This document shows, one piece after another, positions 1 through 64,000 of a stretch of 64,000 bases of DNA. This DNA comes from Coprinellus micaceus. Lineage: Eukaryota; Basidiomycota; Agaricomycetes; Agaricales; Psathyrellaceae. Below the pieces are notes generated by a model that was not told where the DNA came from, made no database searches, and worked only from the letters and a program-made list of their open reading frames with translations. Both the position numbers and the translations under genes were made by a program. Position 1 is the first letter of the stretch. Each line of letters starts with the position of its first letter. Location of the stretch: positions 1,984,001 to 2,048,000 of the forward strand of contig OX596344.1 of assembly GCA_951394405.1 (NCBI GenBank), read 5' to 3'.

Positions 1-89
1 TTGGAAGCTGTGGACCAGATTGAATAGATAAGAGCAGGCCCAGGGGGAGGTTGCGCCACACAACCCAGTACGAGTCTTCTTCCACCGCC

Positions 90-3000
90 ATGTCGTCGAC
101 GGGCTTTGGGGAGCAGATTCATCCCACTGACCGTATACGCGAGGTGCTGAACGCCTACTCGTTTTCTTCTGCCATCCTTCGCGAGATTTTGGCCAACAGC
201 GATGACGCTGGGGCCACTGAACAGGTGTGTCCTCTTCCCTTATCGATGAGGCCTGACCTGAACGTGCCCAGAGAATTGCTTTGGATTGTCGAACTCATCC
301 ACAGGGAAAGATACTCGATTCAAGGATTGGTGATACCCAAGGACCCGCCGTCCTGGCTTACAACAGCAGTGTTTTTAAGGAAGACGATTGGGATGCGATC
401 CAGTTCATCGGTCGCTCTTCGAAGACAAAAAGCACTTCGTAAGTTTGCCATCTACGAGACTACTGTAAGCGCGTCCTCACAGACCACAGTAAGATTGGGA
501 AGTTTGGACTAGGCATCCGCTCCTGCTACCATGTGAGCGATATATGCATTGGATAGCAGTTCACGAGCTGATTTGCCCCCAGATCACCGACTACCTCCAG
601 ATCCTTTCTGGTACAAACCTTCTGATTTTTGACCCTCTGCAGACCTTCAGCAAGGATGGTGGAATTCGCGTTACTTTCAATCCTGAGAACATCGACAACG
701 TACGCGACCACTTCACGGCTTTCTCCTATTTCTTGCCAACCGGCTGGAATGGCGAGAGGTTTGACGGAACCATAGTCCGCCTCCCTCTCAGGGACAAACC
801 CGGACTCAGGGAGAAGACCCTCTCCCCGCAAGACATCCAGGAGCTCTTCCACAGTTTCATCGAAAAAGACCTCAGTATCTGCTTACTCTTCGTGAACCAC
901 ATTCGATCCATCACCTTGAACATCGTCACCGAGCAGGGAAATGTCAACCAAATGGCATCGTGCACCGTCAACGTCGATAATGGGAGTGGCTTCGATAAGA
1001 AGGTCATGAAGCTTCAGGTGCTCGGAGTCGAGTCGGAAGATCACTGGCTAATGGTCCATGAACACTATCCCCCTGAAACTATCTTGCAGACTCTTGCCTC
1101 TCGAGTGGGGTCACCTTCCCTCAACAAGGTGCTAGAAGGAAGCAAGCTCTGCCCCGATGTTGGCATCGCCTTTCCATTACATCTCAGTACCGGACCTGAA
1201 AGCAAGGCCAACATTGGCCAACTCTTCACCTTCCTCCCGCTCCCTGTCAAAACAGGTTTCCCAGCACACATCCATGCCCTGTTCGCCTTGGACTCATCCA
1301 GGCAGCACCTGTGCATGAACCGCGACAGTGGTACTATGAGAGGGTCTGAAAACCAGTGAGTGACAGATGCTATTGGACATCAAAGACATACATCATATAC
1401 TCACATTGATCTCGTTCAGGATCTACGACGAATGGAACCGAGTTCTTTTTGAGACCGTGATCCCGCATGCGTGGTCCCAGCTGTTAAGTAGCGTTGCGGG
1501 GGCAGAGCCTCCCTCGTTCAGCGTCTTTGCTGCGTGGCCCGACCCTCAGCTCTTCGCTACGGATGGGGAAAGTGCGTTTTGGCGAACTTTCACTCAAGCT
1601 GTGTTGAGCACCGTCCTAAGCCGAGAACTCTCTGTGTGGCCCGTCGTTGGTGGCGGGCACCGCACCCTGAAAGATGTGTTCATATTCTCGCGCGATGGCG
1701 ACGTGGGGGTTGCGAGGGCCCTTGGTAGGATTGGCCTCCAAATATGTGGCCCCGTTCCTCAGTATCTCTTCGACTCTGTGGCCGCTACTCCTGGATGGAG
1801 CCATCGAAACTTGACACCAGAAAATGCGTCGGCTGTGCTCAGGGTATGTGAACCCCATTCTCCCGCATTTCTCATGGCCTTAAGTGCTGTTTCCTACAGG
1901 TCAACTTCCAGGCTCAACTTCGTCGGGCATCCGGTGATCGACCAGACGATCTCAAAGCCATCTTAGGCTATCTCCTCTCAAACCCCAGGGTCAGCAACAT
2001 CGCCGACCTTCCGATCATTCCTACAGTCTCTGGCCAATTCGTCTCACTGTCGACATCAAGCACAACAACCGTCTACACTCTCCTCGAGCCTCAGGAATTC
2101 GACATATTCCACGCCTGCGACCCCAACTCTATCCACATCAACGACCTTCCGCCCAGCACTCGAGAGTGGTTTAAAGAGACCGCACCAGGACAGCTCAACC
2201 TCAAGGGTCTTGACCCAGCACACGTCATACAGTACCTTTCCCTACACCCAACCCGCATCAACGTCGATCTCTCCTCCGCCTACATTGATGGTGCTGCCAC
2301 CGCCTTCCTCACCCGGTTCTGGGTCTGGGTGAGTGGTTGGCGTCACGCCGTCCTACTACTGCCTCAACTCAGATTCACGAAATTACTCCCTTGCATCGGT
2401 GATGGGCTCGAGGACGCGGACCCGGAGACGCCGGTGTTTGATCCAGCGCCCATCGAATCCGATCCAGCACTGCTCACGGGCTTGCGCGACCTTGGGGTCC
2501 CCTTCCTTTTGCCCTCCGACGCCCAGCTTAAAGATGTCCTACGCAGATACGGCTTGCTCAGATCACCCTGTGAGGCCAAGACCCTCCTTCGCTCCCTTGC
2601 TCGTACTAGCACGGCCAGCACGGTGACCCTCAGCCCCGAACAAGCCCAACACCTCCTTGGCCACTTCAACGTATATGCGGCATCCACGAGACCTTTGGAT
2701 TACGACGAAACTGAGGTGCAGGCGTTGAAAGCGTTGCCAATCTTCCCCATCGTCGAGGTCAGAGAGACGGGCCGTCAGTTGTGCGTGAATACGAGACGTT
2801 TCTCTGTCGAAGGAGTTACTGTGTATGGCGTCGAGAGGGACTGCTTTGGAGTGCTCCCTGACCTACCCAACATCGTCTTTGTGGACGTGTCCGCCGTCAG
2901 TCGAGGCGTTTTGGCCCTTCTGAATACCCAAGCGCCAACTGCATTGACCTTCCCCATGATTCTGGACATCACCCTCGAACGCCAGGCTCTCGTGCGGCAA

Positions 3001-6000
3001 CCCCAGGAGTTGCTGGCCGCAATCCTCACTCGTGTTGCGGATCGAGAGAGGGAGCTCACCGGGACGCTTAAATACAAGATGCGGTCACAAGTGTTTGTCA
3101 TGTCAGAGGGCGGGACGACGGAAGCACCCGGAAGGCTGATCGACCCATCGTCTCCACTACGCGCGTTGTATGCAGACGATACGAATCGACTTCCTCGCGT
3201 ACACGACGACGTGGATCGACGAATCGTCAGCAGCCTCTCCTCCGTTGGCCTTCTCGATCGAGACTTGTCCAAGGAAAACGTAGAGGATCGCATTCGATAC
3301 ATTGCGGACAAAGCCCACTTTAGTTTCTCGGTCGAGCTCTTGAACATCCTCTCCAGGTTCGACTGCGAAAAGCTCGACCTGGATGGCCAACTTCGGTGGC
3401 TTCCGACACAGAAGGGGACCCTGGCTCCCGGGAACGAGTGCAGGCCTGGCAGAGGTCGAGGAACATGGCATGACGAGCGACTCTTCGACAAGGTCTTAGA
3501 GATGATCAGCCCCCGTGTGGCCACTGTTCCGCTGACACTTATCACCAAGATGCATTGGGATCATCCCATACCCGTGGACACCTTGAGAAGACAATTGGTC
3601 CACGTTTTGCAGGAGGGTGGAGATAGTGCTATTCGTAGGGTTGAGGTAGTGCTGGAGGAGTTGAGCAAGCGGAAGTTGAGCGGGATCGAGTTCTCGCAGT
3701 TGAAGCAGGCTTTGGAAGGGAAGGCGTGGGTCCCCGCGTCCGGAATCCGTGGAGATCTGTTGGTGGAAGCGTGGCGGGCGGTTTGTTCTGAGGATGTTTT
3801 CAGCGGAATTCACCGCATCAAGGCAAACCTGCGCAGCTCCACGAATAGTCGGATATTCTTGCGCAACCTCGGGTGTTTGGACGAGTAAGTATCGTCCGTC
3901 TATCCCGATTATGTCCCGCTGACCGCAGCCATCATTAGACCTTCGTTTGATACCGTCAAGCGACAACTCGATCAACTTACGGTTCAACAAGAGTCCCAGC
4001 ATAATTCGGACATCGTCGCTCCAGTTCTCGCTGCCTTGCGCTTTTGTTCCAAGAAATTGACCTTGAGTAACGAACAGCGTGAGCAACTCCGAGTTCCCGA
4101 TCAACGAGGCCAACTGCACGATATTGGCAAGATTGTCTTCAATGACATTGGGCAAAACGCCATCGCCGTCCCACTACCGGCGGAACAGCACATCGCGCAC
4201 GGCGACATCAGTGACGCCCTGGCAGCATCCTTAAGGCTCGAAAGGTTGGGCCTCAAGTACATCGACTTGAATACGTTGGGAGAGGATATGGGGGCTTCCC
4301 CCGAAGACCTCGTCAGGGAAAGTCTGTCGGATTACGAAGTCCGCCAATTCCTCCCCGAATTCCTCGCGAATGCCGAAGATGCAGGGGCGACCACCTTTGA
4401 GATTATCATCAGCAACCAGATCCCATCCCAAGGTCGCTTTCTATCGCCTGCGATGGAGGATCTTTGCACTGGACCTTCCGTCATCATCTACAACGACAGT
4501 CGATTCACGGACACCGACTTTGAAGGCATTTGTCGGACACGGACTGGTGGCAAAGCCAATAGAGACGACACTATCGGCCAATTTGGCCTCGGCGCATTGA
4601 CAATGTTCCACATCACAGATGTATGTGCTTTCATCTAGCAGGTGCCTCCTGCAGGCTAATATCTCTGTTTAGTGCGCGTTCATCTTCTCTGGGTCAAAGA
4701 TCCTGATCCTCGATCCGTCAAAATCCCACTTGCCACTCGAACCCAAACGGGCCTCATCGCTGCTGGACATTGACAGAGTCATGACGTAGGTGTACGCCTC
4801 CGTGTCCCTACGGCCAGTTACTGAACATCGCCCAGTCTGTACCCAGGCCACTTTGATTGTCTGCGTAATCTTCCGTGCTTCGATTCAAACGCTCGGCAAG
4901 TCAATGGAGTGAGTCATTCCCTGGATCATTTTGTCGATGTCTTTTGAATTCAATACATTCAGACTGTCTTCTTTTTGCCACTTAGAACCTCCTCGAAAGC
5001 GACCAGGGGGCGGCCGTCGCTCAGCACACAAGCATTCCAGGATGCCAGTACATTCAATGAAGTTGTGCTCGCTCAGTTCGAAGTGCTAGCGCCAGAGATA
5101 CTGCTTTTCCCTCAACAGGTCCAGCACATCAAAGCGTTTGTTCGGCAAACATCGGGACAGCCCCTTCGAAGCCTTTGGTCAACTACCGTGGAACGTTCAG
5201 CGCCCACCAACCACGGGGATTTCACCGAATACAGTGTATCCGTTAACTCCCAGTTGAGGGGACGGAGCTCAGGTCATCGCACTTCCCAGTGGCTAATCGT
5301 CTCCCGGACGATCAGCCTCGCCGACGTCCCTCAAAGCTTCAGGAGCAACAAACTCAGGAAGCACGTTAGGCTGGGTTTTGCTGCGCCTCTTCGTGGTCTA
5401 GCTACACCTTCCACCCCGTTCGAGCCCAAACTCTATTCCATGCTCCCACTTCCCATCCAACATACGCTCCCAGTCCACATCAACGCATCTTTCATTCTTT
5501 CGTCTGATCGGCGTAACATTCGGTTCGATGCCTACGATGACGAAGCGTCGCGTTTCAACAGCTGGATTGTAGACGACGCCATGCCATCCCTATACTTGCC
5601 CCTCTTGGAGCGACTTGCGCATTTGGACGGTGGTCAAGACAACGCCCGCTGGTTCCCGGGAGCCCATCCAACGTCGTTATTTGGCCATGATGCTCGCGCG
5701 GCGCGGGAGGGCGACCTGACATCTCGGCTGACCAAGCATTTCTACGCCACGCACTTACCCAGCTCGACCCGCCGTGTCTTCAAATCTATGTTCACGAACC
5801 AACTGCTCACTCCTGGAGAAGCCGTCCTGCACCCATCGGATACCACTCCTTCCACGATCGTCGCCAAGACATTCGGCCTCCTTCGGCCCGAATCTCTGGT
5901 CAAGCTCGACTCTGCTTGCAGGAGGCGGGCTGAGAAGGGCGGTGTAACTGTTGCAGGGCCACCATTCTTGAAGCAAACCCTTGGCAACGGTCAGAGTATA

Positions 6001-8764
6001 AGTACCATTCAAGCCACACTCGCACGAGGAGAAATCCGCGAGCTCCTGTCCTACCTGTCGCAGCCGAATGTGGAACATTTACATGGGCTGCCCCTGATGC
6101 GCTTGGGAGATCATTCCTGGACCACCTTCGAACCCTCAAATCGAGCTTCTGCGTGCTATTTCTTCTGCGAAGATTACGAGTCGAAGTACGCCTCCCTGTT
6201 CCCCCCATCCCGTTTCGTCTCTCCCGGCTATATTGACCCACGGTTGCTGGAAGGGAGGAACCCCTCAAGTTCCATCAATATTAGGCCTCTAGACACTGCA
6301 GGAATTAGACAGCTGGTGGAGGAGCAACTGGACGCCCTCGCCCCTCAGAGAGCCGTCGGGGAGTGGATTGACAGGTTCTGGACAAGTTATCGCCACCTTC
6401 GACACGAGGGCCTCATCAAAGCCATCGAAGACTTGCGTCTGGTACCCACTACCAACCCGGGGTTGTTCAAATCACTCTTGGAGTTCAAAGATGGGGAGAC
6501 TTTGCTCATCAGGGAGCGCGAAACTGCTCTGGCTGGATGGTTCCAGGACATGGGACTATCGGTGGTCTCATCCGATGCGCTTCCTTCGTCGCTACATGAT
6601 CTATTGCACTATGGGGAATATGCTCCAAAGGTCAACGCCTTCATATCCTTCCTTCGTTGCGTCAACCCTGTCATTGCCTCGGCCGTTGCAACGATCCAGG
6701 GCTGGCCATTCGACCGACAACGGGAATTCTCTGAGCATGTGCGGTCTCTCATGACTGGGAGTATGCCCATCCCCCCGGAGCTTCTCGCGACCGCTCGTCG
6801 CATTCCGCTGTGCGTCGCAAAGCAAGGGAATAGCGTCAAACACTGCCCTGCAACCGAGGTGTACCTTCTACCTAGTGAACTCGACATTACCGTTGGCCGT
6901 TTTTGCGACAGATACATGACGGATGATGGGTTGGTTGCGACGAAGATGGGGGAAACACGCCTGAACATTTCTCAGCTACACAATCGACTGCAAGTCCCAG
7001 GGCTGCTTGAGCGAGGCGAAGACGAGGCCACATATCGCACCCTCCTCCGGTATCTCTTGACGTCGGAGCATGTAAGGAAGGGACGATGGAGGATTCAAGT
7101 ACCCAGCGCCGACAGACGAATGGTGTCTCCACAGGATCTCTACGAACGGAGCACTTTCTTCGTCGCTGCCTTTGGCACCTCATCCAGTCAGTTCCTCCTG
7201 CCGTCCTTCGATGAATTCACATCTCGCCTGCCTGTCACCCGTGATGGGGAACTCTCGATGGACCTCTTCGCCCGCTGTGCGCTTGCCTTCCAGGCCAGCC
7301 TCGAACCCGAGACCGGTGACGGAGTTGAACGAGCTGCGGCGCTGTATGGGGTATATAGAGAGCGCCTCCCACTCCTCATCCCAGAAGGGATGTCATCCCA
7401 ATGGCAGCAGGCTGAGAGCATACGGTTCATCCCGAGAGAGTTGGAGGTGAGGGCAAGGGAGGTGATGGGGGTGAGAGTTGACCTTCCATCGGCCCTCCTG
7501 GGCCTGCCCCGGGTAGTCGCACCACAGAGAATTGTCCTGAGGACATATCATCCCATCGCGTGGACGCAGCGGGTTATCATGGTTGATGAGCCTCAGGCGG
7601 GTTCCCGACTACTATTAGCTTACCAGGGGTTCGGGCGTCCTTCTGGAAGAGAAGTAGTGAGTGTATTTGCCCTTGCCATCGTCCCAGATCTCCTGACCAT
7701 CCACATAGATTGCCCACCTCAAGGCCCTTGTGACTTACCCACGTGGACCAGTTATCCAGAGCGACCTGAAGGACACCTACAGGTGGCTGAACGGCAACGC
7801 CGATACCCTCAAGGAGGAGATCTTCGAGCTCAGGGACGAGCCCGTCTTTCTAAATGTCGACAACCCAAACTACGACGAATGGAATTGGTCCAAGGCATCT
7901 GAACTCGCGCTCAAGGCGCAGGACATACCCGGTGCATGGCAAGCAGTCCGGCGATTCCTACAACCATTTCGTAAGCTCCTCGAAGCCGCCGGAGTTCTAG
8001 AGTTCAAGTACCCGAAGATAGAGAGGCAGGACCAAGGCGCTATGAGGGATCGGGAACATACATCATTCAGGGGGATGCGGGATACTTTCAACGAGATGAG
8101 GTTGGCGGGGCAGTTGACGGACGTACGCATCATTCCACAGGAAGCTTCGGCCCTGACGAATATCGAGGCGCTGCGCGCACACCGAGTCTTCCTGGCCGCA
8201 TGCAACCCGTGGTTCAAGACAATGTTTACGGAAGGGTTCAGGGAAGCAACAGAGGATGCACGGATTGATGCCACTCAATCCTCCTTGGAGTCCTTGATTG
8301 GTTAGTCAAATCTCGACGCAGTCCTTCCTGATCTAACACCCCTACGCAGGGTACTACTACACTGGAGTCCCTTTCCCACAAGCCGACGTGGAGCTGAATG
8401 ATTTCCTGGACACCCTCGATCTTGCACACTTTGTTGAAGACGACACCTTCCTCGTAGGTGCCCAGCACCAGATCATCGACTCCGATCAAGTTCGGGAGCT
8501 TGTAGACCCTCGCCTTTTGGACTACGGTATGTTACGGCTAATTAGGTTCATGGTAGCTGCTCATGTTGCGTAACAGTGCTTGAACGTGCCGAGGTCTCAA
8601 ACGCGAATGTCCTAATGGAGTGGTGCCAAGACTACCGGGACCTGAACCAGGCGCTATTGTTCGATATGCCGACCGCAGATTCGGAAGGGAGTTTAGAGAC
8701 GGAGACAGAAATTCACGCCGACACAGGCTTGACCATCGAACCGCCTTCATCGGCTATTAACTAG
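90..8764 (+). CDS. Giant sacsin-like HSP90/GHKL ATPase protein with C-terminal BTB domain (copy 1)
   Basis: Thirteen exons: 90-224, 272-438, 490-532, 583-1355, 1420-1843, 1900-3884, 3939-4620, 4673-4785, 4836-4908, 4963-7656, 7709-8300, 8350-8526, 8577-8764, giving 2,681 residues. All phases agree and every exon aligns to copy 2 at 12.46 kb. Residues 1-115 form a sacsin/HSP90-like ATP-binding domain: N-box REILANSDDAGAT, then GPAVLAYN, then the glycine loop KIGKFGLGIRS. A second such domain lies near residues 1310-1395 (EFLANAEDAGAT, TIGQFGLGALTMFH). The last ~190 residues hold a BTB/POZ domain (HRVFLAACNPWFKTMF near residue 2520). Known: human sacsin is a large chaperone-like protein with repeats of this ATPase domain; BTB domains often dimerise and bind Cullin-3. 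Inferred: a chaperone or substrate adaptor linked to ubiquitin ligase, probably cytosolic since no signal peptide or membrane segment is visible. The start is the first ATG before the conserved domain. Confidence 0.88.
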
Positions 8765-9108
8765 CTTTTTCAGGACCACCTAGATTTAGATGACGAATAC
8801 GACGCTGTACTGATAGTCTATACGGATACTACTACTGATTATATGCCACTTTTACTATTGTTACAAACAAGGAGTCCTGAGCGCAGAGCACAGTTCGCAT
8901 ATTATACACCATCAAGGAGCAACGTTAACGCAAAACATACCAAGAATCACGACCTAGGTTGGGAGTTGGTAAGAAAGCTAAGGGATGAAATTCGACGATG
9001 ATGAGCTATTTTACATTGATTGGTGACTATAGGCGCCACATGCTATGAAGCACCAGAGACCAGATATAATACGATAGTAGGGTAGGCCCGTCGAAACACA
9101 TGGAAGGA
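8765..9108. other. Convergent intergenic spacer
   Basis: This AT-rich 344-bp stretch separates the 3' ends of the first giant gene and the HAM1-like gene. It must hold both 3' UTRs. I see no gene, repeat or RNA in it. Confidence 0.6.
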
Positions 9109-11735
9109 TTAGAAGTCGAAAGCGGCACTCTGCCAACCAGGTCTCTGCTCCTCGAAATCGACCTTCCTTTCCACGCTGTTCTTGAAGGATTCAACCTGGT
9201 GTGAAGCAACCTTCGCCATACCGGCAGCCCTGTCCCTCACCTCGCTGAGCGCTGCTTGCGCCTTCCTCGCCGCACCATCCACATTGATATCCACATCACT
9301 CACGGTATTCTTCACATCCACTCCAACCTCCTCCCCGATCCTCTGCACCTTGTGAGCTATGGGCTCTGAGCCTGTGCCCAGGGGACCACGCTTCTCCCCA
9401 GAAAGGATCTGAGGCTCCGCACCCATAGCGAACGTCGAACTTCGAACCTTGGACTTCAGTTCTCCCTCCCCTGGAATGATGGTCTTCTGCTCGACGATGA
9501 GGCCAGTGCCCGTAGCGTGCATCCCGACCTCTCGGCGCCTGGACTCGCGTTGCAGACGCCCGAGTTCGCTCCACATAGCGCCGATGAGGGAGGCGCCGTT
9601 GCCGAGGCCAGTGTCCTCGAAGACCTGCTGGCGCTCGCTAACATCGTAGGCAACGCCATCCGCCCAATCGATAGCGGCACGGAGTTGGCTGGAGAGGGCG
9701 CGCTGGAGGGCGTCGCGAATGCGAGTGACGATCATAGGCTTCATGACGGTGGTCAACAACGCGTGGTTGCTCTCTTTGACGTCGATGGCGACGTCATCAG
9801 CGATGGAAACGTCGGCGGTCTCGATGACATGGAAGTGCTTGAGCCCGTGGCGGGACCTGGGGCCTCTGACAGTCGCGGGGATGAGGCGAACTTTCAGGTC
9901 GAGATCGATGCCCTTTTCGGGGAGCTTGAATCCCAGGAGGCCAGTGAACTCCCCAGGAGTGAGAGTACCGGCGGTCTTGTCCTTGTACCAGAACGAGACG
10001 TCGTCCAGCGCGAGCTGGAGTGCCTGGATGCGGACGTGTGTGAGGGTACCGACGGCAGTGAGCGAAGGTGTAATGGGGGAGTCGGAGGTGGTGATATCGA
10101 CGTCGGTGATGTTGCGGATATAAACGTGGGAGGGTAAGAAGTTGAAGGAGGAGATGTCGAGGTTCTCGAGGACGAACTCGATCTCACTGTCCTTGTACTC
10201 TGTCCTAGGGATGGGGAAGTCGCGCATTTTGCTAACAGCCTTGGGGAGGTAGACTTTGAATAGGTCCTGCCAGAACCACGTGGCCTGCTCGATCGCGGCC
10301 TCCAGAGGACCCTTCGATTCATCCACTGCTTGACCGGTCTTCTCACTGACCTGCCTAGAGGCCTCCTTGGCGGCGGTCTCCAAACCGTCTCGTAAATCGT
10401 TGCCAAAGCTCATCTGCGCGGCCTGAATCCTAGCAAGGTCTTGATCGCCACGGACGCCCTCGTCGATCTTCGACCACTCGTTCTTGAGAGCCTCAATATC
10501 GCCCCTCCACTTATCGTCCTTCTCCATGTAGCTGCGCCAGCGGGCTCCGAGCTGCTGGCGCTCCTGGGCGGAAGCATCGCTCGAGACAAAGTCCTTGTCG
10601 GTCAATACACGGCGGAGGTATTTGAGGCCGTCGTCAAACCACTCCTTGAGCTCAGGGTCACGCATGACGGAGGCGGTGGTGGTCCTGAATTTACCGATGA
10701 AGGGGTCCAGAGAGGTGCCGGCGAGACGTTCAACGAAGGCGCGGAAGAGGTCGACTGCTTTGGGAATGTGCTGCTCGGGGGTGGTATCGTTGAAGAAGTT
10801 GGCGATAGTCGCGCTGGGGTCGGCGGCGGCGTCGAGAGAGGCGTCGAGACGCTTCTGGAGGATGTTGAAGATAGTATCGAGGGATTGTTTGTAATTCTCA
10901 TCGTCCTGGGCGCGGGCAGCGATCTGTAAGTGCTGTTAGTACGAGTGACCCACAGAAAGGAGAAGTAGTTACGAACCTTGGACAGGGCGTCGGTAATGCG
11001 ATCATGAGTCTTGGATGCCTTCTCCTGCACGGTCGCTGACGTAGTCTGGGCGCCACCGATGACCTTGGTGCCGGCATCCTTGACGGTGTCCATGCCATGC
11101 TGCCAGGCAACTTTGGGGTCTTTCTCCTCCTCCAAACGCTGCTTGCTCCGCCCAAGGGTATCCCGATCGCCAGCCTGAACTTCGTCTTCTACGGATCGCA
11201 GAGACTCCTTGGCAGCACCAGCTTTCTCTTCAACGAGCTCGGCAGCATCTGCTAGGGAGAGGCGGAGAAGAGACACGAGGTCATGGAACACGGAGGTGCC
11301 TTCGGAGGAGAGGCTCTCCCAGACAATGGAGATGAGGGTGCGGAGAGAACGTCGGAGGGCTTGGATGTCGGCCTTCGCCTCGTCCTTCTCTCCCTCGGCT
11401 TCTGGGGACATTGTGAGCTCGCCTTCAGTCAGGTGCCACAGTGCCTCCTGAAGGATGCTATCGCCTGTGGAATGACATACTGAGCAACTGCTAAAACAAA
11501 AGGAGTACCAAGTTTCCTAACCGTTCTTGTTGTTCAAGAAGGCCTTGTAGGCGTCGAGCGTCTGCCTGACGCCGCTAGCAAGGGCACGACCCCGCGAGCT
11601 GAGCTCGGCGTTAGATGAAGGTTCGACTTGGGTAATCCCGACATCGTTAAGCCAGTCGATGAAGGCGTTGAATTGTTGGGTAGATGGAAGTTTGCCTGCG
11701 GTGAACGCAGCAGTTACTGAAGAGGCTTTGTCCAT
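9109..11735 (-). CDS. HAM1-like protein (BPI/TULIP-related, fungal)
   Basis: Three exons on the minus strand: 11735-11522, 11464-10977, 10923-9109, giving 838 residues. The protein opens with MDKASSVTAAFTAGKLPSTQ, a typical start of the fungal HAM1-like N-terminal domain, a helical region that continues for several hundred residues. The second half has the HAM1-like C-terminal domain, for example SHVYIRNITDVDITTSD followed by amphipathic strands and LGFKLPEKGIDLDLKVRLIP. Known: Ham1 is a fungus-specific family; in Cryptococcus it was described as a palmitoylated protein affecting mating, and the fold is related to lipid-binding BPI domains. The lipid-transfer role is inferred from family relationship only. 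No signal peptide or membrane segment is visible. The gene sits between two giant sacsin-BTB genes, divergent from the second one with a 724-bp shared upstream region. Confidence 0.85.
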
Positions 11736-12459
11736 GATGAAAAATGTAAGGATGCTTGTGAGGGGGCGGAGTCAAGTAATCTGGCTCAAATACGACTGCT
11801 CCTAGGCTTTATATACTGAGTCAACGAAGGGTGGAATGCCGATGGTATGGTAGTGGAACCTCGTCAGCCTCACCTATGACGCTCAGGAGTATGACGTCGA
11901 TTTTGGGTGGAGTCGCTGCGTAGGCGGGCGCAGCAAGGGCCATCCACATCCACTCAGGCCACCTTTGAACAGTCATGACGACCCCAACATTCAGAAAGGA
12001 GTGGGGTTACCAAGCGCCTCTTTGAGTTGAGTGGACATGGAGGAAGAAGCCAGGAATGGAAATTGCTCACAGCGCGCCACCATCACGGACATCAACAGTC
12101 CAAGCCATTTCGGGTTGCATCCGTCCACCACTTCCGCATGTTCTGCAAGTTGGAAGGTGCAACCAAGGCGATTTCGAGGCTCGGACGACCCAGTGAAGAC
12201 TTGGCCGACGTGTCTAGCCTACTGGGACGCGTGAAACGCGGTGAGACATCCCATAGAAGTCCCAGGTTATTCGATTACGAGCCTTGAAGAAACTAGCCAG
12301 GGTCGATTTGCATTTCAATACAACCACAGGGACGGGCTTCTATGGTAATACATGTAATTGAGTCGGGCTCAATGACACGCGGCCGAGGAGCTTGTGGCCC
12401 CACAACCGTGTTCAATCCTCTTTCATCCAAACCACCACGAGCGCGAGCCTACCTCAACA
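11736..12459. promoter_or_regulatory. Bidirectional upstream region of HAM1-like gene and second giant gene
   Basis: This 724-bp stretch lies between two divergent start codons, so it should hold both promoters. The string TTTATATACTGAGTC around 11811 is a possible TATA element about 75 bp upstream of the HAM1-like start, read on the minus strand. ORFs at 12027-12287 are short, overlap each other in two frames and have no recognisable content; I take them as chance. Confidence 0.45.
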
Positions 12460-15400
12460 ATGGCGAGCTCTGCGTTTAGGGAGAACGTGGACCTGCTGGG
12501 CGTTATTCGCTCTATTCTCGAGAACTATCCATTTTCGGCGGGGTTACTGCGCGAGATACTACAGAATTCGGACGATGCAAAGGCGACTGAGCAGGTGGGC
12601 CGATACTTCCCTTTGTCTCCACTGCCCATTGACGTTGTCTAGGTGTTTGTGTTAGATTGTCAAGTGCATCCTAGGGAGCACGTTTGGAACGAAGACGTTG
12701 TAAGCTCGCAGGGGCCAGCTCTCTTGGCGTATAACAACGCGTTCTTTCAAGAGGAAGACTGGGAGGCACTCCAGAACATCAGCAGGTCGTCGAAGAAGGC
12801 GGACACTTCGAAGATAGGCAAATTTGGGATAGGGATCCGGTCTTGCTATCATGTGGGTTTCCTGTCACCTACCTCGAGAACGCGCTCTCATTCCTTTGTA
12901 GATCTCCGACTTCTTGCAAATACTGTCCGGAAAAGACCTTGTAATTCTCGACCCGCAACGACTTTTCCACCAAGATGGAGGCGTTCGCCTCAACTACAAA
13001 GAACACGCAGAGAAAGCGCGCGACCACTTTCTCACCTTTCGCCATTTCCTACCGGAGGAATGGACTGGAGAACCATTTGAGGGCACTGTCGTACGTCTAC
13101 CCTTGCGGACCCACCCTGGTGAGCTCCGAGAGAAGACAGTCACGCCCCAAGAGATCCGGCAGCTTTTCGCAGACTTTATTCGAGATGAGGTCGGAATGGC
13201 CATGCTTTTCTTGCAGCACCTTCGCTCCATCGAGTTCGTTGTCATCGACGAACATGGGAACCTCGACCGATTGGCCAAGTCAACTATCACTGTCGAGCCT
13301 GGTCTTGAGGACGGCACCTTGAAAAAGTTTGTTCGTGTGGACGCCAAGGACGTCGTGTGCAGGGAAGAGGAATGGCTGCTGATTGACTCCCGTCCACCTG
13401 CGGATGAAGCTATGTCCAAGCTCACAGCTCGAGCGGGTGAGCTTAGCGCGAGGATCATGAAGAAGAACAAGCTACGGCCTCACGTTGGAATTGCATTCCC
13501 CATTCCCGGCGACGTTTCCCACCTGCTAGACGACCCAGGCCAGCTGTTTACATTCCTACGACTGCCTCTAGCGACTGGCTTTCCAGGTCACGTCCACGCC
13601 TACTTTGCTTTGACGCCATCAAGGCAGAACTTGAGGAATCCTGGTGACAGTGGCGTCGTGAAAGGGTCGGATGACTAGTACGCTTCTTCCTAAAGTTTTT
13701 TCTATTCGACCCTCACATCTACTTTCAGCATCCTTATACAATGGAACAAGCTCCTCTTTGAAGAATTCATCCCTCGCGCTTGGTCGCAACTACTCGATGC
13801 TCTTGCTCGAATGTACCCATCAGTCAGCATCTTCACCGCGTGGCCCGCACCGCAGTCTTTCTCCAAGTGTGGCGAAAGCGTGTATTGGAAGTCGTTCACA
13901 AACGACCTGCTTGAGTTCGTGCTCCAAGGTCGCCTGGCTGTGTGGCCCACGGTGGGCGAGCACGGATACCAAGCGCTTGGCGACGTGTTGGTCGCGTCGC
14001 CCGATATCAAACCGGAAGTCTTAACGGCCCTCACTAACGTCGGCTTGAACGTGTGTGGACCTTTGCCAAGCTTCCTGTTCGGTCTCGTCTGTAGCAAGAG
14101 CGAATGGAAGCATCGCGTTCTGTCACCAGAGAGTGCATCGGACGCCCTTAGGGTAAGGATCTATTATTAACTTCCGTCCCATTCGCTGACCATCCCGCAT
14201 CCCATTCCCAGCGTAATTTCATTCCAGCACTTACCGCAGCCAGCAACGAGCAAAAAGCAGACTTTGGCACCATCATCGAGTTCCTACTCTCCTCGAGCGA
14301 CTTCAGCAACATTGTCGGCCTCCCGATCATCCCAACGGTCTCCAACCAATCCGTGGCCCTGTATGGACCAAAAGTGATGCCTATTCACACCCTCCTCGAT
14401 GAAGGGGAGCACGGTCTGTTCCACCCTTGCGACCCCAATGCCATATACGTCCGAACCCTCCCTGCATCGACTCGGAGGTTGTTCAAGCAAAAAGGCCCTT
14501 CAAATCTCAACATTCAAGTCCTCAACTCGGCGCGTGTCGCTGAATACCTCTCTGTCCACCCCACCCTCCACAGTATCGATACCACTGTACGGCCTCCAGA
14601 AAACGTCATCGCATTTCTCGCTCAATTCTGGCTTTGGTTCGACGGATGGGGACAACGCTCGCAGCTCCTCCCCAATCTCGCATCTATCCCTCTCCTTCCG
14701 TGCTTTCATGGATCGAAGGAAGCAGACAGGAGGAAGCCCGCCTTTGAGGTCAACCGATCTGTCAATGAGGATCCCGCTCTTTACGATTACCTCTCGGACC
14801 TGGGGGTTCCCTTCCTCATCGACGATGGAGAGATGAACAAGGCAAAGGAGGTCCTTGTCAAGTACGGGTTGGTGAGGGCGCCTGAGGAAATAAAGCCCCT
14901 TCTCGACTGTTTGTTGCGCTCGAAGAGTAGCATTTCCGTGCCGCCTTTGGTCGGCGTCCATCCTGCAAAATTGCTGTTGAAGCACCTGAACACCCATATG
15001 CTGAAGACGCCGCTGCAAGATTATTCCGAGGTGGAGGTGGAGACATTCAGAACGTTGCCTATATTCCCCATCGTTGAGTGGAATGCCGAACGTGAAGGAC
15101 AGCCGAAGCGGAGGTACTCCTCCGTCTGCGACATTGCAGTGTACGGGGTGGATAAGTATGAGATGCTGCCTGTACTCCCCAACACCGTTTTCGTCGACAC
15201 TGGGCTTTTCAACCCGGATATCCTCCCGCTCCTCAATGAACGGGAGCCTGCCCCTCTCTCCGATTTGAAGGTCTTGGAGTTGTGTATCAAGAGGCTGTAC
15301 CAACAACCAAAGGGATTACTGGCTGCCATATTGAAGCACGTAGCCGTCCACGAGAGGGACCTCACTGGAGCCCTTCGAGACTCGCTCGGATCTGAACGGT

Positions 15401-18400
15401 TCATGCACTCTGCGGTTGGGACTTTGAAAGCACCCAGGAACCTCGTGGACTCGGCATCTCCCCTTTATCCCCTGTACGTCGGCGATCAAGAACACCTCCC
15501 GCGTTTACAGGACGAAGCGGACCGACAAATCGTCGCCCACCTCTCTGCGATTGGCTTATTGGATCGCGTCCTGTCGAAGGAAAACGTCGAGGACCGGATT
15601 GAACACATCGCAAAGACTTGTCGTTTCGACTTTTCGATGCAGCTCCTGAATATTCTGTACGCCACAGGGTTCGATTGCAAGCTACTCACTCTCGACGAGT
15701 CGCTCGCCTGGCTGCCGGCTCTCAAAGGGTCGTTAGTTACTGCGGCCAAGTGTCGGCCGGGACGCACTCAGGGAGGTGTGCACGACGAACGGCTTTTCGA
15801 CCAAGTCCTTGAACGGGTCCACACTGGGGTGCCGACTGTCCCGCCCTCTCTCAAGGTGAAGTTGGGCTGGGATGAACCGATTGCCTTCGATATCTTGGTG
15901 AAGCAGTTGGGCTTTTTGCTCGAACTCGTGGGCGCCGATAGGGTTTGGAGAGTCGAGGTGGTGATCACGGAGTTGAGTAAGCGGTCGTTGGAGGATGAGG
16001 AGTGGACTGAGTTGAGACGCGCTTTGGATGGGAGAGCTTGGGTTCCTGTGTCTGGAGCAAGAGGAGATTCACTCGAAGAGACGTGGCGAGCGGTGTTCTC
16101 TTCACCGTTCGTTGGGGTATACCAAGTCAAGCCGACACTGTTGAATCAAAGAGGCAAGACTTTCTTGCGAACCTTGGGTTGCCTTGATAGGTGGGTCCAT
16201 CCTCAACAAGCATCTCACCCAGTGACCCACTCAGCATATTTCTACCCTTCAGGCCCACTTTGGAGACAGTTGTTCGAAGGCTGGCGCAGCTCGCGGCGCA
16301 GCAGCCGTCCTCTGCCGTTACTTCATGGGCTCTTGACGTCCTGCGGTTCGCCGTCGAACTGGATCTCGGTGACGAAGGGCGAGCACAGCTACTGGTACCC
16401 GACCAGCGGAACCAACTGCGCCCAATCCAAGAAATGGTATATAACGATGTTGGGTCGCGGTCTCTTGTCGCACAGCTTCCATCAGGCCAGGATATCGCGA
16501 ACTCAAAGGTCGACGATGAACTAGCTAGGGGACTTCGGCTCGAGCGGCTGGGTCTAAAGTTTGTGTTCTTGCAGTCACTCGGCGAGGACATGGGCGTTTC
16601 TCCGGCAACCGTCGTTGAGAAGACGTTGGCGCAATACACAGAGAAGCAGTTTCTCCCTGAATTCCTTGCGAACGCTGAGGATGCAGGCGCGTCGGTGTTC
16701 GAGGTTATTATCAACGACCCTAGCCCAACTAAGGGTCCTTTCCTTTCCAACGCGCTTGAGAGGCTTTACAGTGGGCCCTCGGTCATGGTCTGCAACAATA
16801 GCGAGTTGACTGAGAAGGATTTCGATGGGATTTGTCGAACGCACATTGGAGGGAAGACTGACCAGGCTGATACCATTGGTCAGTTTGGGCTTGGGGCGCT
16901 AACGATGTTCCACGTAACGGAGGTGCGTCGCCATTCTATCACAGATATAATAAAGGCTGACCATATTGGTAGTGTGCCTTCATCTTCTCCGGAACGAGTA
17001 TGCTTGTCTTGGATCCCTCGAAGGTACATCTACCGATCCCAGGGAGGGCGTCTTTGATCCTCCCATTGAAGGACGTTGCCGAGTAAGCGTTCCGTATACA
17101 GTCGTTCACGAATCATTTCTAAGTCGTGTTCAGCCTCTACCCCGGTCATACCGATTGCTTGCGGGGCCTCACATCCTTTGACCAGGATGCGAAACGCGTA
17201 AACGGAGTACGGCCCTCTGTTTCCCTTCATCGGCTCATACGTTTTCTGACCGTTATACTGTTATAGACTATCTTCTTCCTGCCTCTCAGGAGCCTAAACC
17301 ACACCGTGGGACGAACGGCATTTCGGCCATTCAACTACACCATCGAGACGTTCCAGGACTCAATCCTTCGTGATTTCCAGGGGAAAGCACGGGAATCTTT
17401 ACTCTTCATCAGGCTCAGCCACATCACAGCAAGGAGACGAACGCCGGGTCAACCGTGCCAATTCCTTTGGTCGGTTGACGTCCAACGCACGGCGGTTGAA
17501 GTCAAAGAGTATACTGCCGCCAGGGTTACCGTATCGACTCAAGCTCCCAACACCCCTCAGGATTCATCCAAGTGGCTGGTGGTCTCCAATGCTCTCTCCG
17601 CAACCGAAGTTCCAGACAGTGTCAGGACGGGTGACGGGAAGAAATCTATCAAGCTCGGACTCGCTGCGCCTTTGAACGAAGAACACTTCTCCCACGCTAA
17701 GTTATTCTCGATGCTCCCTCTGGCTATCCACGTCGCGCTTCCGGTACATGTCAATGCTTCATTCAAGATGTCTTCAGACCGAAGGCAAATCCGCCTCGAT
17801 GCGTATGACAACGACGACACGCGGTTCAACCGCTGGCTGCTCACAGATCAACTTCCTCAACTGTACCTCGCACAGCTGGAACTCCTAGCTCTCGAAGGGG
17901 GCAAAGGAAATGCTCGATGGTGGCCTGGAGCTTCCCTCAAGGCTGGTGCGACTGTGCGCGAAGGGGGTGAAGAGGAAGAGACTGAGAATGAACTACATGA
18001 TTCTCTAGCATCCATGCTCGTCGAGCACTTCTACAAGACCTACCTTCCTCAGTCCACTCGGCCTGTATGCTGCCCCACTTATCCCGGGCGAACTCTGCGG
18101 TTCTCGGAGGCCACTTTCTACCCAAGCTACTCAAGGCCCGCGCTACCACCTGCCGTCAAGAAGGTTTTGGATAAACTTGAGCCATCCATGCTGGTGACTC
18201 TGCCTGTCGTTAAGAGGAATGCGGAGGTCTGTGGTGCTGCTGTGGCAGGACCCGACTTCATCAAGCAGCTTCTCAATGATAGCTCCAACACGAAGACGGC
18301 TCGAGAACATCTCACAGGAGAGTCCGAGATGTCGGACCTCCTGCGATATCTCGGGACCCCTGACCCCACCCATCTCGAGGGGTTGCAACTCCTGCAATTG

Positions 18401-21011
18401 GAAGACCGCACATGGGTAACCTTTGGTACGACCACGGCTATGCGCACCGTATACCATTGGCCGGCTTCAGACAAATATGTTCGGGAAGGGATTTTTCGAG
18501 GCTATCGGTTCGTTCATGTCGATACGTTCCCTCTGGAGCTGCTGGATGGGTCCCTTGGTTCCATTGGGGTGCAAACATTGACCGCAACGGCTGTGAAGGA
18601 GCTAGCAGAAGAACAAATCAACAGCTTGCGGGGCGACTCGGAAGCCATGGGTAGATGGGTAGACAAGTTTTGGCAAGCTTATCCCACTTTCCCCCCATGC
18701 GATGGCCTTCCCAAGACAGTCGAGGCGTTGCCACTCGTGCCGACCATGGGCGAAACTACTTTCAAGTCACTGTTGCAGGTCAAGAATGTAGAGATCCTCC
18801 TGACAAGTAACCTCGAGGAGGGGTGGCTCAGGGATTGTTTCCAGGACCTTGGGATCCCCGTCGTCGACCAGAGGAACTTCACCGTGACTCTAATGGATTT
18901 GATCCGATTCGGGGAGTACAGTCCCACCGAGCCGACGGTGTTTGGCTCCTTCCTTCGCGCCGTGTCATCGATCTCGCCTTCCCCTCTGCATACACTCCGG
19001 CATTGGCCCACTCAGCGACAGCAAGAGTTCGCCGCTTGGGCTCGCAGGAATATATTGCCCAAGCCAGAAAAGCACCTGAAGACTGCTCAAAGTCTGCCCA
19101 TCTGGCCTTCGAGGAAAGGCGCTACGCTTGCCCTCCGTTCGGCGAATGATGTGAGGCTGCTACCGTTGGGTGTCTCCCTCGACGTGGGTCGGTTTTGCCA
19201 GAATTTTGTGGCTGATGAGAGATCACTCCTCCATCTCGACAAAGAAGCGATGACGGTACAACAGCTCTATGGCATCCTTCGATTCAACGGCCTCCAGGTA
19301 GGCGAAGACGAGAATGTCTACCGAACGTTCCTCCAACGATACCTCCTCCACTCTGGTGTTGTTGAAAAGCCTTTAGTACCCAACGCTGCAAGGGAGATGG
19401 TTGCACCGGACATCCTGTTCGAACACAGCGATTTCTTCGACGCCGCCTTCGGAACGACCTCCCCCAATTTCCTTCTCCCTTCCTTCGACGAGTTCGGCAG
19501 ACATCTTCCTTTAAAACGCGACGACGGAGTCAGAATCAACGTCTTCAAGCAATGCGCTAGGGCTTTGCAAGATGCCAACAGCCCGGACAAGGTTGAACGA
19601 GGGCGGATCGTCTACCAAAAATATCACACCTTCCTCCCTCTCCACATTACATCCGAGGACAACTGGCGGCAATTGGATGATATTCGGTTCATTCCTAGGA
19701 ACAGGGCGACAACTAGGGTGTATCACGGCCACGAGGTTGAGCTCCCACAGCGCATTCGCGACTTACCGCCCCTCATATCGCCGAGCAAGGTAGTCGTAGG
19801 CAAGTACTATCCTGTCGCGTGGACGCAGTGTGCCCGTCTGGAAGTCGAGCCTGAGCCGAGACTTGCAATGGTGTACCCCGATTTTGGATGCCCATCCGGC
19901 GAACAAGTTGTACGTTGCCCAACTGGTGGGTGTGTCCTATGTACACTAACCATATTCCTGATAGATTGCACACTTGCGAGAACTCAAGGAGATGTCCCAT
20001 ACGAACCACGGGGTTTTACAAGACTTGACTTTAACCTATCAGTGGCTGAACGAGGAGGGCAATCTCGAGAAAGTGGCGAGTCTCATCGCCGATATGAGGG
20101 ACGAACCAATCTTCCTCAACGTCAACGATCCTTCCACAGAGCATTGGACGTGGCTGCCAGCAAATCAGCTGGCCCTAGAGTCGCACGACCTGTCTACTGT
20201 ACGCGCCGTCCGCGAGTACCTGACACCGTTCCGCCGGTTGCTGAAGGCTGGAGGGGTGCTTGAAGCGTTCTACCCTCCAGCCCAAGAAGTCGACCAAAAC
20301 ACAAGGGAGTCAGAGGAGCAGTCTCTTCTCAAACAGATCCGACGGGTATTCAATGAGCAGAGGTTGGCTGGGCAGTTGACGGATGTGGCTTTCGTTCCCG
20401 ACTCTGAAATCAAGCCCGAGCCAGAGGAAGACCACGTTCCTGACAACTTCACCTCGCCAACCACCGTGGATGGTTCTGTGGCGCGTGGACATCGAGCTTT
20501 CTTGGCGGGGTGTAGTCCTACATTCCAGGCGATGTTCACAGGGGAATTCAGAGAAGGCCAGGAGGCAACACCAAGCCATCCGCAAGTAGTTAGACTCCCC
20601 TATTCGAGCCTCGCAATCAAAGCTGCGTTGGGTATGCATGGTCGTTTCAGCTAGTCACGTTGGACTGCGAGTGTTGACATTTGCCTAGATTACCTTTATA
20701 CGGGTGAAGCCTTCACGGAGGGCCCAAAGGCCACACTTGACGACCTTCTGGAGGCTCTAGGACTCGCCGACTATCTCGCCGTCACCGGCTTGTTTAACCT
20801 CATTCAGCGCCAGATCATGAGGGAGAAGCTGGTCGACCCAGACTCCTTCCATAGAGGTTCGTTGCACGTATGTATCTCTGTCTATGATGTACTCACCAGT
20901 TGCGTAGTCCGGGAGCGTGCTCAACTGCTCGGAGCCGATGCCCTCGCAAGTTGGTGTGATGCCTACGAGAAGGGGAACGAGGAGTTTATTGGTTTTTACC
21001 AAGGGCGCTAG
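12460..21011 (+). CDS. Giant sacsin-like HSP90/GHKL ATPase protein with C-terminal BTB domain (copy 2)
   Basis: Twelve exons: 12460-12594, 12643-12852, 12902-13677, 13729-14152, 14212-16190, 16253-16922, 16973-17082, 17134-17206, 17267-19909, 19965-20631, 20689-20856, 20908-21011, giving 2,652 residues. Same layout as copy 1: an N-terminal GHKL domain (LREILQNSDDAKAT, QGPALLAYNN, KIGKFGIGIRSCYH), a second near the middle (LPEFLANAEDAGAS, TIGQFGLGALTMFH), and a BTB domain near residue 2513 (GHRAFLAGCSPTFQAMF, then DYLYTGEAF). Exons 1, 4 and the 73-nt exon have exactly the same lengths as in copy 1; exon 2 equals exons 2+3 of copy 1 (210 nt) without the intron. The 3' coding end overlaps the converging methyltransferase gene by 26 bp. 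Function inferred as for copy 1: an ATP-dependent chaperone-like adaptor. Clear sequence divergence from copy 1 shows the duplication is not recent. Confidence 0.88.
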
Positions 21012-21884
21012 CTTGTCGGTTGTCTTTCCACCCCATGCACATAAAGTAGTTTTCGCTAGATTCTGCTCGACTCGAAGATGGCTTGATCACCTTTACGATA
21101 TTGAAGTTTGGCATGAGCTGTTCTTTCCGGAAGTTATCCAGTTCAGGGTGGGCAAAATATTTCATGCTGACCTTCCATGAGAAAAGATGGCAAGATGAAG
21201 GAGATCTGGGACGTACAGAATGACACCTCCTTTCTTCCTCCCGATGCTAGTCGCCGAACGTAGGTGCTCCTGAGCGAATTGAAGTACAGCTTCGCATATC
21301 CGCAGACTCGACTGGACGTCTGCAATCTCGTTCCCCGACGCGTTGGCCGCAATATCAGAGAGAATGACGTCGACCTTGGCCTTGGGGCCACCAAGCACGT
21401 TTCGAAGACGAGCGCTGGTCTGTGGATCGAGGAAGTCGCCGACGATGGAATGCACACCGTGTATTGATTGCATTTGCAGCAAGTCGACTGCAATGACGAT
21501 TGCACCTCGCTCGTTCTCTTCGTCAACCACGTCTTCTTTTTCAGGCACTTCCCCAGGAGAAAACACGTCGTCAATATTGAGAGGGTCGAATGTGGATAGT
21601 AGTCGGTTCGGTTCGTCTCGTCGTGGTTGGGAGAACCCCAATTTCGCTGCAACCACCTGGCACCATCCTCCTGGAGCTGCTCCCAGGTCCACCACGGCTT
21701 TCACATCGCGTTTTCCGAGAAAATTGTCCCAGCCATCGTTGATTTCGACGAGTTTGAATGCTGAGCGCGAGCGATAGGATGCTGGGTCGGATTGTCGTTT
21801 CTTGACGTATGGATCCCTGGTTTGCCGAGATACCCACTGCTTAGACGACTTTGAGAGGCATATTCGAGATGCTCGGAAGAACAT
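20986..21884 (-). CDS. MRM2: FtsJ-type rRNA 2'-O-methyltransferase, mitochondrial (MRM2 family)
   Basis: Two exons on the minus strand, 21884-21217 and 21166-20986, joined across a 50-nt intron, giving 282 residues. Family: RrmJ/FtsJ enzymes, which methylate a ribose 2'-OH in the large-subunit rRNA using S-adenosylmethionine; yeast Mrm2 does this in the mitochondrial 21S rRNA. Seen: the SAM motif VVDLGAAPGGWCQV and the catalytic tetrad K-D-K-E as the Lys of SRSAFKL, the Asp of VILSDIAAN, the Lys of VKVIKPSSSR and the Glu of RAESSE. The first residues, MFFRASRICLSKSSKQW, are basic and lack acids, as in a mitochondrial targeting peptide. An insert of about 45 residues with acidic stretches separates the SAM-binding part from the next strand. 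Start chosen as the ATG at 21884; upstream codons would add a non-conserved 39 residues. The stop overlaps the end of the converging giant gene. Confidence 0.88.
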
Positions 21885-22129
21885 AGTACATCGTGGTACA
21901 ACTGAGAGGGACTTGAGTCGCGAGCTGGCATGAGCGCTTGTTTGATTTGTACTTGCTTGATATGAAGGGCGTCGCCTATGGGGGCACATATGTATATACA
22001 AAGACCATTGAAGCCTTGAATATCGAACTTACTTTCATTCCTTCTTCTCCTCCCACCCTACAAGTTCCCTTTCAATATTTAAGCGCTCAGAAGCTTCTTC
22101 CGATACATATACGACAAGTCTGATTCCAG

Positions 22130-22893
22130 ATGGCATCTCAAGAAACCCTTGGTCACGCGCAAACCCTATTTCCTGGATATCACCAAGTCGAAGAATTTGG
22201 CCCGGATGATGATTACGAAGAGGAAGAAGAAACGTCATATCTCACCTTAGATCTGGGAAGCGTAGAGCCGACACTGGTCCCCAGCGCTTCGAGTTACTAT
22301 CTGATTGTACATCGACCCCCGGCTTGCCCATAGGAACGGCATTTGACAACTCGGTTTGACAGGGCCTCGATACTCCAACACCATTTCTACAGCTTCAGGG
22401 GACAGTATTGAAGGGTCGCCACCATCAACTTCTTGGGACGGAGATGGTATTTTCAGAAGATAAAGGTGCGGGTATTTGTTATACATAGTCTTCAAAGTTG
22501 ACGAAGCATCTAGAACTGCACAAGCGTACCATCCAACACGTTGCCAACACGGAACAGAGAATCGTGTTTAAGGAGGTGACATTACAGCCAAAGTCTCGTC
22601 CTGCCAGTCCCAAACATCCGGATATGCCGTCAGAAGCTCTCGAACTCTCGAAGACCTCGGAGAGCACTGCCCAAGTTCAAACTGTTCTGGATATCGATGG
22701 GCAAAGAATCGACCGCATCACCGGAAAGGCAGCACCCTTAACGCGGGCACCGAGAACAAAAGGGAGCGCGAAGAAGAAGGCTGGTGAGTCGGAAGACAAC
22801 ACAAGTAAAGGAAAGGAGAGACAAGCGCTTGACTCGGACCCGGTCGCACCGCCATCGGATTCGGATATGCTCGTCGAAAAAGAGGCTTCATAG
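22130..22893 (+). CDS. TFIIIC small subunit with triple-barrel domain (Sfc7/tau55/GTF3C6 type)
   Basis: Exons 22130-22306, 22363-22446 and 22489-22893 give 221 residues. Family: the small TFIIIC subunit that pairs with tau95 in the RNA polymerase III factor TFIIIC. Seen: an acidic N-terminus, then YLTLDLGSVEPTLVPSASSY, TPTPFLQLQGTVLKGRHHQL and LGTEMVF, the usual core strands of the TFIIIC sub6 domain; then a strand reading TEQRIVFKEVTLQPK; then a charged Lys/Ser-rich tail. The first intron is clear. The second (42 nt, GTATTT..TAG) is short; I chose it because it is the only one I found that keeps the frame, so its borders are uncertain. Divergent from the MRM2 gene with about 245 bp between start codons. 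Confidence 0.75.
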
Positions 22894-23726
22894 ACCGCTG
22901 ATTTATCAGTACCACGGTTACGACGCTGTAAACGCATTCCAATAAGGACATTCCCTGATCCGTGACAACGACCAGCACAGTGGTGTGTTGTGATTTCCTC
23001 TCAGAACCCGCTCACCACCCAGTTCTTTCATGGCAGACCGACTTCCATGCTGTACGACCGAGTGCGTTTGTCGGCTCCCAATCCGGAGCGCCAGTCTTTT
23101 GTCTTGCCTCGCTCAATTCAGCACGAACCTATCTTTGGGAGGTGGCTGATCAAATATTCCCAGCCTGCGGTCTGCCTGCGTTATCTAACGGTGAAAAGGG
23201 TCATATAGGCGGTAGCGAGCTAGCCGGGAAGCCCGCAAGCTCACTAGAAGACGCAAAGCATCCCCAATTCCTTTGCGCCATTGGTAATATATTTCTATAT
23301 CTACCTTCTAGAAGTCGAAGGAACCGGTGGTGGCGTATGGTGAAGTCCAATGGGAGTTTTAAAGCCTCGTGGTTTCGTCCGTAAAATGAAGTCAATCTCC
23401 CTGCCTGCCGCGTTCTCTGGGTTCTTGAAGGCGCCCAGGCGTCTTCGAAGCGGTATATGGAACCCTCCGTCGCCTTCCTCTCTGCTGGGGTTTCCTCCGC
23501 TATTTCACCACGAGCCTTTCTAGGATCCAGACCTGCTCATTGTCTCTTTCTCATATCCCACTACGACGTACGTGCAGGCGAGACTACAATTTGCGGCCAA
23601 GTGCTTTCTCGTGACGTTTACATGTGTGCTGTCGTGCCTCGCCTCTCGTATCCCCAGTGAATTAAGGTTGCGATATGGTACATTCGAGTTATCTTCCCAT
23701 AATTTAAATCACCCCTTCTCTGATGC
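22894..23726. other. Intergenic stretch without recognised gene
   Basis: Overlapping short ORFs in both strands show no domain, no consistent codon bias and no splice-linked continuation. It must carry the 3' ends of the two converging neighbours. Confidence 0.5.
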
Positions 23727-24440
23727 TCACCCCAGCTGCAAAACCCAGACGTCTCTCTCCGCCCTGCTGGATACGAGGCCTCTCCACCTCCAGCCCTCCT
23801 CGCTTCCCAGTGTCGACATCGACAAATGCTCGTATGAGGCAGAGCTAGCGTCCCTAGCCCTGCCCAGAAGCTCCAGGCCACCTTCCCGACGCCACCCATT
23901 CAGATGGTCGAGCGCTACCTGGTGCACTCGGCGCAACACATCCTCAACACAAACAGCTTGGGCGGGACCTGAAGGGAATACAACGATCGGGACGTCGCGC
24001 ATGAAGGCTACCCTTATCGTCATCGACTCCAGCTCGGGTGCGGTCACCGTCTGGTAGCGCCAATCACCAGTGGTATGCGGCAGCCCGCCTCGTGGCAAGC
24101 ACACCGCGCTCGCAGTCGGGCATCGGATGTCGTAGTCAATGCTCAGGGCCCCGCCTACACCAAGGATACCGTTCAATCGGGTGATGCTCGACGTTTGTGG
24201 AGGCAGCTGCTTGCCAGCAGATTTCGGGCGCTTCTGACGGCCGGGGTAGGGGAAGCTGGGCTGTGTCTCTGTGGGTAGTGGGGAAAGCGGTTGCGAGGTC
24301 AAGGCCATTGACTGCATCGACAGTGTTAAGGCCGGAAGGTAGGTGCGTTGCTGGCTGCTGGTGTACCCATGCCACTGACCCTTGCGGCTAGGCGGCAGCC
24401 TCGTTACCGCCTCAGAAGGCATGCGTGATCGTCCGCTCAT
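23727..24440 (-). CDS. DUF6699 domain protein
   Basis: A single open frame of 237 residues starting with ATG. The first 95 residues are Ser/Pro/Gln-rich and probably disordered. From about residue 96 it has the features of the agaricomycete-specific DUF6699 domain: a strand LSIDYDIRCPT, the W of GDWRYQTVTAPELESMTI, then VPIVVFPSGPAQAVCVEDVL with helix RRVHQVALDHL, and a C-terminal GWRWRGL. Function of the family is unknown. The last codons run into a GTGAGC string, so a further small 3' exon is possible. A second member of the family lies at 43.76 kb. The opposite strand has ORFs that I regard as shadows. Confidence 0.65.
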   Translation of the reverse strand: MSGRSRMPSEAVTRLPPSRKGQWHGYTSSQQRTYLPALTLSMQSMALTSQPLSPLPTETQPSFPYPGRQKRPKSAGKQLPPQTSSITRLNGILGVGGALSIDYDIRCPTASAVCLPRGGLPHTTGDWRYQTVTAPELESMTIRVAFMRDVPIVVFPSGPAQAVCVEDVLRRVHQVALDHLNGWRREGGLELLGRARDASSASYEHLSMSTLGSEEGWRWRGLVSSRAERDVWVLQLG

Positions 24441-27400
24441 TGTCTAACGAAGGTACCCGAAAACACTGGGTTTCGTTAGCCATTGGCTCGGCTGATAATT
24501 ACCTATTCCGCTTACCAGGGAAAAGGCGAGGAGCGTTGGACTGATAATTGTATCGTCGAGGATCGGCAAGCCTCTTTATACCGACTGTCCCCCATCTCCT
24601 GCTGCAAGTTCCCACTACACTCATCAGGCGAACACGGTCAATCCCACCGATCTCGATCAGTACTTGGATCTTGACAGGTGTCACCCAAGTTCATCATTGG
24701 GACCGCTTTGCCCTCGCCTCACTCATTTTGGCCATGATTCGCCCTCCTTGCCGAGTCACCCTTTTCTTTCGATACAAGCGGTAAGTATGGTCACCGGATT
24801 GACACTTTCGACAACGCTCTATTCAGGTCTCGCTCGCCTTCCTTTTCTCCCCTACTCTAGCAGTGGATGCTGGGGCACCTCGCCAGCAGATTCCGTATCG
24901 ATCTCCTCATTTCATAATTGGCTCTAATCTTTTATCCATACCCTCCTTGTTCCACGAACCCCTTTATGGGTGCACAGGTCATCTATGGGGCACCACACCT
25001 GACCAATAGACAGCCCCTCGATGCGCTTGATCGAGCTCGGACGACACCGAAGGGCCGGACACCTCCGCTTCCTGAAACATTGGTCTACAGGTAGGAACCA
25101 ACAGTTGCTTCTATCGAGGCCAGGATCGTGGTGTTGCTGGGGCTTCTTTGTTGATTGATTTGTGAGTAACCTCTTCATCCCGCCGCAGTACCTGCTTAAA
25201 CGAGTCTTCCTAGGTTGGCTGGCTTGGACATCCTGAGGTGAGTAATTTGTTCGGCGCCGGCGCAAACCATCCAATATGTTCTGCTTTGTTCTGGCGTTAA
25301 CTCGGGTCTTCTAATATTAACTGGAGGATGATAGCGCAGGAAGCTGTTCAGGTGGGCAGTACCAGTGGCCCAGGCTGCCTGCCCTCCGTGCTCACGCGAC
25401 ACACGTTTTCTCATACGTGATATTTATCTCCACCCGCGTCCAGAGCGTTTGATATGTGGTACTCACTCTCATCGGTGGATTGCTGCTTCCTGCCCAATGA
25501 GCCCTTCCAATTTTCCATTCATTTCGGGCTGTGAATGCCGATTGATGTGGTACGTTTAAATGTGCCAAGCCCCTCAACTGTACAAGGAGAAGCACCTTTT
25601 TGTTGTCAACTTGAGATGAGATGCACACACTCCCTTCTCAGTTTCCTCTCCCCGCCCCGTATTCGTTGATATATATGACCTCAAGACTTAATTCAGTCTC
25701 AAGCGGAGGCTCGGCGAAGGGATCGGACGCGTCGAAGCGAGCATCCGTCATGTTGGGGTCAGGTCCGCAGAAACACCAGCCGGTCTCGAGGCCTATCCCT
25801 CGAATGGGGACAGGAAGGCATCATGCGTATGTCCCCCAACCTCCTGCTGCTTCGCCCAGCAATTTTGACCGGCGGTTTGTCCGTCCTTGGAGCTTCTTTC
25901 GCAGGGACTGCTGTGAAATCACATCGCCCACACCCTGGGAACTCCAGGAGAATTAGACGCCCGTGGGTCGGGCGAGAGCTTGGGCTGCCTTCAGGCGTTA
26001 CTGCTCGAGGTAGCCTATTCTGTCGGTATACTGAGTGATTAATGCATTTTGGAAGATCTTCTAGGCGGATGTGCTTCGGGCAGGCAGTCTTTCGAAACAA
26101 AAGCACCCTATTATACCGTCCTGATGTGGGCCACTCTTCGAATTTGATCGGGGAGAGCCTCCGTGCGTCTTCTCCCTTAACGTCTTCAAGTAAAACTTAA
26201 CGGCCCTATCGCAGCGCATTAATCGAGTATAATGAAGAAGTAAGGTAGGTTGGTGATCCCCTCAATTATACTGAGAAGCTCAACGAGATCAGGGAGACGG
26301 GACCGCCGATGGAAGTGTTCGTGCTGTGGGGCGTTAGATGTACATACAGTCTCCGACTGAAATTTTCAACCAGAGGCATCATGTTATTATCAACTTGAAC
26401 CGAAACCCATTTCCACGCGAGCTACTTTTGGGCCTGTACTCGGGACTCTCGCGAAAGGAAAGGATTGTCCACGAGTCACACCAGCCCACGAATTTGAGGG
26501 TACCTATTAATAGTCTTTCTCAGTGCCGATCGACGGTATAGTGCCTCACGTACCCACCGGAGATTCGCTCGTGGGTGCTGGCCGTGATACCACCCGCCAA
26601 TGCGAGTGCTTTGACGGTCCCAGCGGAGATTATTTACAGATGAGTATCAGTCCCATACCACTGCAGTACGTCATGACGTCTCCTCAATTGAATTCAAGAC
26701 GTGTCCGACGCTCGGTGAGGTCGTTCGTGCACGTATATCTTATCAAGGTCCCCGTGTCACCCTGCACGTTCCCGTTAAGCGGCGTAGGCCCTCGTAGGCC
26801 ATCATGACTTCACTTCGAACCTAGGACCTCCATGAGGATTGCTCTCAACTAGAAAGGTCAATCTTCGAGTAAAGCGTCCGGCAATTCAAAGGCTAAAATT
26901 GAGCGATGGACTATGATAACCTTCATTAAAGGGACTCCACTGCGGTGGTATTAATCCCTGTCGAAAGGGCGGGGGAAGTTGTGTAGTCGGACTTCGTGAT
27001 CGTGATGGCGTCGGGTGGATGGGCGCTTAAGAGAGCGGCTTCGTAAACGCAGGTCATTTGACACCCAGATCAAACCAAGGGTTCGGTGGTCGCCTGAGTA
27101 AGGACTCCAGCCCCACAACCTCCTTCACCATCCTTCACGCCCTATGCACGATCGCCAACGTCCCCGCCTCTCGCTTCGACCACAAGCGCCCATGTCGAGT
27201 GGCGTGCCGACGCGGTTCAATTAAAGGATCAGCGGTGGTGGAGATGGGGATATGGTCGGGATACACCTACCGTGATGATGAGGGGCGACGGGAACTGACG
27301 GGAACTGGACACCTCTTCAGCTCCTTTGACCTGGATAATGCACCCCGTGCGCCCTGTGACCCCACTCCCACTCTTCGCTCGGGTTTGGCCCCTCTGAATC

Positions 27401-28102
27401 TGCATCGCTGTACGGTGCGAATCTCTCCAGACCTTATTGACGAGATGTGGATTGGGCGGGCGAGCCAGGCCTGAGCACAAGTTCTCAAAAATCAGTACCG
27501 TGGTGCCTGACAACCAACTGATAACCGGCTAACAATGATTCATCTCCAAGCATGGCAACGACGTTCCGTGGAGAACCAACCCAAACCAGCTGTCTGCAAG
27601 CCCCTCAACAGTTCGACACGGAACGCCTGCCCTGGATTGTCAAAGGATTCCATGCAAGTTATCCAGCAAGATAAACCTGTACTTACGAACGCTGCGCTCG
27701 GGTCTGCTTGGACGGAAGGCATGAATCATGACCGTCAGGCCGCACTACGGGCGCTTGCGGCTCGAAGCTCAATAGCATGCGTGGACGTTTGACACGATGT
27801 CACCAAGCCGTTATGAACCATTGCGAGATACGGTGGGGTTCGATTCGAGCCTCTTGTCGACGCCGCCTCCCGACTGTTCCTTGACGGAAACAGTTCTCAG
27901 CGTTCAATTGAATCTTGCCTTCTCGTATCATTCTCCTTGCTATCCTCCTCTGTCTCGTTGTGTTCGCCCTCGTTCTCTATGCTCTAGGTCCACATAAACA
28001 TCGACTTACCGACAAAAACAATAGTCTTCGAGACGCCTTACATTCGTTTTATCAAGCTATCGACATTCATTTCTCTCAGCACTCGTTTTTCGAGTACCTG
28101 GC
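24441..28102. other. 3.7-kb stretch without a recognised gene
   Basis: ORFs here are all under 140 residues, lie in competing frames and contain no motif I recognise. Splice-linked extensions were not found. A tRNA-like relic is noted near 26.8 kb. A hydrophobic reading frame at 27915-28000 resembles a signal or membrane segment but has no ATG; it lies just upstream of the first SH3 gene and could be 5' UTR or an unrecognised exon. This may be decayed DNA. Confidence 0.45.
26785..26865 (-). pseudogene. Possible tRNA-derived relic
   Basis: Read on the minus strand the sequence has an A-box-like stretch CTAGTTGAGAGCAA and, about 20 bases on, a B-box-like stretch CCTAGGTTCGAAGT. The spacing and order resemble a tRNA gene, but the arms do not fold into a complete cloverleaf. 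It could be a decayed tRNA, part of a tRNA-derived SINE, or chance. Confidence 0.25.
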
Positions 28103-30008
28103 ATGCACGCTGTCACTAGGCAGCATGGCCATGCAGACCATTCGCGTCACCGGCGCATAATCGCGCAGAAGTTGGAGTCGCGCGAAGCCACGTTAGGCTT
28201 GCGTGAGCCTCAGTTTGGGGGATTCGGGCGTGGTGGGAACGGAAGAGGTAACGGAAACGGGGGTGGAAGAGGAAGGGTTTTTGGGAATGGAGGGTTTGGC
28301 AACGGGAATGGCAACGGAAACGGGAATAACAACGGGAATAACGGGGGGAACAACGGCGGAGGGAACAACGGTGGAGGAAACAATGGAGGAGGGGACAACG
28401 GTGGAGGGAACAATGGAGGAGGGGACAACAGTGGAGGGAACAATGGAGGAGGGGACAACGGTGGAGGGAACAATGGAGGAGGGGACAACAGTGGAGGGAA
28501 CAATGGAGGAGGGGACAACAGTGGAGGCTCGACTCCGCAGCCTTCGACATCGAACTCACCTGTAAACAACCCTCCTTCCACGACGCGGACGTCCTCGAGC
28601 ACCCCAGCGAGTGCCAGCACGACAGCCAGGACTGGCAATGGCGGCAATAGCAGCCCAGCCGCTGGTTCTGGCTCTGGCTCTGGCTCTGGCTCTGGAAACT
28701 CGGACGAAGGGTCAGATTCTGGCACCTCAACCTCAAGGACATCTTCAGGCCAATCTAGTACGACGGTTTCGAGTTCCAATACTTGTGCGTATCATCTCTT
28801 TCTGGACGACACCGTAATGACCCAGGTTTATCTTTCCAGCAGCCACTTCATCTGCCAACTCGAGTGGGAGTTCGGTGGGATCTGGCGGCGCACCTCGATC
28901 GTCAGACCTTCCTCCTGTGAGCGAGACGGGTACCGGCTCGCCCTTGATTACAGGGGCAGCGAAGAAAGACGGCCTTCATGCAGGGGCGATCGCGGGCATC
29001 GTCCTCACCATCCTGTTGTTCTTCATCCTTCTCCTGATCCTCCTGGTCCGACGACGATGGGTCTCCCGCAGGCGTGACCGTATGCAGAAGTGGTGGTTCA
29101 CCCATAACCGCGCGTCACAGAACTTCGACGAGAAGCCCATATCTCCTGTATTCAATGAGAAGGCGCTTCCAGCTACGCCCCGCGCTGCGGAGGCGAGCAG
29201 CTTCGATATGCGTGCCGCTAGTCCCTTGGATCTGGCGAACATAATGCTGCCTGTCCCGCCCAGTGCGGAGGTTCGCGACCACCACGGTACGATGGGGCAC
29301 TACACCCAGGCCAACCCCGACCGACTGTCCATTGGTAGTGCCAACGCAGGGACCACAGAGAGCGAATGCTCGCAGTTCATCATCTTACGCAACCCACTCA
29401 GGCCTGGGGCGTCAGACAACGAGTCATTCAAGTTCCCCAAGCCACCTGCGACGGTACCGACGGAAGCACCCTCGATTCACTCGAGGACGGGCAGCGGCCA
29501 TTCGGGTCTGTCGTATAACTCCTCCGTGGCTGCTGCTTGCGGTGCTGGGTCGGGCTCGGCGTCGTCACTTCCAGGTCCCAGCTCGCTGTCGCGCCCACCC
29601 CTGACCGCGCCACCGCCGCCGCCGCCATTAAAGATAGACGTCATCCCCAACCCGTTCATTGACCCAGGCCAAAGCTCAGCTTCCACGATATCGAACCCCT
29701 TTGGAAGCACGGACGATGATCATGCTTTGGGTGTGGTAGGCAACTTCCAGGAGATCGAAACCATCGCCCGTCCGTATAAGCCTACCCTGTCGGACGAGCT
29801 CGCGGTAACCGTGGGTGAGAGAGTGAGGGTTCTGGAAGTGTTCAATGATGGTTGGGCTACAGTGGAGAAGCCGGGGAACGGAAACGCTGATCCTGCGAGA
29901 GGTCTTGTTCCCCTCGCTTGTTTCCGCGAGGAGACGGAGGACCTTTCGAGGTTCTTGAACACCAAACGAGTTCAGAGCTTTCATGTTGCCAAACAAACCG
30001 TTGAGTGA
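28103..30008 (+). CDS. Gly/Asn-rich single-pass membrane protein with cytoplasmic SH3 domain (copy A)
   Basis: Exons 28103-28784 and 28840-30008 give 616 residues. Order: a short polar N-terminus; a Gly/Asn-rich region with a tandem 10-residue repeat (GGGDNGGGNN type, about residues 80-140); a Ser/Thr-rich, probably O-glycosylated region; one membrane segment near residues 274-297 (IAGIVLTILLFFILLLILLV) followed by the basic stop RRRWVSRRR; a long disordered tail; and an SH3 domain at about 525-595 with the strands SDELAVTVGERVRVLEVF, NDGWATVEK and RGLVPLACF. This is the layout of fungal surface proteins such as Fus1- and Sho1-like signalling scaffolds, so a role in cell-surface sensing or polarity is inferred. 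No signal peptide follows the chosen ATG, so an upstream exon may be missing. A paralogue lies immediately downstream in the same direction. Confidence 0.75.
28365..28528 (+). repeat. Coding minisatellite, 30-nt unit
   Basis: About five tandem copies of a 30-nt unit of the form GGGGACAACRGTGGAGGGAA plus CAATGGAGGA encode the Gly/Asn repeat of the SH3 membrane protein. Units differ mainly at AACGGT versus AACAGT (Gly versus Ser). The opposite strand gives a Pro/Leu/Phe repeat ORF that is only a shadow. Confidence 0.9.
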
Positions 30009-30848
30009 AGATAGCGCCACATTCCATCTGCCTTCATTAACTTATTCCATCGCTCGTCTACCATGATGAAGGCAACTGAATATGATACTCATCAGACCTC
30101 TCGTATACCCCCGTTCCTTTCGCGATTGTGCCCCTCTTCCTGGAAGTTCATATCCTGTTTCTTCTCGCTTCCACGCACTCCTTTTCCACCGCTCGTTGAC
30201 GACCGCTGTTATGACTGGCTTCAGAATACCTTATTGTCCTGCTTTGTTGTTGCACAACTCTTTCCAAACTCTTTCCCCGATCCACTCCCTGATTCCCTTC
30301 ATCATTCATGTTCGTATCGTGTACCCCTTGTTCCAAAGCTTGCATATCTGTGTTCCTGAAGCCCTCAGCGGCGGTTCGTTTGACAGGTCTTTACTTAACA
30401 TGTCAATACAGTTGGATAGAAATGCCTTCGAACTTATGTGCTAGTCCTTTTCCAGACTTCCAGTCCTCGAGGTGCTCTCACACTCGTATTACGTCGAAAA
30501 CCTCGTGGAACTCAGCAAACGCCAATCAGCTTTCAGATTTGAACACTCTTTACTGTCACCGGTCGTCATCAATACACTTCCCCCGTCAACCTGGGACGGC
30601 GCCATCGAAATCGAAGGCCGATGGGAACTGGTCTTCATTTTGCTTGATAAACACCTGTACTAAAAGCTTACCATGATTGTCGTCCCTTGTCTCCCTTCTC
30701 TCATGTCCAGTAACCTCCCCTTCCCCCTCTGCCGTTACTTCTGACACCACTCTCCTCGATATCTCGTCCTCCTCGAGGGGCTCTCACACTCTTTTGAGAC
30801 CACACGCTCTTTCGACGGCAATACGCGCTGGTATTTCAAGGCGCCAAT
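30009..30848. promoter_or_regulatory. Pyrimidine-rich spacer upstream of the second SH3 gene
   Basis: This 840-bp spacer between two tandem genes is rich in C/T runs, as are many basidiomycete promoters. The ORFs in it are short and overlap in three frames. One at 30677-30991 overlaps the next gene in another frame and could supply an alternative first exon, but I found no decisive splice pair. Confidence 0.4.
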
Positions 30849-33017
30849 ATGCCACGAGTGGAGCATCACCAGCTTCGCGCTCACTCAACAAAGTCCTTTG
30901 CTGGGCGATCTCTATATTTACGGCAAGAGGATGGAAGTCCTGTCCAATTTCCCCATGGCATACCTACCCCTGCTCCGGTGCAGGATATTGAGGCGAGAGG
31001 CCTTATCGGCAACGTCCTTGGGACGGTCACAACTGCAGTCAAATCGCTCACCGACCTCTTGGGATTGACTGGGAGCGATCCTACGCCCCCGCCACCTGCA
31101 GGAGGGGGCGGCGGGGGTGGAGGTAGCACCAGCTCTTCACCCGGGTCCACGACGGGCAATCCAGGAAGTGGCTCATCCACCCAGGGACCTTCCTCGTCCA
31201 GTTCTCCTGCCAATCCCACCTCAGGGAACCCCGGTAATGGTAACACCAACCCTGGGAGCGGCAGTGGCAATGGAAATGGAAATACTGGGAACGGGACTGG
31301 AGATGGGAATGGGAATGGGGACAACCCTCCTAACACCGCGACCACTGGCACACCCTCGCCATCCACCGATGCCTCCTTACCCTCCTCAACAACCCCATCA
31401 AACACTGGTTCCCCGCCTGCCAATCAAGAGACCCCGCCAGGAGACACCAACGAAGGTTCTCCCCCTGGATCGTCAGGTACACCTAATGCCGCTGACAGCT
31501 CGGGCGATAGCCACTACCAAGGCGGTCCCAACCTCCCTGGGGACGCGGCGGACGCGTCGAGCGATGTTGTGACCTCGATAGGCGGCGTGGCGAACGCGGC
31601 GAATGGTGTGCTGACGGGAAACGGCTCCCCGACCGGGACCGGGGCCATCGCGTCTACGACTGACGCAAACGGGAACGTCGTGCCAGTGTCGCCAACCTCA
31701 AGCGGTGGGCCAAGGAACCCCAACGCCGCGAGCTCCTCCACGCGCATCGGGATTGCGATTGGTGTCACTCTCGCTATCCTGGCCATCCTCGCTGGCCTGT
31801 TCGTCCTGCGCAAGCGGAGGATCGCGAAGAGGAAGGACACCCGTCAGCGGTGGTGGTCCTCTAGGCGTCGCGGCTTGGCGGAGTCCTCGGAGTACTATGG
31901 GGACGAGAAGGCGAACCTGCCACCAAGCCCATCAAACCACGCTATCAGCCCTTTCAACACACCAATGGTCCCTTCTAGTCCTTTTGTGCCTACGTTCCCT
32001 GCTCCGCCGCCCCTGGCCGAGGTCAGGAAACCTGCCAACCTGATTGATCACCCCGTCTCTACCCAATCTCCATCATCCGAAGCGCGACCATTGTCAACTG
32101 GAAGTCTAATCTCTTTCGCGTCGTCGAACAGCAGCAACGGCCTTCCTCCGATGAGCTTCACCACTGTCACTCTCACCGAAGAGAGCGGGACCACTGGGCA
32201 ATCTTACCACCGGTTTTCGTCCCCTCCACCCTCCTCCGATGAACACTTCCTGTCTTTCCGTCACGTATCTCCTCCGCCATCGTCAGACGACCACTTCCCT
32301 TCTTTCCACCACAACCATACATCCCCTCCGCCCTCATCCGATGAGCATTTCGAGTTCCCAACCCCCCGTATACCAGCTCAAGCAGCCATTGATCGGACCT
32401 CGGCGTACTTCCAGCCCCGGTCACCCACACTAAGCCGTTCTTCATCCACAGTCTCTGGCAGTACTTCTCAGTCTTCTAGCACGGACGACTCTGCGTCTGC
32501 TCCACGTACTCTGAACATCCAAATCTCCTCTTCCACGGGGCACGGTCACGAACGCGACTCGAACCCCTTCGCTGATCCCACTGCATATGACATCTCCGAT
32601 CTCCCCCAGCAACCCCATCACCCAGACAACCGCCCTACGAGCCTTGCTACTGACAAAGATGGCAGCCTGCGCTACTCATTAACCAATTCCGTCGCAAGCG
32701 ACCCCTTCAGTAGCGGGTGTGGCTCACTCATCGCTTCGTCTTGCTACAATGCCTTCGAAGAGTTTGAGAAGGTGCATGTCTCATTCCTAGGGAACCTCTC
32801 CGACGAGCTCTCGCTGAGGCGTGGGGACGAGGTCAGGGTACTGAAGATATTTGAGGACGGGTGGGCCCTGGTGGTGAGGAGCATACAGGACGGAGTGGAG
32901 GACGCCGAGAGGGGCGTGATTCCCGTTGTGTGCTTGAGCGAGAGGCTCGCAGGGACGGCGGGGGTGGTCCGTCCGGAGAGGGGGGATAGTTATACCATGT
33001 CTGCGAATATTGGGTAG
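30849..33017 (+). CDS. Ser/Thr/Gly/Pro-rich single-pass membrane protein with cytoplasmic SH3 domain (copy B)
   Basis: One open frame of 722 residues, paralogous in layout to the gene upstream. Order: an N-terminal segment of about 75 residues; a mucin-like region rich in Gly, Asn, Ser, Thr and Pro to about residue 290; one membrane segment near 300-322 (IGIAIGVTLAILAILAGLFV) followed by LRKRRIAKRK; a disordered tail with three copies of the motif SPPPSSDEHF; and an SH3 domain near 640-705 (LSDELSLRRGDEVRVLKIF, EDGWALVV, ERGVIPVVCL). Both proteins keep a large conserved-looking juxtamembrane pattern, basic residues then a WW pair. Inferred role: cell-surface sensor or scaffold. No signal peptide follows this ATG, so the true N-terminus may lie in an unrecognised upstream exon. 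Confidence 0.75.
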   Translation: MPRVEHHQLRAHSTKSFAGRSLYLRQEDGSPVQFPHGIPTPAPVQDIEARGLIGNVLGTVTTAVKSLTDLLGLTGSDPTPPPPAGGGGGGGGSTSSSPGSTTGNPGSGSSTQGPSSSSSPANPTSGNPGNGNTNPGSGSGNGNGNTGNGTGDGNGNGDNPPNTATTGTPSPSTDASLPSSTTPSNTGSPPANQETPPGDTNEGSPPGSSGTPNAADSSGDSHYQGGPNLPGDAADASSDVVTSIGGVANAANGVLTGNGSPTGTGAIASTTDANGNVVPVSPTSSGGPRNPNAASSSTRIGIAIGVTLAILAILAGLFVLRKRRIAKRKDTRQRWWSSRRRGLAESSEYYGDEKANLPPSPSNHAISPFNTPMVPSSPFVPTFPAPPPLAEVRKPANLIDHPVSTQSPSSEARPLSTGSLISFASSNSSNGLPPMSFTTVTLTEESGTTGQSYHRFSSPPPSSDEHFLSFRHVSPPPSSDDHFPSFHHNHTSPPPSSDEHFEFPTPRIPAQAAIDRTSAYFQPRSPTLSRSSSTVSGSTSQSSSTDDSASAPRTLNIQISSSTGHGHERDSNPFADPTAYDISDLPQQPHHPDNRPTSLATDKDGSLRYSLTNSVASDPFSSGCGSLIASSCYNAFEEFEKVHVSFLGNLSDELSLRRGDEVRVLKIFEDGWALVVRSIQDGVEDAERGVIPVVCLSERLAGTAGVVRPERGDSYTMSANIG
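32215..32358 (+). repeat. Three-copy coding repeat (SPPPSSDEHF)
   Basis: Three imperfect tandem units of about 45-51 nt in the tail of the SH3 protein encode SSPPPSSDEHFLSF, SPPPSSDDHFPSF and SPPPSSDEHFEF. The repeats give regularly spaced Pro-rich, acidic motifs in the predicted cytoplasmic tail. Confidence 0.85.
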
Positions 33018-33446
33018 AGCTTGCCCGCGGACTTCTTGTTGCTCTTGGCATCGTCGCTCTTTACTTATCAATGAAGCTTGGACTTCGAAGTTTGCCCTAT
33101 GTTTGGTACTAGTAGAATGTAGCATCCATAGCATCCTGTGTAGCCTAACTCCCACATTCGTTACTAAAAGATGATTGTATCTTTGGAGAAACAGGGTTGC
33201 TGGAAGCACCAGCTTAGGATCGGTTGCTTCATAAATAAGTGTCTTGAAAGATGAAGGGGTACCTCTCATCCAACGTCCTATATTCGCCTCCTGGACAACC
33301 GAGTCAGCGCTTGGGGAATTAGGGGCCACTATGGCCAGATATGGCACGGGCGCTTACGTCATAATCTGACGCGTCCGCCGCTTGCGCGTCTCATTGTTCC
33401 TTCCACATCTCCTCCATTACCGTCTCCTCACCGCTACTATCACATT
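33018..33446. promoter_or_regulatory. Spacer upstream of the proteasome gene
   Basis: This 429-bp region holds the 3' end of the SH3 gene and the promoter of the proteasome gene. I see no proteasome-type (PACE-like) element that I could name with confidence. Confidence 0.4.
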
Positions 33447-34453
33447 ATGGACCACTTCCCAACGAACTGGGGCAGGCCAGTACGTTTCTGGGTGCTTGGA
33501 AATGAGACGGTTTAATGATTTCAGTCGATTTCTAGAGGGCTGAAGGCTTCGACGCGTACGCTACTCATCCTATCCACCAACGCCCATCGAATACCCCAAA
33601 GGATGCTTTCTCAGCTGGGGTGCAGCGAACACAGTCAGTTGAGGAGCTGGTTTGCATATCTCTGGTACTAAATGAGAGTTAGGCAGCCTATCGTAACGGG
33701 AACGAGCGTGTTAGCTTTGAAGTACAAGGACGGAATCATGATGGCGGCGGATAACCTCGGTGCGTGTTGCTCTGTTCTCCCTGCTTCAGATACTAATACT
33801 CTGGTAAAGCTTCGTATGGCTCACTTGCCAGATTCAAGGACGTACCCCGTCTGCAGGCAGTTGGCACAAATACGATTGTTGGAGCAGGTGGCGACATGTC
33901 CGACTTCCAATACATTCAGCGTATGCTGGACGAGCTCGTAATCGACGAGTTCACAGCTCAAGATGGGCACAGCCTTGGACCCGCAGAGATCCACGAATAC
34001 CTATCCCAAGTCATGTACGCAAGGCGATCGAAAATGAACCCGCTATGGAATTCTCTGCTTGTAGGAGGCTTCGCCGATGGAAAGCAGTGCGTGGTCAAAC
34101 CCTTTATGCTGCACCCCAAACACTAATCGGCATTTAGATTCCTGGCGTACGTCGACCTCCTCGGCACCACCTACTCTGCAACGACATTGGCAACCGGCTA
34201 CGGCTCGATGATCGCTCAGCCGCTGCTCCGCAAGGCAGTCGAGGGCCGTGAGGACGTGCTCACAGAGGAGGAGGCGCGCAAGATCATCCAGGAGTGTATG
34301 CGTGTGCTCTACTACCGCGACGCGCGCAGCTTGGACAAGTACCAGGTCGCCACCGTTACCGCGGAGGGCGTAAAGATCTCGGGCACCCAGTACTTGGAGA
34401 CGTCATGGTCGTTCGCGGAGGGTATCAGGGGATATGGACCTCAAACGCAGTAA
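33447..34453 (+). CDS. PRE4: 20S proteasome subunit beta-7 (PRE4 / PSMB4 type)
   Basis: Five exons: 33447-33479, 33536-33633, 33683-33759, 33810-34086, 34138-34453, giving 266 residues, a normal length for this subunit. Seen: the propeptide-to-core junction RTQQPIVTGTSVLALKYKDG, then GIMMAADNLASYGSLARFKD, VGAGGDMSDFQYIQRMLDEL, the beta-7-specific MYARRSKMNPLWNSLLVGGF, LLGTTYSATTLATGYGSMIA, and the C-terminal arm. This subunit is one of the non-catalytic beta subunits and locks the two proteasome halves through its C-terminal extension, here ending near GYGPQTQ. All introns are GT-AG, 49-56 nt. The exon 2/3 junction was fixed by the family sequence QRTQQPIVTG. Confidence 0.96.
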
Positions 34454-34982
34454 TGGTTCGCTTCAAGTTGTAATTATATTTTTCCGTGTACTCTTTGCAG
34501 GAATCGACTCCATATATCTCGGAAATATGGCGAGAAGTCCTCATCGCAACGGTCCTATTCCCTGACCCGGGCGTCATAGATAGGCTGAATGTTTATAGGT
34601 TGAGCCCCCACTGCCAAACGGAAGATCCACTGCGAAACCCCCGGAACGAACCCTCATCATCTGTCATATGATGATCTCCTTCTCCGTCCCTCCTATGGCC
34701 TGCCACGTATTCCAAGAAGTCGAATTGACATCCCCCGCTTTCCCTGGGAGCTGGGAATGATCCCGAAACCAAAAGGATCTTCAATATCACCCTGGCATCC
34801 CTAATTATTCCCTTGACCCCCCACCTATTTCCCCAGGTCCAGGCACACACCAGGCGTAGTCACGTAACGCACCCCCTTACGCACCTCCCTACCAAGTTGA
34901 AGTGTATCTCCATCGAAGCTTCCTCACCAACCTATCGACGCTGCTTCCCGCTGCATTCAACCTGGACAAAGCTCAAGCATTG

Positions 34983-35549
34983 ATGCTCCCTGTCTCGCCG
35001 GGTATCTTTCCGAAGCTCTGCCTCGGGCTCTTCTACGCCGTCTGCTTAGCGCTCCTCGCTATCCGGATCCTCCAGCTCGAATCTGGGGGTTATTATGGGG
35101 CCAAGGCCGCTCTGATAAGCAGCCAGAACGCTAGCGCCGCATTCCCAATGGCTGCGACGCTGCGGTCGATGTGTAACATGGAGAAGTTGAAAGCGGTGGA
35201 GGAGGTTGTGGTGAGGGCTGTAAGCCGGATACCTTTCCGGATATCATAGCGTGGAGAAGGAAGTGCGTCGGGAATGGGAAGATGTGATTGGTGAGTGTAT
35301 ATATCTTGGACGAGGGATACGCCAACCGACGTACTGATGTTTTCCTTGTACACGGTGATAGGGTTAATCCGAAGGGGAAAGGATGAGCCACTTGAGCGAA
35401 CGGGTCTATTCAATTGGCCCGGGAGACAGGAAGCGACCATCGCGCTCAATGCTGAAGAACGACTCCTGTGCTCGGACGGTGCCGTCGATACGGCTACGAG
35501 GCTACAGATGACAGGGGAGTGGGTCATTATTACGAGCATAGGCTACTGA
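34983..35549 (+). CDS. Possible small membrane protein, gene model incomplete
   Basis: From an ATG at 34983 the frame gives a hydrophobic segment (LCLGLFYAVCLALLAIRI) followed by a helix rich in Lys and Glu. Further on, a charged frame (HSVEKEVRREWEDVIG) joins through a good 72-nt GT-AG intron (35291-35362) to LIRRGKDEPLERTGLFNW and a stop at 35549. The link between the first and second parts could not be resolved in frame, so either a splice site is non-standard or this is not one gene. I do not recognise a family. Confidence 0.3.
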
Positions 35550-35635
35550 TACATACAAAAAGGCAACTTTATATGTTCTACAAAACTCTCCGAGAGAAAT
35601 GGCTGTATGTTGGGTCCGTCGACTGAAACGATTGA

Positions 35636-37181
35636 TTATAGAATGTCAAAAGGGACGTAGCTATTCCCTGGAATCTCCCGCTCGGCCTCCACCAACCTCG
35701 GTCTTCTGGAAATGACCAAGCCTCTGCTCTTCAGCTGGGCACTACACATACCACACAACCTCCTCGCCACCGTCGTCCCGTTCCCAACGTATATCGCGCT
35801 CCGAGCACACCCAACATTCTCACAAACAATCCCGTTACCGTCGCTCTTAAGATGCACCTCCTCGATGTGGGCCGCAAGATCCCTTTGCGTGACGCGGTCC
35901 CTCGAAGGGCACTGTGCGCCCCAGAGGCAAGGCGTCATGACCCGATGGGACCTCCCGCGCTTGACGCCATGGGCGTTCTCGAGGTGAAGTAGGACCGACT
36001 CCTTGTCAGAGAAAATCAAGGCATCGCAGCACACTGTGTGCTGCCCTGTGCTATCGATCTGTGCGGCCCAGCAACAAGCAACTCGAGGCGGGATCGTGCC
36101 AGCTGCTGTGTTGGACCGCTTGCTGCGGCCACTCTCCCAAGAGGAGTCTGCTGGGCGCTTACGAGCGTTGTTACTGATCGGCTGCGAAGCATGGACACCT
36201 TGGGCAGACGGCTGGCGGTTATGCCGCGGAATAGCACGAATGAAAGGTGGGGCGGGTCTGGAGTGATTGGGGTTGTGGCGGACGGCGCTGGGCGACACCG
36301 TAACTGGTATTGATCTATTTGACGAGTTGTGTGGCCGAACGGAAGTACCGTACGAGGTGCTAGGCCTGGGATTTGCGGGCGCGGAGAGAGGGGCTTGTTG
36401 GACGGTTTGTGCGGGTAGTCTCTTTCCAGCTCGCTGGGCCTTCCTGGAACACTAGGTAAGCCTCATCGGCTACGGCGCGGTTGAGAGGAAGCTTACCCCT
36501 TCTTCGTACGGTCAACAATAGCCTTGCCAGAAGGTCGACATTGGGGCATCCCGAACTCTCTCTGTGGTGTGGCTTTCGACCGACTCGGCCAATGGGTCAG
36601 ATCCTGCCCGTTACTTTCCGTGGCACTATCTTTCTCCGTAGAAATTGAGGTAGGGACCCGCGAAGGTTTTGCCTCCATGTGCGCCTCTGATAATGCGTGT
36701 GTAGCTTGCGTGCCGGGATTCCCATTTCTCGACCTTGTTGAAGATAAACGCATTAGCATACACTATAAGGCCGCGGTCGGTCGAGGATAACTACAGAACT
36801 TACGTAGAAGATGGCAGAAATTTCAGGCGGCGCTCTTCACAGCACACTTTATATGCTGAATAGAGCACACTGTTGTAGGAGTCGAGATAATCCGGATGGA
36901 CAGTCAATTTGGCGAGCTCGATCAAACGGGGAATCTCACTGAAATGGTGGGTGTACGGAGGAAACCAGTCAGGATGGGCAGGGTAAAACGGGAGCGAGGA
37001 AGAGCAGTGGTAGGGGACGGACGCACGACGGGGAAGGGCTATCCAAGAGTTGCTGAGCAAGTGCGTATACCCCGACGATAAACTGGAGGAAGGTGCACAT
37101 GTTCTTGTCCTCCTCAGGGGTTGGCGTATAAACGATTTGGTGGTCCGACGAGATGTGGAGCCCGGAGACATGAGTCGACAT
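35636..37181 (-). CDS. Hypothetical protein with C-terminal zinc-finger-like Cys/His region
   Basis: Four exons on the minus strand, 37181-37027, 36938-36804, 36733-36497 and 36443-35636, keep one frame and give 444 residues. The first ~97 residues look folded and helical (EIPRLIELAKLTVHPDYLDS, then YNSVLYSAYKVCCEERRL). A long Ser/Pro/Arg-rich linker follows. The C-terminal third has two C2H2-like units, each opening CCW..C or CLWGAQC and ending HLENAH or HIEEVH, then a CENVGC...CGMC cluster that may bind another zinc. This resembles agaricomycete zinc-finger proteins of unknown role; DNA or RNA binding is only inferred. The joins rest on splice consensus and phase, not on homology, so exon borders could be off. 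Confidence 0.55.
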
Positions 37182-38664
37182 TACCGCCAAGCAGGAGAGC
37201 GTCAGTGGGTGGTGGATTGGGGGGTGGTGGAAAGGCAGACGTGTGGCAAGGGTTAGGAAGGGGGATGTGGGGTTGAGTACTATCCACCGCTTTTATGTAT
37301 AGTCGCCAAAATCATTGCCCCTGCAATGGTACAATGGACATGAATCAGCCAAAAGAATAGCCACACGATGAGAGCAATGGAGTGTCCAAGCCACACACTG
37401 ACAAAGAGGGGTGGTATCAGTGGCATGCCCTGGGTACCGAGCTAAGGTTGGATAGTTACTCCATGTCGTGAAAAAGGCATAAGCAGGCTCTAGAGATGAT
37501 GTGGCGGGGATGGGAGAAGTGTAATTAGCGCTGGCCACACCAACCAGTACCGACCCTTATCGAGAAAGTGAGGTGGATGGGCGAGTCCGCCACTTCTTTC
37601 GCTAGTTCGGAAATCCCGAGCCAGAACCTGGTCCAATCCAAGAAAGCCTCCAAGAGCCACCCATATGAGCTAGGTGCGAAGGTGTGCGACGGTGTGATGG
37701 TGGTGGTTCAAAGCAAGAATGTCATGCCTGCTTGGACCCTGCCAGATCTGGACTTCAACCAGAAACAGTGATCGCACATGAGTCACCTATCGGGCGCGTT
37801 GGTGAGGCGCCCACGATTAGCGCCCAAGTTAATCATGATTTCTAGGCTACAGGCTTGGGCCTTTGCCTCGAGGTACCCAGAAGGGCTCTAGAACGCGTGG
37901 ATGGATGGACCTTGTCCGGAGCCGACGCAGTGTATTGAAACCAGCTCCGATTATCCGAAATGAAGGGACACAACAACTTCAATAGTAGGTGACGTTGGCA
38001 GCGGCAGGCCCTGGGGAAGAAGCTGTCGTCATCCTCCTCAAACTAACGCCCATTCTCGGCGCACTTTATAGCCAAATCTCTCGGCTTTCATCATAATGTG
38101 CTTGGCAGGGACGGGCGCTTCCGTAGCCAACCCCACACCCTTGTCCTCATCGTATGAGAACATTAGTATACACACACTACTACAATACATGGGGCGAATG
38201 AAGCACAAATGCTATAGATGAAGGAATAGATAAGAGCAAGAAAGAAGTGTGTGTGCATGTCCGAGCACAACGGGTTCAAGAAAACCTTTCGATCGATAAA
38301 AGGACAAGCTAGATAAAACTTGAACTATACAGTCCTTTTCCAAGGGGTAGGTGAGGTTAGGATGGGGGCGCGACCAGACCAAAAAAGCGGCCATTTTAAG
38401 GCCGGGGTGAAGTACGAAGCGGGTAAGGAGACAGGGTGTATCCAGGGTATCGGAAATTGAATCGCAAATGAAGAAAGCGTACTGGAAATGATACCCGATA
38501 CGGATGGGAGGGAAGGTGGCAACGGTCTGCTGATCTAAGGGCAGGACGTAAAGCCCAAACGCAGCGGGTCACAGGGCGATGGGTAGAGGGTGAAGGGAGG
38601 CAGGGGGGAGATGTGCAGAAAAGTGTGAACAGACCGGGGGCATGCGGTTGCGCCTAGGCTGCCC
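37182..38664. other. 1.5-kb stretch without a recognised gene
   Basis: Only short ORFs in competing frames. One on the minus strand at 37293-37538 (81 codons) starts with a reasonable ATG but has no family match that I know and no splice-linked continuation that I found. Confidence 0.4.
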
Positions 38665-40373
38665 TTACCGCTGAGCGTTGTCCAATAGGGATCTGTCAAG
38701 GTAGGGTGGAGGGAGCTCGCGCACAGTGGGACCAGCGTCGCGATGCTGAATGACGATTTCATCAGGGTTCCGTCCTGAGCCAGACGCCTGCGCATACTCG
38801 GAGTCTGGGGACAGCACCACGTTCTGCGCAGCCTCCGCAGCCTTCCCTGTTAGCGGCCTTGAAGGAGGGACACCATGTGCACTGCTCTGACCAGCCTGGG
38901 TACCACTGTACGCAGTAGACGCCGCGAAAGATCCGTGGATGGATGGTGATGTGGGGGGACCTCCGTTGGTCGTATAGCTTAACCCACCAGTCGTTGAGCC
39001 ATGCTCATTAGCTGACATATGAGGCTTGCTTTGACCCGAATAACCTGTGGAGCCGGTATACCGTCCAGCAGGGAGATTGAACGGCTCTTCCTGGTACGAA
39101 AAGGGTTCCACTTCTTTGGCCTCGATCTCAGTCTTCTGCTGCTGCTTGCGTCGGAGGAACCACCATGCTCCGAATCCGATGGCAGCGAGAAGGATGACAA
39201 CGACCGGCACCGTGACTCCCGCAATTATCGCTGTGCGCTTCTTATCGGAGGCAGCCTTGCGGTCCTTCTCCTCTTGGTCGAGCTGGCTCTGGATTCCGGC
39301 TTGGCTGACGAGACCGACACAGTCGACGTTGGTCGAGCCTACGAAACAGAGTCAGAGAAAGGTTTGGGTGGGGAACAGGTTGCGCACCTGTGGTGTTAAC
39401 CAGGGGAACCCCTGACGCCCAACGACCCGTGCTATGATGCCATTAGCGTCACTCCATATCAGGTAGCCTCTTAAGTCGTGCTCACAAGTCGGAGAGGGCA
39501 ACTATTCACCGGGATGGGTATCAGTAACCTCGGTGATAAGCATAGGAATGACGGAACGCACAAATCAGTTGTCCACCAGGATCCGCTCGATTGATGTAGG
39601 TGTAAGCATCGAATCCGCTCGAAAAAGAGACGTTGGTGATGACTGGCGAGTTGACTGCAGCGATCGTAACGTTGTACGGTGGTGTGCCGCCTTTAATTCT
39701 GATACCCCAGGGATCGCAGGTCTCCAAAGGCTTCGTAATGTTCGACGTGATCGTGAAGTTGGGCGCCGATGGTTCCGGAACTACGCACGCTGTGGATAAT
39801 GTATCTATAGCAGGGAGAAGAGATTCATTAGCAAACCCGGGTAGGAAGGGGGCAGACATATGCTGCTTACCGGTAATGGTGAATAGCTGGCTGGGGACGC
39901 CGCCAAAGCTCCCCGTCGAGTCGGCGATCGTGAGCAGGGTCTTCGTGCCTGGGAGTAACCGTAAGTCAAACTTGGGCGCTCTCGAGGGGATTGAGTACTC
40001 ACCTGGCGCGTGCGTAGGCTGCCAGGACAGTTTCGTGGGATCATTACCGAGCAGAGTCGTAACCGGGGTGCCGCCAATAGGGAAGGACATCATGTAGTAT
40101 GGTGGAACGCCGTGGGTGTCGTTCTTCTCTGGATTCCAGGGCTTGACCTCGATATCGAGTTGTGCGCATGACGGGAGGAGGAATTGGATGCCCTGCCGCC
40201 GGGAGTTAGGACACAACCAAGCACATGACAGAGGAAGGACGAACGCTATTCTTCCACATCCACTGGAACTGTCTGTTGTCCGGTCGCGTCCCATCGAACG
40301 AAACACCCGCCTTCACTCGGGACGTGAACAGCACAAATTGGACAAACAGGGAAATGAACCACAGGGACGCCAT
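38665..40373 (-). CDS. Type I membrane protein with Ser/Gly-rich cytoplasmic tail, fungal surface family
   Basis: Seven exons on the minus strand: 40373-40245, 40192-40003, 39948-39871, 39804-39562, 39501-39486, 39431-39388, 39338-38665, giving 457 residues. Seen: a signal peptide MASLWFISLFVQFVLFTSRV; a luminal/extracellular part with N-glycosylation sites (NFT, NIT, NVT, NVS, NTT) and two units carrying GGTP motifs (IGGTPVTTLL, KGGTPPYNVTIA), ending in SDFTGRWASGVPLVNTTG; one membrane segment (IIAGVTVPVVVILLAAIGFG) with a basic stop RRKQQQK; and a low-complexity tail. This is a common agaricomycete surface-protein layout of unknown role. The fifth exon is only 16 nt, supported by flanking GT/AG sites, by phase and by the family-like sequence LIFALSDFTGRWASG that it restores. 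Confidence 0.75.
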
Positions 40374-43300
40374 CGTGGAGGAACGGAGACAAGAGGGGCG
40401 GTCGGGTGAGGACGCCCAGTTATGAGCCCTCAAATGGGGAGCGGTGTGGAGCGAAGGGAGCTGAGGGCGGCCTGAACGGATAGGAGGAAGCAAAAGAGCG
40501 AGCGTCCAATTCAGACGGAGTTATGTGCAAAAATCTGCAGGAACATATGCACAAACAGAGATGGCACGATGCAATGTGTCAGTCAATGTGCCCGGCCCCG
40601 TGTACGTATTCGGGTTCACAGCCCTGAGCCCAGAACAGGGAGACTTACAGGACAAAAAATGAGGGGCAATGCAGGGGGTCGCGGACCTCCACTGCACTCC
40701 AACTCTAAGGAACAGCTGAGAGACGTGTTAGAAGGTAGCAAGAGAGAAGAAAGATGGGAGGATGATGGGCAGGATAGCAGATAGTCAACCCGGCATAATA
40801 ACCCCGTCGTACTTGCATCACAGTGTGCGCCCTGGCATGTCTTGCCATTTCTTACCGTGGAAATCGCCTTGGATAACAACGAGAATTGAATGTGACGGTG
40901 ACCCTGTGGCGACTGATGACAGTGATGTTGGAAAGAACGAATTTTCCGTAATTATCATGCCCGGGCGCTCAGGCGCTCAAGCTCCACAGCTGCATGTGCG
41001 GGGGATCACACCGATGTCTTCTTTCCGGCCCACATGAACGCTTTCCTGGCCACGAGCGCGGAAGAGGCAGACGGTCAGTTATGTTCCCGACAATGTTGTA
41101 CAGCGCGCACCTAGTCTCCTTAGCCTGGCCAAGGAGCCCCGTCCCACCCGTCGGGTTTCATGGCGGCAACGGCAGAATGGCATTCAAGTTGCGAGGGAAC
41201 TCCGCCATGCGGGGTCAATGCCCCACGCGAGGCACCATCTCACCTCGGCACGCCTCTATTTTCAATTTGAGCAGACTAGGGGGGTCAAAGCGGAGAGAAG
41301 TAAGTATGTAAGTATTGGATATTCTCATCCAAGCGACAAGCACCAGTCGCCCTAGCGCCTGTGGTGCAAGGATACGCGTAGGTCCGCGTCCAATCCGCGC
41401 TCAACGGAGTCGCCACAAAGATACTTTCCCGAGGCACTGAAAGATTGATTGACCTGTGAGCGATCTTCCAGGTAACCATCCAATGGATAGGGCGCCTGAG
41501 GCCTAATGTGAAGCACGAATCGGAAGTGGGTCCTGGAGATGAAGGCAGACGGCAAGATACAGCCGCGCCAGCGACTGGCACATGTTGGCTGCATGCCATT
41601 ATAGGCCATTATCGCCGTTCAACGTCAGTGAACGGCAATGCGGGTATTCGAACCCTGGTCTACAAATGTACGGGGTCTTGAGGTGAGTGCCTTCGTAATT
41701 TAGGATTCAATGTGTACGAGGCGCTGGTCGGCTTTAGCTTTCCACTATAGCGGATCCAGGTGAAGGGTAGGCTGGTGAAACACCTTTGGTCATTTTTCGA
41801 CGCCAGAGTCCACTGTATCCTGAACAGAGCTGGGCGACCTTCTTTGGCCCCCTCGAGCGTTGGTCACCGACAATCCCGCTTCCCTGCGCGAGAGGGTCGG
41901 CCCTCAATTTCAGGGTCGCCTCCCCGGATCGCCCAACCACCGCCTGCATTGTACCATTCTGGAGGATCCAGCACACGGCGACCATAAACTGGGAACTATC
42001 CAGATTGCTGCCCTATCGCTCGAGAGTCGCCTCACCGTCTCTATCGTAATGTTGCGCCCTTGCCTTCGATTCGCAACCCCCGAGAACACCTTTCCGAGCG
42101 CTCATCAACATCATTGGATTGAACGTTGTGAGACGTACGACGAAGGCTCCTAGAAGATAAATGCTTGATACAGCCCATTTGGCTGCTGATCAAGAATTTT
42201 TACGTTGTGGTATTCAAGAGCCAAGGCTTCGAGACTTCTGGGGGTTTCGAGCTTCTGCACGGTCCATCGACTCTTGTAGTAGCTGCCACCAGGTCTCGCA
42301 AGGTACACTCCTTTCGCCTTCCCTCCTCTGCTGGTACCACCGGCCAACAAAAACCTTTGGGGCCCGGACAGATGGCACAGTGCCGCAATGGCTGACTTCA
42401 CCCACAGAGTCTTGTCCATCGAGAAGGATGTCAAGAAGGTGTTCGAAGCTTGCATCTATGGGCGATGGCTTTTCGCCGACTCCGTATGTGTTCTCACCCG
42501 GGGCGCCAATGGAGGGGCTACGCGGACACGCACGTTCTGAGCCCATATAGAAGAATTGGGAACATGCATACCGACGGATACGAAGCCCGAGCCCTCGCTG
42601 AGCCAACCTTCGTCACTCGTAAATGGCAGGCTGCATTCGATTCCTCCGCATTGGTCGAGCGGCTTGGAGATATACCTCTCCATATTTCAGCCCTCTTAGC
42701 CAATGTGGGATCGGGCGCTTGCCAGTGGGAAGGACTCTGGCAACTTCTCACAGAGGGATGGCCAGACGTGATCCCCTGACGGGCATGCGCACTGCGGTCG
42801 TAGACCCCTGGCGATGGGCGCCCTCTCACCATCTACCCACTCCCCATTCTCGTCCGCGATGAAGATGCCTCCGCACACATTCCCAGTGGGCTTCCGCACC
42901 AAAAACATCCTCAGCACCGTTCTCAAAGCGAACCTCCGTCGCGATCACCAGTCGCCGTTACCGTCATCATCATCGCGCGCCCTCCCGATATATTTAAGCG
43001 CCCAGGCTCGAAGGAAGCAGTGGTCGAACGTTGCTCAGAATAGCGTTGCAAATTTTAGTGCACAGTGGATAGTCAGATTCTTGTAAGGCTTTCCTCTTAC
43101 TCGCTGGGCTCAATTCGCAGGCGTTGACGGATCGCAGGGCCGCCCCGAACCATGTCGGTAGGACAGGGCGATGTTCTGCATCTCTACTCGCCGCCATACG
43201 CTGTGAGGACGCAAACACATCCCTCATCTGTTTCCATGACGACCCAAGCTGTCAACGGTATTGTGGTGAGCGGACTGCAGACCTGACTCTGAGGGAACCG

Positions 43301-43756
43301 TATACGATGCCGGTCTGGGCGCGAAATCGCGACCGGAGAATTGATGAAAGTGTAACCCGTGGTGGGTCCTAGTGCGCCGTTTCGGTAAAAGCACTTCGAA
43401 TGTGGCCCGCACAAACATCGAAGGATATACGTTATAGAACATACCAGCGCGGGCGCTTATTGGAAGAGACAGTGTCAATGCCACCTTGAACCATAATGTT
43501 TTGATCCATTACCCCTTGGGGTGTATCAATACGTTAGGTCAGAAAGTTATTTACAAGGAAGATGAGCGCTTAGCGTCCAGTATTGGAGTAATAGAGATTC
43601 ACATGAAAGGATAACATTAAAATTAGCCATATTGCTGTTAACGTAGTTCCATACTGCGGCTGAAGCCTAAACGAAGGTGCATAGTAGAATCCTTGTGATA
43701 GTGAATAAACTTTTGGTTGTCCATGTTCCATATCTAAACCCATGCTTCGTCTAAGC
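40374..43756. other. 3.4-kb gene-poor stretch with decayed-looking minus-strand frames
   Basis: No recognised gene. Minus-strand frames between 43227 and 42150 look more protein-like than chance (for example LRMFLVRKPTGNVCGGIF and ERYISKPLDQCGGIECSL) and one pair is separated by a possible 43-nt intron, but stops interrupt the series and no family is evident. They may be a decayed or poorly resolved gene. A tRNA-like relic lies near 41.65 kb. Confidence 0.4.
41630..41735 (-). pseudogene. Possible tRNA-derived relic
   Basis: On the minus strand the string CCAGGGTTCGAATACCCG looks like a tRNA T-arm (B box). About 35 bases before it lies CTCACCTCAAGACC, similar to a leucine-tRNA anticodon loop, and before that ACGAAGGC, similar to the end of a D-arm. 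The T-stem and acceptor stem do not pair properly, and the A box is poor, so this is not an intact tRNA. Confidence 0.25.
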
Positions 43757-44524
43757 CTAATAAGTGGACAAGATCCACGCCTCGCCCTCGGTACGGCTCT
43801 GAACAAGCCCACCCCACATGATGGCCCGTGCGCCACCATCGTCGCGCGTGGAAGCACCGCCACCCTGATCGGTTTGGTGATCCGCCATACCCAATCCGAT
43901 CAAAGGGCGGGACTCGGCGGGTCGGACCGCATCTCCTTGGATCTGCCCCGCACGCAAAGGGGACGATCGGTCCCTGTCCAAGGAACGGATCGCCCTTGAT
44001 ATGGCCTCGAGAACGTCACCGATGGTGACGAAGGTCTGTGCGCCGCTGAAAACGACGATGGGTCCGTCGATGAGCGAGGTTAGGATATCGAGCGAGCGTC
44101 GGGCGGGTGTCGATGCCCAGGCGTCGCGCCAGTGAGCGGTGGGGGCGGATGGGCATTGGGCGCTGTGGACTTGGGAAAGGACGTTCCATATGATGACAGG
44201 GACGCGATGGAGGCGAAGAATTCGGGCGAGGCGGGTTGGTGCGCCTTGAGGGGGTAGCGGAATGGTGCCGTAGGGGGATTTCCAGTGGTTGAGTGGGGGT
44301 GGACTGTGGGGGTAGTGCGGGGTATGACTCGTCGGTGCGGCGTGGCTCGCGTGGTCGTATGGGTGATACCCATGGCATAATTCAGAGTCGTTGTGGGCAC
44401 TGTTACACCACGAGAAGTGGGAATTGGAAGGGGTGTGGTGGGGAGAGCCCATCGAGGCGTCGCCTCCCTCGTCCATGCTGGAACTGGCGATGCTTGAGGT
44501 CGAGATGGGACGATGGTAAGGCAT
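43757..44524 (-). CDS. DUF6699 domain protein
   Basis: One open frame; the start is taken at the first ATG (MPYHRPISTSSIASSSM), giving 255 residues. Residues 1-100 are His/Pro/Ser-rich and disordered. The domain follows: VPVIIWNVLSQVHSAQCPSA, a strand DGPIVVFSGAQTFVTIGDVL, helix EAISRAIRSL, and a C-terminal MWGGLVQSRTEGEAWIL. This matches the layout of the agaricomycete family DUF6699 (a Trp strand, a VTIGDVL helix start, a C-terminal GL). No function is known. A relative lies at 23.7 kb; the two share layout rather than close sequence. A GT-rich stretch after the stop does not suggest another exon. Confidence 0.65.
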   Translation of the reverse strand: MPYHRPISTSSIASSSMDEGGDASMGSPHHTPSNSHFSWCNSAHNDSELCHGYHPYDHASHAAPTSHTPHYPHSPPPLNHWKSPYGTIPLPPQGAPTRLARILRLHRVPVIIWNVLSQVHSAQCPSAPTAHWRDAWASTPARRSLDILTSLIDGPIVVFSGAQTFVTIGDVLEAISRAIRSLDRDRSSPLRAGQIQGDAVRPAESRPLIGLGMADHQTDQGGGASTRDDGGARAIMWGGLVQSRTEGEAWILSTY

Positions 44525-47500
44525 TCTGAGGTGCAACTAGGCTTATCGCAGTTAGCCAGGCGCTCTTGGCGGCCTCGAGTAAGACTTACTGGAGCGGGGG
44601 CTACTGGGTGTCGCCCAAAAGTGAGGAGAGAGAGTTGGGGGGGAAGGAAAAGGCGGACGACCTCGTTAAAAAGCGGGGTTCTCCGCCCCTCATTTTGGGT
44701 GGACCCGATTTGGTCTCCACCCAAAGCGTGTGTTGTGCTCACAAACCTGCCCAACAATAGTTTGCAGGAAGAGATCCCCTTCTGGTTGCTTCTATTCCGC
44801 AGATTTCGATTAAGGTGAGCCGTGGCTATCCAGTTCATCAATTGAACTCAGGAACCTGCCTGTGGGCCATGAGCTGGTTTGTCTCCACGGACGCACGAAC
44901 GCGGCGGAAATCGAGTGTAGAGGCGAGAGGGAGTGGTCTGTGAAATTTAGCACTCACCAGCTTCCCAAGAGCGAAGTGCCATCCGTCTAGAGTCCGACAT
45001 CTGCGATTGGTCGTCCAACCTGGCACTGGTGTATCGGTTCGAACGCCGAGCACCACTTGCAAGCAATTCGGTTGCCGCGGGCGATTGACTCCGTCCAGGA
45101 CGAACTAGTTGGAAATGGTATCGATTGAGCGCCGAGCGCCCGTTCCCGGAGTGTTTGGTGACAAAGTTTGTGCTGTGGAGGTGGTGAAGCAGGAGGTGGT
45201 AATCATGGAAGATGACACCCCAAAACGGCAGGAAGGTCTAGACGGCAAAGAGCGTAATGCCGGTGTGCTGCCGTTGACTCTCAACACTGTTCGTCGCGTC
45301 ATTCGTCTACTCGCCTTTGAACGCGCCTTCCACTGGAGACGCGCTGGAGACGCGCATCGACCGCCCGAAATACAGTTCGCGTGGTTTACCGCCAGGAGTT
45401 GATGAACGTACTTAACCCCTCTCCTCCTCGCGGCGTTCCTGCTACTCTCACCGGCTTCTCAGGCCCTGGGCACACCGCTACCTGCTCATCCTCTACATTT
45501 TGGATTTTAAACCTACGAGGGTTATTCTAGTATACCATATCCGTTGTACTCTTCCTCGAGCTCTTACCAACTTGAGAGTAGCCGCGGTACGGCCCCCACT
45601 CGCCGCAAGCGGCAGCTACACGGCATCGTCCTCAACTGATGGCCTTTTGCTGCCGCCGAGCGCCTACTTTCCGACAAGATCTGAATCGGCACCACCTCTT
45701 GTGAAGATTTTACAGCACCGGGTGGTTGCATTGAACCGGCCCTTCTTCCGAATCAGTCAGCCAGATTCGCTGGGAGGCTCGTGCTGTAGAAACCATCGAT
45801 TCATGAGAGGCTGATTGGCCGAATTCAGTGGCGATCGCAATAGAGAATGGGAGTTGATCGCAGGGAACAAAGCTATTACAGCTTGTTGACGGCGTAATCA
45901 CTTTGGCATACCATGTAAAGCCAGAATGGCCGCAAAATCGCCACACGCATGCAGAGCCAGAGCAGGACGCGACGGCTCGTGCCAGCGACACCTCTGTTTT
46001 ATGAAAGGTTGCGGCTTCTTGTGGTTCGGTCCCTAATTCAAAGTCACGGTGTACGTTTCCGCAATCGAAGGAACCTTCGAACTCGAGTTGATTAAATGGT
46101 GCGTTCCTACCTGGTTCCGTCGTTCGCCAGTGCTTACTATTAAACCAGCGGCAGTCGGGCCCCCAGCTGAATGAAAGGTCGTATTCGTACAGTTCTTCAT
46201 TTCTCGAATCAGACATGTTTCGGAGAAACCGTCCAGCAGTCTCCAGTAGCAGAGAGAACACGACGTGCCGCTCACTGTTCCACATTACAGCTCCTTCTAT
46301 TGTGCAACCGTGTGATTAGAATGCGCCTTGATGGTCTGGAGATCTGTGTCATATCTCTGCGCCACTGGCACTTCTGGCTGGAGTTCTGTGCTACACAAGT
46401 GCCACACTTCTTCATCAGTTCCAGGCGTTTGCCTTGATGTCATGGGTTCTGGCCCTTCTGGGGTATTTTGATACCTCCACCCTCTTTCCCCCTCTATGCC
46501 AAGTCGAAGTAGCATCAAAGTATGAGCAGGGGCGGGCAATTACAACGGCATTTTGACGCACCCTCGGACACAAGGACTTCCCTATGTAACCACTGCATTC
46601 CTAGTCTGGCGCTTACGCCGGCGTCCGCATCCCCTGCTGTGACCCTCTCTCAACCCATATGAATGATAATTCTTTCCTGTAATGGATCTTCTTGCCCTTG
46701 GGCAGTCCAATTAAATTACTTCCCCTCCTCTTCTCCTTGTGTTCGAGCGCTCCGCCCCTCTTGGTTCCTAATACCAGTACACCACAACTTACACAAAATG
46801 CATCCGCACAGAAGGCACCTTTCCCCACAGAGGCTCGGAAGAAACTCGCGTTTCCGATTTAAGGGACTGGTTCTAGATCGCACCTATCCTACGTCGACCA
46901 AAGTCGCAGCAGCAGCAGATCCAGACCACGCCCCCCTATGTATCCGAAGCAACATTCATGTTGGTCTGATGTTCGAGGTCAGGGAGCTCAGCTTGAGGGT
47001 GCGGATTGGGAAAGCAGAAGGAGATCAAGGTTAAACCTCCCTATTGCCCCACGAGGGAGCTTTTGCCCTGATGACTTACCCGATTATTACTTGCCATACT
47101 GAGGCTATACTTATTGAGGCCCACGAAACCGGGTCCATTGGACACGAGAGCGGCGCAGGTACATGTACATACGTACTTAGTCGGGTTGGGTAGTGTCACC
47201 GATTCGAAGCGCACCCAATTCCAGTTTCCTGGCACCCCCTTCGAGCCGCATGCTCTTGACCACGAGAACGCGGGATCGAGCGGCCCAAATCTCTTTCGGT
47301 CGATTCATCCCAAATTCGACCTTGACTGTGCATTTTGATCCCGTCTGCATGCCACGAGGTCGAGCAGAATGTCTGAATAGGAACGGGCAAGATTTTACGA
47401 AATGATCTGGCTCGCGGTTACCAAGCGGTTACTTCCCAAAACAAAAGAAACCAGTTCGCGCGAGTGGGGAGGTGGTGCACGGTGGGGGGAGAAAAAGTTT

Positions 47501-47867
47501 TTTTCGTAGAATACAACGGTACCATCGGTGCCCACCCAAAACCCCGAGCGTCGATTCAATGAAGCTGGTTGCCGTGGTTCAATGGTAAAGCAATGGTTCC
47601 GAAACGCCGACAGCCTTCTGAATGGAACTATCAGCAGAGGGTCGTTTCTTCCTCTCCCCCGCCGGCAAATGGGACGATGTGGTGGTCCCAGAGCCAACGG
47701 TGCACTCAGGTGGTCGTGCCGGCGGAGGGGGTGGTGTTTACTTGAGCAGCCAAAGAGATACTGCTCCTTAGGACTCGGTCAGGCACAGGCTTGTGCGGCA
47801 TGGCTTCAAAGGTTTTCGTGTTCATGAAAGTCTATTTTAAAGCCTCAATCGTCTCCTCCTTTAATAC
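44525..47867. other. 3.3-kb stretch without a convincing gene
   Basis: The longest frame is 191 codons on the minus strand at 45710-46285 (from a non-ATG start) with no recognised motif; its codon use and composition do not set it apart from chance. Other ORFs are shorter and overlap. A short direct duplication, two copies of GGAGACGCGC, sits at about 45343-45363. Confidence 0.45.
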
Positions 47868-48680
47868 TCAGAGCTTCTTCAAAATTGACTCTGCGCTCGT
47901 CACGGTAACCTCAGGCGGGTTCACCTCGACATCAACGCTCTTGACCTTGTCGCCGTCGGTAATGATAGCGAATCGCTGAATGATAGATCGCGTCAGTACC
48001 GTCGGCCAGCACCTCGCAAAGTCCGGGAACATACCCGGGAGCGCGGACCACCCAGCAGCCCAGCCGCGTTGAACAGGAATCCGAGCTCAGCGATAAACTC
48101 TCCCTGGTCGTCGGCAATAAAGTGAACGTCTGCTCGATAATAGTTAGAGTTTGTCCTTTGACGGGCTTGACGAGGTGTAAGTTTGCATACCAGTCCCACT
48201 GGGAGCCAACTTCTCCTTCCATGCCCTGCAGATCGAAACGCGTCAGCCAAAAATAGGCGGGAGGTAGAGGAGGATACGCGAAGCGTACTTAGTGACGAAT
48301 GTATCGTTCACAGCGACGACGTAAATCTGGTTCACGCCCTTCTCCTTGAACTGCTGATAGGCATCGATGTACCCCGGGATGTGGGCGTTGCACGGGGTCG
48401 TAAAGGCGCCTGGAACGCCGATCTATGAAGGGGTAATTGCGTTAGTTCCTGGATTCGATACCATCAGCGATAGACGGTGTAATAAGACGATCCATGATTG
48501 GACCACATCATATGGGGAAGATAACAGGGAGTGGAAGGGAGAACGCACGATAACGTTCTTCCCGGTCAACTCCAAGGGGCTCGACTCTGCCGGAGCGTTC
48601 TCCTTCACAGGGACACTAGGGATGGCTGCTCCGACCTCGATCTGAGGCTTGAGCTTGGCGAGAGATGCTTCAGGGGCCAT
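47868..48680 (-). CDS. Peroxiredoxin, Prx5/Ahp1 type, with a single cysteine
   Basis: Five exons on the minus strand: 48680-48549, 48422-48289, 48225-48191, 48129-48035, 47975-47868, giving 167 residues, a typical Prx5 length. Peroxiredoxins of this group reduce H2O2 and alkyl hydroperoxides with thioredoxin or glutathione/glutaredoxin. Seen: the active-site pattern PGAFTTPC (P48, T52, peroxidatic Cys55), then HIPGYIDAYQQFKEKGVNQI, VVAVNDTFV, AWKEK, FIAELGFLF, LLGGPRSRRFAIITDGDKV and the C-terminal EVNPPEVTVTSAESILKKL. No other cysteine occurs in the whole predicted protein, so there is no resolving Cys. The N-terminus MAPEASLAKLK lacks a clear targeting sequence, so the protein is probably cytosolic. 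The stop lies 2.5 kb from the next gene to the left. Confidence 0.9.
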
Positions 48681-50770
48681 CACGACGTATGCGGGCGATT
48701 AAGCGAGATGCGGTGAAGTAAAGTGGGGGTGAGGATGGGGGGTGGAGATTGATACTGATTAAATCCCCTGACCTTTTATCGCCCTTCTTATATCGCCATC
48801 GCATGCTCCAATGGTGTAGATGCGGTGAAGAGGAGGCTGATGGGTCACTCGATATCCGAGCGGGGCGGTGATTGCCGACGGTCGATGTCCAATCGGGCTA
48901 CAGTCTTGGCGGAATGTGCGAGGTCACCTGCAGACTCAGGTAGAAGCAAATGAAAGAAAATACAGGCAAAAGGGCTGGATTTGTGAGCACAGAAAGAAAC
49001 GCGACGCGGGGTTCCGGGTATGAGCGCCTCCCGTAGTTGTAACTGGATCCTTGTCAGTTGTGGGTCCCGGTGTTACCTGCTCGCAATGATCGTCGCCATC
49101 GATCGATGATCACGCTTCAAGTTGTTGCTTCGCGAACAGGCATCCAGCTCCGAGCCCGCTGGGGCACATCTTCGAGTGACATGCCTTGGACCCATAGTGT
49201 GACCCCGTGGTGGAGGGTGAGGCCCTTCAAGTTGTTCCCCGTCGACGACTATGAAGATGGAAAAATTCTCTCTGATCAACTTCGACGGGAGGCATACCTA
49301 CCCGGTTCTGTCGACTTAGCCAGCCCCTTGGTACAGCCTCCCTTTCGGGTACCCAGCGGAGCCTGTGGATAGACCCGGGACACGCGATACCCGCTCCTTT
49401 CATCACAATATAAGCACTCGGCGTCGAGTGTTTACCCGGGTCTAACACAGGGATTAGAAACCCCACCTGCTTGAGCACGGGACTCACAAGATAAAATATA
49501 AGACGTTGGCTCCCTCGTCGAGATGTCGTTCCCCGTAGAGGATCAAGTGCGAGACTATCGATTCTCATTCGTAAAAGATGACCGCGCTCGCGCACATCGC
49601 GTCTTCCCTATACACGATCGCTTCGTGGTACGCCAACGCCCCTCCTTGAATTCCCGTGGCTCCGGTCACCTATTTTTCGCCTCAGCCGATCATGCACTGA
49701 CCGGATAGAGATGCGGAAGGGACCTAGCTTACAGAGTTATAGATGTCTGGGGCATGCTGCAGACTGTGATCTGCCGCCGTCATGAGCTGGGTCCTGCCGA
49801 GGACGACGTGATTCAGAATCACAGATTTGAGGTGAGGCCGATTCCACGACGCGTAAATGTCTGCCTCTGACAAATTTCCGGGTTGGTCTGATGGCTACAA
49901 CGTGCGATGGGACGGGCGCTTACTTGACGAGACGTTCGTCGAGTAAATCCCCGTTCCGAACATTCCAGCTTGAAGAAGGCTTAGCGTTTCCATATGAGCC
50001 AGAAAGACTAACTCGCGCGGTACTCACTGCTTCTCGCCTTCTCAATGTCGTACGATCCTCTGAGGATCAGGCATAAGCTACAATCTGTTCGATGGCAGAG
50101 TTTGGTGTGACTGTCTGATGAGCCCAAGGCACACGTCCTCATCGTTCCGTGAAACAAGAGCTGGGTGTTTCCGACTTTGTTGCTTGAAGCGGAAAGGCGT
50201 TGAACGGGACGTCCTACGATTGAGTGTCGGCGCATAGGGAGAGACATACCTATAGTTACTAAACCTTGACAAGTGAGCCAGGGCATCCGCGCTCGAATGC
50301 GCCACGTAGAAGATGTGCTTGATCTTTGGGGGTGGCTTGGGATGCTTCCAAGCGGTCGCGAACAGGCTCGAAACTTCAGAGCGAAGTTATTAGATGATGT
50401 CTACCCCTAGCGCCAGCAACCCTAGCTCTACCCTCAGTAGAAGGCAAGTGAGCGTCTTCTACCAGGGATAGAGCCATGCGGTAGATCGAAGGACATACTT
50501 CTCCTGTGGTCGTCCTCGTCCTCGTGTATATGGACGAGATCCTATCCATGTTGTGTGGTCCGTGCGTGACCCAATAGACCAAAAACTTACATCAGGGGTA
50601 TCGGAGTGCAGGTGGAACTCTGCTTCGCCTACCAGATCTACGATAATGTGCATGAGGGGGCTGGAGGTGATGCTGGTCGCAGTCAGGGACACGACAGGGA
50701 GTCGAGTTCAGACAAGGCAGGTCGGCGCTCGTAAGTTCCCTTTATATGGCAAATTGGTTGGAAGAACATT
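48681..50770. other. 2.1-kb stretch without a recognised gene
   Basis: Upstream of the peroxiredoxin start this region should hold its promoter (TTTATCGCCCTTCTTATATC near 48775 is T/A-rich). The remaining ORFs are short and have no recognisable features up to the tRNA. Confidence 0.45.
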
Positions 50771-50842
50771 AGCAGCATGGCGCAGTGGTAGCGCGCGGGG
50801 CTCATAACTCCGAGGTCACTCGATCGAAACGAGTTGCTGCTA
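50771..50842 (+). tRNA. Initiator tRNA-Met (CAT)
   Basis: A 72-nt gene, no intron, folds as a full cloverleaf. The acceptor stem AGCAGCA pairs with TGCTGCT. The anticodon loop is CTCATAA (anticodon CAT). Eukaryotic initiator features are present: the first base pair is A-T (A1:U72), and the T-loop is ATCGAAA, lacking the usual TTC. The anticodon stem is CGGGG/CTCCG, so one of the three conserved G-C pairs is a G-T wobble (G30-T40). Internal promoter: A box TGGCGCAGTGG, B box near CGATCGAAAC. A T7 terminator follows. Confidence 0.95.
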
Positions 50843-50858
50843 TCAACTGATTTGTCCC

Positions 50859-50865
50859 TTTTTTT
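50859..50865 (+). terminator. RNA polymerase III terminator of the tRNA
   Basis: A run of seven T residues begins 17 nt after the last base of the initiator tRNA, the normal Pol III stop signal. Confidence 0.85.
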
Positions 50866-50877
50866 GACCCAAGCTGA

Positions 50878-50985
50878 CCTGGTCAGCCTCTGGAGCCTGG
50901 TGACTGGTCAGTGGTCCCTGGACCCTGGAGCCGCCAGCGGCCAGCGGCCAATGGCCATTATGTAGAATGTAGAATGTAGAGCCTG
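50878..50985. repeat. Low-complexity repeat cluster downstream of the tRNA
   Basis: Several short repeats follow the tRNA: degenerate copies of CTGGTCAG/CCTGG, then GCCAGCGGCCAGCGGCCAAT, then about three copies of the heptamer ATGTAGA. No gene is evident. Confidence 0.75.
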
Positions 50986-51142
50986 CCTCTTACCGACCAA
51001 GTAGTTGATGGTGAAAAATGGGTCAGGCAAGGTTACCGTTCGCAGTGACACGCTGCAATATACGTGTTGAACAGTCTGCTCTTCGTCGGATTAAAATGAT
51101 ACACGAGTATGTTACAAGAAAAAAGAGAGAAATGCAATGCGA

Positions 51143-52410
51143 CTATCCACGTATTACATTTGTGTATCCTGAACCCGGCTGCTGGTACTCTTCGATGAAG
51201 AGAGCTTCCCGTTCGATCCACATATATCTAGGGTGTGGTCAGCCATGACTTGTCAGTAGGGAACCAGGAGGAGAAAAGACGCACTGCAGTAGCTCATTCA
51301 CATAATCCCTCACGATCGACACCGAGTCAGGGTCCAACGTCGACTGGGCGACCATCCCGGGGAGGCTCACGATCATCCTGAGTAGGTGCTCTGCGCCGTA
51401 GATCGCGCTCATCTCCCGCTCGGTGACCCCATAGACGACGTTTTGGCCTGTGTAATACAGTTTACGGATGTCTGCGTACTGCTTACGCTCGACTCGATAG
51501 AGGAGGTTCGAGCCGAGGGCTTTGTCGAAGTAGCATTGGATGCCGTTGATGACGGTGCTGATGAGGCCTTCGGGGTCGCGGAGACTAGGGTGGCCAGTTG
51601 GGATTCAAAAAAAGACGACGGAGAAAGGCACACGACGCACTTGGTTGGTTTGGTTTTGAGGATGTGGTCCCTAAAGTCGTTTAAGATCTTCTCGACATTT
51701 GGCTTGCGTGGTAGTGGTATCGTTCGTTGGTCCTTCGTCACCCATTCCCAATCGTTTACAAGCTTCTGTTTCAAGGCTTCAGGTACGTTGAGTTTCATTT
51801 CCGGTTTCCTGGCTCCGTCATCCTGGGTCCGGTCAGTTCGTTCGGGTACCAGCGCGGGCAGGGATTCAGAGTGCTACTCACCTCATCCCTACTCCTCTTC
51901 GTCCCCCGTGCATCCTTCCTCACAGCACCCAGCCTGGCCGTCGTCCCAGGGGCATTCAGAGCCGCGTCCGCCTTGCTGACCCCCGCACCCTTCGCTGTTT
52001 TGGCACCTGTTGACCCAGACGAGCCGGCGGTGGTTGATGAGTGTTGCTGCAGAAGACCCTTTTGCTTGGTGAGGCCCTCCTCGTTATGCTTCAGGACGCG
52101 CGTAATGGGGACCCATTCATCCCACCTAAAGCCGGGGAATAGGTTGGTGAGTGGGCTTGAGAAGCATGGTTCAGGTAGGTGGTTGAACGTACGTTTGTTT
52201 CCAGCCCTTGTAATGAACGAAGTAATGCCACCCCGCCACACCAGTCACTGTCGACGGGTCTTCCATGAAGAGGGTTTTGAGGACCTTGGCCTCGTATATC
52301 AGGGGTCCGTGGAAGCAGAGTACCCTCTCGTTCACATCGTATTCAGATTTACCGGGGCTGGCGTTTGGGGCAGACGGCGTGCCTGTTTGGGCTGAACTTG
52401 GGGTGGCCAT
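51143..52410 (-). CDS. EAF3: EAF3/MRG15 chromatin protein (chromo-barrel plus MRG domain)
   Basis: Five exons on the minus strand: 52410-52193, 52125-51882, 51822-51641, 51584-51285, 51227-51143, giving 342 residues. Known: this family is a subunit of the NuA4 histone acetyltransferase and Rpd3S deacetylase complexes and reads H3K36 methylation. Seen: the chromo-barrel at residues 20-90 ([37 protein letters not shown]); a Lys/Ala/Ser-rich linker with a basic stretch GTKRSRDE (nuclear signal); and the MRG domain from about 155 to the end ([52 protein letters not shown], and the final [20 protein letters not shown]). The start is the ATG directly before the chromo-barrel. The last intron separates LLQ from YMWIE and was placed by phase and homology. 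Confidence 0.93.
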
Positions 52411-52902
52411 GAACGCCTGAGGTACTCCAGGGTTCTGGGAAACGATATAGGGTGTCCAGAAGTGCTAGAAGTGGCTCGCAACTGAGGGAGGGCTCGTGAA
52501 ATGTGGTCGGAAGGGGCGGCTGGTTGTGTAGGCACAGTCTATTCTGCCTCCAATAATGTCGGCCTCAATAGGAACCGGGACGAGGTGACCAATTCCTGTG
52601 CACCTATATACAAGTTTGAATGGGTAATTACGCGCTTTGGAGGTTATTTGGGGGGCTCACCTGAATGTCGGTACGAGGAGGTGGTGGTTCAGGAAGAGGC
52701 GCGAATTGATGGCTCTGTTGGCGCCTGTTCAGCGTCTTGATCACCTCCGTGTACCGTGTCACTGTTCATTCGGGTCCAACGTTCCACGTTCAGATTCAAA
52801 TGTCTTCAGCTACGAATCTATCGGGATATATACTAAATAAATACGGGGTATACAACAAACGTAAATCTAGGCTACATAGGGGTTACATATGCATCACACT
52901 GG

Positions 52903-55559
52903 TCAATGGTTCCTCGTCCCGCTCCCACTCGCAATCAGCCTCGCGCTCTCCCCATCCTTCCCCTCTTCCTGAATCTCACTAGGAGCGAGGAAAGGGTCGG
53001 CGCCATCCTGCAACCTCCTTGCAGCCAATTCCGACCCCGATTCAGAGTCGGAGCTCTCGGGATCCGCTGGCTCAGTGTACTGGTACAACGAGAGCAAGAA
53101 GCGGTTATTATTGGCATTCGTAGGATACCGCTCAACCTGTAGCCCAACTCCTGAGCCTCTGGGCATGCAGAACCTGGACGCGTTGCCTTTGTACTCCAGT
53201 AGTAATTGGAAACCCTTAGAATTAGAAATAAATACTGGAGGTTCAACAGGAGAGGAAAGGGTAGGGACTCACCTCGAGGAATTCAACGACAGTGACGGGG
53301 TTTCGACTGGCTATCACCAGGCCCGAAGCCTTTCTAGCCGGTGGGCTAATCAACCTGGCTAGCAGACGGGGACTTGTCAAGCCGTCTACATTTTCGCCTT
53401 TGTCCAGGTAGAATCCGGCTCTAACACCGTCGAACGCATTTGGCACCTGCAATGATTCAGAAAACGCCCTCCAGAGGCTCAAACGAAGCTCTCACCTTCG
53501 CCTTAATCGCATCAATTGCTTCGGTCACGTTTTTCTGCAGCGTCTCCATCTCTGGAGGTTCCAAGACTAGTGCTAGTGCATCCCTCCATGCCTGCGTCGC
53601 CACCACTCTCGCCGCTTGAGACGGCGGCAATAGCTTGAATGGCTCTTCTAGGGAATCCAGGTCGTACAGTGGGTCCCTCTCTATCGCCATCGCCATGTAC
53701 TTCGGCCATGTCGCGAAGAACGTCCTGTCGTTCACAAGCATAATCGGGACAGCGAATACAATCTCCAATAGCCTCTGTGAGAGGAAGGTGTATTGCGCGG
53801 GGGCGACACTGAGCCCTTGGGACCGCGTTGAGTCGAGGAGGAATTCGCGTATTGACTCATGACGGAAGGAGCACTTGTTGCTCATTGTTATGGTCCCCGC
53901 AATCCTGTTGGCCGCTCCTCTCCCTACTGCGACGAGCGGGGCGAGCCCGTGGAGGATAAGCTCAATGTCTCCAAGTGGGACTTGAAGGATAGTGAGGATG
54001 TGGACAACCTGCACGTTCCTGTCCTTCGAGTTTGCACCCATCAACGCGAGTATCGCCATGACTTCTGGGAAGAGCGGCAAGAACTGAATTCGAGAGAGGA
54101 TCTGGGTGTATCGGCCGTCGAAGTTTGTCACCTCGAACGTAGGGTCGGTTTCTTCCACGAGATCGAGGTGGACGGGCCACTCCAGAATGCACTGGACAAT
54201 GGACTGGTCCAAGGGGAGCATCCACTTGTCCTCTGAGAGACCCTCGTAGTGAACGATAGTCATATCGAGGTACCTGTATACAACCGACTTCAACACGAAC
54301 CGGTCAATGTGGTGGGACTGCGACCGCGCCTCATCAAGGAGGTAATCTCGCACTCCTTCGTTGAAGAAAAAGAGTGGGATGTCGTCGTCCCTGCCGGGGA
54401 TATGAACGAGGGGAGCGATGGCCGTGAGGTAGGTGATGACTTCGTATGGTGATATCCCAAGGAATTTGGAGAGACCAACGACGGTGAGCGGGCGCTTCAG
54501 CAAGGTGAAGGCTGAGATGATGTCGCTGGAGTGGGGAAGATCGCTTCCTCGAGCGAGAACGTCCGCATAGAATTTGTCCAGGTGCGTGGAATCAAGTGGA
54601 AAGGCCTCCGAACCGACTTCGAGGATCCACTGGACCAAGGGGACTGCAACTGCGAAGGACCCTTGGGCCAGGGCTTCAACAGCTTGGATCTCCTCTTGCG
54701 AGTGTTGTGGAAGTGAGCCCCGGACGAAAGTCGAGACGTCTTCCTTGGGTGAATACTGAGCGAGGTCGAAGAGCCCCACGTCATGGGAATCCGCCTGAAG
54801 AGCCGCGTTGGGGTTTATTCTGCCGCAGATGATGATGCGCAGAGGAATCTTGGGGTTCTCGATGAAGAACTTTCTCGCGCGGTCCAGGAAGTCGAAGAGT
54901 TGCTCCTGATCGTAACACTGGTCGAAACCGTCCAACACGATGATATACGGCGCCTTCGTCGTCTTGATCACTGTGCTCACGAGCGTCTTCTTGCAAAGGA
55001 CAGCCTGGCATGGCCCGTATACCAACTTGTCGATCTGGTTCGCAAGAGAAATGTATGACCTCAGCAGGTCAGGTTCTTCCTTCAGTACCTTCTCCATGAC
55101 AGCCCCCGTCCCCACAATCGCAGCAGCGACCTGGAACGCCAGCGTCGGCGCGACCGACTGCCACCTGCTCCTCTCCTCCTGGGATCTCGACCAAAAGTAA
55201 CTTCCTGCCAAGCGTTTCTTCTTCTCGAGCTTCAAACAAATCTCCTGCGCGATAGTGGACTTGCCCTCACCCACGCCGGCGTGTACCCATGATATGTGGG
55301 TGTTGTATTTGACCTCGCTGTCCGCCCACGACATGATCTTCTTCGTTGCCTCGCGTCGGGTCCCTGGGAGACAGGACACCTTTGGAGGGCACCTCTCCTG
55401 GTCCCGGCGATGCGTCGCGTCGTGTAGCGGTCTCAGAGCGGAGAGATCTGGACCTGGGTGTCGGTTTGAGCTGGTGATACCGGTCAACGCAACTAGGGAC
55501 TCACCCTTGGCCTTGCTCGAAGCAGGGGCAAGAGCCGTGCCATCAGCGCTGGGGAGCAT
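52903..55559 (-). CDS. NACHT-type STAND P-loop NTPase
   Basis: Three exons on the minus strand, 55559-53496, 53446-53273 and 53214-52903, give 849 residues. Seen: a leader of about 65 residues; a motif common before fungal NACHT domains (PGTRREATKKIMSWAD); the Walker A HAGVGEGKSTIAQEICLKL; RLAGSYFWSR; and a Walker B APYIIVLDGFDQCYDQ with acidic end. The winged-helix part follows (ISAFTLLKRPLTVVGLSKFL). No WD40, ankyrin or TPR repeats were recognised after it; instead there is an alpha-helical region and a tail ending in an acidic Ser-rich stretch (DPESSDSESGSE). Known: fungal STAND proteins act in non-self recognition and programmed cell death. Here the lack of a repeat sensor makes the role unclear. 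The second and third exons were placed from splice sites and phase only. Confidence 0.75.
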
Positions 55560-57051
55560 GGTGGGTGGTCAAGGCAAAGACCCAGGGAAATCTTGTCCTC
55601 GTCATGATTGTTCTTATATTGGGCCATCAGTGAAGTCCCCGGGTGCATTAATAGTATGACTGCGGGGATCGTGTTCTCGATGATGTTGTCGTGGAGAACA
55701 AGCGCCAGCAGATTTTCGCAGTTTACCCTTTCCCATCCAGGCAATGCTGGTGATCACATTATCTCAGGGGTCATCTCTTGGCATTGGAAGGATGAGGGCT
55801 AGCAGGAGTTAGCGTACGTAGGTATGAGCATGGGTTGGATATGTAACTCTCATGGAGTCGAGTCATCGTCTTCATAGCCATGAGAGTCGAAGCAACGAAC
55901 ACTGGTATTCATCAAGATTGGATTGTGTTCCGGGAGAGGATCAATGGGTTCCAGTCGCAGTTCATGTGACCTTCCGTCGAGGATGCAGTGCCCGTAACCT
56001 ATGTGCCTAGACCACGCCGGAAGGCCGAGGCAAGGCAATCCATTGAGGTGGACAAGACATCCGAAGAGCTGTTCTTCCTGCTGAGTTGCCCAACAGATTC
56101 CACTTTGATCTCAGTTACATTTCCAGGTGCAATGCTATCTCTTACCCTGATGAAACTGCAGGATGGTGACCCGACGCGCCGAAGCTCGTCACTGTATTTC
56201 TGGGAACGGCGCTTTTTCTCCCAATGCGACTTACTTCTCAGGGGCTCGGGCGCCTAATCTCAATTATGCAGCACGCCTCCTCTTCTCTGACTTTTCTCGC
56301 TTCAAATGTCTAGAATCAAAACGAGTATATTCGTTAGCTTTTTGTTGCTACACAGGACGAATTCTCTGACCCAGGGTCTGTATCTTGAGCGGAGGAAGCG
56401 CGAAGTAGGATTGATAGCCCAGTGGCACCTGGAAAAGGTCGCTTAGAAATACGTCCAGTGGTAACTAGTTCACTCGGCCAAGGAGTTTGACCTCGTGCGC
56501 CCCCCTCCTGAAGGCCCAGGCCCTTCAGTCCTGGCCATGCTAATTGCTCTTGATCACCGCACTTTCCCCTCCAGTGGCTGGGAGCGGGAACGGTGTGGGA
56601 GATAACCAGGCTCAAGAAGCAACAGCAACGCTCATTCCAGTTTTCGGAGCTCCGACAAAGGACAGGAAAGCCTCTCTTCCTGATTTAAAGTTCAGTGGAA
56701 GGTAGCTTCGACACGCATCTCGTACCAAGCCAAAGTGGGGGGTGCAAGCAAGATGCAAGTTACTGTTTGACCTATCGGCTACTAGTAGATATGTGACCCT
56801 CCAGCGATCCGGTTGTGCCGCGTTGTGGCGTATTTCAATTACTCAGCCTTGCCTCGAGGCCACTCGACACTGACATTTACCCTAGCGGCACGCCTCTTCC
56901 CATTGTCCTTCCCACCACGCGCCTAGACAGTTTAACGCAACCCTTCTGTAGTACTTTCGTGCCCTGTCAACACCCTGGTAGGTTTGGCTATAGCGCTACC
57001 ACCGGTTCGGGGTAAACATTGACGCGAGAGAATTAAGCGCCCAAACTCGAA
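55560..57051. other. 1.5-kb stretch without a recognised gene
   Basis: Upstream region of the STAND gene and of the orphan to the right. Several ORFs of 60-93 codons overlap in different frames; none has a motif that I know. Confidence 0.45.
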
Positions 57052-58056
57052 ATGGTCCCCACGCCCCCTGGCGCACTGTACGACATGATCGTAGCATTTC
57101 CCCGAACCATACCGTCCCTCGCCCTCATCCTCCTCGGAGTATCTCTTTCCTATCCCATTCACCAAAGCCTCCTCAAGGTTCGACTCAGCGCGTATCAACC
57201 GAGAGCGTGGAAGATGTCGCTGGAGATGGGGCTTGCAACCTGGGCCAAGGACGACATGTCCCTTTTGAGGGTGGAATTGGAGAGTCTTAGAGGGGAGGTC
57301 CGCAACCTTAGACGCGAGAAGGAGGGTCTAAAAGGATACATTCGCTGTCTTATCCCCACAAAAGAGGACGTTGAAGCGCAGATATTGGAGCGAGAGGCTC
57401 ATCTTCTGGAGTTCCAACGCCGGCGCGACCCGGAGGGGGTCGGTTTGAAGGGGAGTTACTCACCCAGCGAGTTCGCTCCTAGGGCTAGCGACAAAGACGA
57501 CTCGATCGACATTCAAATTCGGACGCCGAAGCGAGACAATAAAGACCTCGAAACTCGCAACAGGGAACTCACAGATCGGTATTCCGAATCTATGAGGCAC
57601 CTCCGAAACGCCCAGGCCAGTTCTTGTCCGAGTTGCTCCCTCCGCAACTCGGCAATATCCCTCCCACCTCCCTTCAGCGACAAATCCGAGCCTGAGCATG
57701 ACGAACCTGCAGGTTGGAGTGAGGTGACGCAGTCGTGCTACATACCCGAGAACCTTCCTCCGAATCCGGATCGGAACCGCCGACAAATAGCTCAAAGCGA
57801 TTCGCCTGAAATCGGCGGGGACTTCGGAGTGATGGTAGGGGCCAGTTGCGACGTTGACCTCAATGACTCTGTGCTTTGTTTTGTAGCCTTGATTAATCCC
57901 ACTCCGAGTACGAGGCGGGAAGAGGCCCAAGACCCTTCTGACGTTACTGTGCCTGGTGATTCCGGGCTTGGTGATTTTTGTCTCCCTGATCAATACTTCG
58001 ACATTGATTATCCTGAGCCAGTACTAGTAGATGGTTCACCAGAGCATGCTATCTGA
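57052..58056 (+). CDS. Orphan protein with N-terminal hydrophobic segment and coiled coil
   Basis: A single open frame from an ATG, 334 residues. Residues 14-36 are hydrophobic (AFPRTIPSLALILLGVSLSY), then a coiled-coil-like stretch (LLRVELESLRGEVRNLRREK, then VEAQILEREAHLLEFQRRRD), then a disordered acidic half with a CPSC pair. I do not recognise a family. The layout suggests a small membrane-anchored coiled-coil protein, but nothing fixes a role. The minus strand of the same stretch has a 177-codon ORF that I take as the shadow. Confidence 0.5.
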   Translation: MVPTPPGALYDMIVAFPRTIPSLALILLGVSLSYPIHQSLLKVRLSAYQPRAWKMSLEMGLATWAKDDMSLLRVELESLRGEVRNLRREKEGLKGYIRCLIPTKEDVEAQILEREAHLLEFQRRRDPEGVGLKGSYSPSEFAPRASDKDDSIDIQIRTPKRDNKDLETRNRELTDRYSESMRHLRNAQASSCPSCSLRNSAISLPPPFSDKSEPEHDEPAGWSEVTQSCYIPENLPPNPDRNRRQIAQSDSPEIGGDFGVMVGASCDVDLNDSVLCFVALINPTPSTRREEAQDPSDVTVPGDSGLGDFCLPDQYFDIDYPEPVLVDGSPEHAI

Positions 58057-58727
58057 AGAAAGGGGTATAGGCAATTTGGAATTGGCACTCTATGCTAGTC
58101 GTCTGTTGGGTCCTTTAAGAGTCATTTTAAGACAAATATAGCATACTTTTCGCGGAGCTTCGCGCACAGACAGTGCACTACCCTTTCATGCAAGCTCAAG
58201 TCCACCTCAGCCTCCACTTGTGCATACACCCTCCAGGATACGGGGGTATCGGACTCCAGCACCTTGGGGTGAATCCCTGCCCGATCAAAGCCCTACCCTG
58301 TGTGAAGCGGACGGAAAAATAAAATAGGCGCCCACAGGCGATGATCATTGCAGGGCAGGGTTGGAATCGAGTGGGGGCGAATCAGGAAGAGGGCGTGTGT
58401 GGATATCATGGTGTCAATGGGTGTTACGAAGACGAGAATATTCTATGTTGACTGTTTCCATTAGTATGTATGCTATGTGTGAAGTACATTCCGAAAGATG
58501 GCGATGCAAATGCAATAAATAGTCCTTCATTGAATATCGTGAGGATACCCCCAAAGGACCTGTCGAGCCCGTGAGGTCGACCGGGTTCCGTGGAAGGTCG
58601 GCAGGGCAACTGTACGCCGGAAACGACACCCCGGGAGGGTCAATCGTTGGCGGAACAACCCTGCCTGTCATGCCTGACGTCGCTGCCAGGGGAGCGGCGC
58701 TAAGAGCAGGAGGGGTGCAGCATCAAC
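58057..58727. other. Convergent spacer
   Basis: A 671-bp stretch between the orphan gene and the 3' end of the acyltransferase gene. No gene recognised. Confidence 0.5.
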
Positions 58728-60134
58728 CTAACACCCGATCACCCAGCCACATCCCGCAACCGCCAATCCCGCAAACCAGCTACATATTGTACTTCCCGTC
58801 GCGACGAGGAAACACCTCCAAACCACACTCTCCTGCGCCAGGCCCGGCGCCCACTTCGCCTCCGCCCTACTCGGACTCCATCCCCCATCCGCCGCGAGGA
58901 GCTTCACAAAAAACACAATGGGTATCATATGGAACCACACGGGGATATAAGAATGCCTCGCGACGGAGCCCCAGTCCCTTCTTGTCCACTCCCACTGCGC
59001 GTAGAGTGAAACGATGGAGCTGGCGAGTGCGAAGAAGGTGACGGCGTTCCAGACCGAGAAGAAGAGTGTGTGGTAGTTGAAGCCCCCGTCAACGAACGAG
59101 GGGTGGACTGGCCAGGGGGTATTGAGTTGTACGATTTCGCGCATGGTCGGTGAGACGGCCGTGGAGAATAGGAGGAGGGAAATGGATGAAAATAGAGAAG
59201 CGATGAACGCGGGGAAGACGTATGGTGACGGAATAAGCATGTAATTTTGCCACTTGTATAGCTGGATGCCGGCCATGTATGCGAGGATGTGTTGGAACGG
59301 CGCTGCAGGGACGATAGCGTCATAGGACGCCACGTTGAACCCGAATCGAAGGGGTGATTTTTCGGACTTGCCGCTGGCTGTTACCGCGAATGTCCAAATC
59401 GACAGCAAGGCGAGTGCAATTCCGGAGAGCCGATACCAGTCCTTCCTGCTCCTAATCTTCACCATCCTCGCCGCCTTCCTCCGTGATGCGTTGAACCGGT
59501 TGCCAGACGTCGATCGTTCACTGTCAGATTTAGGAGGCGGTGCCGAACGTCGAGCTGTCGAGATGATTCCAGCCAGAACCGCCTTCTTTGCTGGTCGGAG
59601 GAAAACGTACGCCATGTCCAGGACCCACAGGAACAGGATATGTACCACCGGTCCTTCGAATCTTGCGAAACCCCACACCTGCGGCGTCGCGTATCCATCC
59701 TCCGTCGACACCGACCCGGCGCCCCCGAAGAATGATGGCCAGCTCTTCGTCAACACCATCCATATGATGAGATGGCCGAATATGCCATAGAGGAATGCAG
59801 GAAAGAGTAACCGCAAGCTTCGCCGCCATACGAAGCTGGCATCGCTCCGCCCTGCACCATAGTATGCCGCTGGCGTTGACCGGGATATTGATGCCGCATA
59901 GCCCGAGATGAAGAAGAACAGCCCGACGATGACCGTCTTGCACATGAACACGAACACGGTGAGAGGGGTCGATTCGAAATAAGGATATGATGACGAGGCC
60001 GTTTCGATGATGGAGTGTTGTACGATGAGGAGAACGGTGAGTGTTGCGCGGAGATTGTCCATGAAATGAGTTCGGTAGTCGTCAGCCGACCCATTCGAGT
60101 CGTCATAATCCTCCAAGTCGAGTGGATATCCCAT
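58728..60134 (-). CDS. Acyltransferase-3 family membrane protein
   Basis: One open frame, 468 residues. Family: integral-membrane acyltransferases (Acyl_transf_3), which transfer acyl groups to sugars or other acceptors. Seen: an acidic N-terminal stretch; the typical first helix MDNLRATLTVLLIVQHSIIE with its catalytic-type His; FVFMCKTVIVGLFFFISGYA; ASFVWRRSLRLLFPAFLYGI; then about eight more hydrophobic segments and a final short basic cytoplasmic loop. The substrate is not predictable. Several ATG codons precede the first helix; I took the longest frame. An in-frame acceptor-like CAG just before the ATG leaves open an extra 5' exon. Confidence 0.75.
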   Translation of the reverse strand: MGYPLDLEDYDDSNGSADDYRTHFMDNLRATLTVLLIVQHSIIETASSSYPYFESTPLTVFVFMCKTVIVGLFFFISGYAASISRSTPAAYYGAGRSDASFVWRRSLRLLFPAFLYGIFGHLIIWMVLTKSWPSFFGGAGSVSTEDGYATPQVWGFARFEGPVVHILFLWVLDMAYVFLRPAKKAVLAGIISTARRSAPPPKSDSERSTSGNRFNASRRKAARMVKIRSRKDWYRLSGIALALLSIWTFAVTASGKSEKSPLRFGFNVASYDAIVPAAPFQHILAYMAGIQLYKWQNYMLIPSPYVFPAFIASLFSSISLLLFSTAVSPTMREIVQLNTPWPVHPSFVDGGFNYHTLFFSVWNAVTFFALASSIVSLYAQWEWTRRDWGSVARHSYIPVWFHMIPIVFFVKLLAADGGWSPSRAEAKWAPGLAQESVVWRCFLVATGSTICSWFAGLAVAGCGWVIGC

Positions 60135-61487
60135 GCTGATGTATCGTGGCCGTCGCTAAAATTAGTTGAGGCGTAGATGTGTTCAAGGCAGACTGAATAG
60201 CCAGCTGAGCTGTCATGCAAGTATGAACAATGCCACGACTCACCGAAACATGCAGAACCCCAAACAACCCCGCGCGCTGAAGCCAATCAAACCGAGTTTT
60301 CCACCCACGACGAAGCGTTGCTGGCGTTGGCGTTGAGGAGACGGGGGAACAGAAAAAGACGAATTCCGAATGAGGCGATGTGACTTTTATACAGATGGCT
60401 GTCAATCATCAAATGTTCTGAGGCGAGAGCGCCCAAAGCGGCGGCAGCTTTAGCCCCGGTGCATCCACCTGGAGATTGTTAGCCACACTTTGGAGGCTGC
60501 ATGTTCCGGCCTCAGCCTGCTGCGGCCTGAATATACCGTGGATTCTCATCCCCGAGGCAGAAAGGGAGATAGGTGTAGGGAGGCCACCCTGAGGCTTCAC
60601 CTTACCATGTAAACTGCGCCGGTGCTTTCGACGATCCAAATGGCAACTGATGTGAGTGCATGGTTCCCCTCGGGGTTTCTCAGGCAACTTGGCCTGCTAC
60701 GATGAGGGTTGGATTCCAAAGTCGAGGAGGACGCAGCATCCACGCAGCGAACGAGGTTACTTCCTGATGCCAAGGCCTTGAGCCCGCGGCTTGTCTTCTC
60801 CTCCACGTCCCTCCTGACCGTTGTTCGCGATCATCGATGGGTGCTTCGTAGGGCCTAGTACATGTCCATGACCTTCATGCGCCCCGGGATGACTGAAAAG
60901 TACCAGCTTACCACACCTTCTCGTAACTTCACTCATTTTATCTATCCTCGTTGCAAATGACACCTTCCCCCCAAATTGGTGCGGTATCGATGCGAAGGTT
61001 GGCCTTGTGAGCCCAAGGGCCCAACCCAGGGACATAGAAGAAACAGAATGCGGAGGCTGGGTGGAGGTCGGGAGCAAGGGGGATTGGATCCATACATTGG
61101 AGGTGGCCGGAGGGAATTCCCACGGTTGTTGACCTTGAGCACTCCTCCCTTTGTGATCGGGAATTTGGAAACATGGATGGGCACATCTTTAGAGCTGAGG
61201 ACAATAGTGACAGCCTTAGAGATACCTACAGCACGAACATGAACCCAAGGGAAACAGGAGTGTCTAAACCGCTTTGAACTGTGGGTTTGCCATCGGCACA
61301 GCTCAACCTAGTTTGCCCGAAGGCCCAAGTTTTGCCAAGGCATATATCGGTGCAATGAGCGACTCGTATTATTCAATCATATGTAAACTATGTATGCGAG
61401 GCGAGGCTCCACGACATTAGAAGGGCTATATACTATCAAACATGGTACATTCAGTCTCTTGATTTCGGTGTGGTTCTTCCAAGCCTG
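60135..61487. other. 1.35-kb stretch without a recognised gene
   Basis: Contains the promoter of the acyltransferase gene. Minus-strand frames at 60409-61204 overlap in three registers and look partly repetitive in composition; none has recognised content. Confidence 0.4.
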
Positions 61488-62333
61488 TCAACGAAAGTGG
61501 TATACCCCGCTTGCGAGAACACCGCTATACCGTTCGTCGCTCTGGCGAATTGACCAGACATCCCCTACAGCCTGGCCTTTCTCCGAGGTCTTCAGCCTCT
61601 TATGCCTCTTCTCCAACTGTCGTATCCGCTTGCTGATATACACCAACCATTGGTCGACCTCATCTAGGAACCCCTCTTCTTCCTCTTCCTCCTCCTCCCC
61701 ACCCAATGTCCGGTGAAGTTGATCGAGGTCGTCCAGGGCCCTCGTCACGGCCACCGAGTCCCTCCATCCGGACTTGAGGTCCCAAGGAGCGGTGGAGTTT
61801 GTGTTTGATGTCGATGTGGGCGTCAATACCACATCGGATGACGCCGCAGAAGATGCCCTCGAACTCGGGCGCGACGATCCGGGCGAAGGTGGTACATCCT
61901 CGTCGTGGTCCTTCAACGTCGAAGCAGACGATGGCGTCGTCATCGCCGTCCCAGCCGTCAAAGTGGGCGTCAAAGTATACGAGCTCGCGCTCGACGGTGA
62001 CGGCTCGTAATCATCTCCCCTCCCCCGGTTCTCCATAAGCCCGTCCATGCGTAATGGTGGCAGTTCGATGTTATACATGGACATGGTGGATGCGGCGACG
62101 CTGATTCGTGAGGATGAGGTTGACGCTTTTGGTGTGACGGCGGAATCCATGGAGAGGAAAGACTTGAGTTCTGGTTTTGGGCTTTCGTTGATGTGGTTTA
62201 TAACATGGGATAGGGATGGGGCTTTGGGTTTGGCCGTCCGTACTTGAAGAGCAGGTGGGTTGTTACCCGAGTTTCGCCGCTTTGGGCTCTTAGGAGGCAA
62301 AGACCGTGGTCCAACCGAGTGCGACGCCGACAT
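61488..62333 (-). CDS. Disordered Ser/Pro/Thr-rich protein with poly-Glu stretch
   Basis: One open frame, 281 residues starting MSASHSVGPRSLPPKS. Most of it is Ser/Thr/Pro-rich and probably unstructured, with short conserved-looking basic motifs such as SPKRRNS. Near residue 215 an acidic run (GGEEEEEEEEGFLDEVDQWL) leads into a basic amphipathic helix (VYISKRIRQLEKRHKRLKTS). A regulatory or scaffold role is possible but not shown. No family recognised. Long ORFs on the plus strand here are shadows. Its start faces the 3' end of the mago gene 1.07 kb away. Confidence 0.6.
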   Translation of the reverse strand: MSASHSVGPRSLPPKSPKRRNSGNNPPALQVRTAKPKAPSLSHVINHINESPKPELKSFLSMDSAVTPKASTSSSRISVAASTMSMYNIELPPLRMDGLMENRGRGDDYEPSPSSASSYTLTPTLTAGTAMTTPSSASTLKDHDEDVPPSPGSSRPSSRASSAASSDVVLTPTSTSNTNSTAPWDLKSGWRDSVAVTRALDDLDQLHRTLGGEEEEEEEEGFLDEVDQWLVYISKRIRQLEKRHKRLKTSEKGQAVGDVWSIRQSDERYSGVLASGVYHFR

Positions 62334-63404
62334 TCTCCCAACGAAGTGAGGGTTTGAGGGTTCGCGGAGGGCAAGGAATGGAGAGGGAGGCAGGGGAACG
62401 AGAAAGAACGTGGAAACGTCGCTAGCGACGCTGGAGTGGTAAAGAGAGGAATCGCAAATGCTGCGAAGGGGCGGTGAAACAGGAAGAACCCCTGGTTCAA
62501 TAAGGTGCAGAGACCTATATATGTGCTTGCTCTGATGATCAGTAGTTCAGCTACTTGCACTTACATACAACAGCCGCATTATCATCTCTGTAGGTTGTGG
62601 GGTTGATTCGTCGCCATCGAGTCGGTTGTGAAGCTTGACGTTTGCCGAGGATGGACCGCACTAGCCACCTCGAGCCAAGGTATCGCGAAACCCGACCACA
62701 TGGTAACCATGGCTTTCCTGGAGCCAGGTACCATGAAGAGTTGACCGAGACAGAAAATGCAGAGAGGTGCCAGGACTGCCAAATGTCATTTGATCGTTGA
62801 TGTTGATGGTGAACGCTGAAACCAGAAGCACTGAGGGAAACAGAGCAAGATCACCCCAAGCAAAGGCTGCCTGCCGAATGAACTTTGCATCACCCAGCAA
62901 TCGTAGCCCCTGCGTATAGATAGATCGTTAGCTCACGGAGAGGGGGACTCACCGCCGATCTCCCTGGGAACGAGCCAATATAGCTAACTTTCCGGATCTG
63001 GCGCGGATGTGATAGCCTTGAAGTGCAGCAAACATCTGACGGAGATTGGCAGCGCATCTGCGCCGAAACATGGATTGGATACACCGCCAATAACGGACAA
63101 TATGAACGTATTTGCGTAGGGGCGATGACTGTCCAAGAAAGAGCGTCCCCTAGTATCACCGCCCGGTGTACGTTCAATGACGAGCCAAAAGCTGTTCCTT
63201 CTTGATGAGCGTCAGGACCAGTATCCAGGACCCAGAGGATTTGTGGACCAAAAGTGCGATATATTACTACAGAGAGCGTAAGTGGTGCGTCACCTGTTGC
63301 AAGAAGGGAAAAACGAACCTGGATTACAATATGCACGCCATCTTGACGCAGGTGTACAGGAGTCGAGCACGGACGGGCGTACTTGCTGGGGCTGGGTTGC
63401 GTGT
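62334..63404. other. 1.07-kb spacer before the mago gene
   Basis: Minus-strand frames at 62661-63513 largely read through mago intron 3 and its 3' flank and do not belong to a separate gene as far as I can see. Plus-strand frames at 63023-63408 are short and unrecognised. Confidence 0.4.
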
Positions 63405-64000
63405 TTAGATCGGCTTGATCTTGAAGTGGAGGGAGATGAGGGAGAAGATCAAGCACTACACGCGTCGCGGTACTCAGTGAACGAGCCAAGTCGAGGAGAG
63501 GCCGAGGGAACACACCTTGAGATCCTGAACCAAATAGTAGAACACTCGGAGGCCTTCAGGGTCCTCACTGTCCTGAATGTCGACGAGAGAGCCAATCTTG
63601 GCAGTCTCGAAAGCGATGTGGTCTCCGCCAACCCGAATTTCCAGCTCCTGCTTCCCGACGATGTTTTTCTTGGGCCAATTCTTGTCATCTTCCCTGTGAA
63701 GCACCGAACAGAAGTCAGTCGTTACCCTACAAGCTCGATTTTTGGGTACTCGCTTCGTGATCTCGCTCGCCTCTACGATCCGCTTCAGCTCCTTCACAAC
63801 CAACGGACCAATCCACACTTTGCAAAACACGTCAGCGGGAGTGTTCCGCCCAAGAACCACGGTCAACTCACTCTCTTTGCGAATCAAACTGTCATTACGA
63901 TAGTTGGAGTTATTGGCATATCGCAGACGCCCATGAGAGTACTCGAATTCCAAGAACTCGTGGCCGTGCTTGCCAGAGTGGCCCGTGCTGTCTGGGAGTC
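63405..64000 (-). CDS. mago: Mago nashi, exon junction complex subunit (5' end cut by window edge)
   Basis: Partial: the window holds the last four exons, 64000-63872 (cut), 63817-63754, 63693-63516, 63455-63405. The predicted protein runs [74 protein letters not shown], then [20 protein letters not shown] and ends [11 protein letters not shown]. This matches Mago along its whole length after about residue 15. Known: Mago pairs with Y14 and locks the exon junction complex on spliced mRNA. Introns: 54, 60 and 60 nt. The middle one (63753-63694) starts with GC, not GT; only that reading restores the conserved SEITKEDD. The 5' start and probable first exon lie beyond position 64000. Confidence 0.95.

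Follow-up and report, generated by a model that had tools for sequence, protein, structure and literature searches.

Two neighbouring genes of Coprinellus micaceus, A and B, are predicted to encode giant proteins in which paired sacsin-type, Hsp90-like ATPase repeats are fused to a C-terminal BTB domain. On balance we take both to be substrate receptors of CUL3-type ubiquitin ligases, with the paired sacsin internal repeats (SIRPT) as the client-handling part. The sequences show the two parts fused, ATP-site motifs in both repeats, a BTB domain with a 3-box-like hairpin behind it and, in the same genome, a matching CUL3 gene.

Both genes lie in the window, the 64,000-nucleotide stretch of contig OX596344.1 that was analysed. 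They were spliced manually, the introns being picked by eye with the likeness between A and B as a guide. Each yielded one open frame with its sole stop at the end, and the two products are 43% identical. The 23 introns, of 47-64 nt, all have GT..AG ends, and 11 of the 12 introns of A match the 11 of B in alignment column and phase. The outer coordinates (90 and 21011) and the sizes of 2,650-2,680 residues given in an earlier note on this DNA were correct. That note also called the genes adjacent; they are indeed neighbours, but a minus-strand HAM1-like gene intervenes. The features are as follows.

90..8764, plus strand: gene A, 13 exons coding for 2681 aa, with two SIRPT repeats and BTB/3-box
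126..951, plus: A SACS1 (Pfam), first-repeat ATP site of Hsp90-like type, aa 13-238
177-212, 497-523 and 1291-1311, plus: A SACS1 motifs, N-box LREILANSDDAG, G2 GKFGLG and the conserved Arg in DSSRQHL
4312..5106, plus: A SACS2, second-repeat ATP site, about aa 1301-1513, bounded through homology with B
4354-4386, 4576-4602 and 5500-5520, plus: A SACS2 motifs, N-box PEFLANAEDAG, G2 GQFGLG and the Arg-Arg motif
7709..8300, plus: A exon 11, coding from the last part of repeat 2 to halfway through the BTB, by homology to B
8096..8498, plus: A BTB, about aa 2493-2610, with phi-x-E = FRE at 8237-8245
8499..8668, plus: A 3-box-like hairpin, aa 2611-2650, following the BTB
9112..10935, minus: unrelated HAM1-like gene (HAM1_N and HAM1_C) between A and B, largest coding stretch only
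12460..21011, plus: gene B, 12 exons coding for 2652 aa, with two SIRPT repeats and BTB/3-box
12490..13261, plus: B SACS1 (Pfam, PDB sacsin match), aa 11-235
12547-12582, 12817-12843 and 13613-13633, plus: B SACS1 motifs, N-box LREILQNSDDAK, G2 GKFGIG and the conserved Arg in TPSRQNL
16614..17413, plus: B SACS2 (PDB sacsin match), about aa 1296-1508
16656-16688, 16878-16904 and 17771-17791, plus: B SACS2 motifs, N-box PEFLANAEDAG, G2 GQFGLG and the Arg-Arg motif SSDRRQI
17267..19909, plus: B exon 9, coding for 881 aa that make up the body of repeat 2
19965..20631, plus: B exon 10, coding from the last part of repeat 2 to halfway through the BTB
20358..20828, plus: B BTB, about aa 2472-2609, with phi-x-E = FRE at 20547-20555
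20829..20999, plus: B 3-box-like hairpin, aa 2610-2649

A Pfam search, proposed in the earlier note, found both SACS (PF25794) and BTB (PF00651) in each protein. SACS matched two stretches per protein above the curated cut-offs (E 3.2e-96 for A and 7.9e-89 for B), and the two GHKL-type ATP-binding domains that had been noticed in each gene do score as sacsin-family domains. In B, SACS1 matched the solved sacsin domain 5v44 (E 6.8e-41) and SACS2 matched 5v45 (E 1.2e-13). When family profiles were compared by hhalign with a SIRPT1 reference profile built from 8 animal sacsins, repeat 1 aligned over 1089 columns (E 1e-103) and repeat 2 over 1061 columns (E 1.3e-76); two full-length SIRPT repeats are confirmed in each predicted protein. 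The AlphaFold model of B exon 9 had a mean pLDDT of 87.7, and the first ∼270 residues of this exon bear a weak likeness to the Hsp90 middle domain; a Foldseek search with the model returned no informative match.

The conservation of the ATP sites was counted over 122 rows (120 relatives among the matches listed, plus A and B), gapped rows being excluded. At SACS1 the Glu was found in 118/119 rows, and the Asn and the Asp in 119/119 each; at SACS2 the counts were 119/122, 119/122 and 120/122, respectively. The predicted catalytic Glu/Asn/Asp of the N-box and the glycine-rich G2 occur at both sites of A and B, and in 117/119 to 122/122 across the rows; the predicted ATP-site residues are nearly invariant across the family. 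An Arg within SRQ/RRQ, a candidate for the catalytic arginine of an Hsp90-type middle domain, stands in 121/121 rows for repeat 1 and in 115/118 for repeat 2. Its counterparts in frog sacsin, matched by motif only, are NRR/ARR in the neighbourhood of residues 467-468 and 2894-2895. For human sacsin, Arg 474, 1839 and 2893 are named in a passage of PMC9880540; frog numbering differs from the human one and frog residue 1839 lies off the motif, so that the Arg equivalence is one of motif only.

The C-terminal BTB domain described for both genes was recovered as PF00651 above the curated cut-offs (E 6e-9 for A and 9.8e-9 for B with whole proteins; 3e-11 and 3.3e-10 with the tails alone); its coding sequence is split across three exons. 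A tail profile made from 17 C-termini (169 positions) matched KLHL3 (4hxi, solved with CUL3) with an E of 8.4e-20 over positions 7-158, and with the longest chains of KLHL11, KLHL22, SPOP, KBTBD2 and KEAP1 the match ran to positions 155-166. The putative 3-box alignment with KLHL3, KLHL11 and SPOP extends through positions 156-159. A longer match to CUL3 adaptors than to ZBTB proteins was dropped as a strong argument, because the PDB chains of the latter stop where the BTB does.

A CUL3 gene is present in the same genome (C6:2932527-2934746). Its top PDB match was CUL3 (1.8e-44, versus 1.3e-32 for CUL4B), and F54, Y58, Y62 and L66 of helix H2, which a passage of PMC3616122 names as BTB-contact residues of CUL3, are all kept. 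The earlier note had suggested, with a hedge, a route to Cullin-3 ligases; the BTB/3-box alignment, the contiguous phi-x-[ED] (134 of 148 relatives' rows with both columns filled) and the intact CUL3 contact residues lend this suggestion support. We infer ATPase activity, dimerization, CUL3 binding and client ubiquitination by A and B. Driven by ATP binding and hydrolysis at both SACS sites, the repeats would close around a client and open again; two molecules would be paired by their C-terminal BTB domains, and phi-x-E together with the 3-box would dock each molecule on CUL3-RBX1. A client held in the repeats could then be released folded, or be ubiquitinated.

Alternatively, the BTB could only pair or multimerize giant chaperones, with no part for CUL3, which would make A and B dimeric sacsin-type folding machines. 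Hsp90 dimerizes through its C-terminus, and this explanation gives that role to the BTB. BTB domains often dimerize, as in the KLHL3 dimer described in part of PMC3616122, and the HEPN domain that stands at the same C-terminal place in animal sacsin, according to a section of PMC3710099, is absent from A and B. Moreover, ZBTB dimer domains score nearly as high as CUL3 adaptors on the BTB core alone, and 13 of the 148 rows have lost the phi-x-E acid while keeping the BTB. Against this, the hairpin that aligns with the 3-box of KLHL3, KLHL11 and SPOP ranks with the most strongly conserved stretches of the tail (Cys in 105/109 rows and Asn in 105/109), and most rows retain phi-x-[ED]. We consider a dimerization-only role unlikely.

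The predicted sacsin-BTB architecture also occurs beyond this genome. A survey of relatives, also suggested in the earlier note, found the BTB tail in 156 of 163 fungal relatives among the matches listed, Agaricomycetes by name; the 7 rows without it are shorter gene models, and in 153 of the 156 the BTB match ends within 130 aa of the C-terminus. No BTB tail was seen in 117 animal and other sacsins among the matches listed, and no BTB-bearing relative outside Agaricomycetes among the best 120 each of 268, 781 and 648 matches. Public databases include such proteins from many Agaricomycetes, named 'Sacsin' in a few rows and otherwise 'hypothetical protein' or 'BTB domain-containing protein'. 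Multiple copies, apparently on one contig, occur in no fewer than 21 species or strains, and in some of these the copies bear consecutive locus tags (g1553/g1554, g8671/g8672); in Coprinopsis cinerea the family numbers two or more, CC1G_02725 and CC1G_02709 among them. In a 38-sequence tree the copies cluster by genus (Ephemerocybe 1.0, Candolleomyces 1.0, Coprinopsis 1.0), and a sister relation of A and B was without support (0.139); A and B are best described as products of duplication within a family spread across Agaricomycetes. With a 736-aa piece of B as query, only A and B were recovered in this genome among the best candidates scored. A third, weak SACS match (C3) sits in a different kind of gene, as judged by eye from its ORFs.

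The repeated copies and their grouping by genus are what would be expected of a non-self-recognition or defence family, whose tandem, genus-specific members sense foreign or misfolded proteins and answer with a mark for destruction or another response. The SACS regions of the three members tested all match PADLOC TmtA models (best E 2.9e-75), and a portion of PMC3710099 proposes a part in host-pathogen conflict for animal sacsin-like proteins with DEATH domains. However, the TmtA match is confined to the general sacsin ATPase region, which any sacsin repeat should show (best stretches of at most ∼415 of 1302-1782 model positions in the three members), and Pfam revealed no signalling or killing domain in A or B. 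A defence role, which is compatible with a CUL3 receptor rather than exclusive of it, seems to us improbable. That neighbouring, separate sacsin and BTB genes were merged in our models, which do rest on hand-picked introns and genomic sequence, is scarcely credible and already contradicted by the predicted fusion recurring in the relatives, by the agreement of the paralogues A and B in intron positions, and by a joining exon in each gene that codes for both parts (in B, one frame runs from the second repeat, aligned to aa 2441, into the BTB from about aa 2472), which also rules out the separate BTB transcript that the earlier note had kept in mind.

Reading A and B as CUL3 receptors can be extended, tentatively, to the whole class: mushrooms may possess CUL3 ligases with an ATP-driven, Hsp90-like receptor, a single giant protein that chooses between folding a client and destroying it. 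Since duplication has proceeded genus by genus, the clients may include fast-changing, possibly foreign proteins. If the chaperone-ligase reading is true, fungi would therefore link sacsin repeats to ubiquitin by a non-animal route. The ataxia ARSACS involves loss of sacsin, a protein whose mode of action is unsettled. A fusion of sacsin repeats to a CUL3-adaptor-like tail, kept class-wide, suggests that sacsin repeats cooperate with ubiquitin ligation, and the predicted fused proteins may point to a direct link between chaperones and protein disposal. Coprinopsis cinerea offers a simpler, genetically tractable system for the clients, the ATP cycle and the coupling of folding to ubiquitination in one molecule. 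The combination had been thought little described in fungi, and no fungal sacsin-BTB fusion was found in the literature searched: none was the subject, by title, among work on sacsin and BTB, and only unrelated work concerned sacsin in mushrooms, by title and abstract. A transcriptome table in PMC11503967 does name a fungal 'Sacsin' match in the portion available, and a survey of fungal NLRs (PMC9815663) mentions neither BTB nor Hsp90.

A and B resemble animal sacsin (SACS, DNAJC29) in their full-length SIRPT repeats, Hsp90-like ATP-site motifs and giant size. They differ from it in having two repeats, whereas an excerpt of PMC3629688 gives three for the animal protein, and in carrying a BTB and a 3-box-like hairpin in place of the ubiquitin-like, J and HEPN domains. 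In Pfam, neither PF00240 (ubiquitin-like), with SACS1 beginning at aa 11-13, nor PF00226 (J) nor PF05168 (HEPN) was found at E≤1 in A or B, and the Pfam annotation of the 163 fungal rows among the matches listed has neither J nor HEPN. With the CUL3 adaptors KLHL3, KLHL11, SPOP and KEAP1 they appear to share the BTB fold, phi-x-E and the 3-box-like hairpin. They lack the Kelch or MATH domain of such adaptors and have sacsin ATPase repeats in that place; of the BACK region of BTB-3-box/BACK adaptors, just the first hairpin is recognisable in them, right at the C-terminal end. TmtA, one of the candidate anti-phage proteins of PADLOC, is similar in its sacsin-type ATPase region, although none of the other parts of its system was recognised in A or B. 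In the plant sacsin-like protein AT5G23110, sacsin repeats are tied to a RING finger, a ubiquitin-ligase domain; the RING there, and the BTB in A and B, would be parallel solutions.

Two neighbouring genes of the window, A and B, each encode two sacsin repeats and a C-terminal BTB domain. Introns were picked by eye, guided by the A-B resemblance, and hand splicing gave in each case a single frame with one terminal stop. Features of the window include:

90..8764, plus strand: gene A, 13 exons, 2681 aa
12460..21011, plus strand: gene B, 12 exons, 2652 aa
50770-50844, plus strand: tRNA-Met (CAT)
53460-55568, minus strand: NPHP3_N domain (E 2.3e-15), an NTPase domain of the NACHT type known from NLR-like proteins of fungi

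All 23 introns of A and B are GT..AG and 47-64 nt in size. The proteins share 43% identity across almost their entire length. The 11 introns of B match 11 of the 12 of A in alignment column and phase, which marks the two genes as duplicates. The space between A and B holds a HAM1-like gene of the opposite strand, and B is followed by an FtsJ-type methyltransferase. In B, the sacsin repeat alignment ends at aa 2441 and the BTB starts at about aa 2472, both within exon 19965..20631 (encoding approximately aa 2341-2562) and in one open frame. Exon 7709..8300 of A likewise holds the repeat end and the BTB start, and the rest of the BTB is encoded by the following exons.

Pfam detected two SACS domains and one BTB in each protein, and no further domains above the cut-off. 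The first SACS of B matched the solved sacsin domain 5v44 with an E of 6.8e-41, and the second was more distant (5v45, 1.2e-13). When compared with an SIRPT1 profile of eight animal sacsins, the profiles of repeats 1 and 2 aligned over 1089 and 1061 columns, respectively, and with each other over 1035 (global) or 906 (local). Judged by these alignments, both halves of the A/B-type protein are full-length sacsin internal repeats. The SIRPT is defined as a repeat of at least 1,100 residues; human sacsin has three (PMC3629688), whereas the A/B-type fungal proteins have two.

A profile of the tail (the BTB and a 3-box-like hairpin, 169 positions) was built from 17 C-termini of seven orders. The seven include Hymenochaetales, Cantharellales and Sebacinales, which were verified. 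Searches with B (268 proteins at E<=0.001, best 120 used) and with a Serendipita member (648 proteins, best 120 used) together listed 163 distinct fungal matches, all Agaricomycetes as judged by names, with the class verified for Rickenella, Tulasnella and Serendipita. The tail was found in 156 of these 163, 15 of which had also contributed to the profile; in 153 the hit ended within 130 aa of the C-terminus. The seven lacking it are gene models of 1569-2486 aa, below the usual 2600. A search for longer sacsins (781 proteins) gave, among the best 120, three fungal proteins already found and 117 new animal or other ones, and none of the 117 carried the tail. Since Cantharellales and Sebacinales are early branches of the Agaricomycetes, the fusion probably dates back to the origin of this class.

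A second subfamily was observed in Mycena, Collybiopsis and Lentinula (P0104, P0105, P0108, P0110-P0112, P0115-P0120); many members lack a precomputed Pfam BTB label, yet a W-x-E motif is present, and most have a 3-box-like end. Four relatives, from Daedaleopsis, Dichomitus, Epithele and Lentinus (P0097, P0106, P0107, P0244), carry an OSCP (ATP synthase) domain, in the three scanned at about aa 23-202, immediately ahead of SACS at aa 206. Either conserved neighbours were merged repeatedly in gene models, or the fusion is real and could target the protein to mitochondria; in the source genome OSCP lies on contig C3, separate from A and B. Candolleomyces aberdarensis EST38_g3559 (P0009), a cluster member, has an AIG1/MMR_HSR1-type GTPase (aa 11-146) before the repeats, and may be a merged model. 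The joining to inositol-pentakisphosphate 2-kinase in Mycena epipterygia (P0108) and to Atg9 in Tulasnella sp. 331 (P0279) probably reflects merged neighbours.

Singly, the BTB of B matched PDB chains weakly (KLHL3, 2.8e-4). The tail profile matched 112 PDB sequences at E<=0.01. Among the best 60, KLHL3 (8.4e-20) aligned over positions 7-158, first BACK hairpin (3-box) included, and the longest chains of KLHL11, KLHL22, SPOP, KBTBD2 and KEAP1 up to positions 155-166. Two double-BTB ZBTB constructs ranked above KLHL3, and their single domains scored at most 43 bits vs 74. The BTB core alone does not decide between a CUL3 adaptor and ZBTB, because BTB-only scores are mixed (KLHL26 67 bits, ZBTB7A 55, KEAP1 ~48) and the ZBTB chains stop short of where a 3-box would show. 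A BTB serving for dimerization alone remains as a rival; the hairpin and the φ-x-E motif are what speaks for CUL3. This motif aligns with KLHL3 M83-S84-E85, a CUL3 contact (PMC3616122). In the 156 tail-bearing relatives both φ-x-[ED] columns were filled in 148 and gapped in 8; the motif was contiguous in 134 of the 148, present in one more only if a gap is allowed, and had lost the acid in 13. With a cruder alignment, the count was 93 of 111 (11 gapped). The hairpin Cys and the hairpin Asn were each kept in 105 of 109.

Going by its nearest relatives, the source genome (50.3 Mb, 17 contigs) is that of a mushroom of the Psathyrellaceae. It has four cullin loci above the cut-off. The one on contig C6 is CUL3 as judged from its best PDB matches (CUL3 1.8e-44 vs CUL4B 1.3e-32), and CUL3 chains were the only matches to its N-terminus. 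Its sequence, LSFEENYRYAYNMVLYK, keeps F54, Y58, Y62 and L66, all contacts to BTB adaptors (PMC3616122). A diverged cullin-like gene was noticed at G000:C2:602177-603853, and the loci on C7 and C4 look alike by eye.

A and B were the only sacsin–BTB copies among the genome matches listed; other species or strains have at least two copies on equally long contigs in at least 21 cases. In a 38-sequence tree copies from one genus cluster together, those of Ephemerocybe, Candolleomyces and Coprinopsis each with a support of 1.0; A and B were placed with Ephemerocybe (0.999), and as sisters were unsupported (0.139). This pattern is most simply explained by local duplication or conversion that happened repeatedly. 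The source genome also has a third, divergent sacsin-like gene. This gene (G000:C3:2641701-2641820, in piece L016; ORF 5554-5925, minus strand, of piece L030; SACS E 1e-5) has an N-box that looks intact, FRELLQNSDDAR, and no BTB was noticed in it by eye.

Sacsin repeats are regarded as Hsp90-like holders of clients that run on ATP, and CUL3 receptors dock through their BTB–3-box. On the direct reading, A and B would most likely work as a CUL3 ligase with a chaperone as receptor. A defence role is another rival, and is compatible with the CUL3-ligase reading; the PADLOC TmtA match shows just that candidate anti-phage proteins, too, have sacsin ATPase regions. The architecture is not unseen, because proteins with SACS and BTB labels are public; no paper on it was found in the open-licence literature. 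In animals, the partners of sacsin repeats are a ubiquitin-like domain, a J domain and HEPN (PMC3710099); these fungi have a CUL3-docking-like part instead.
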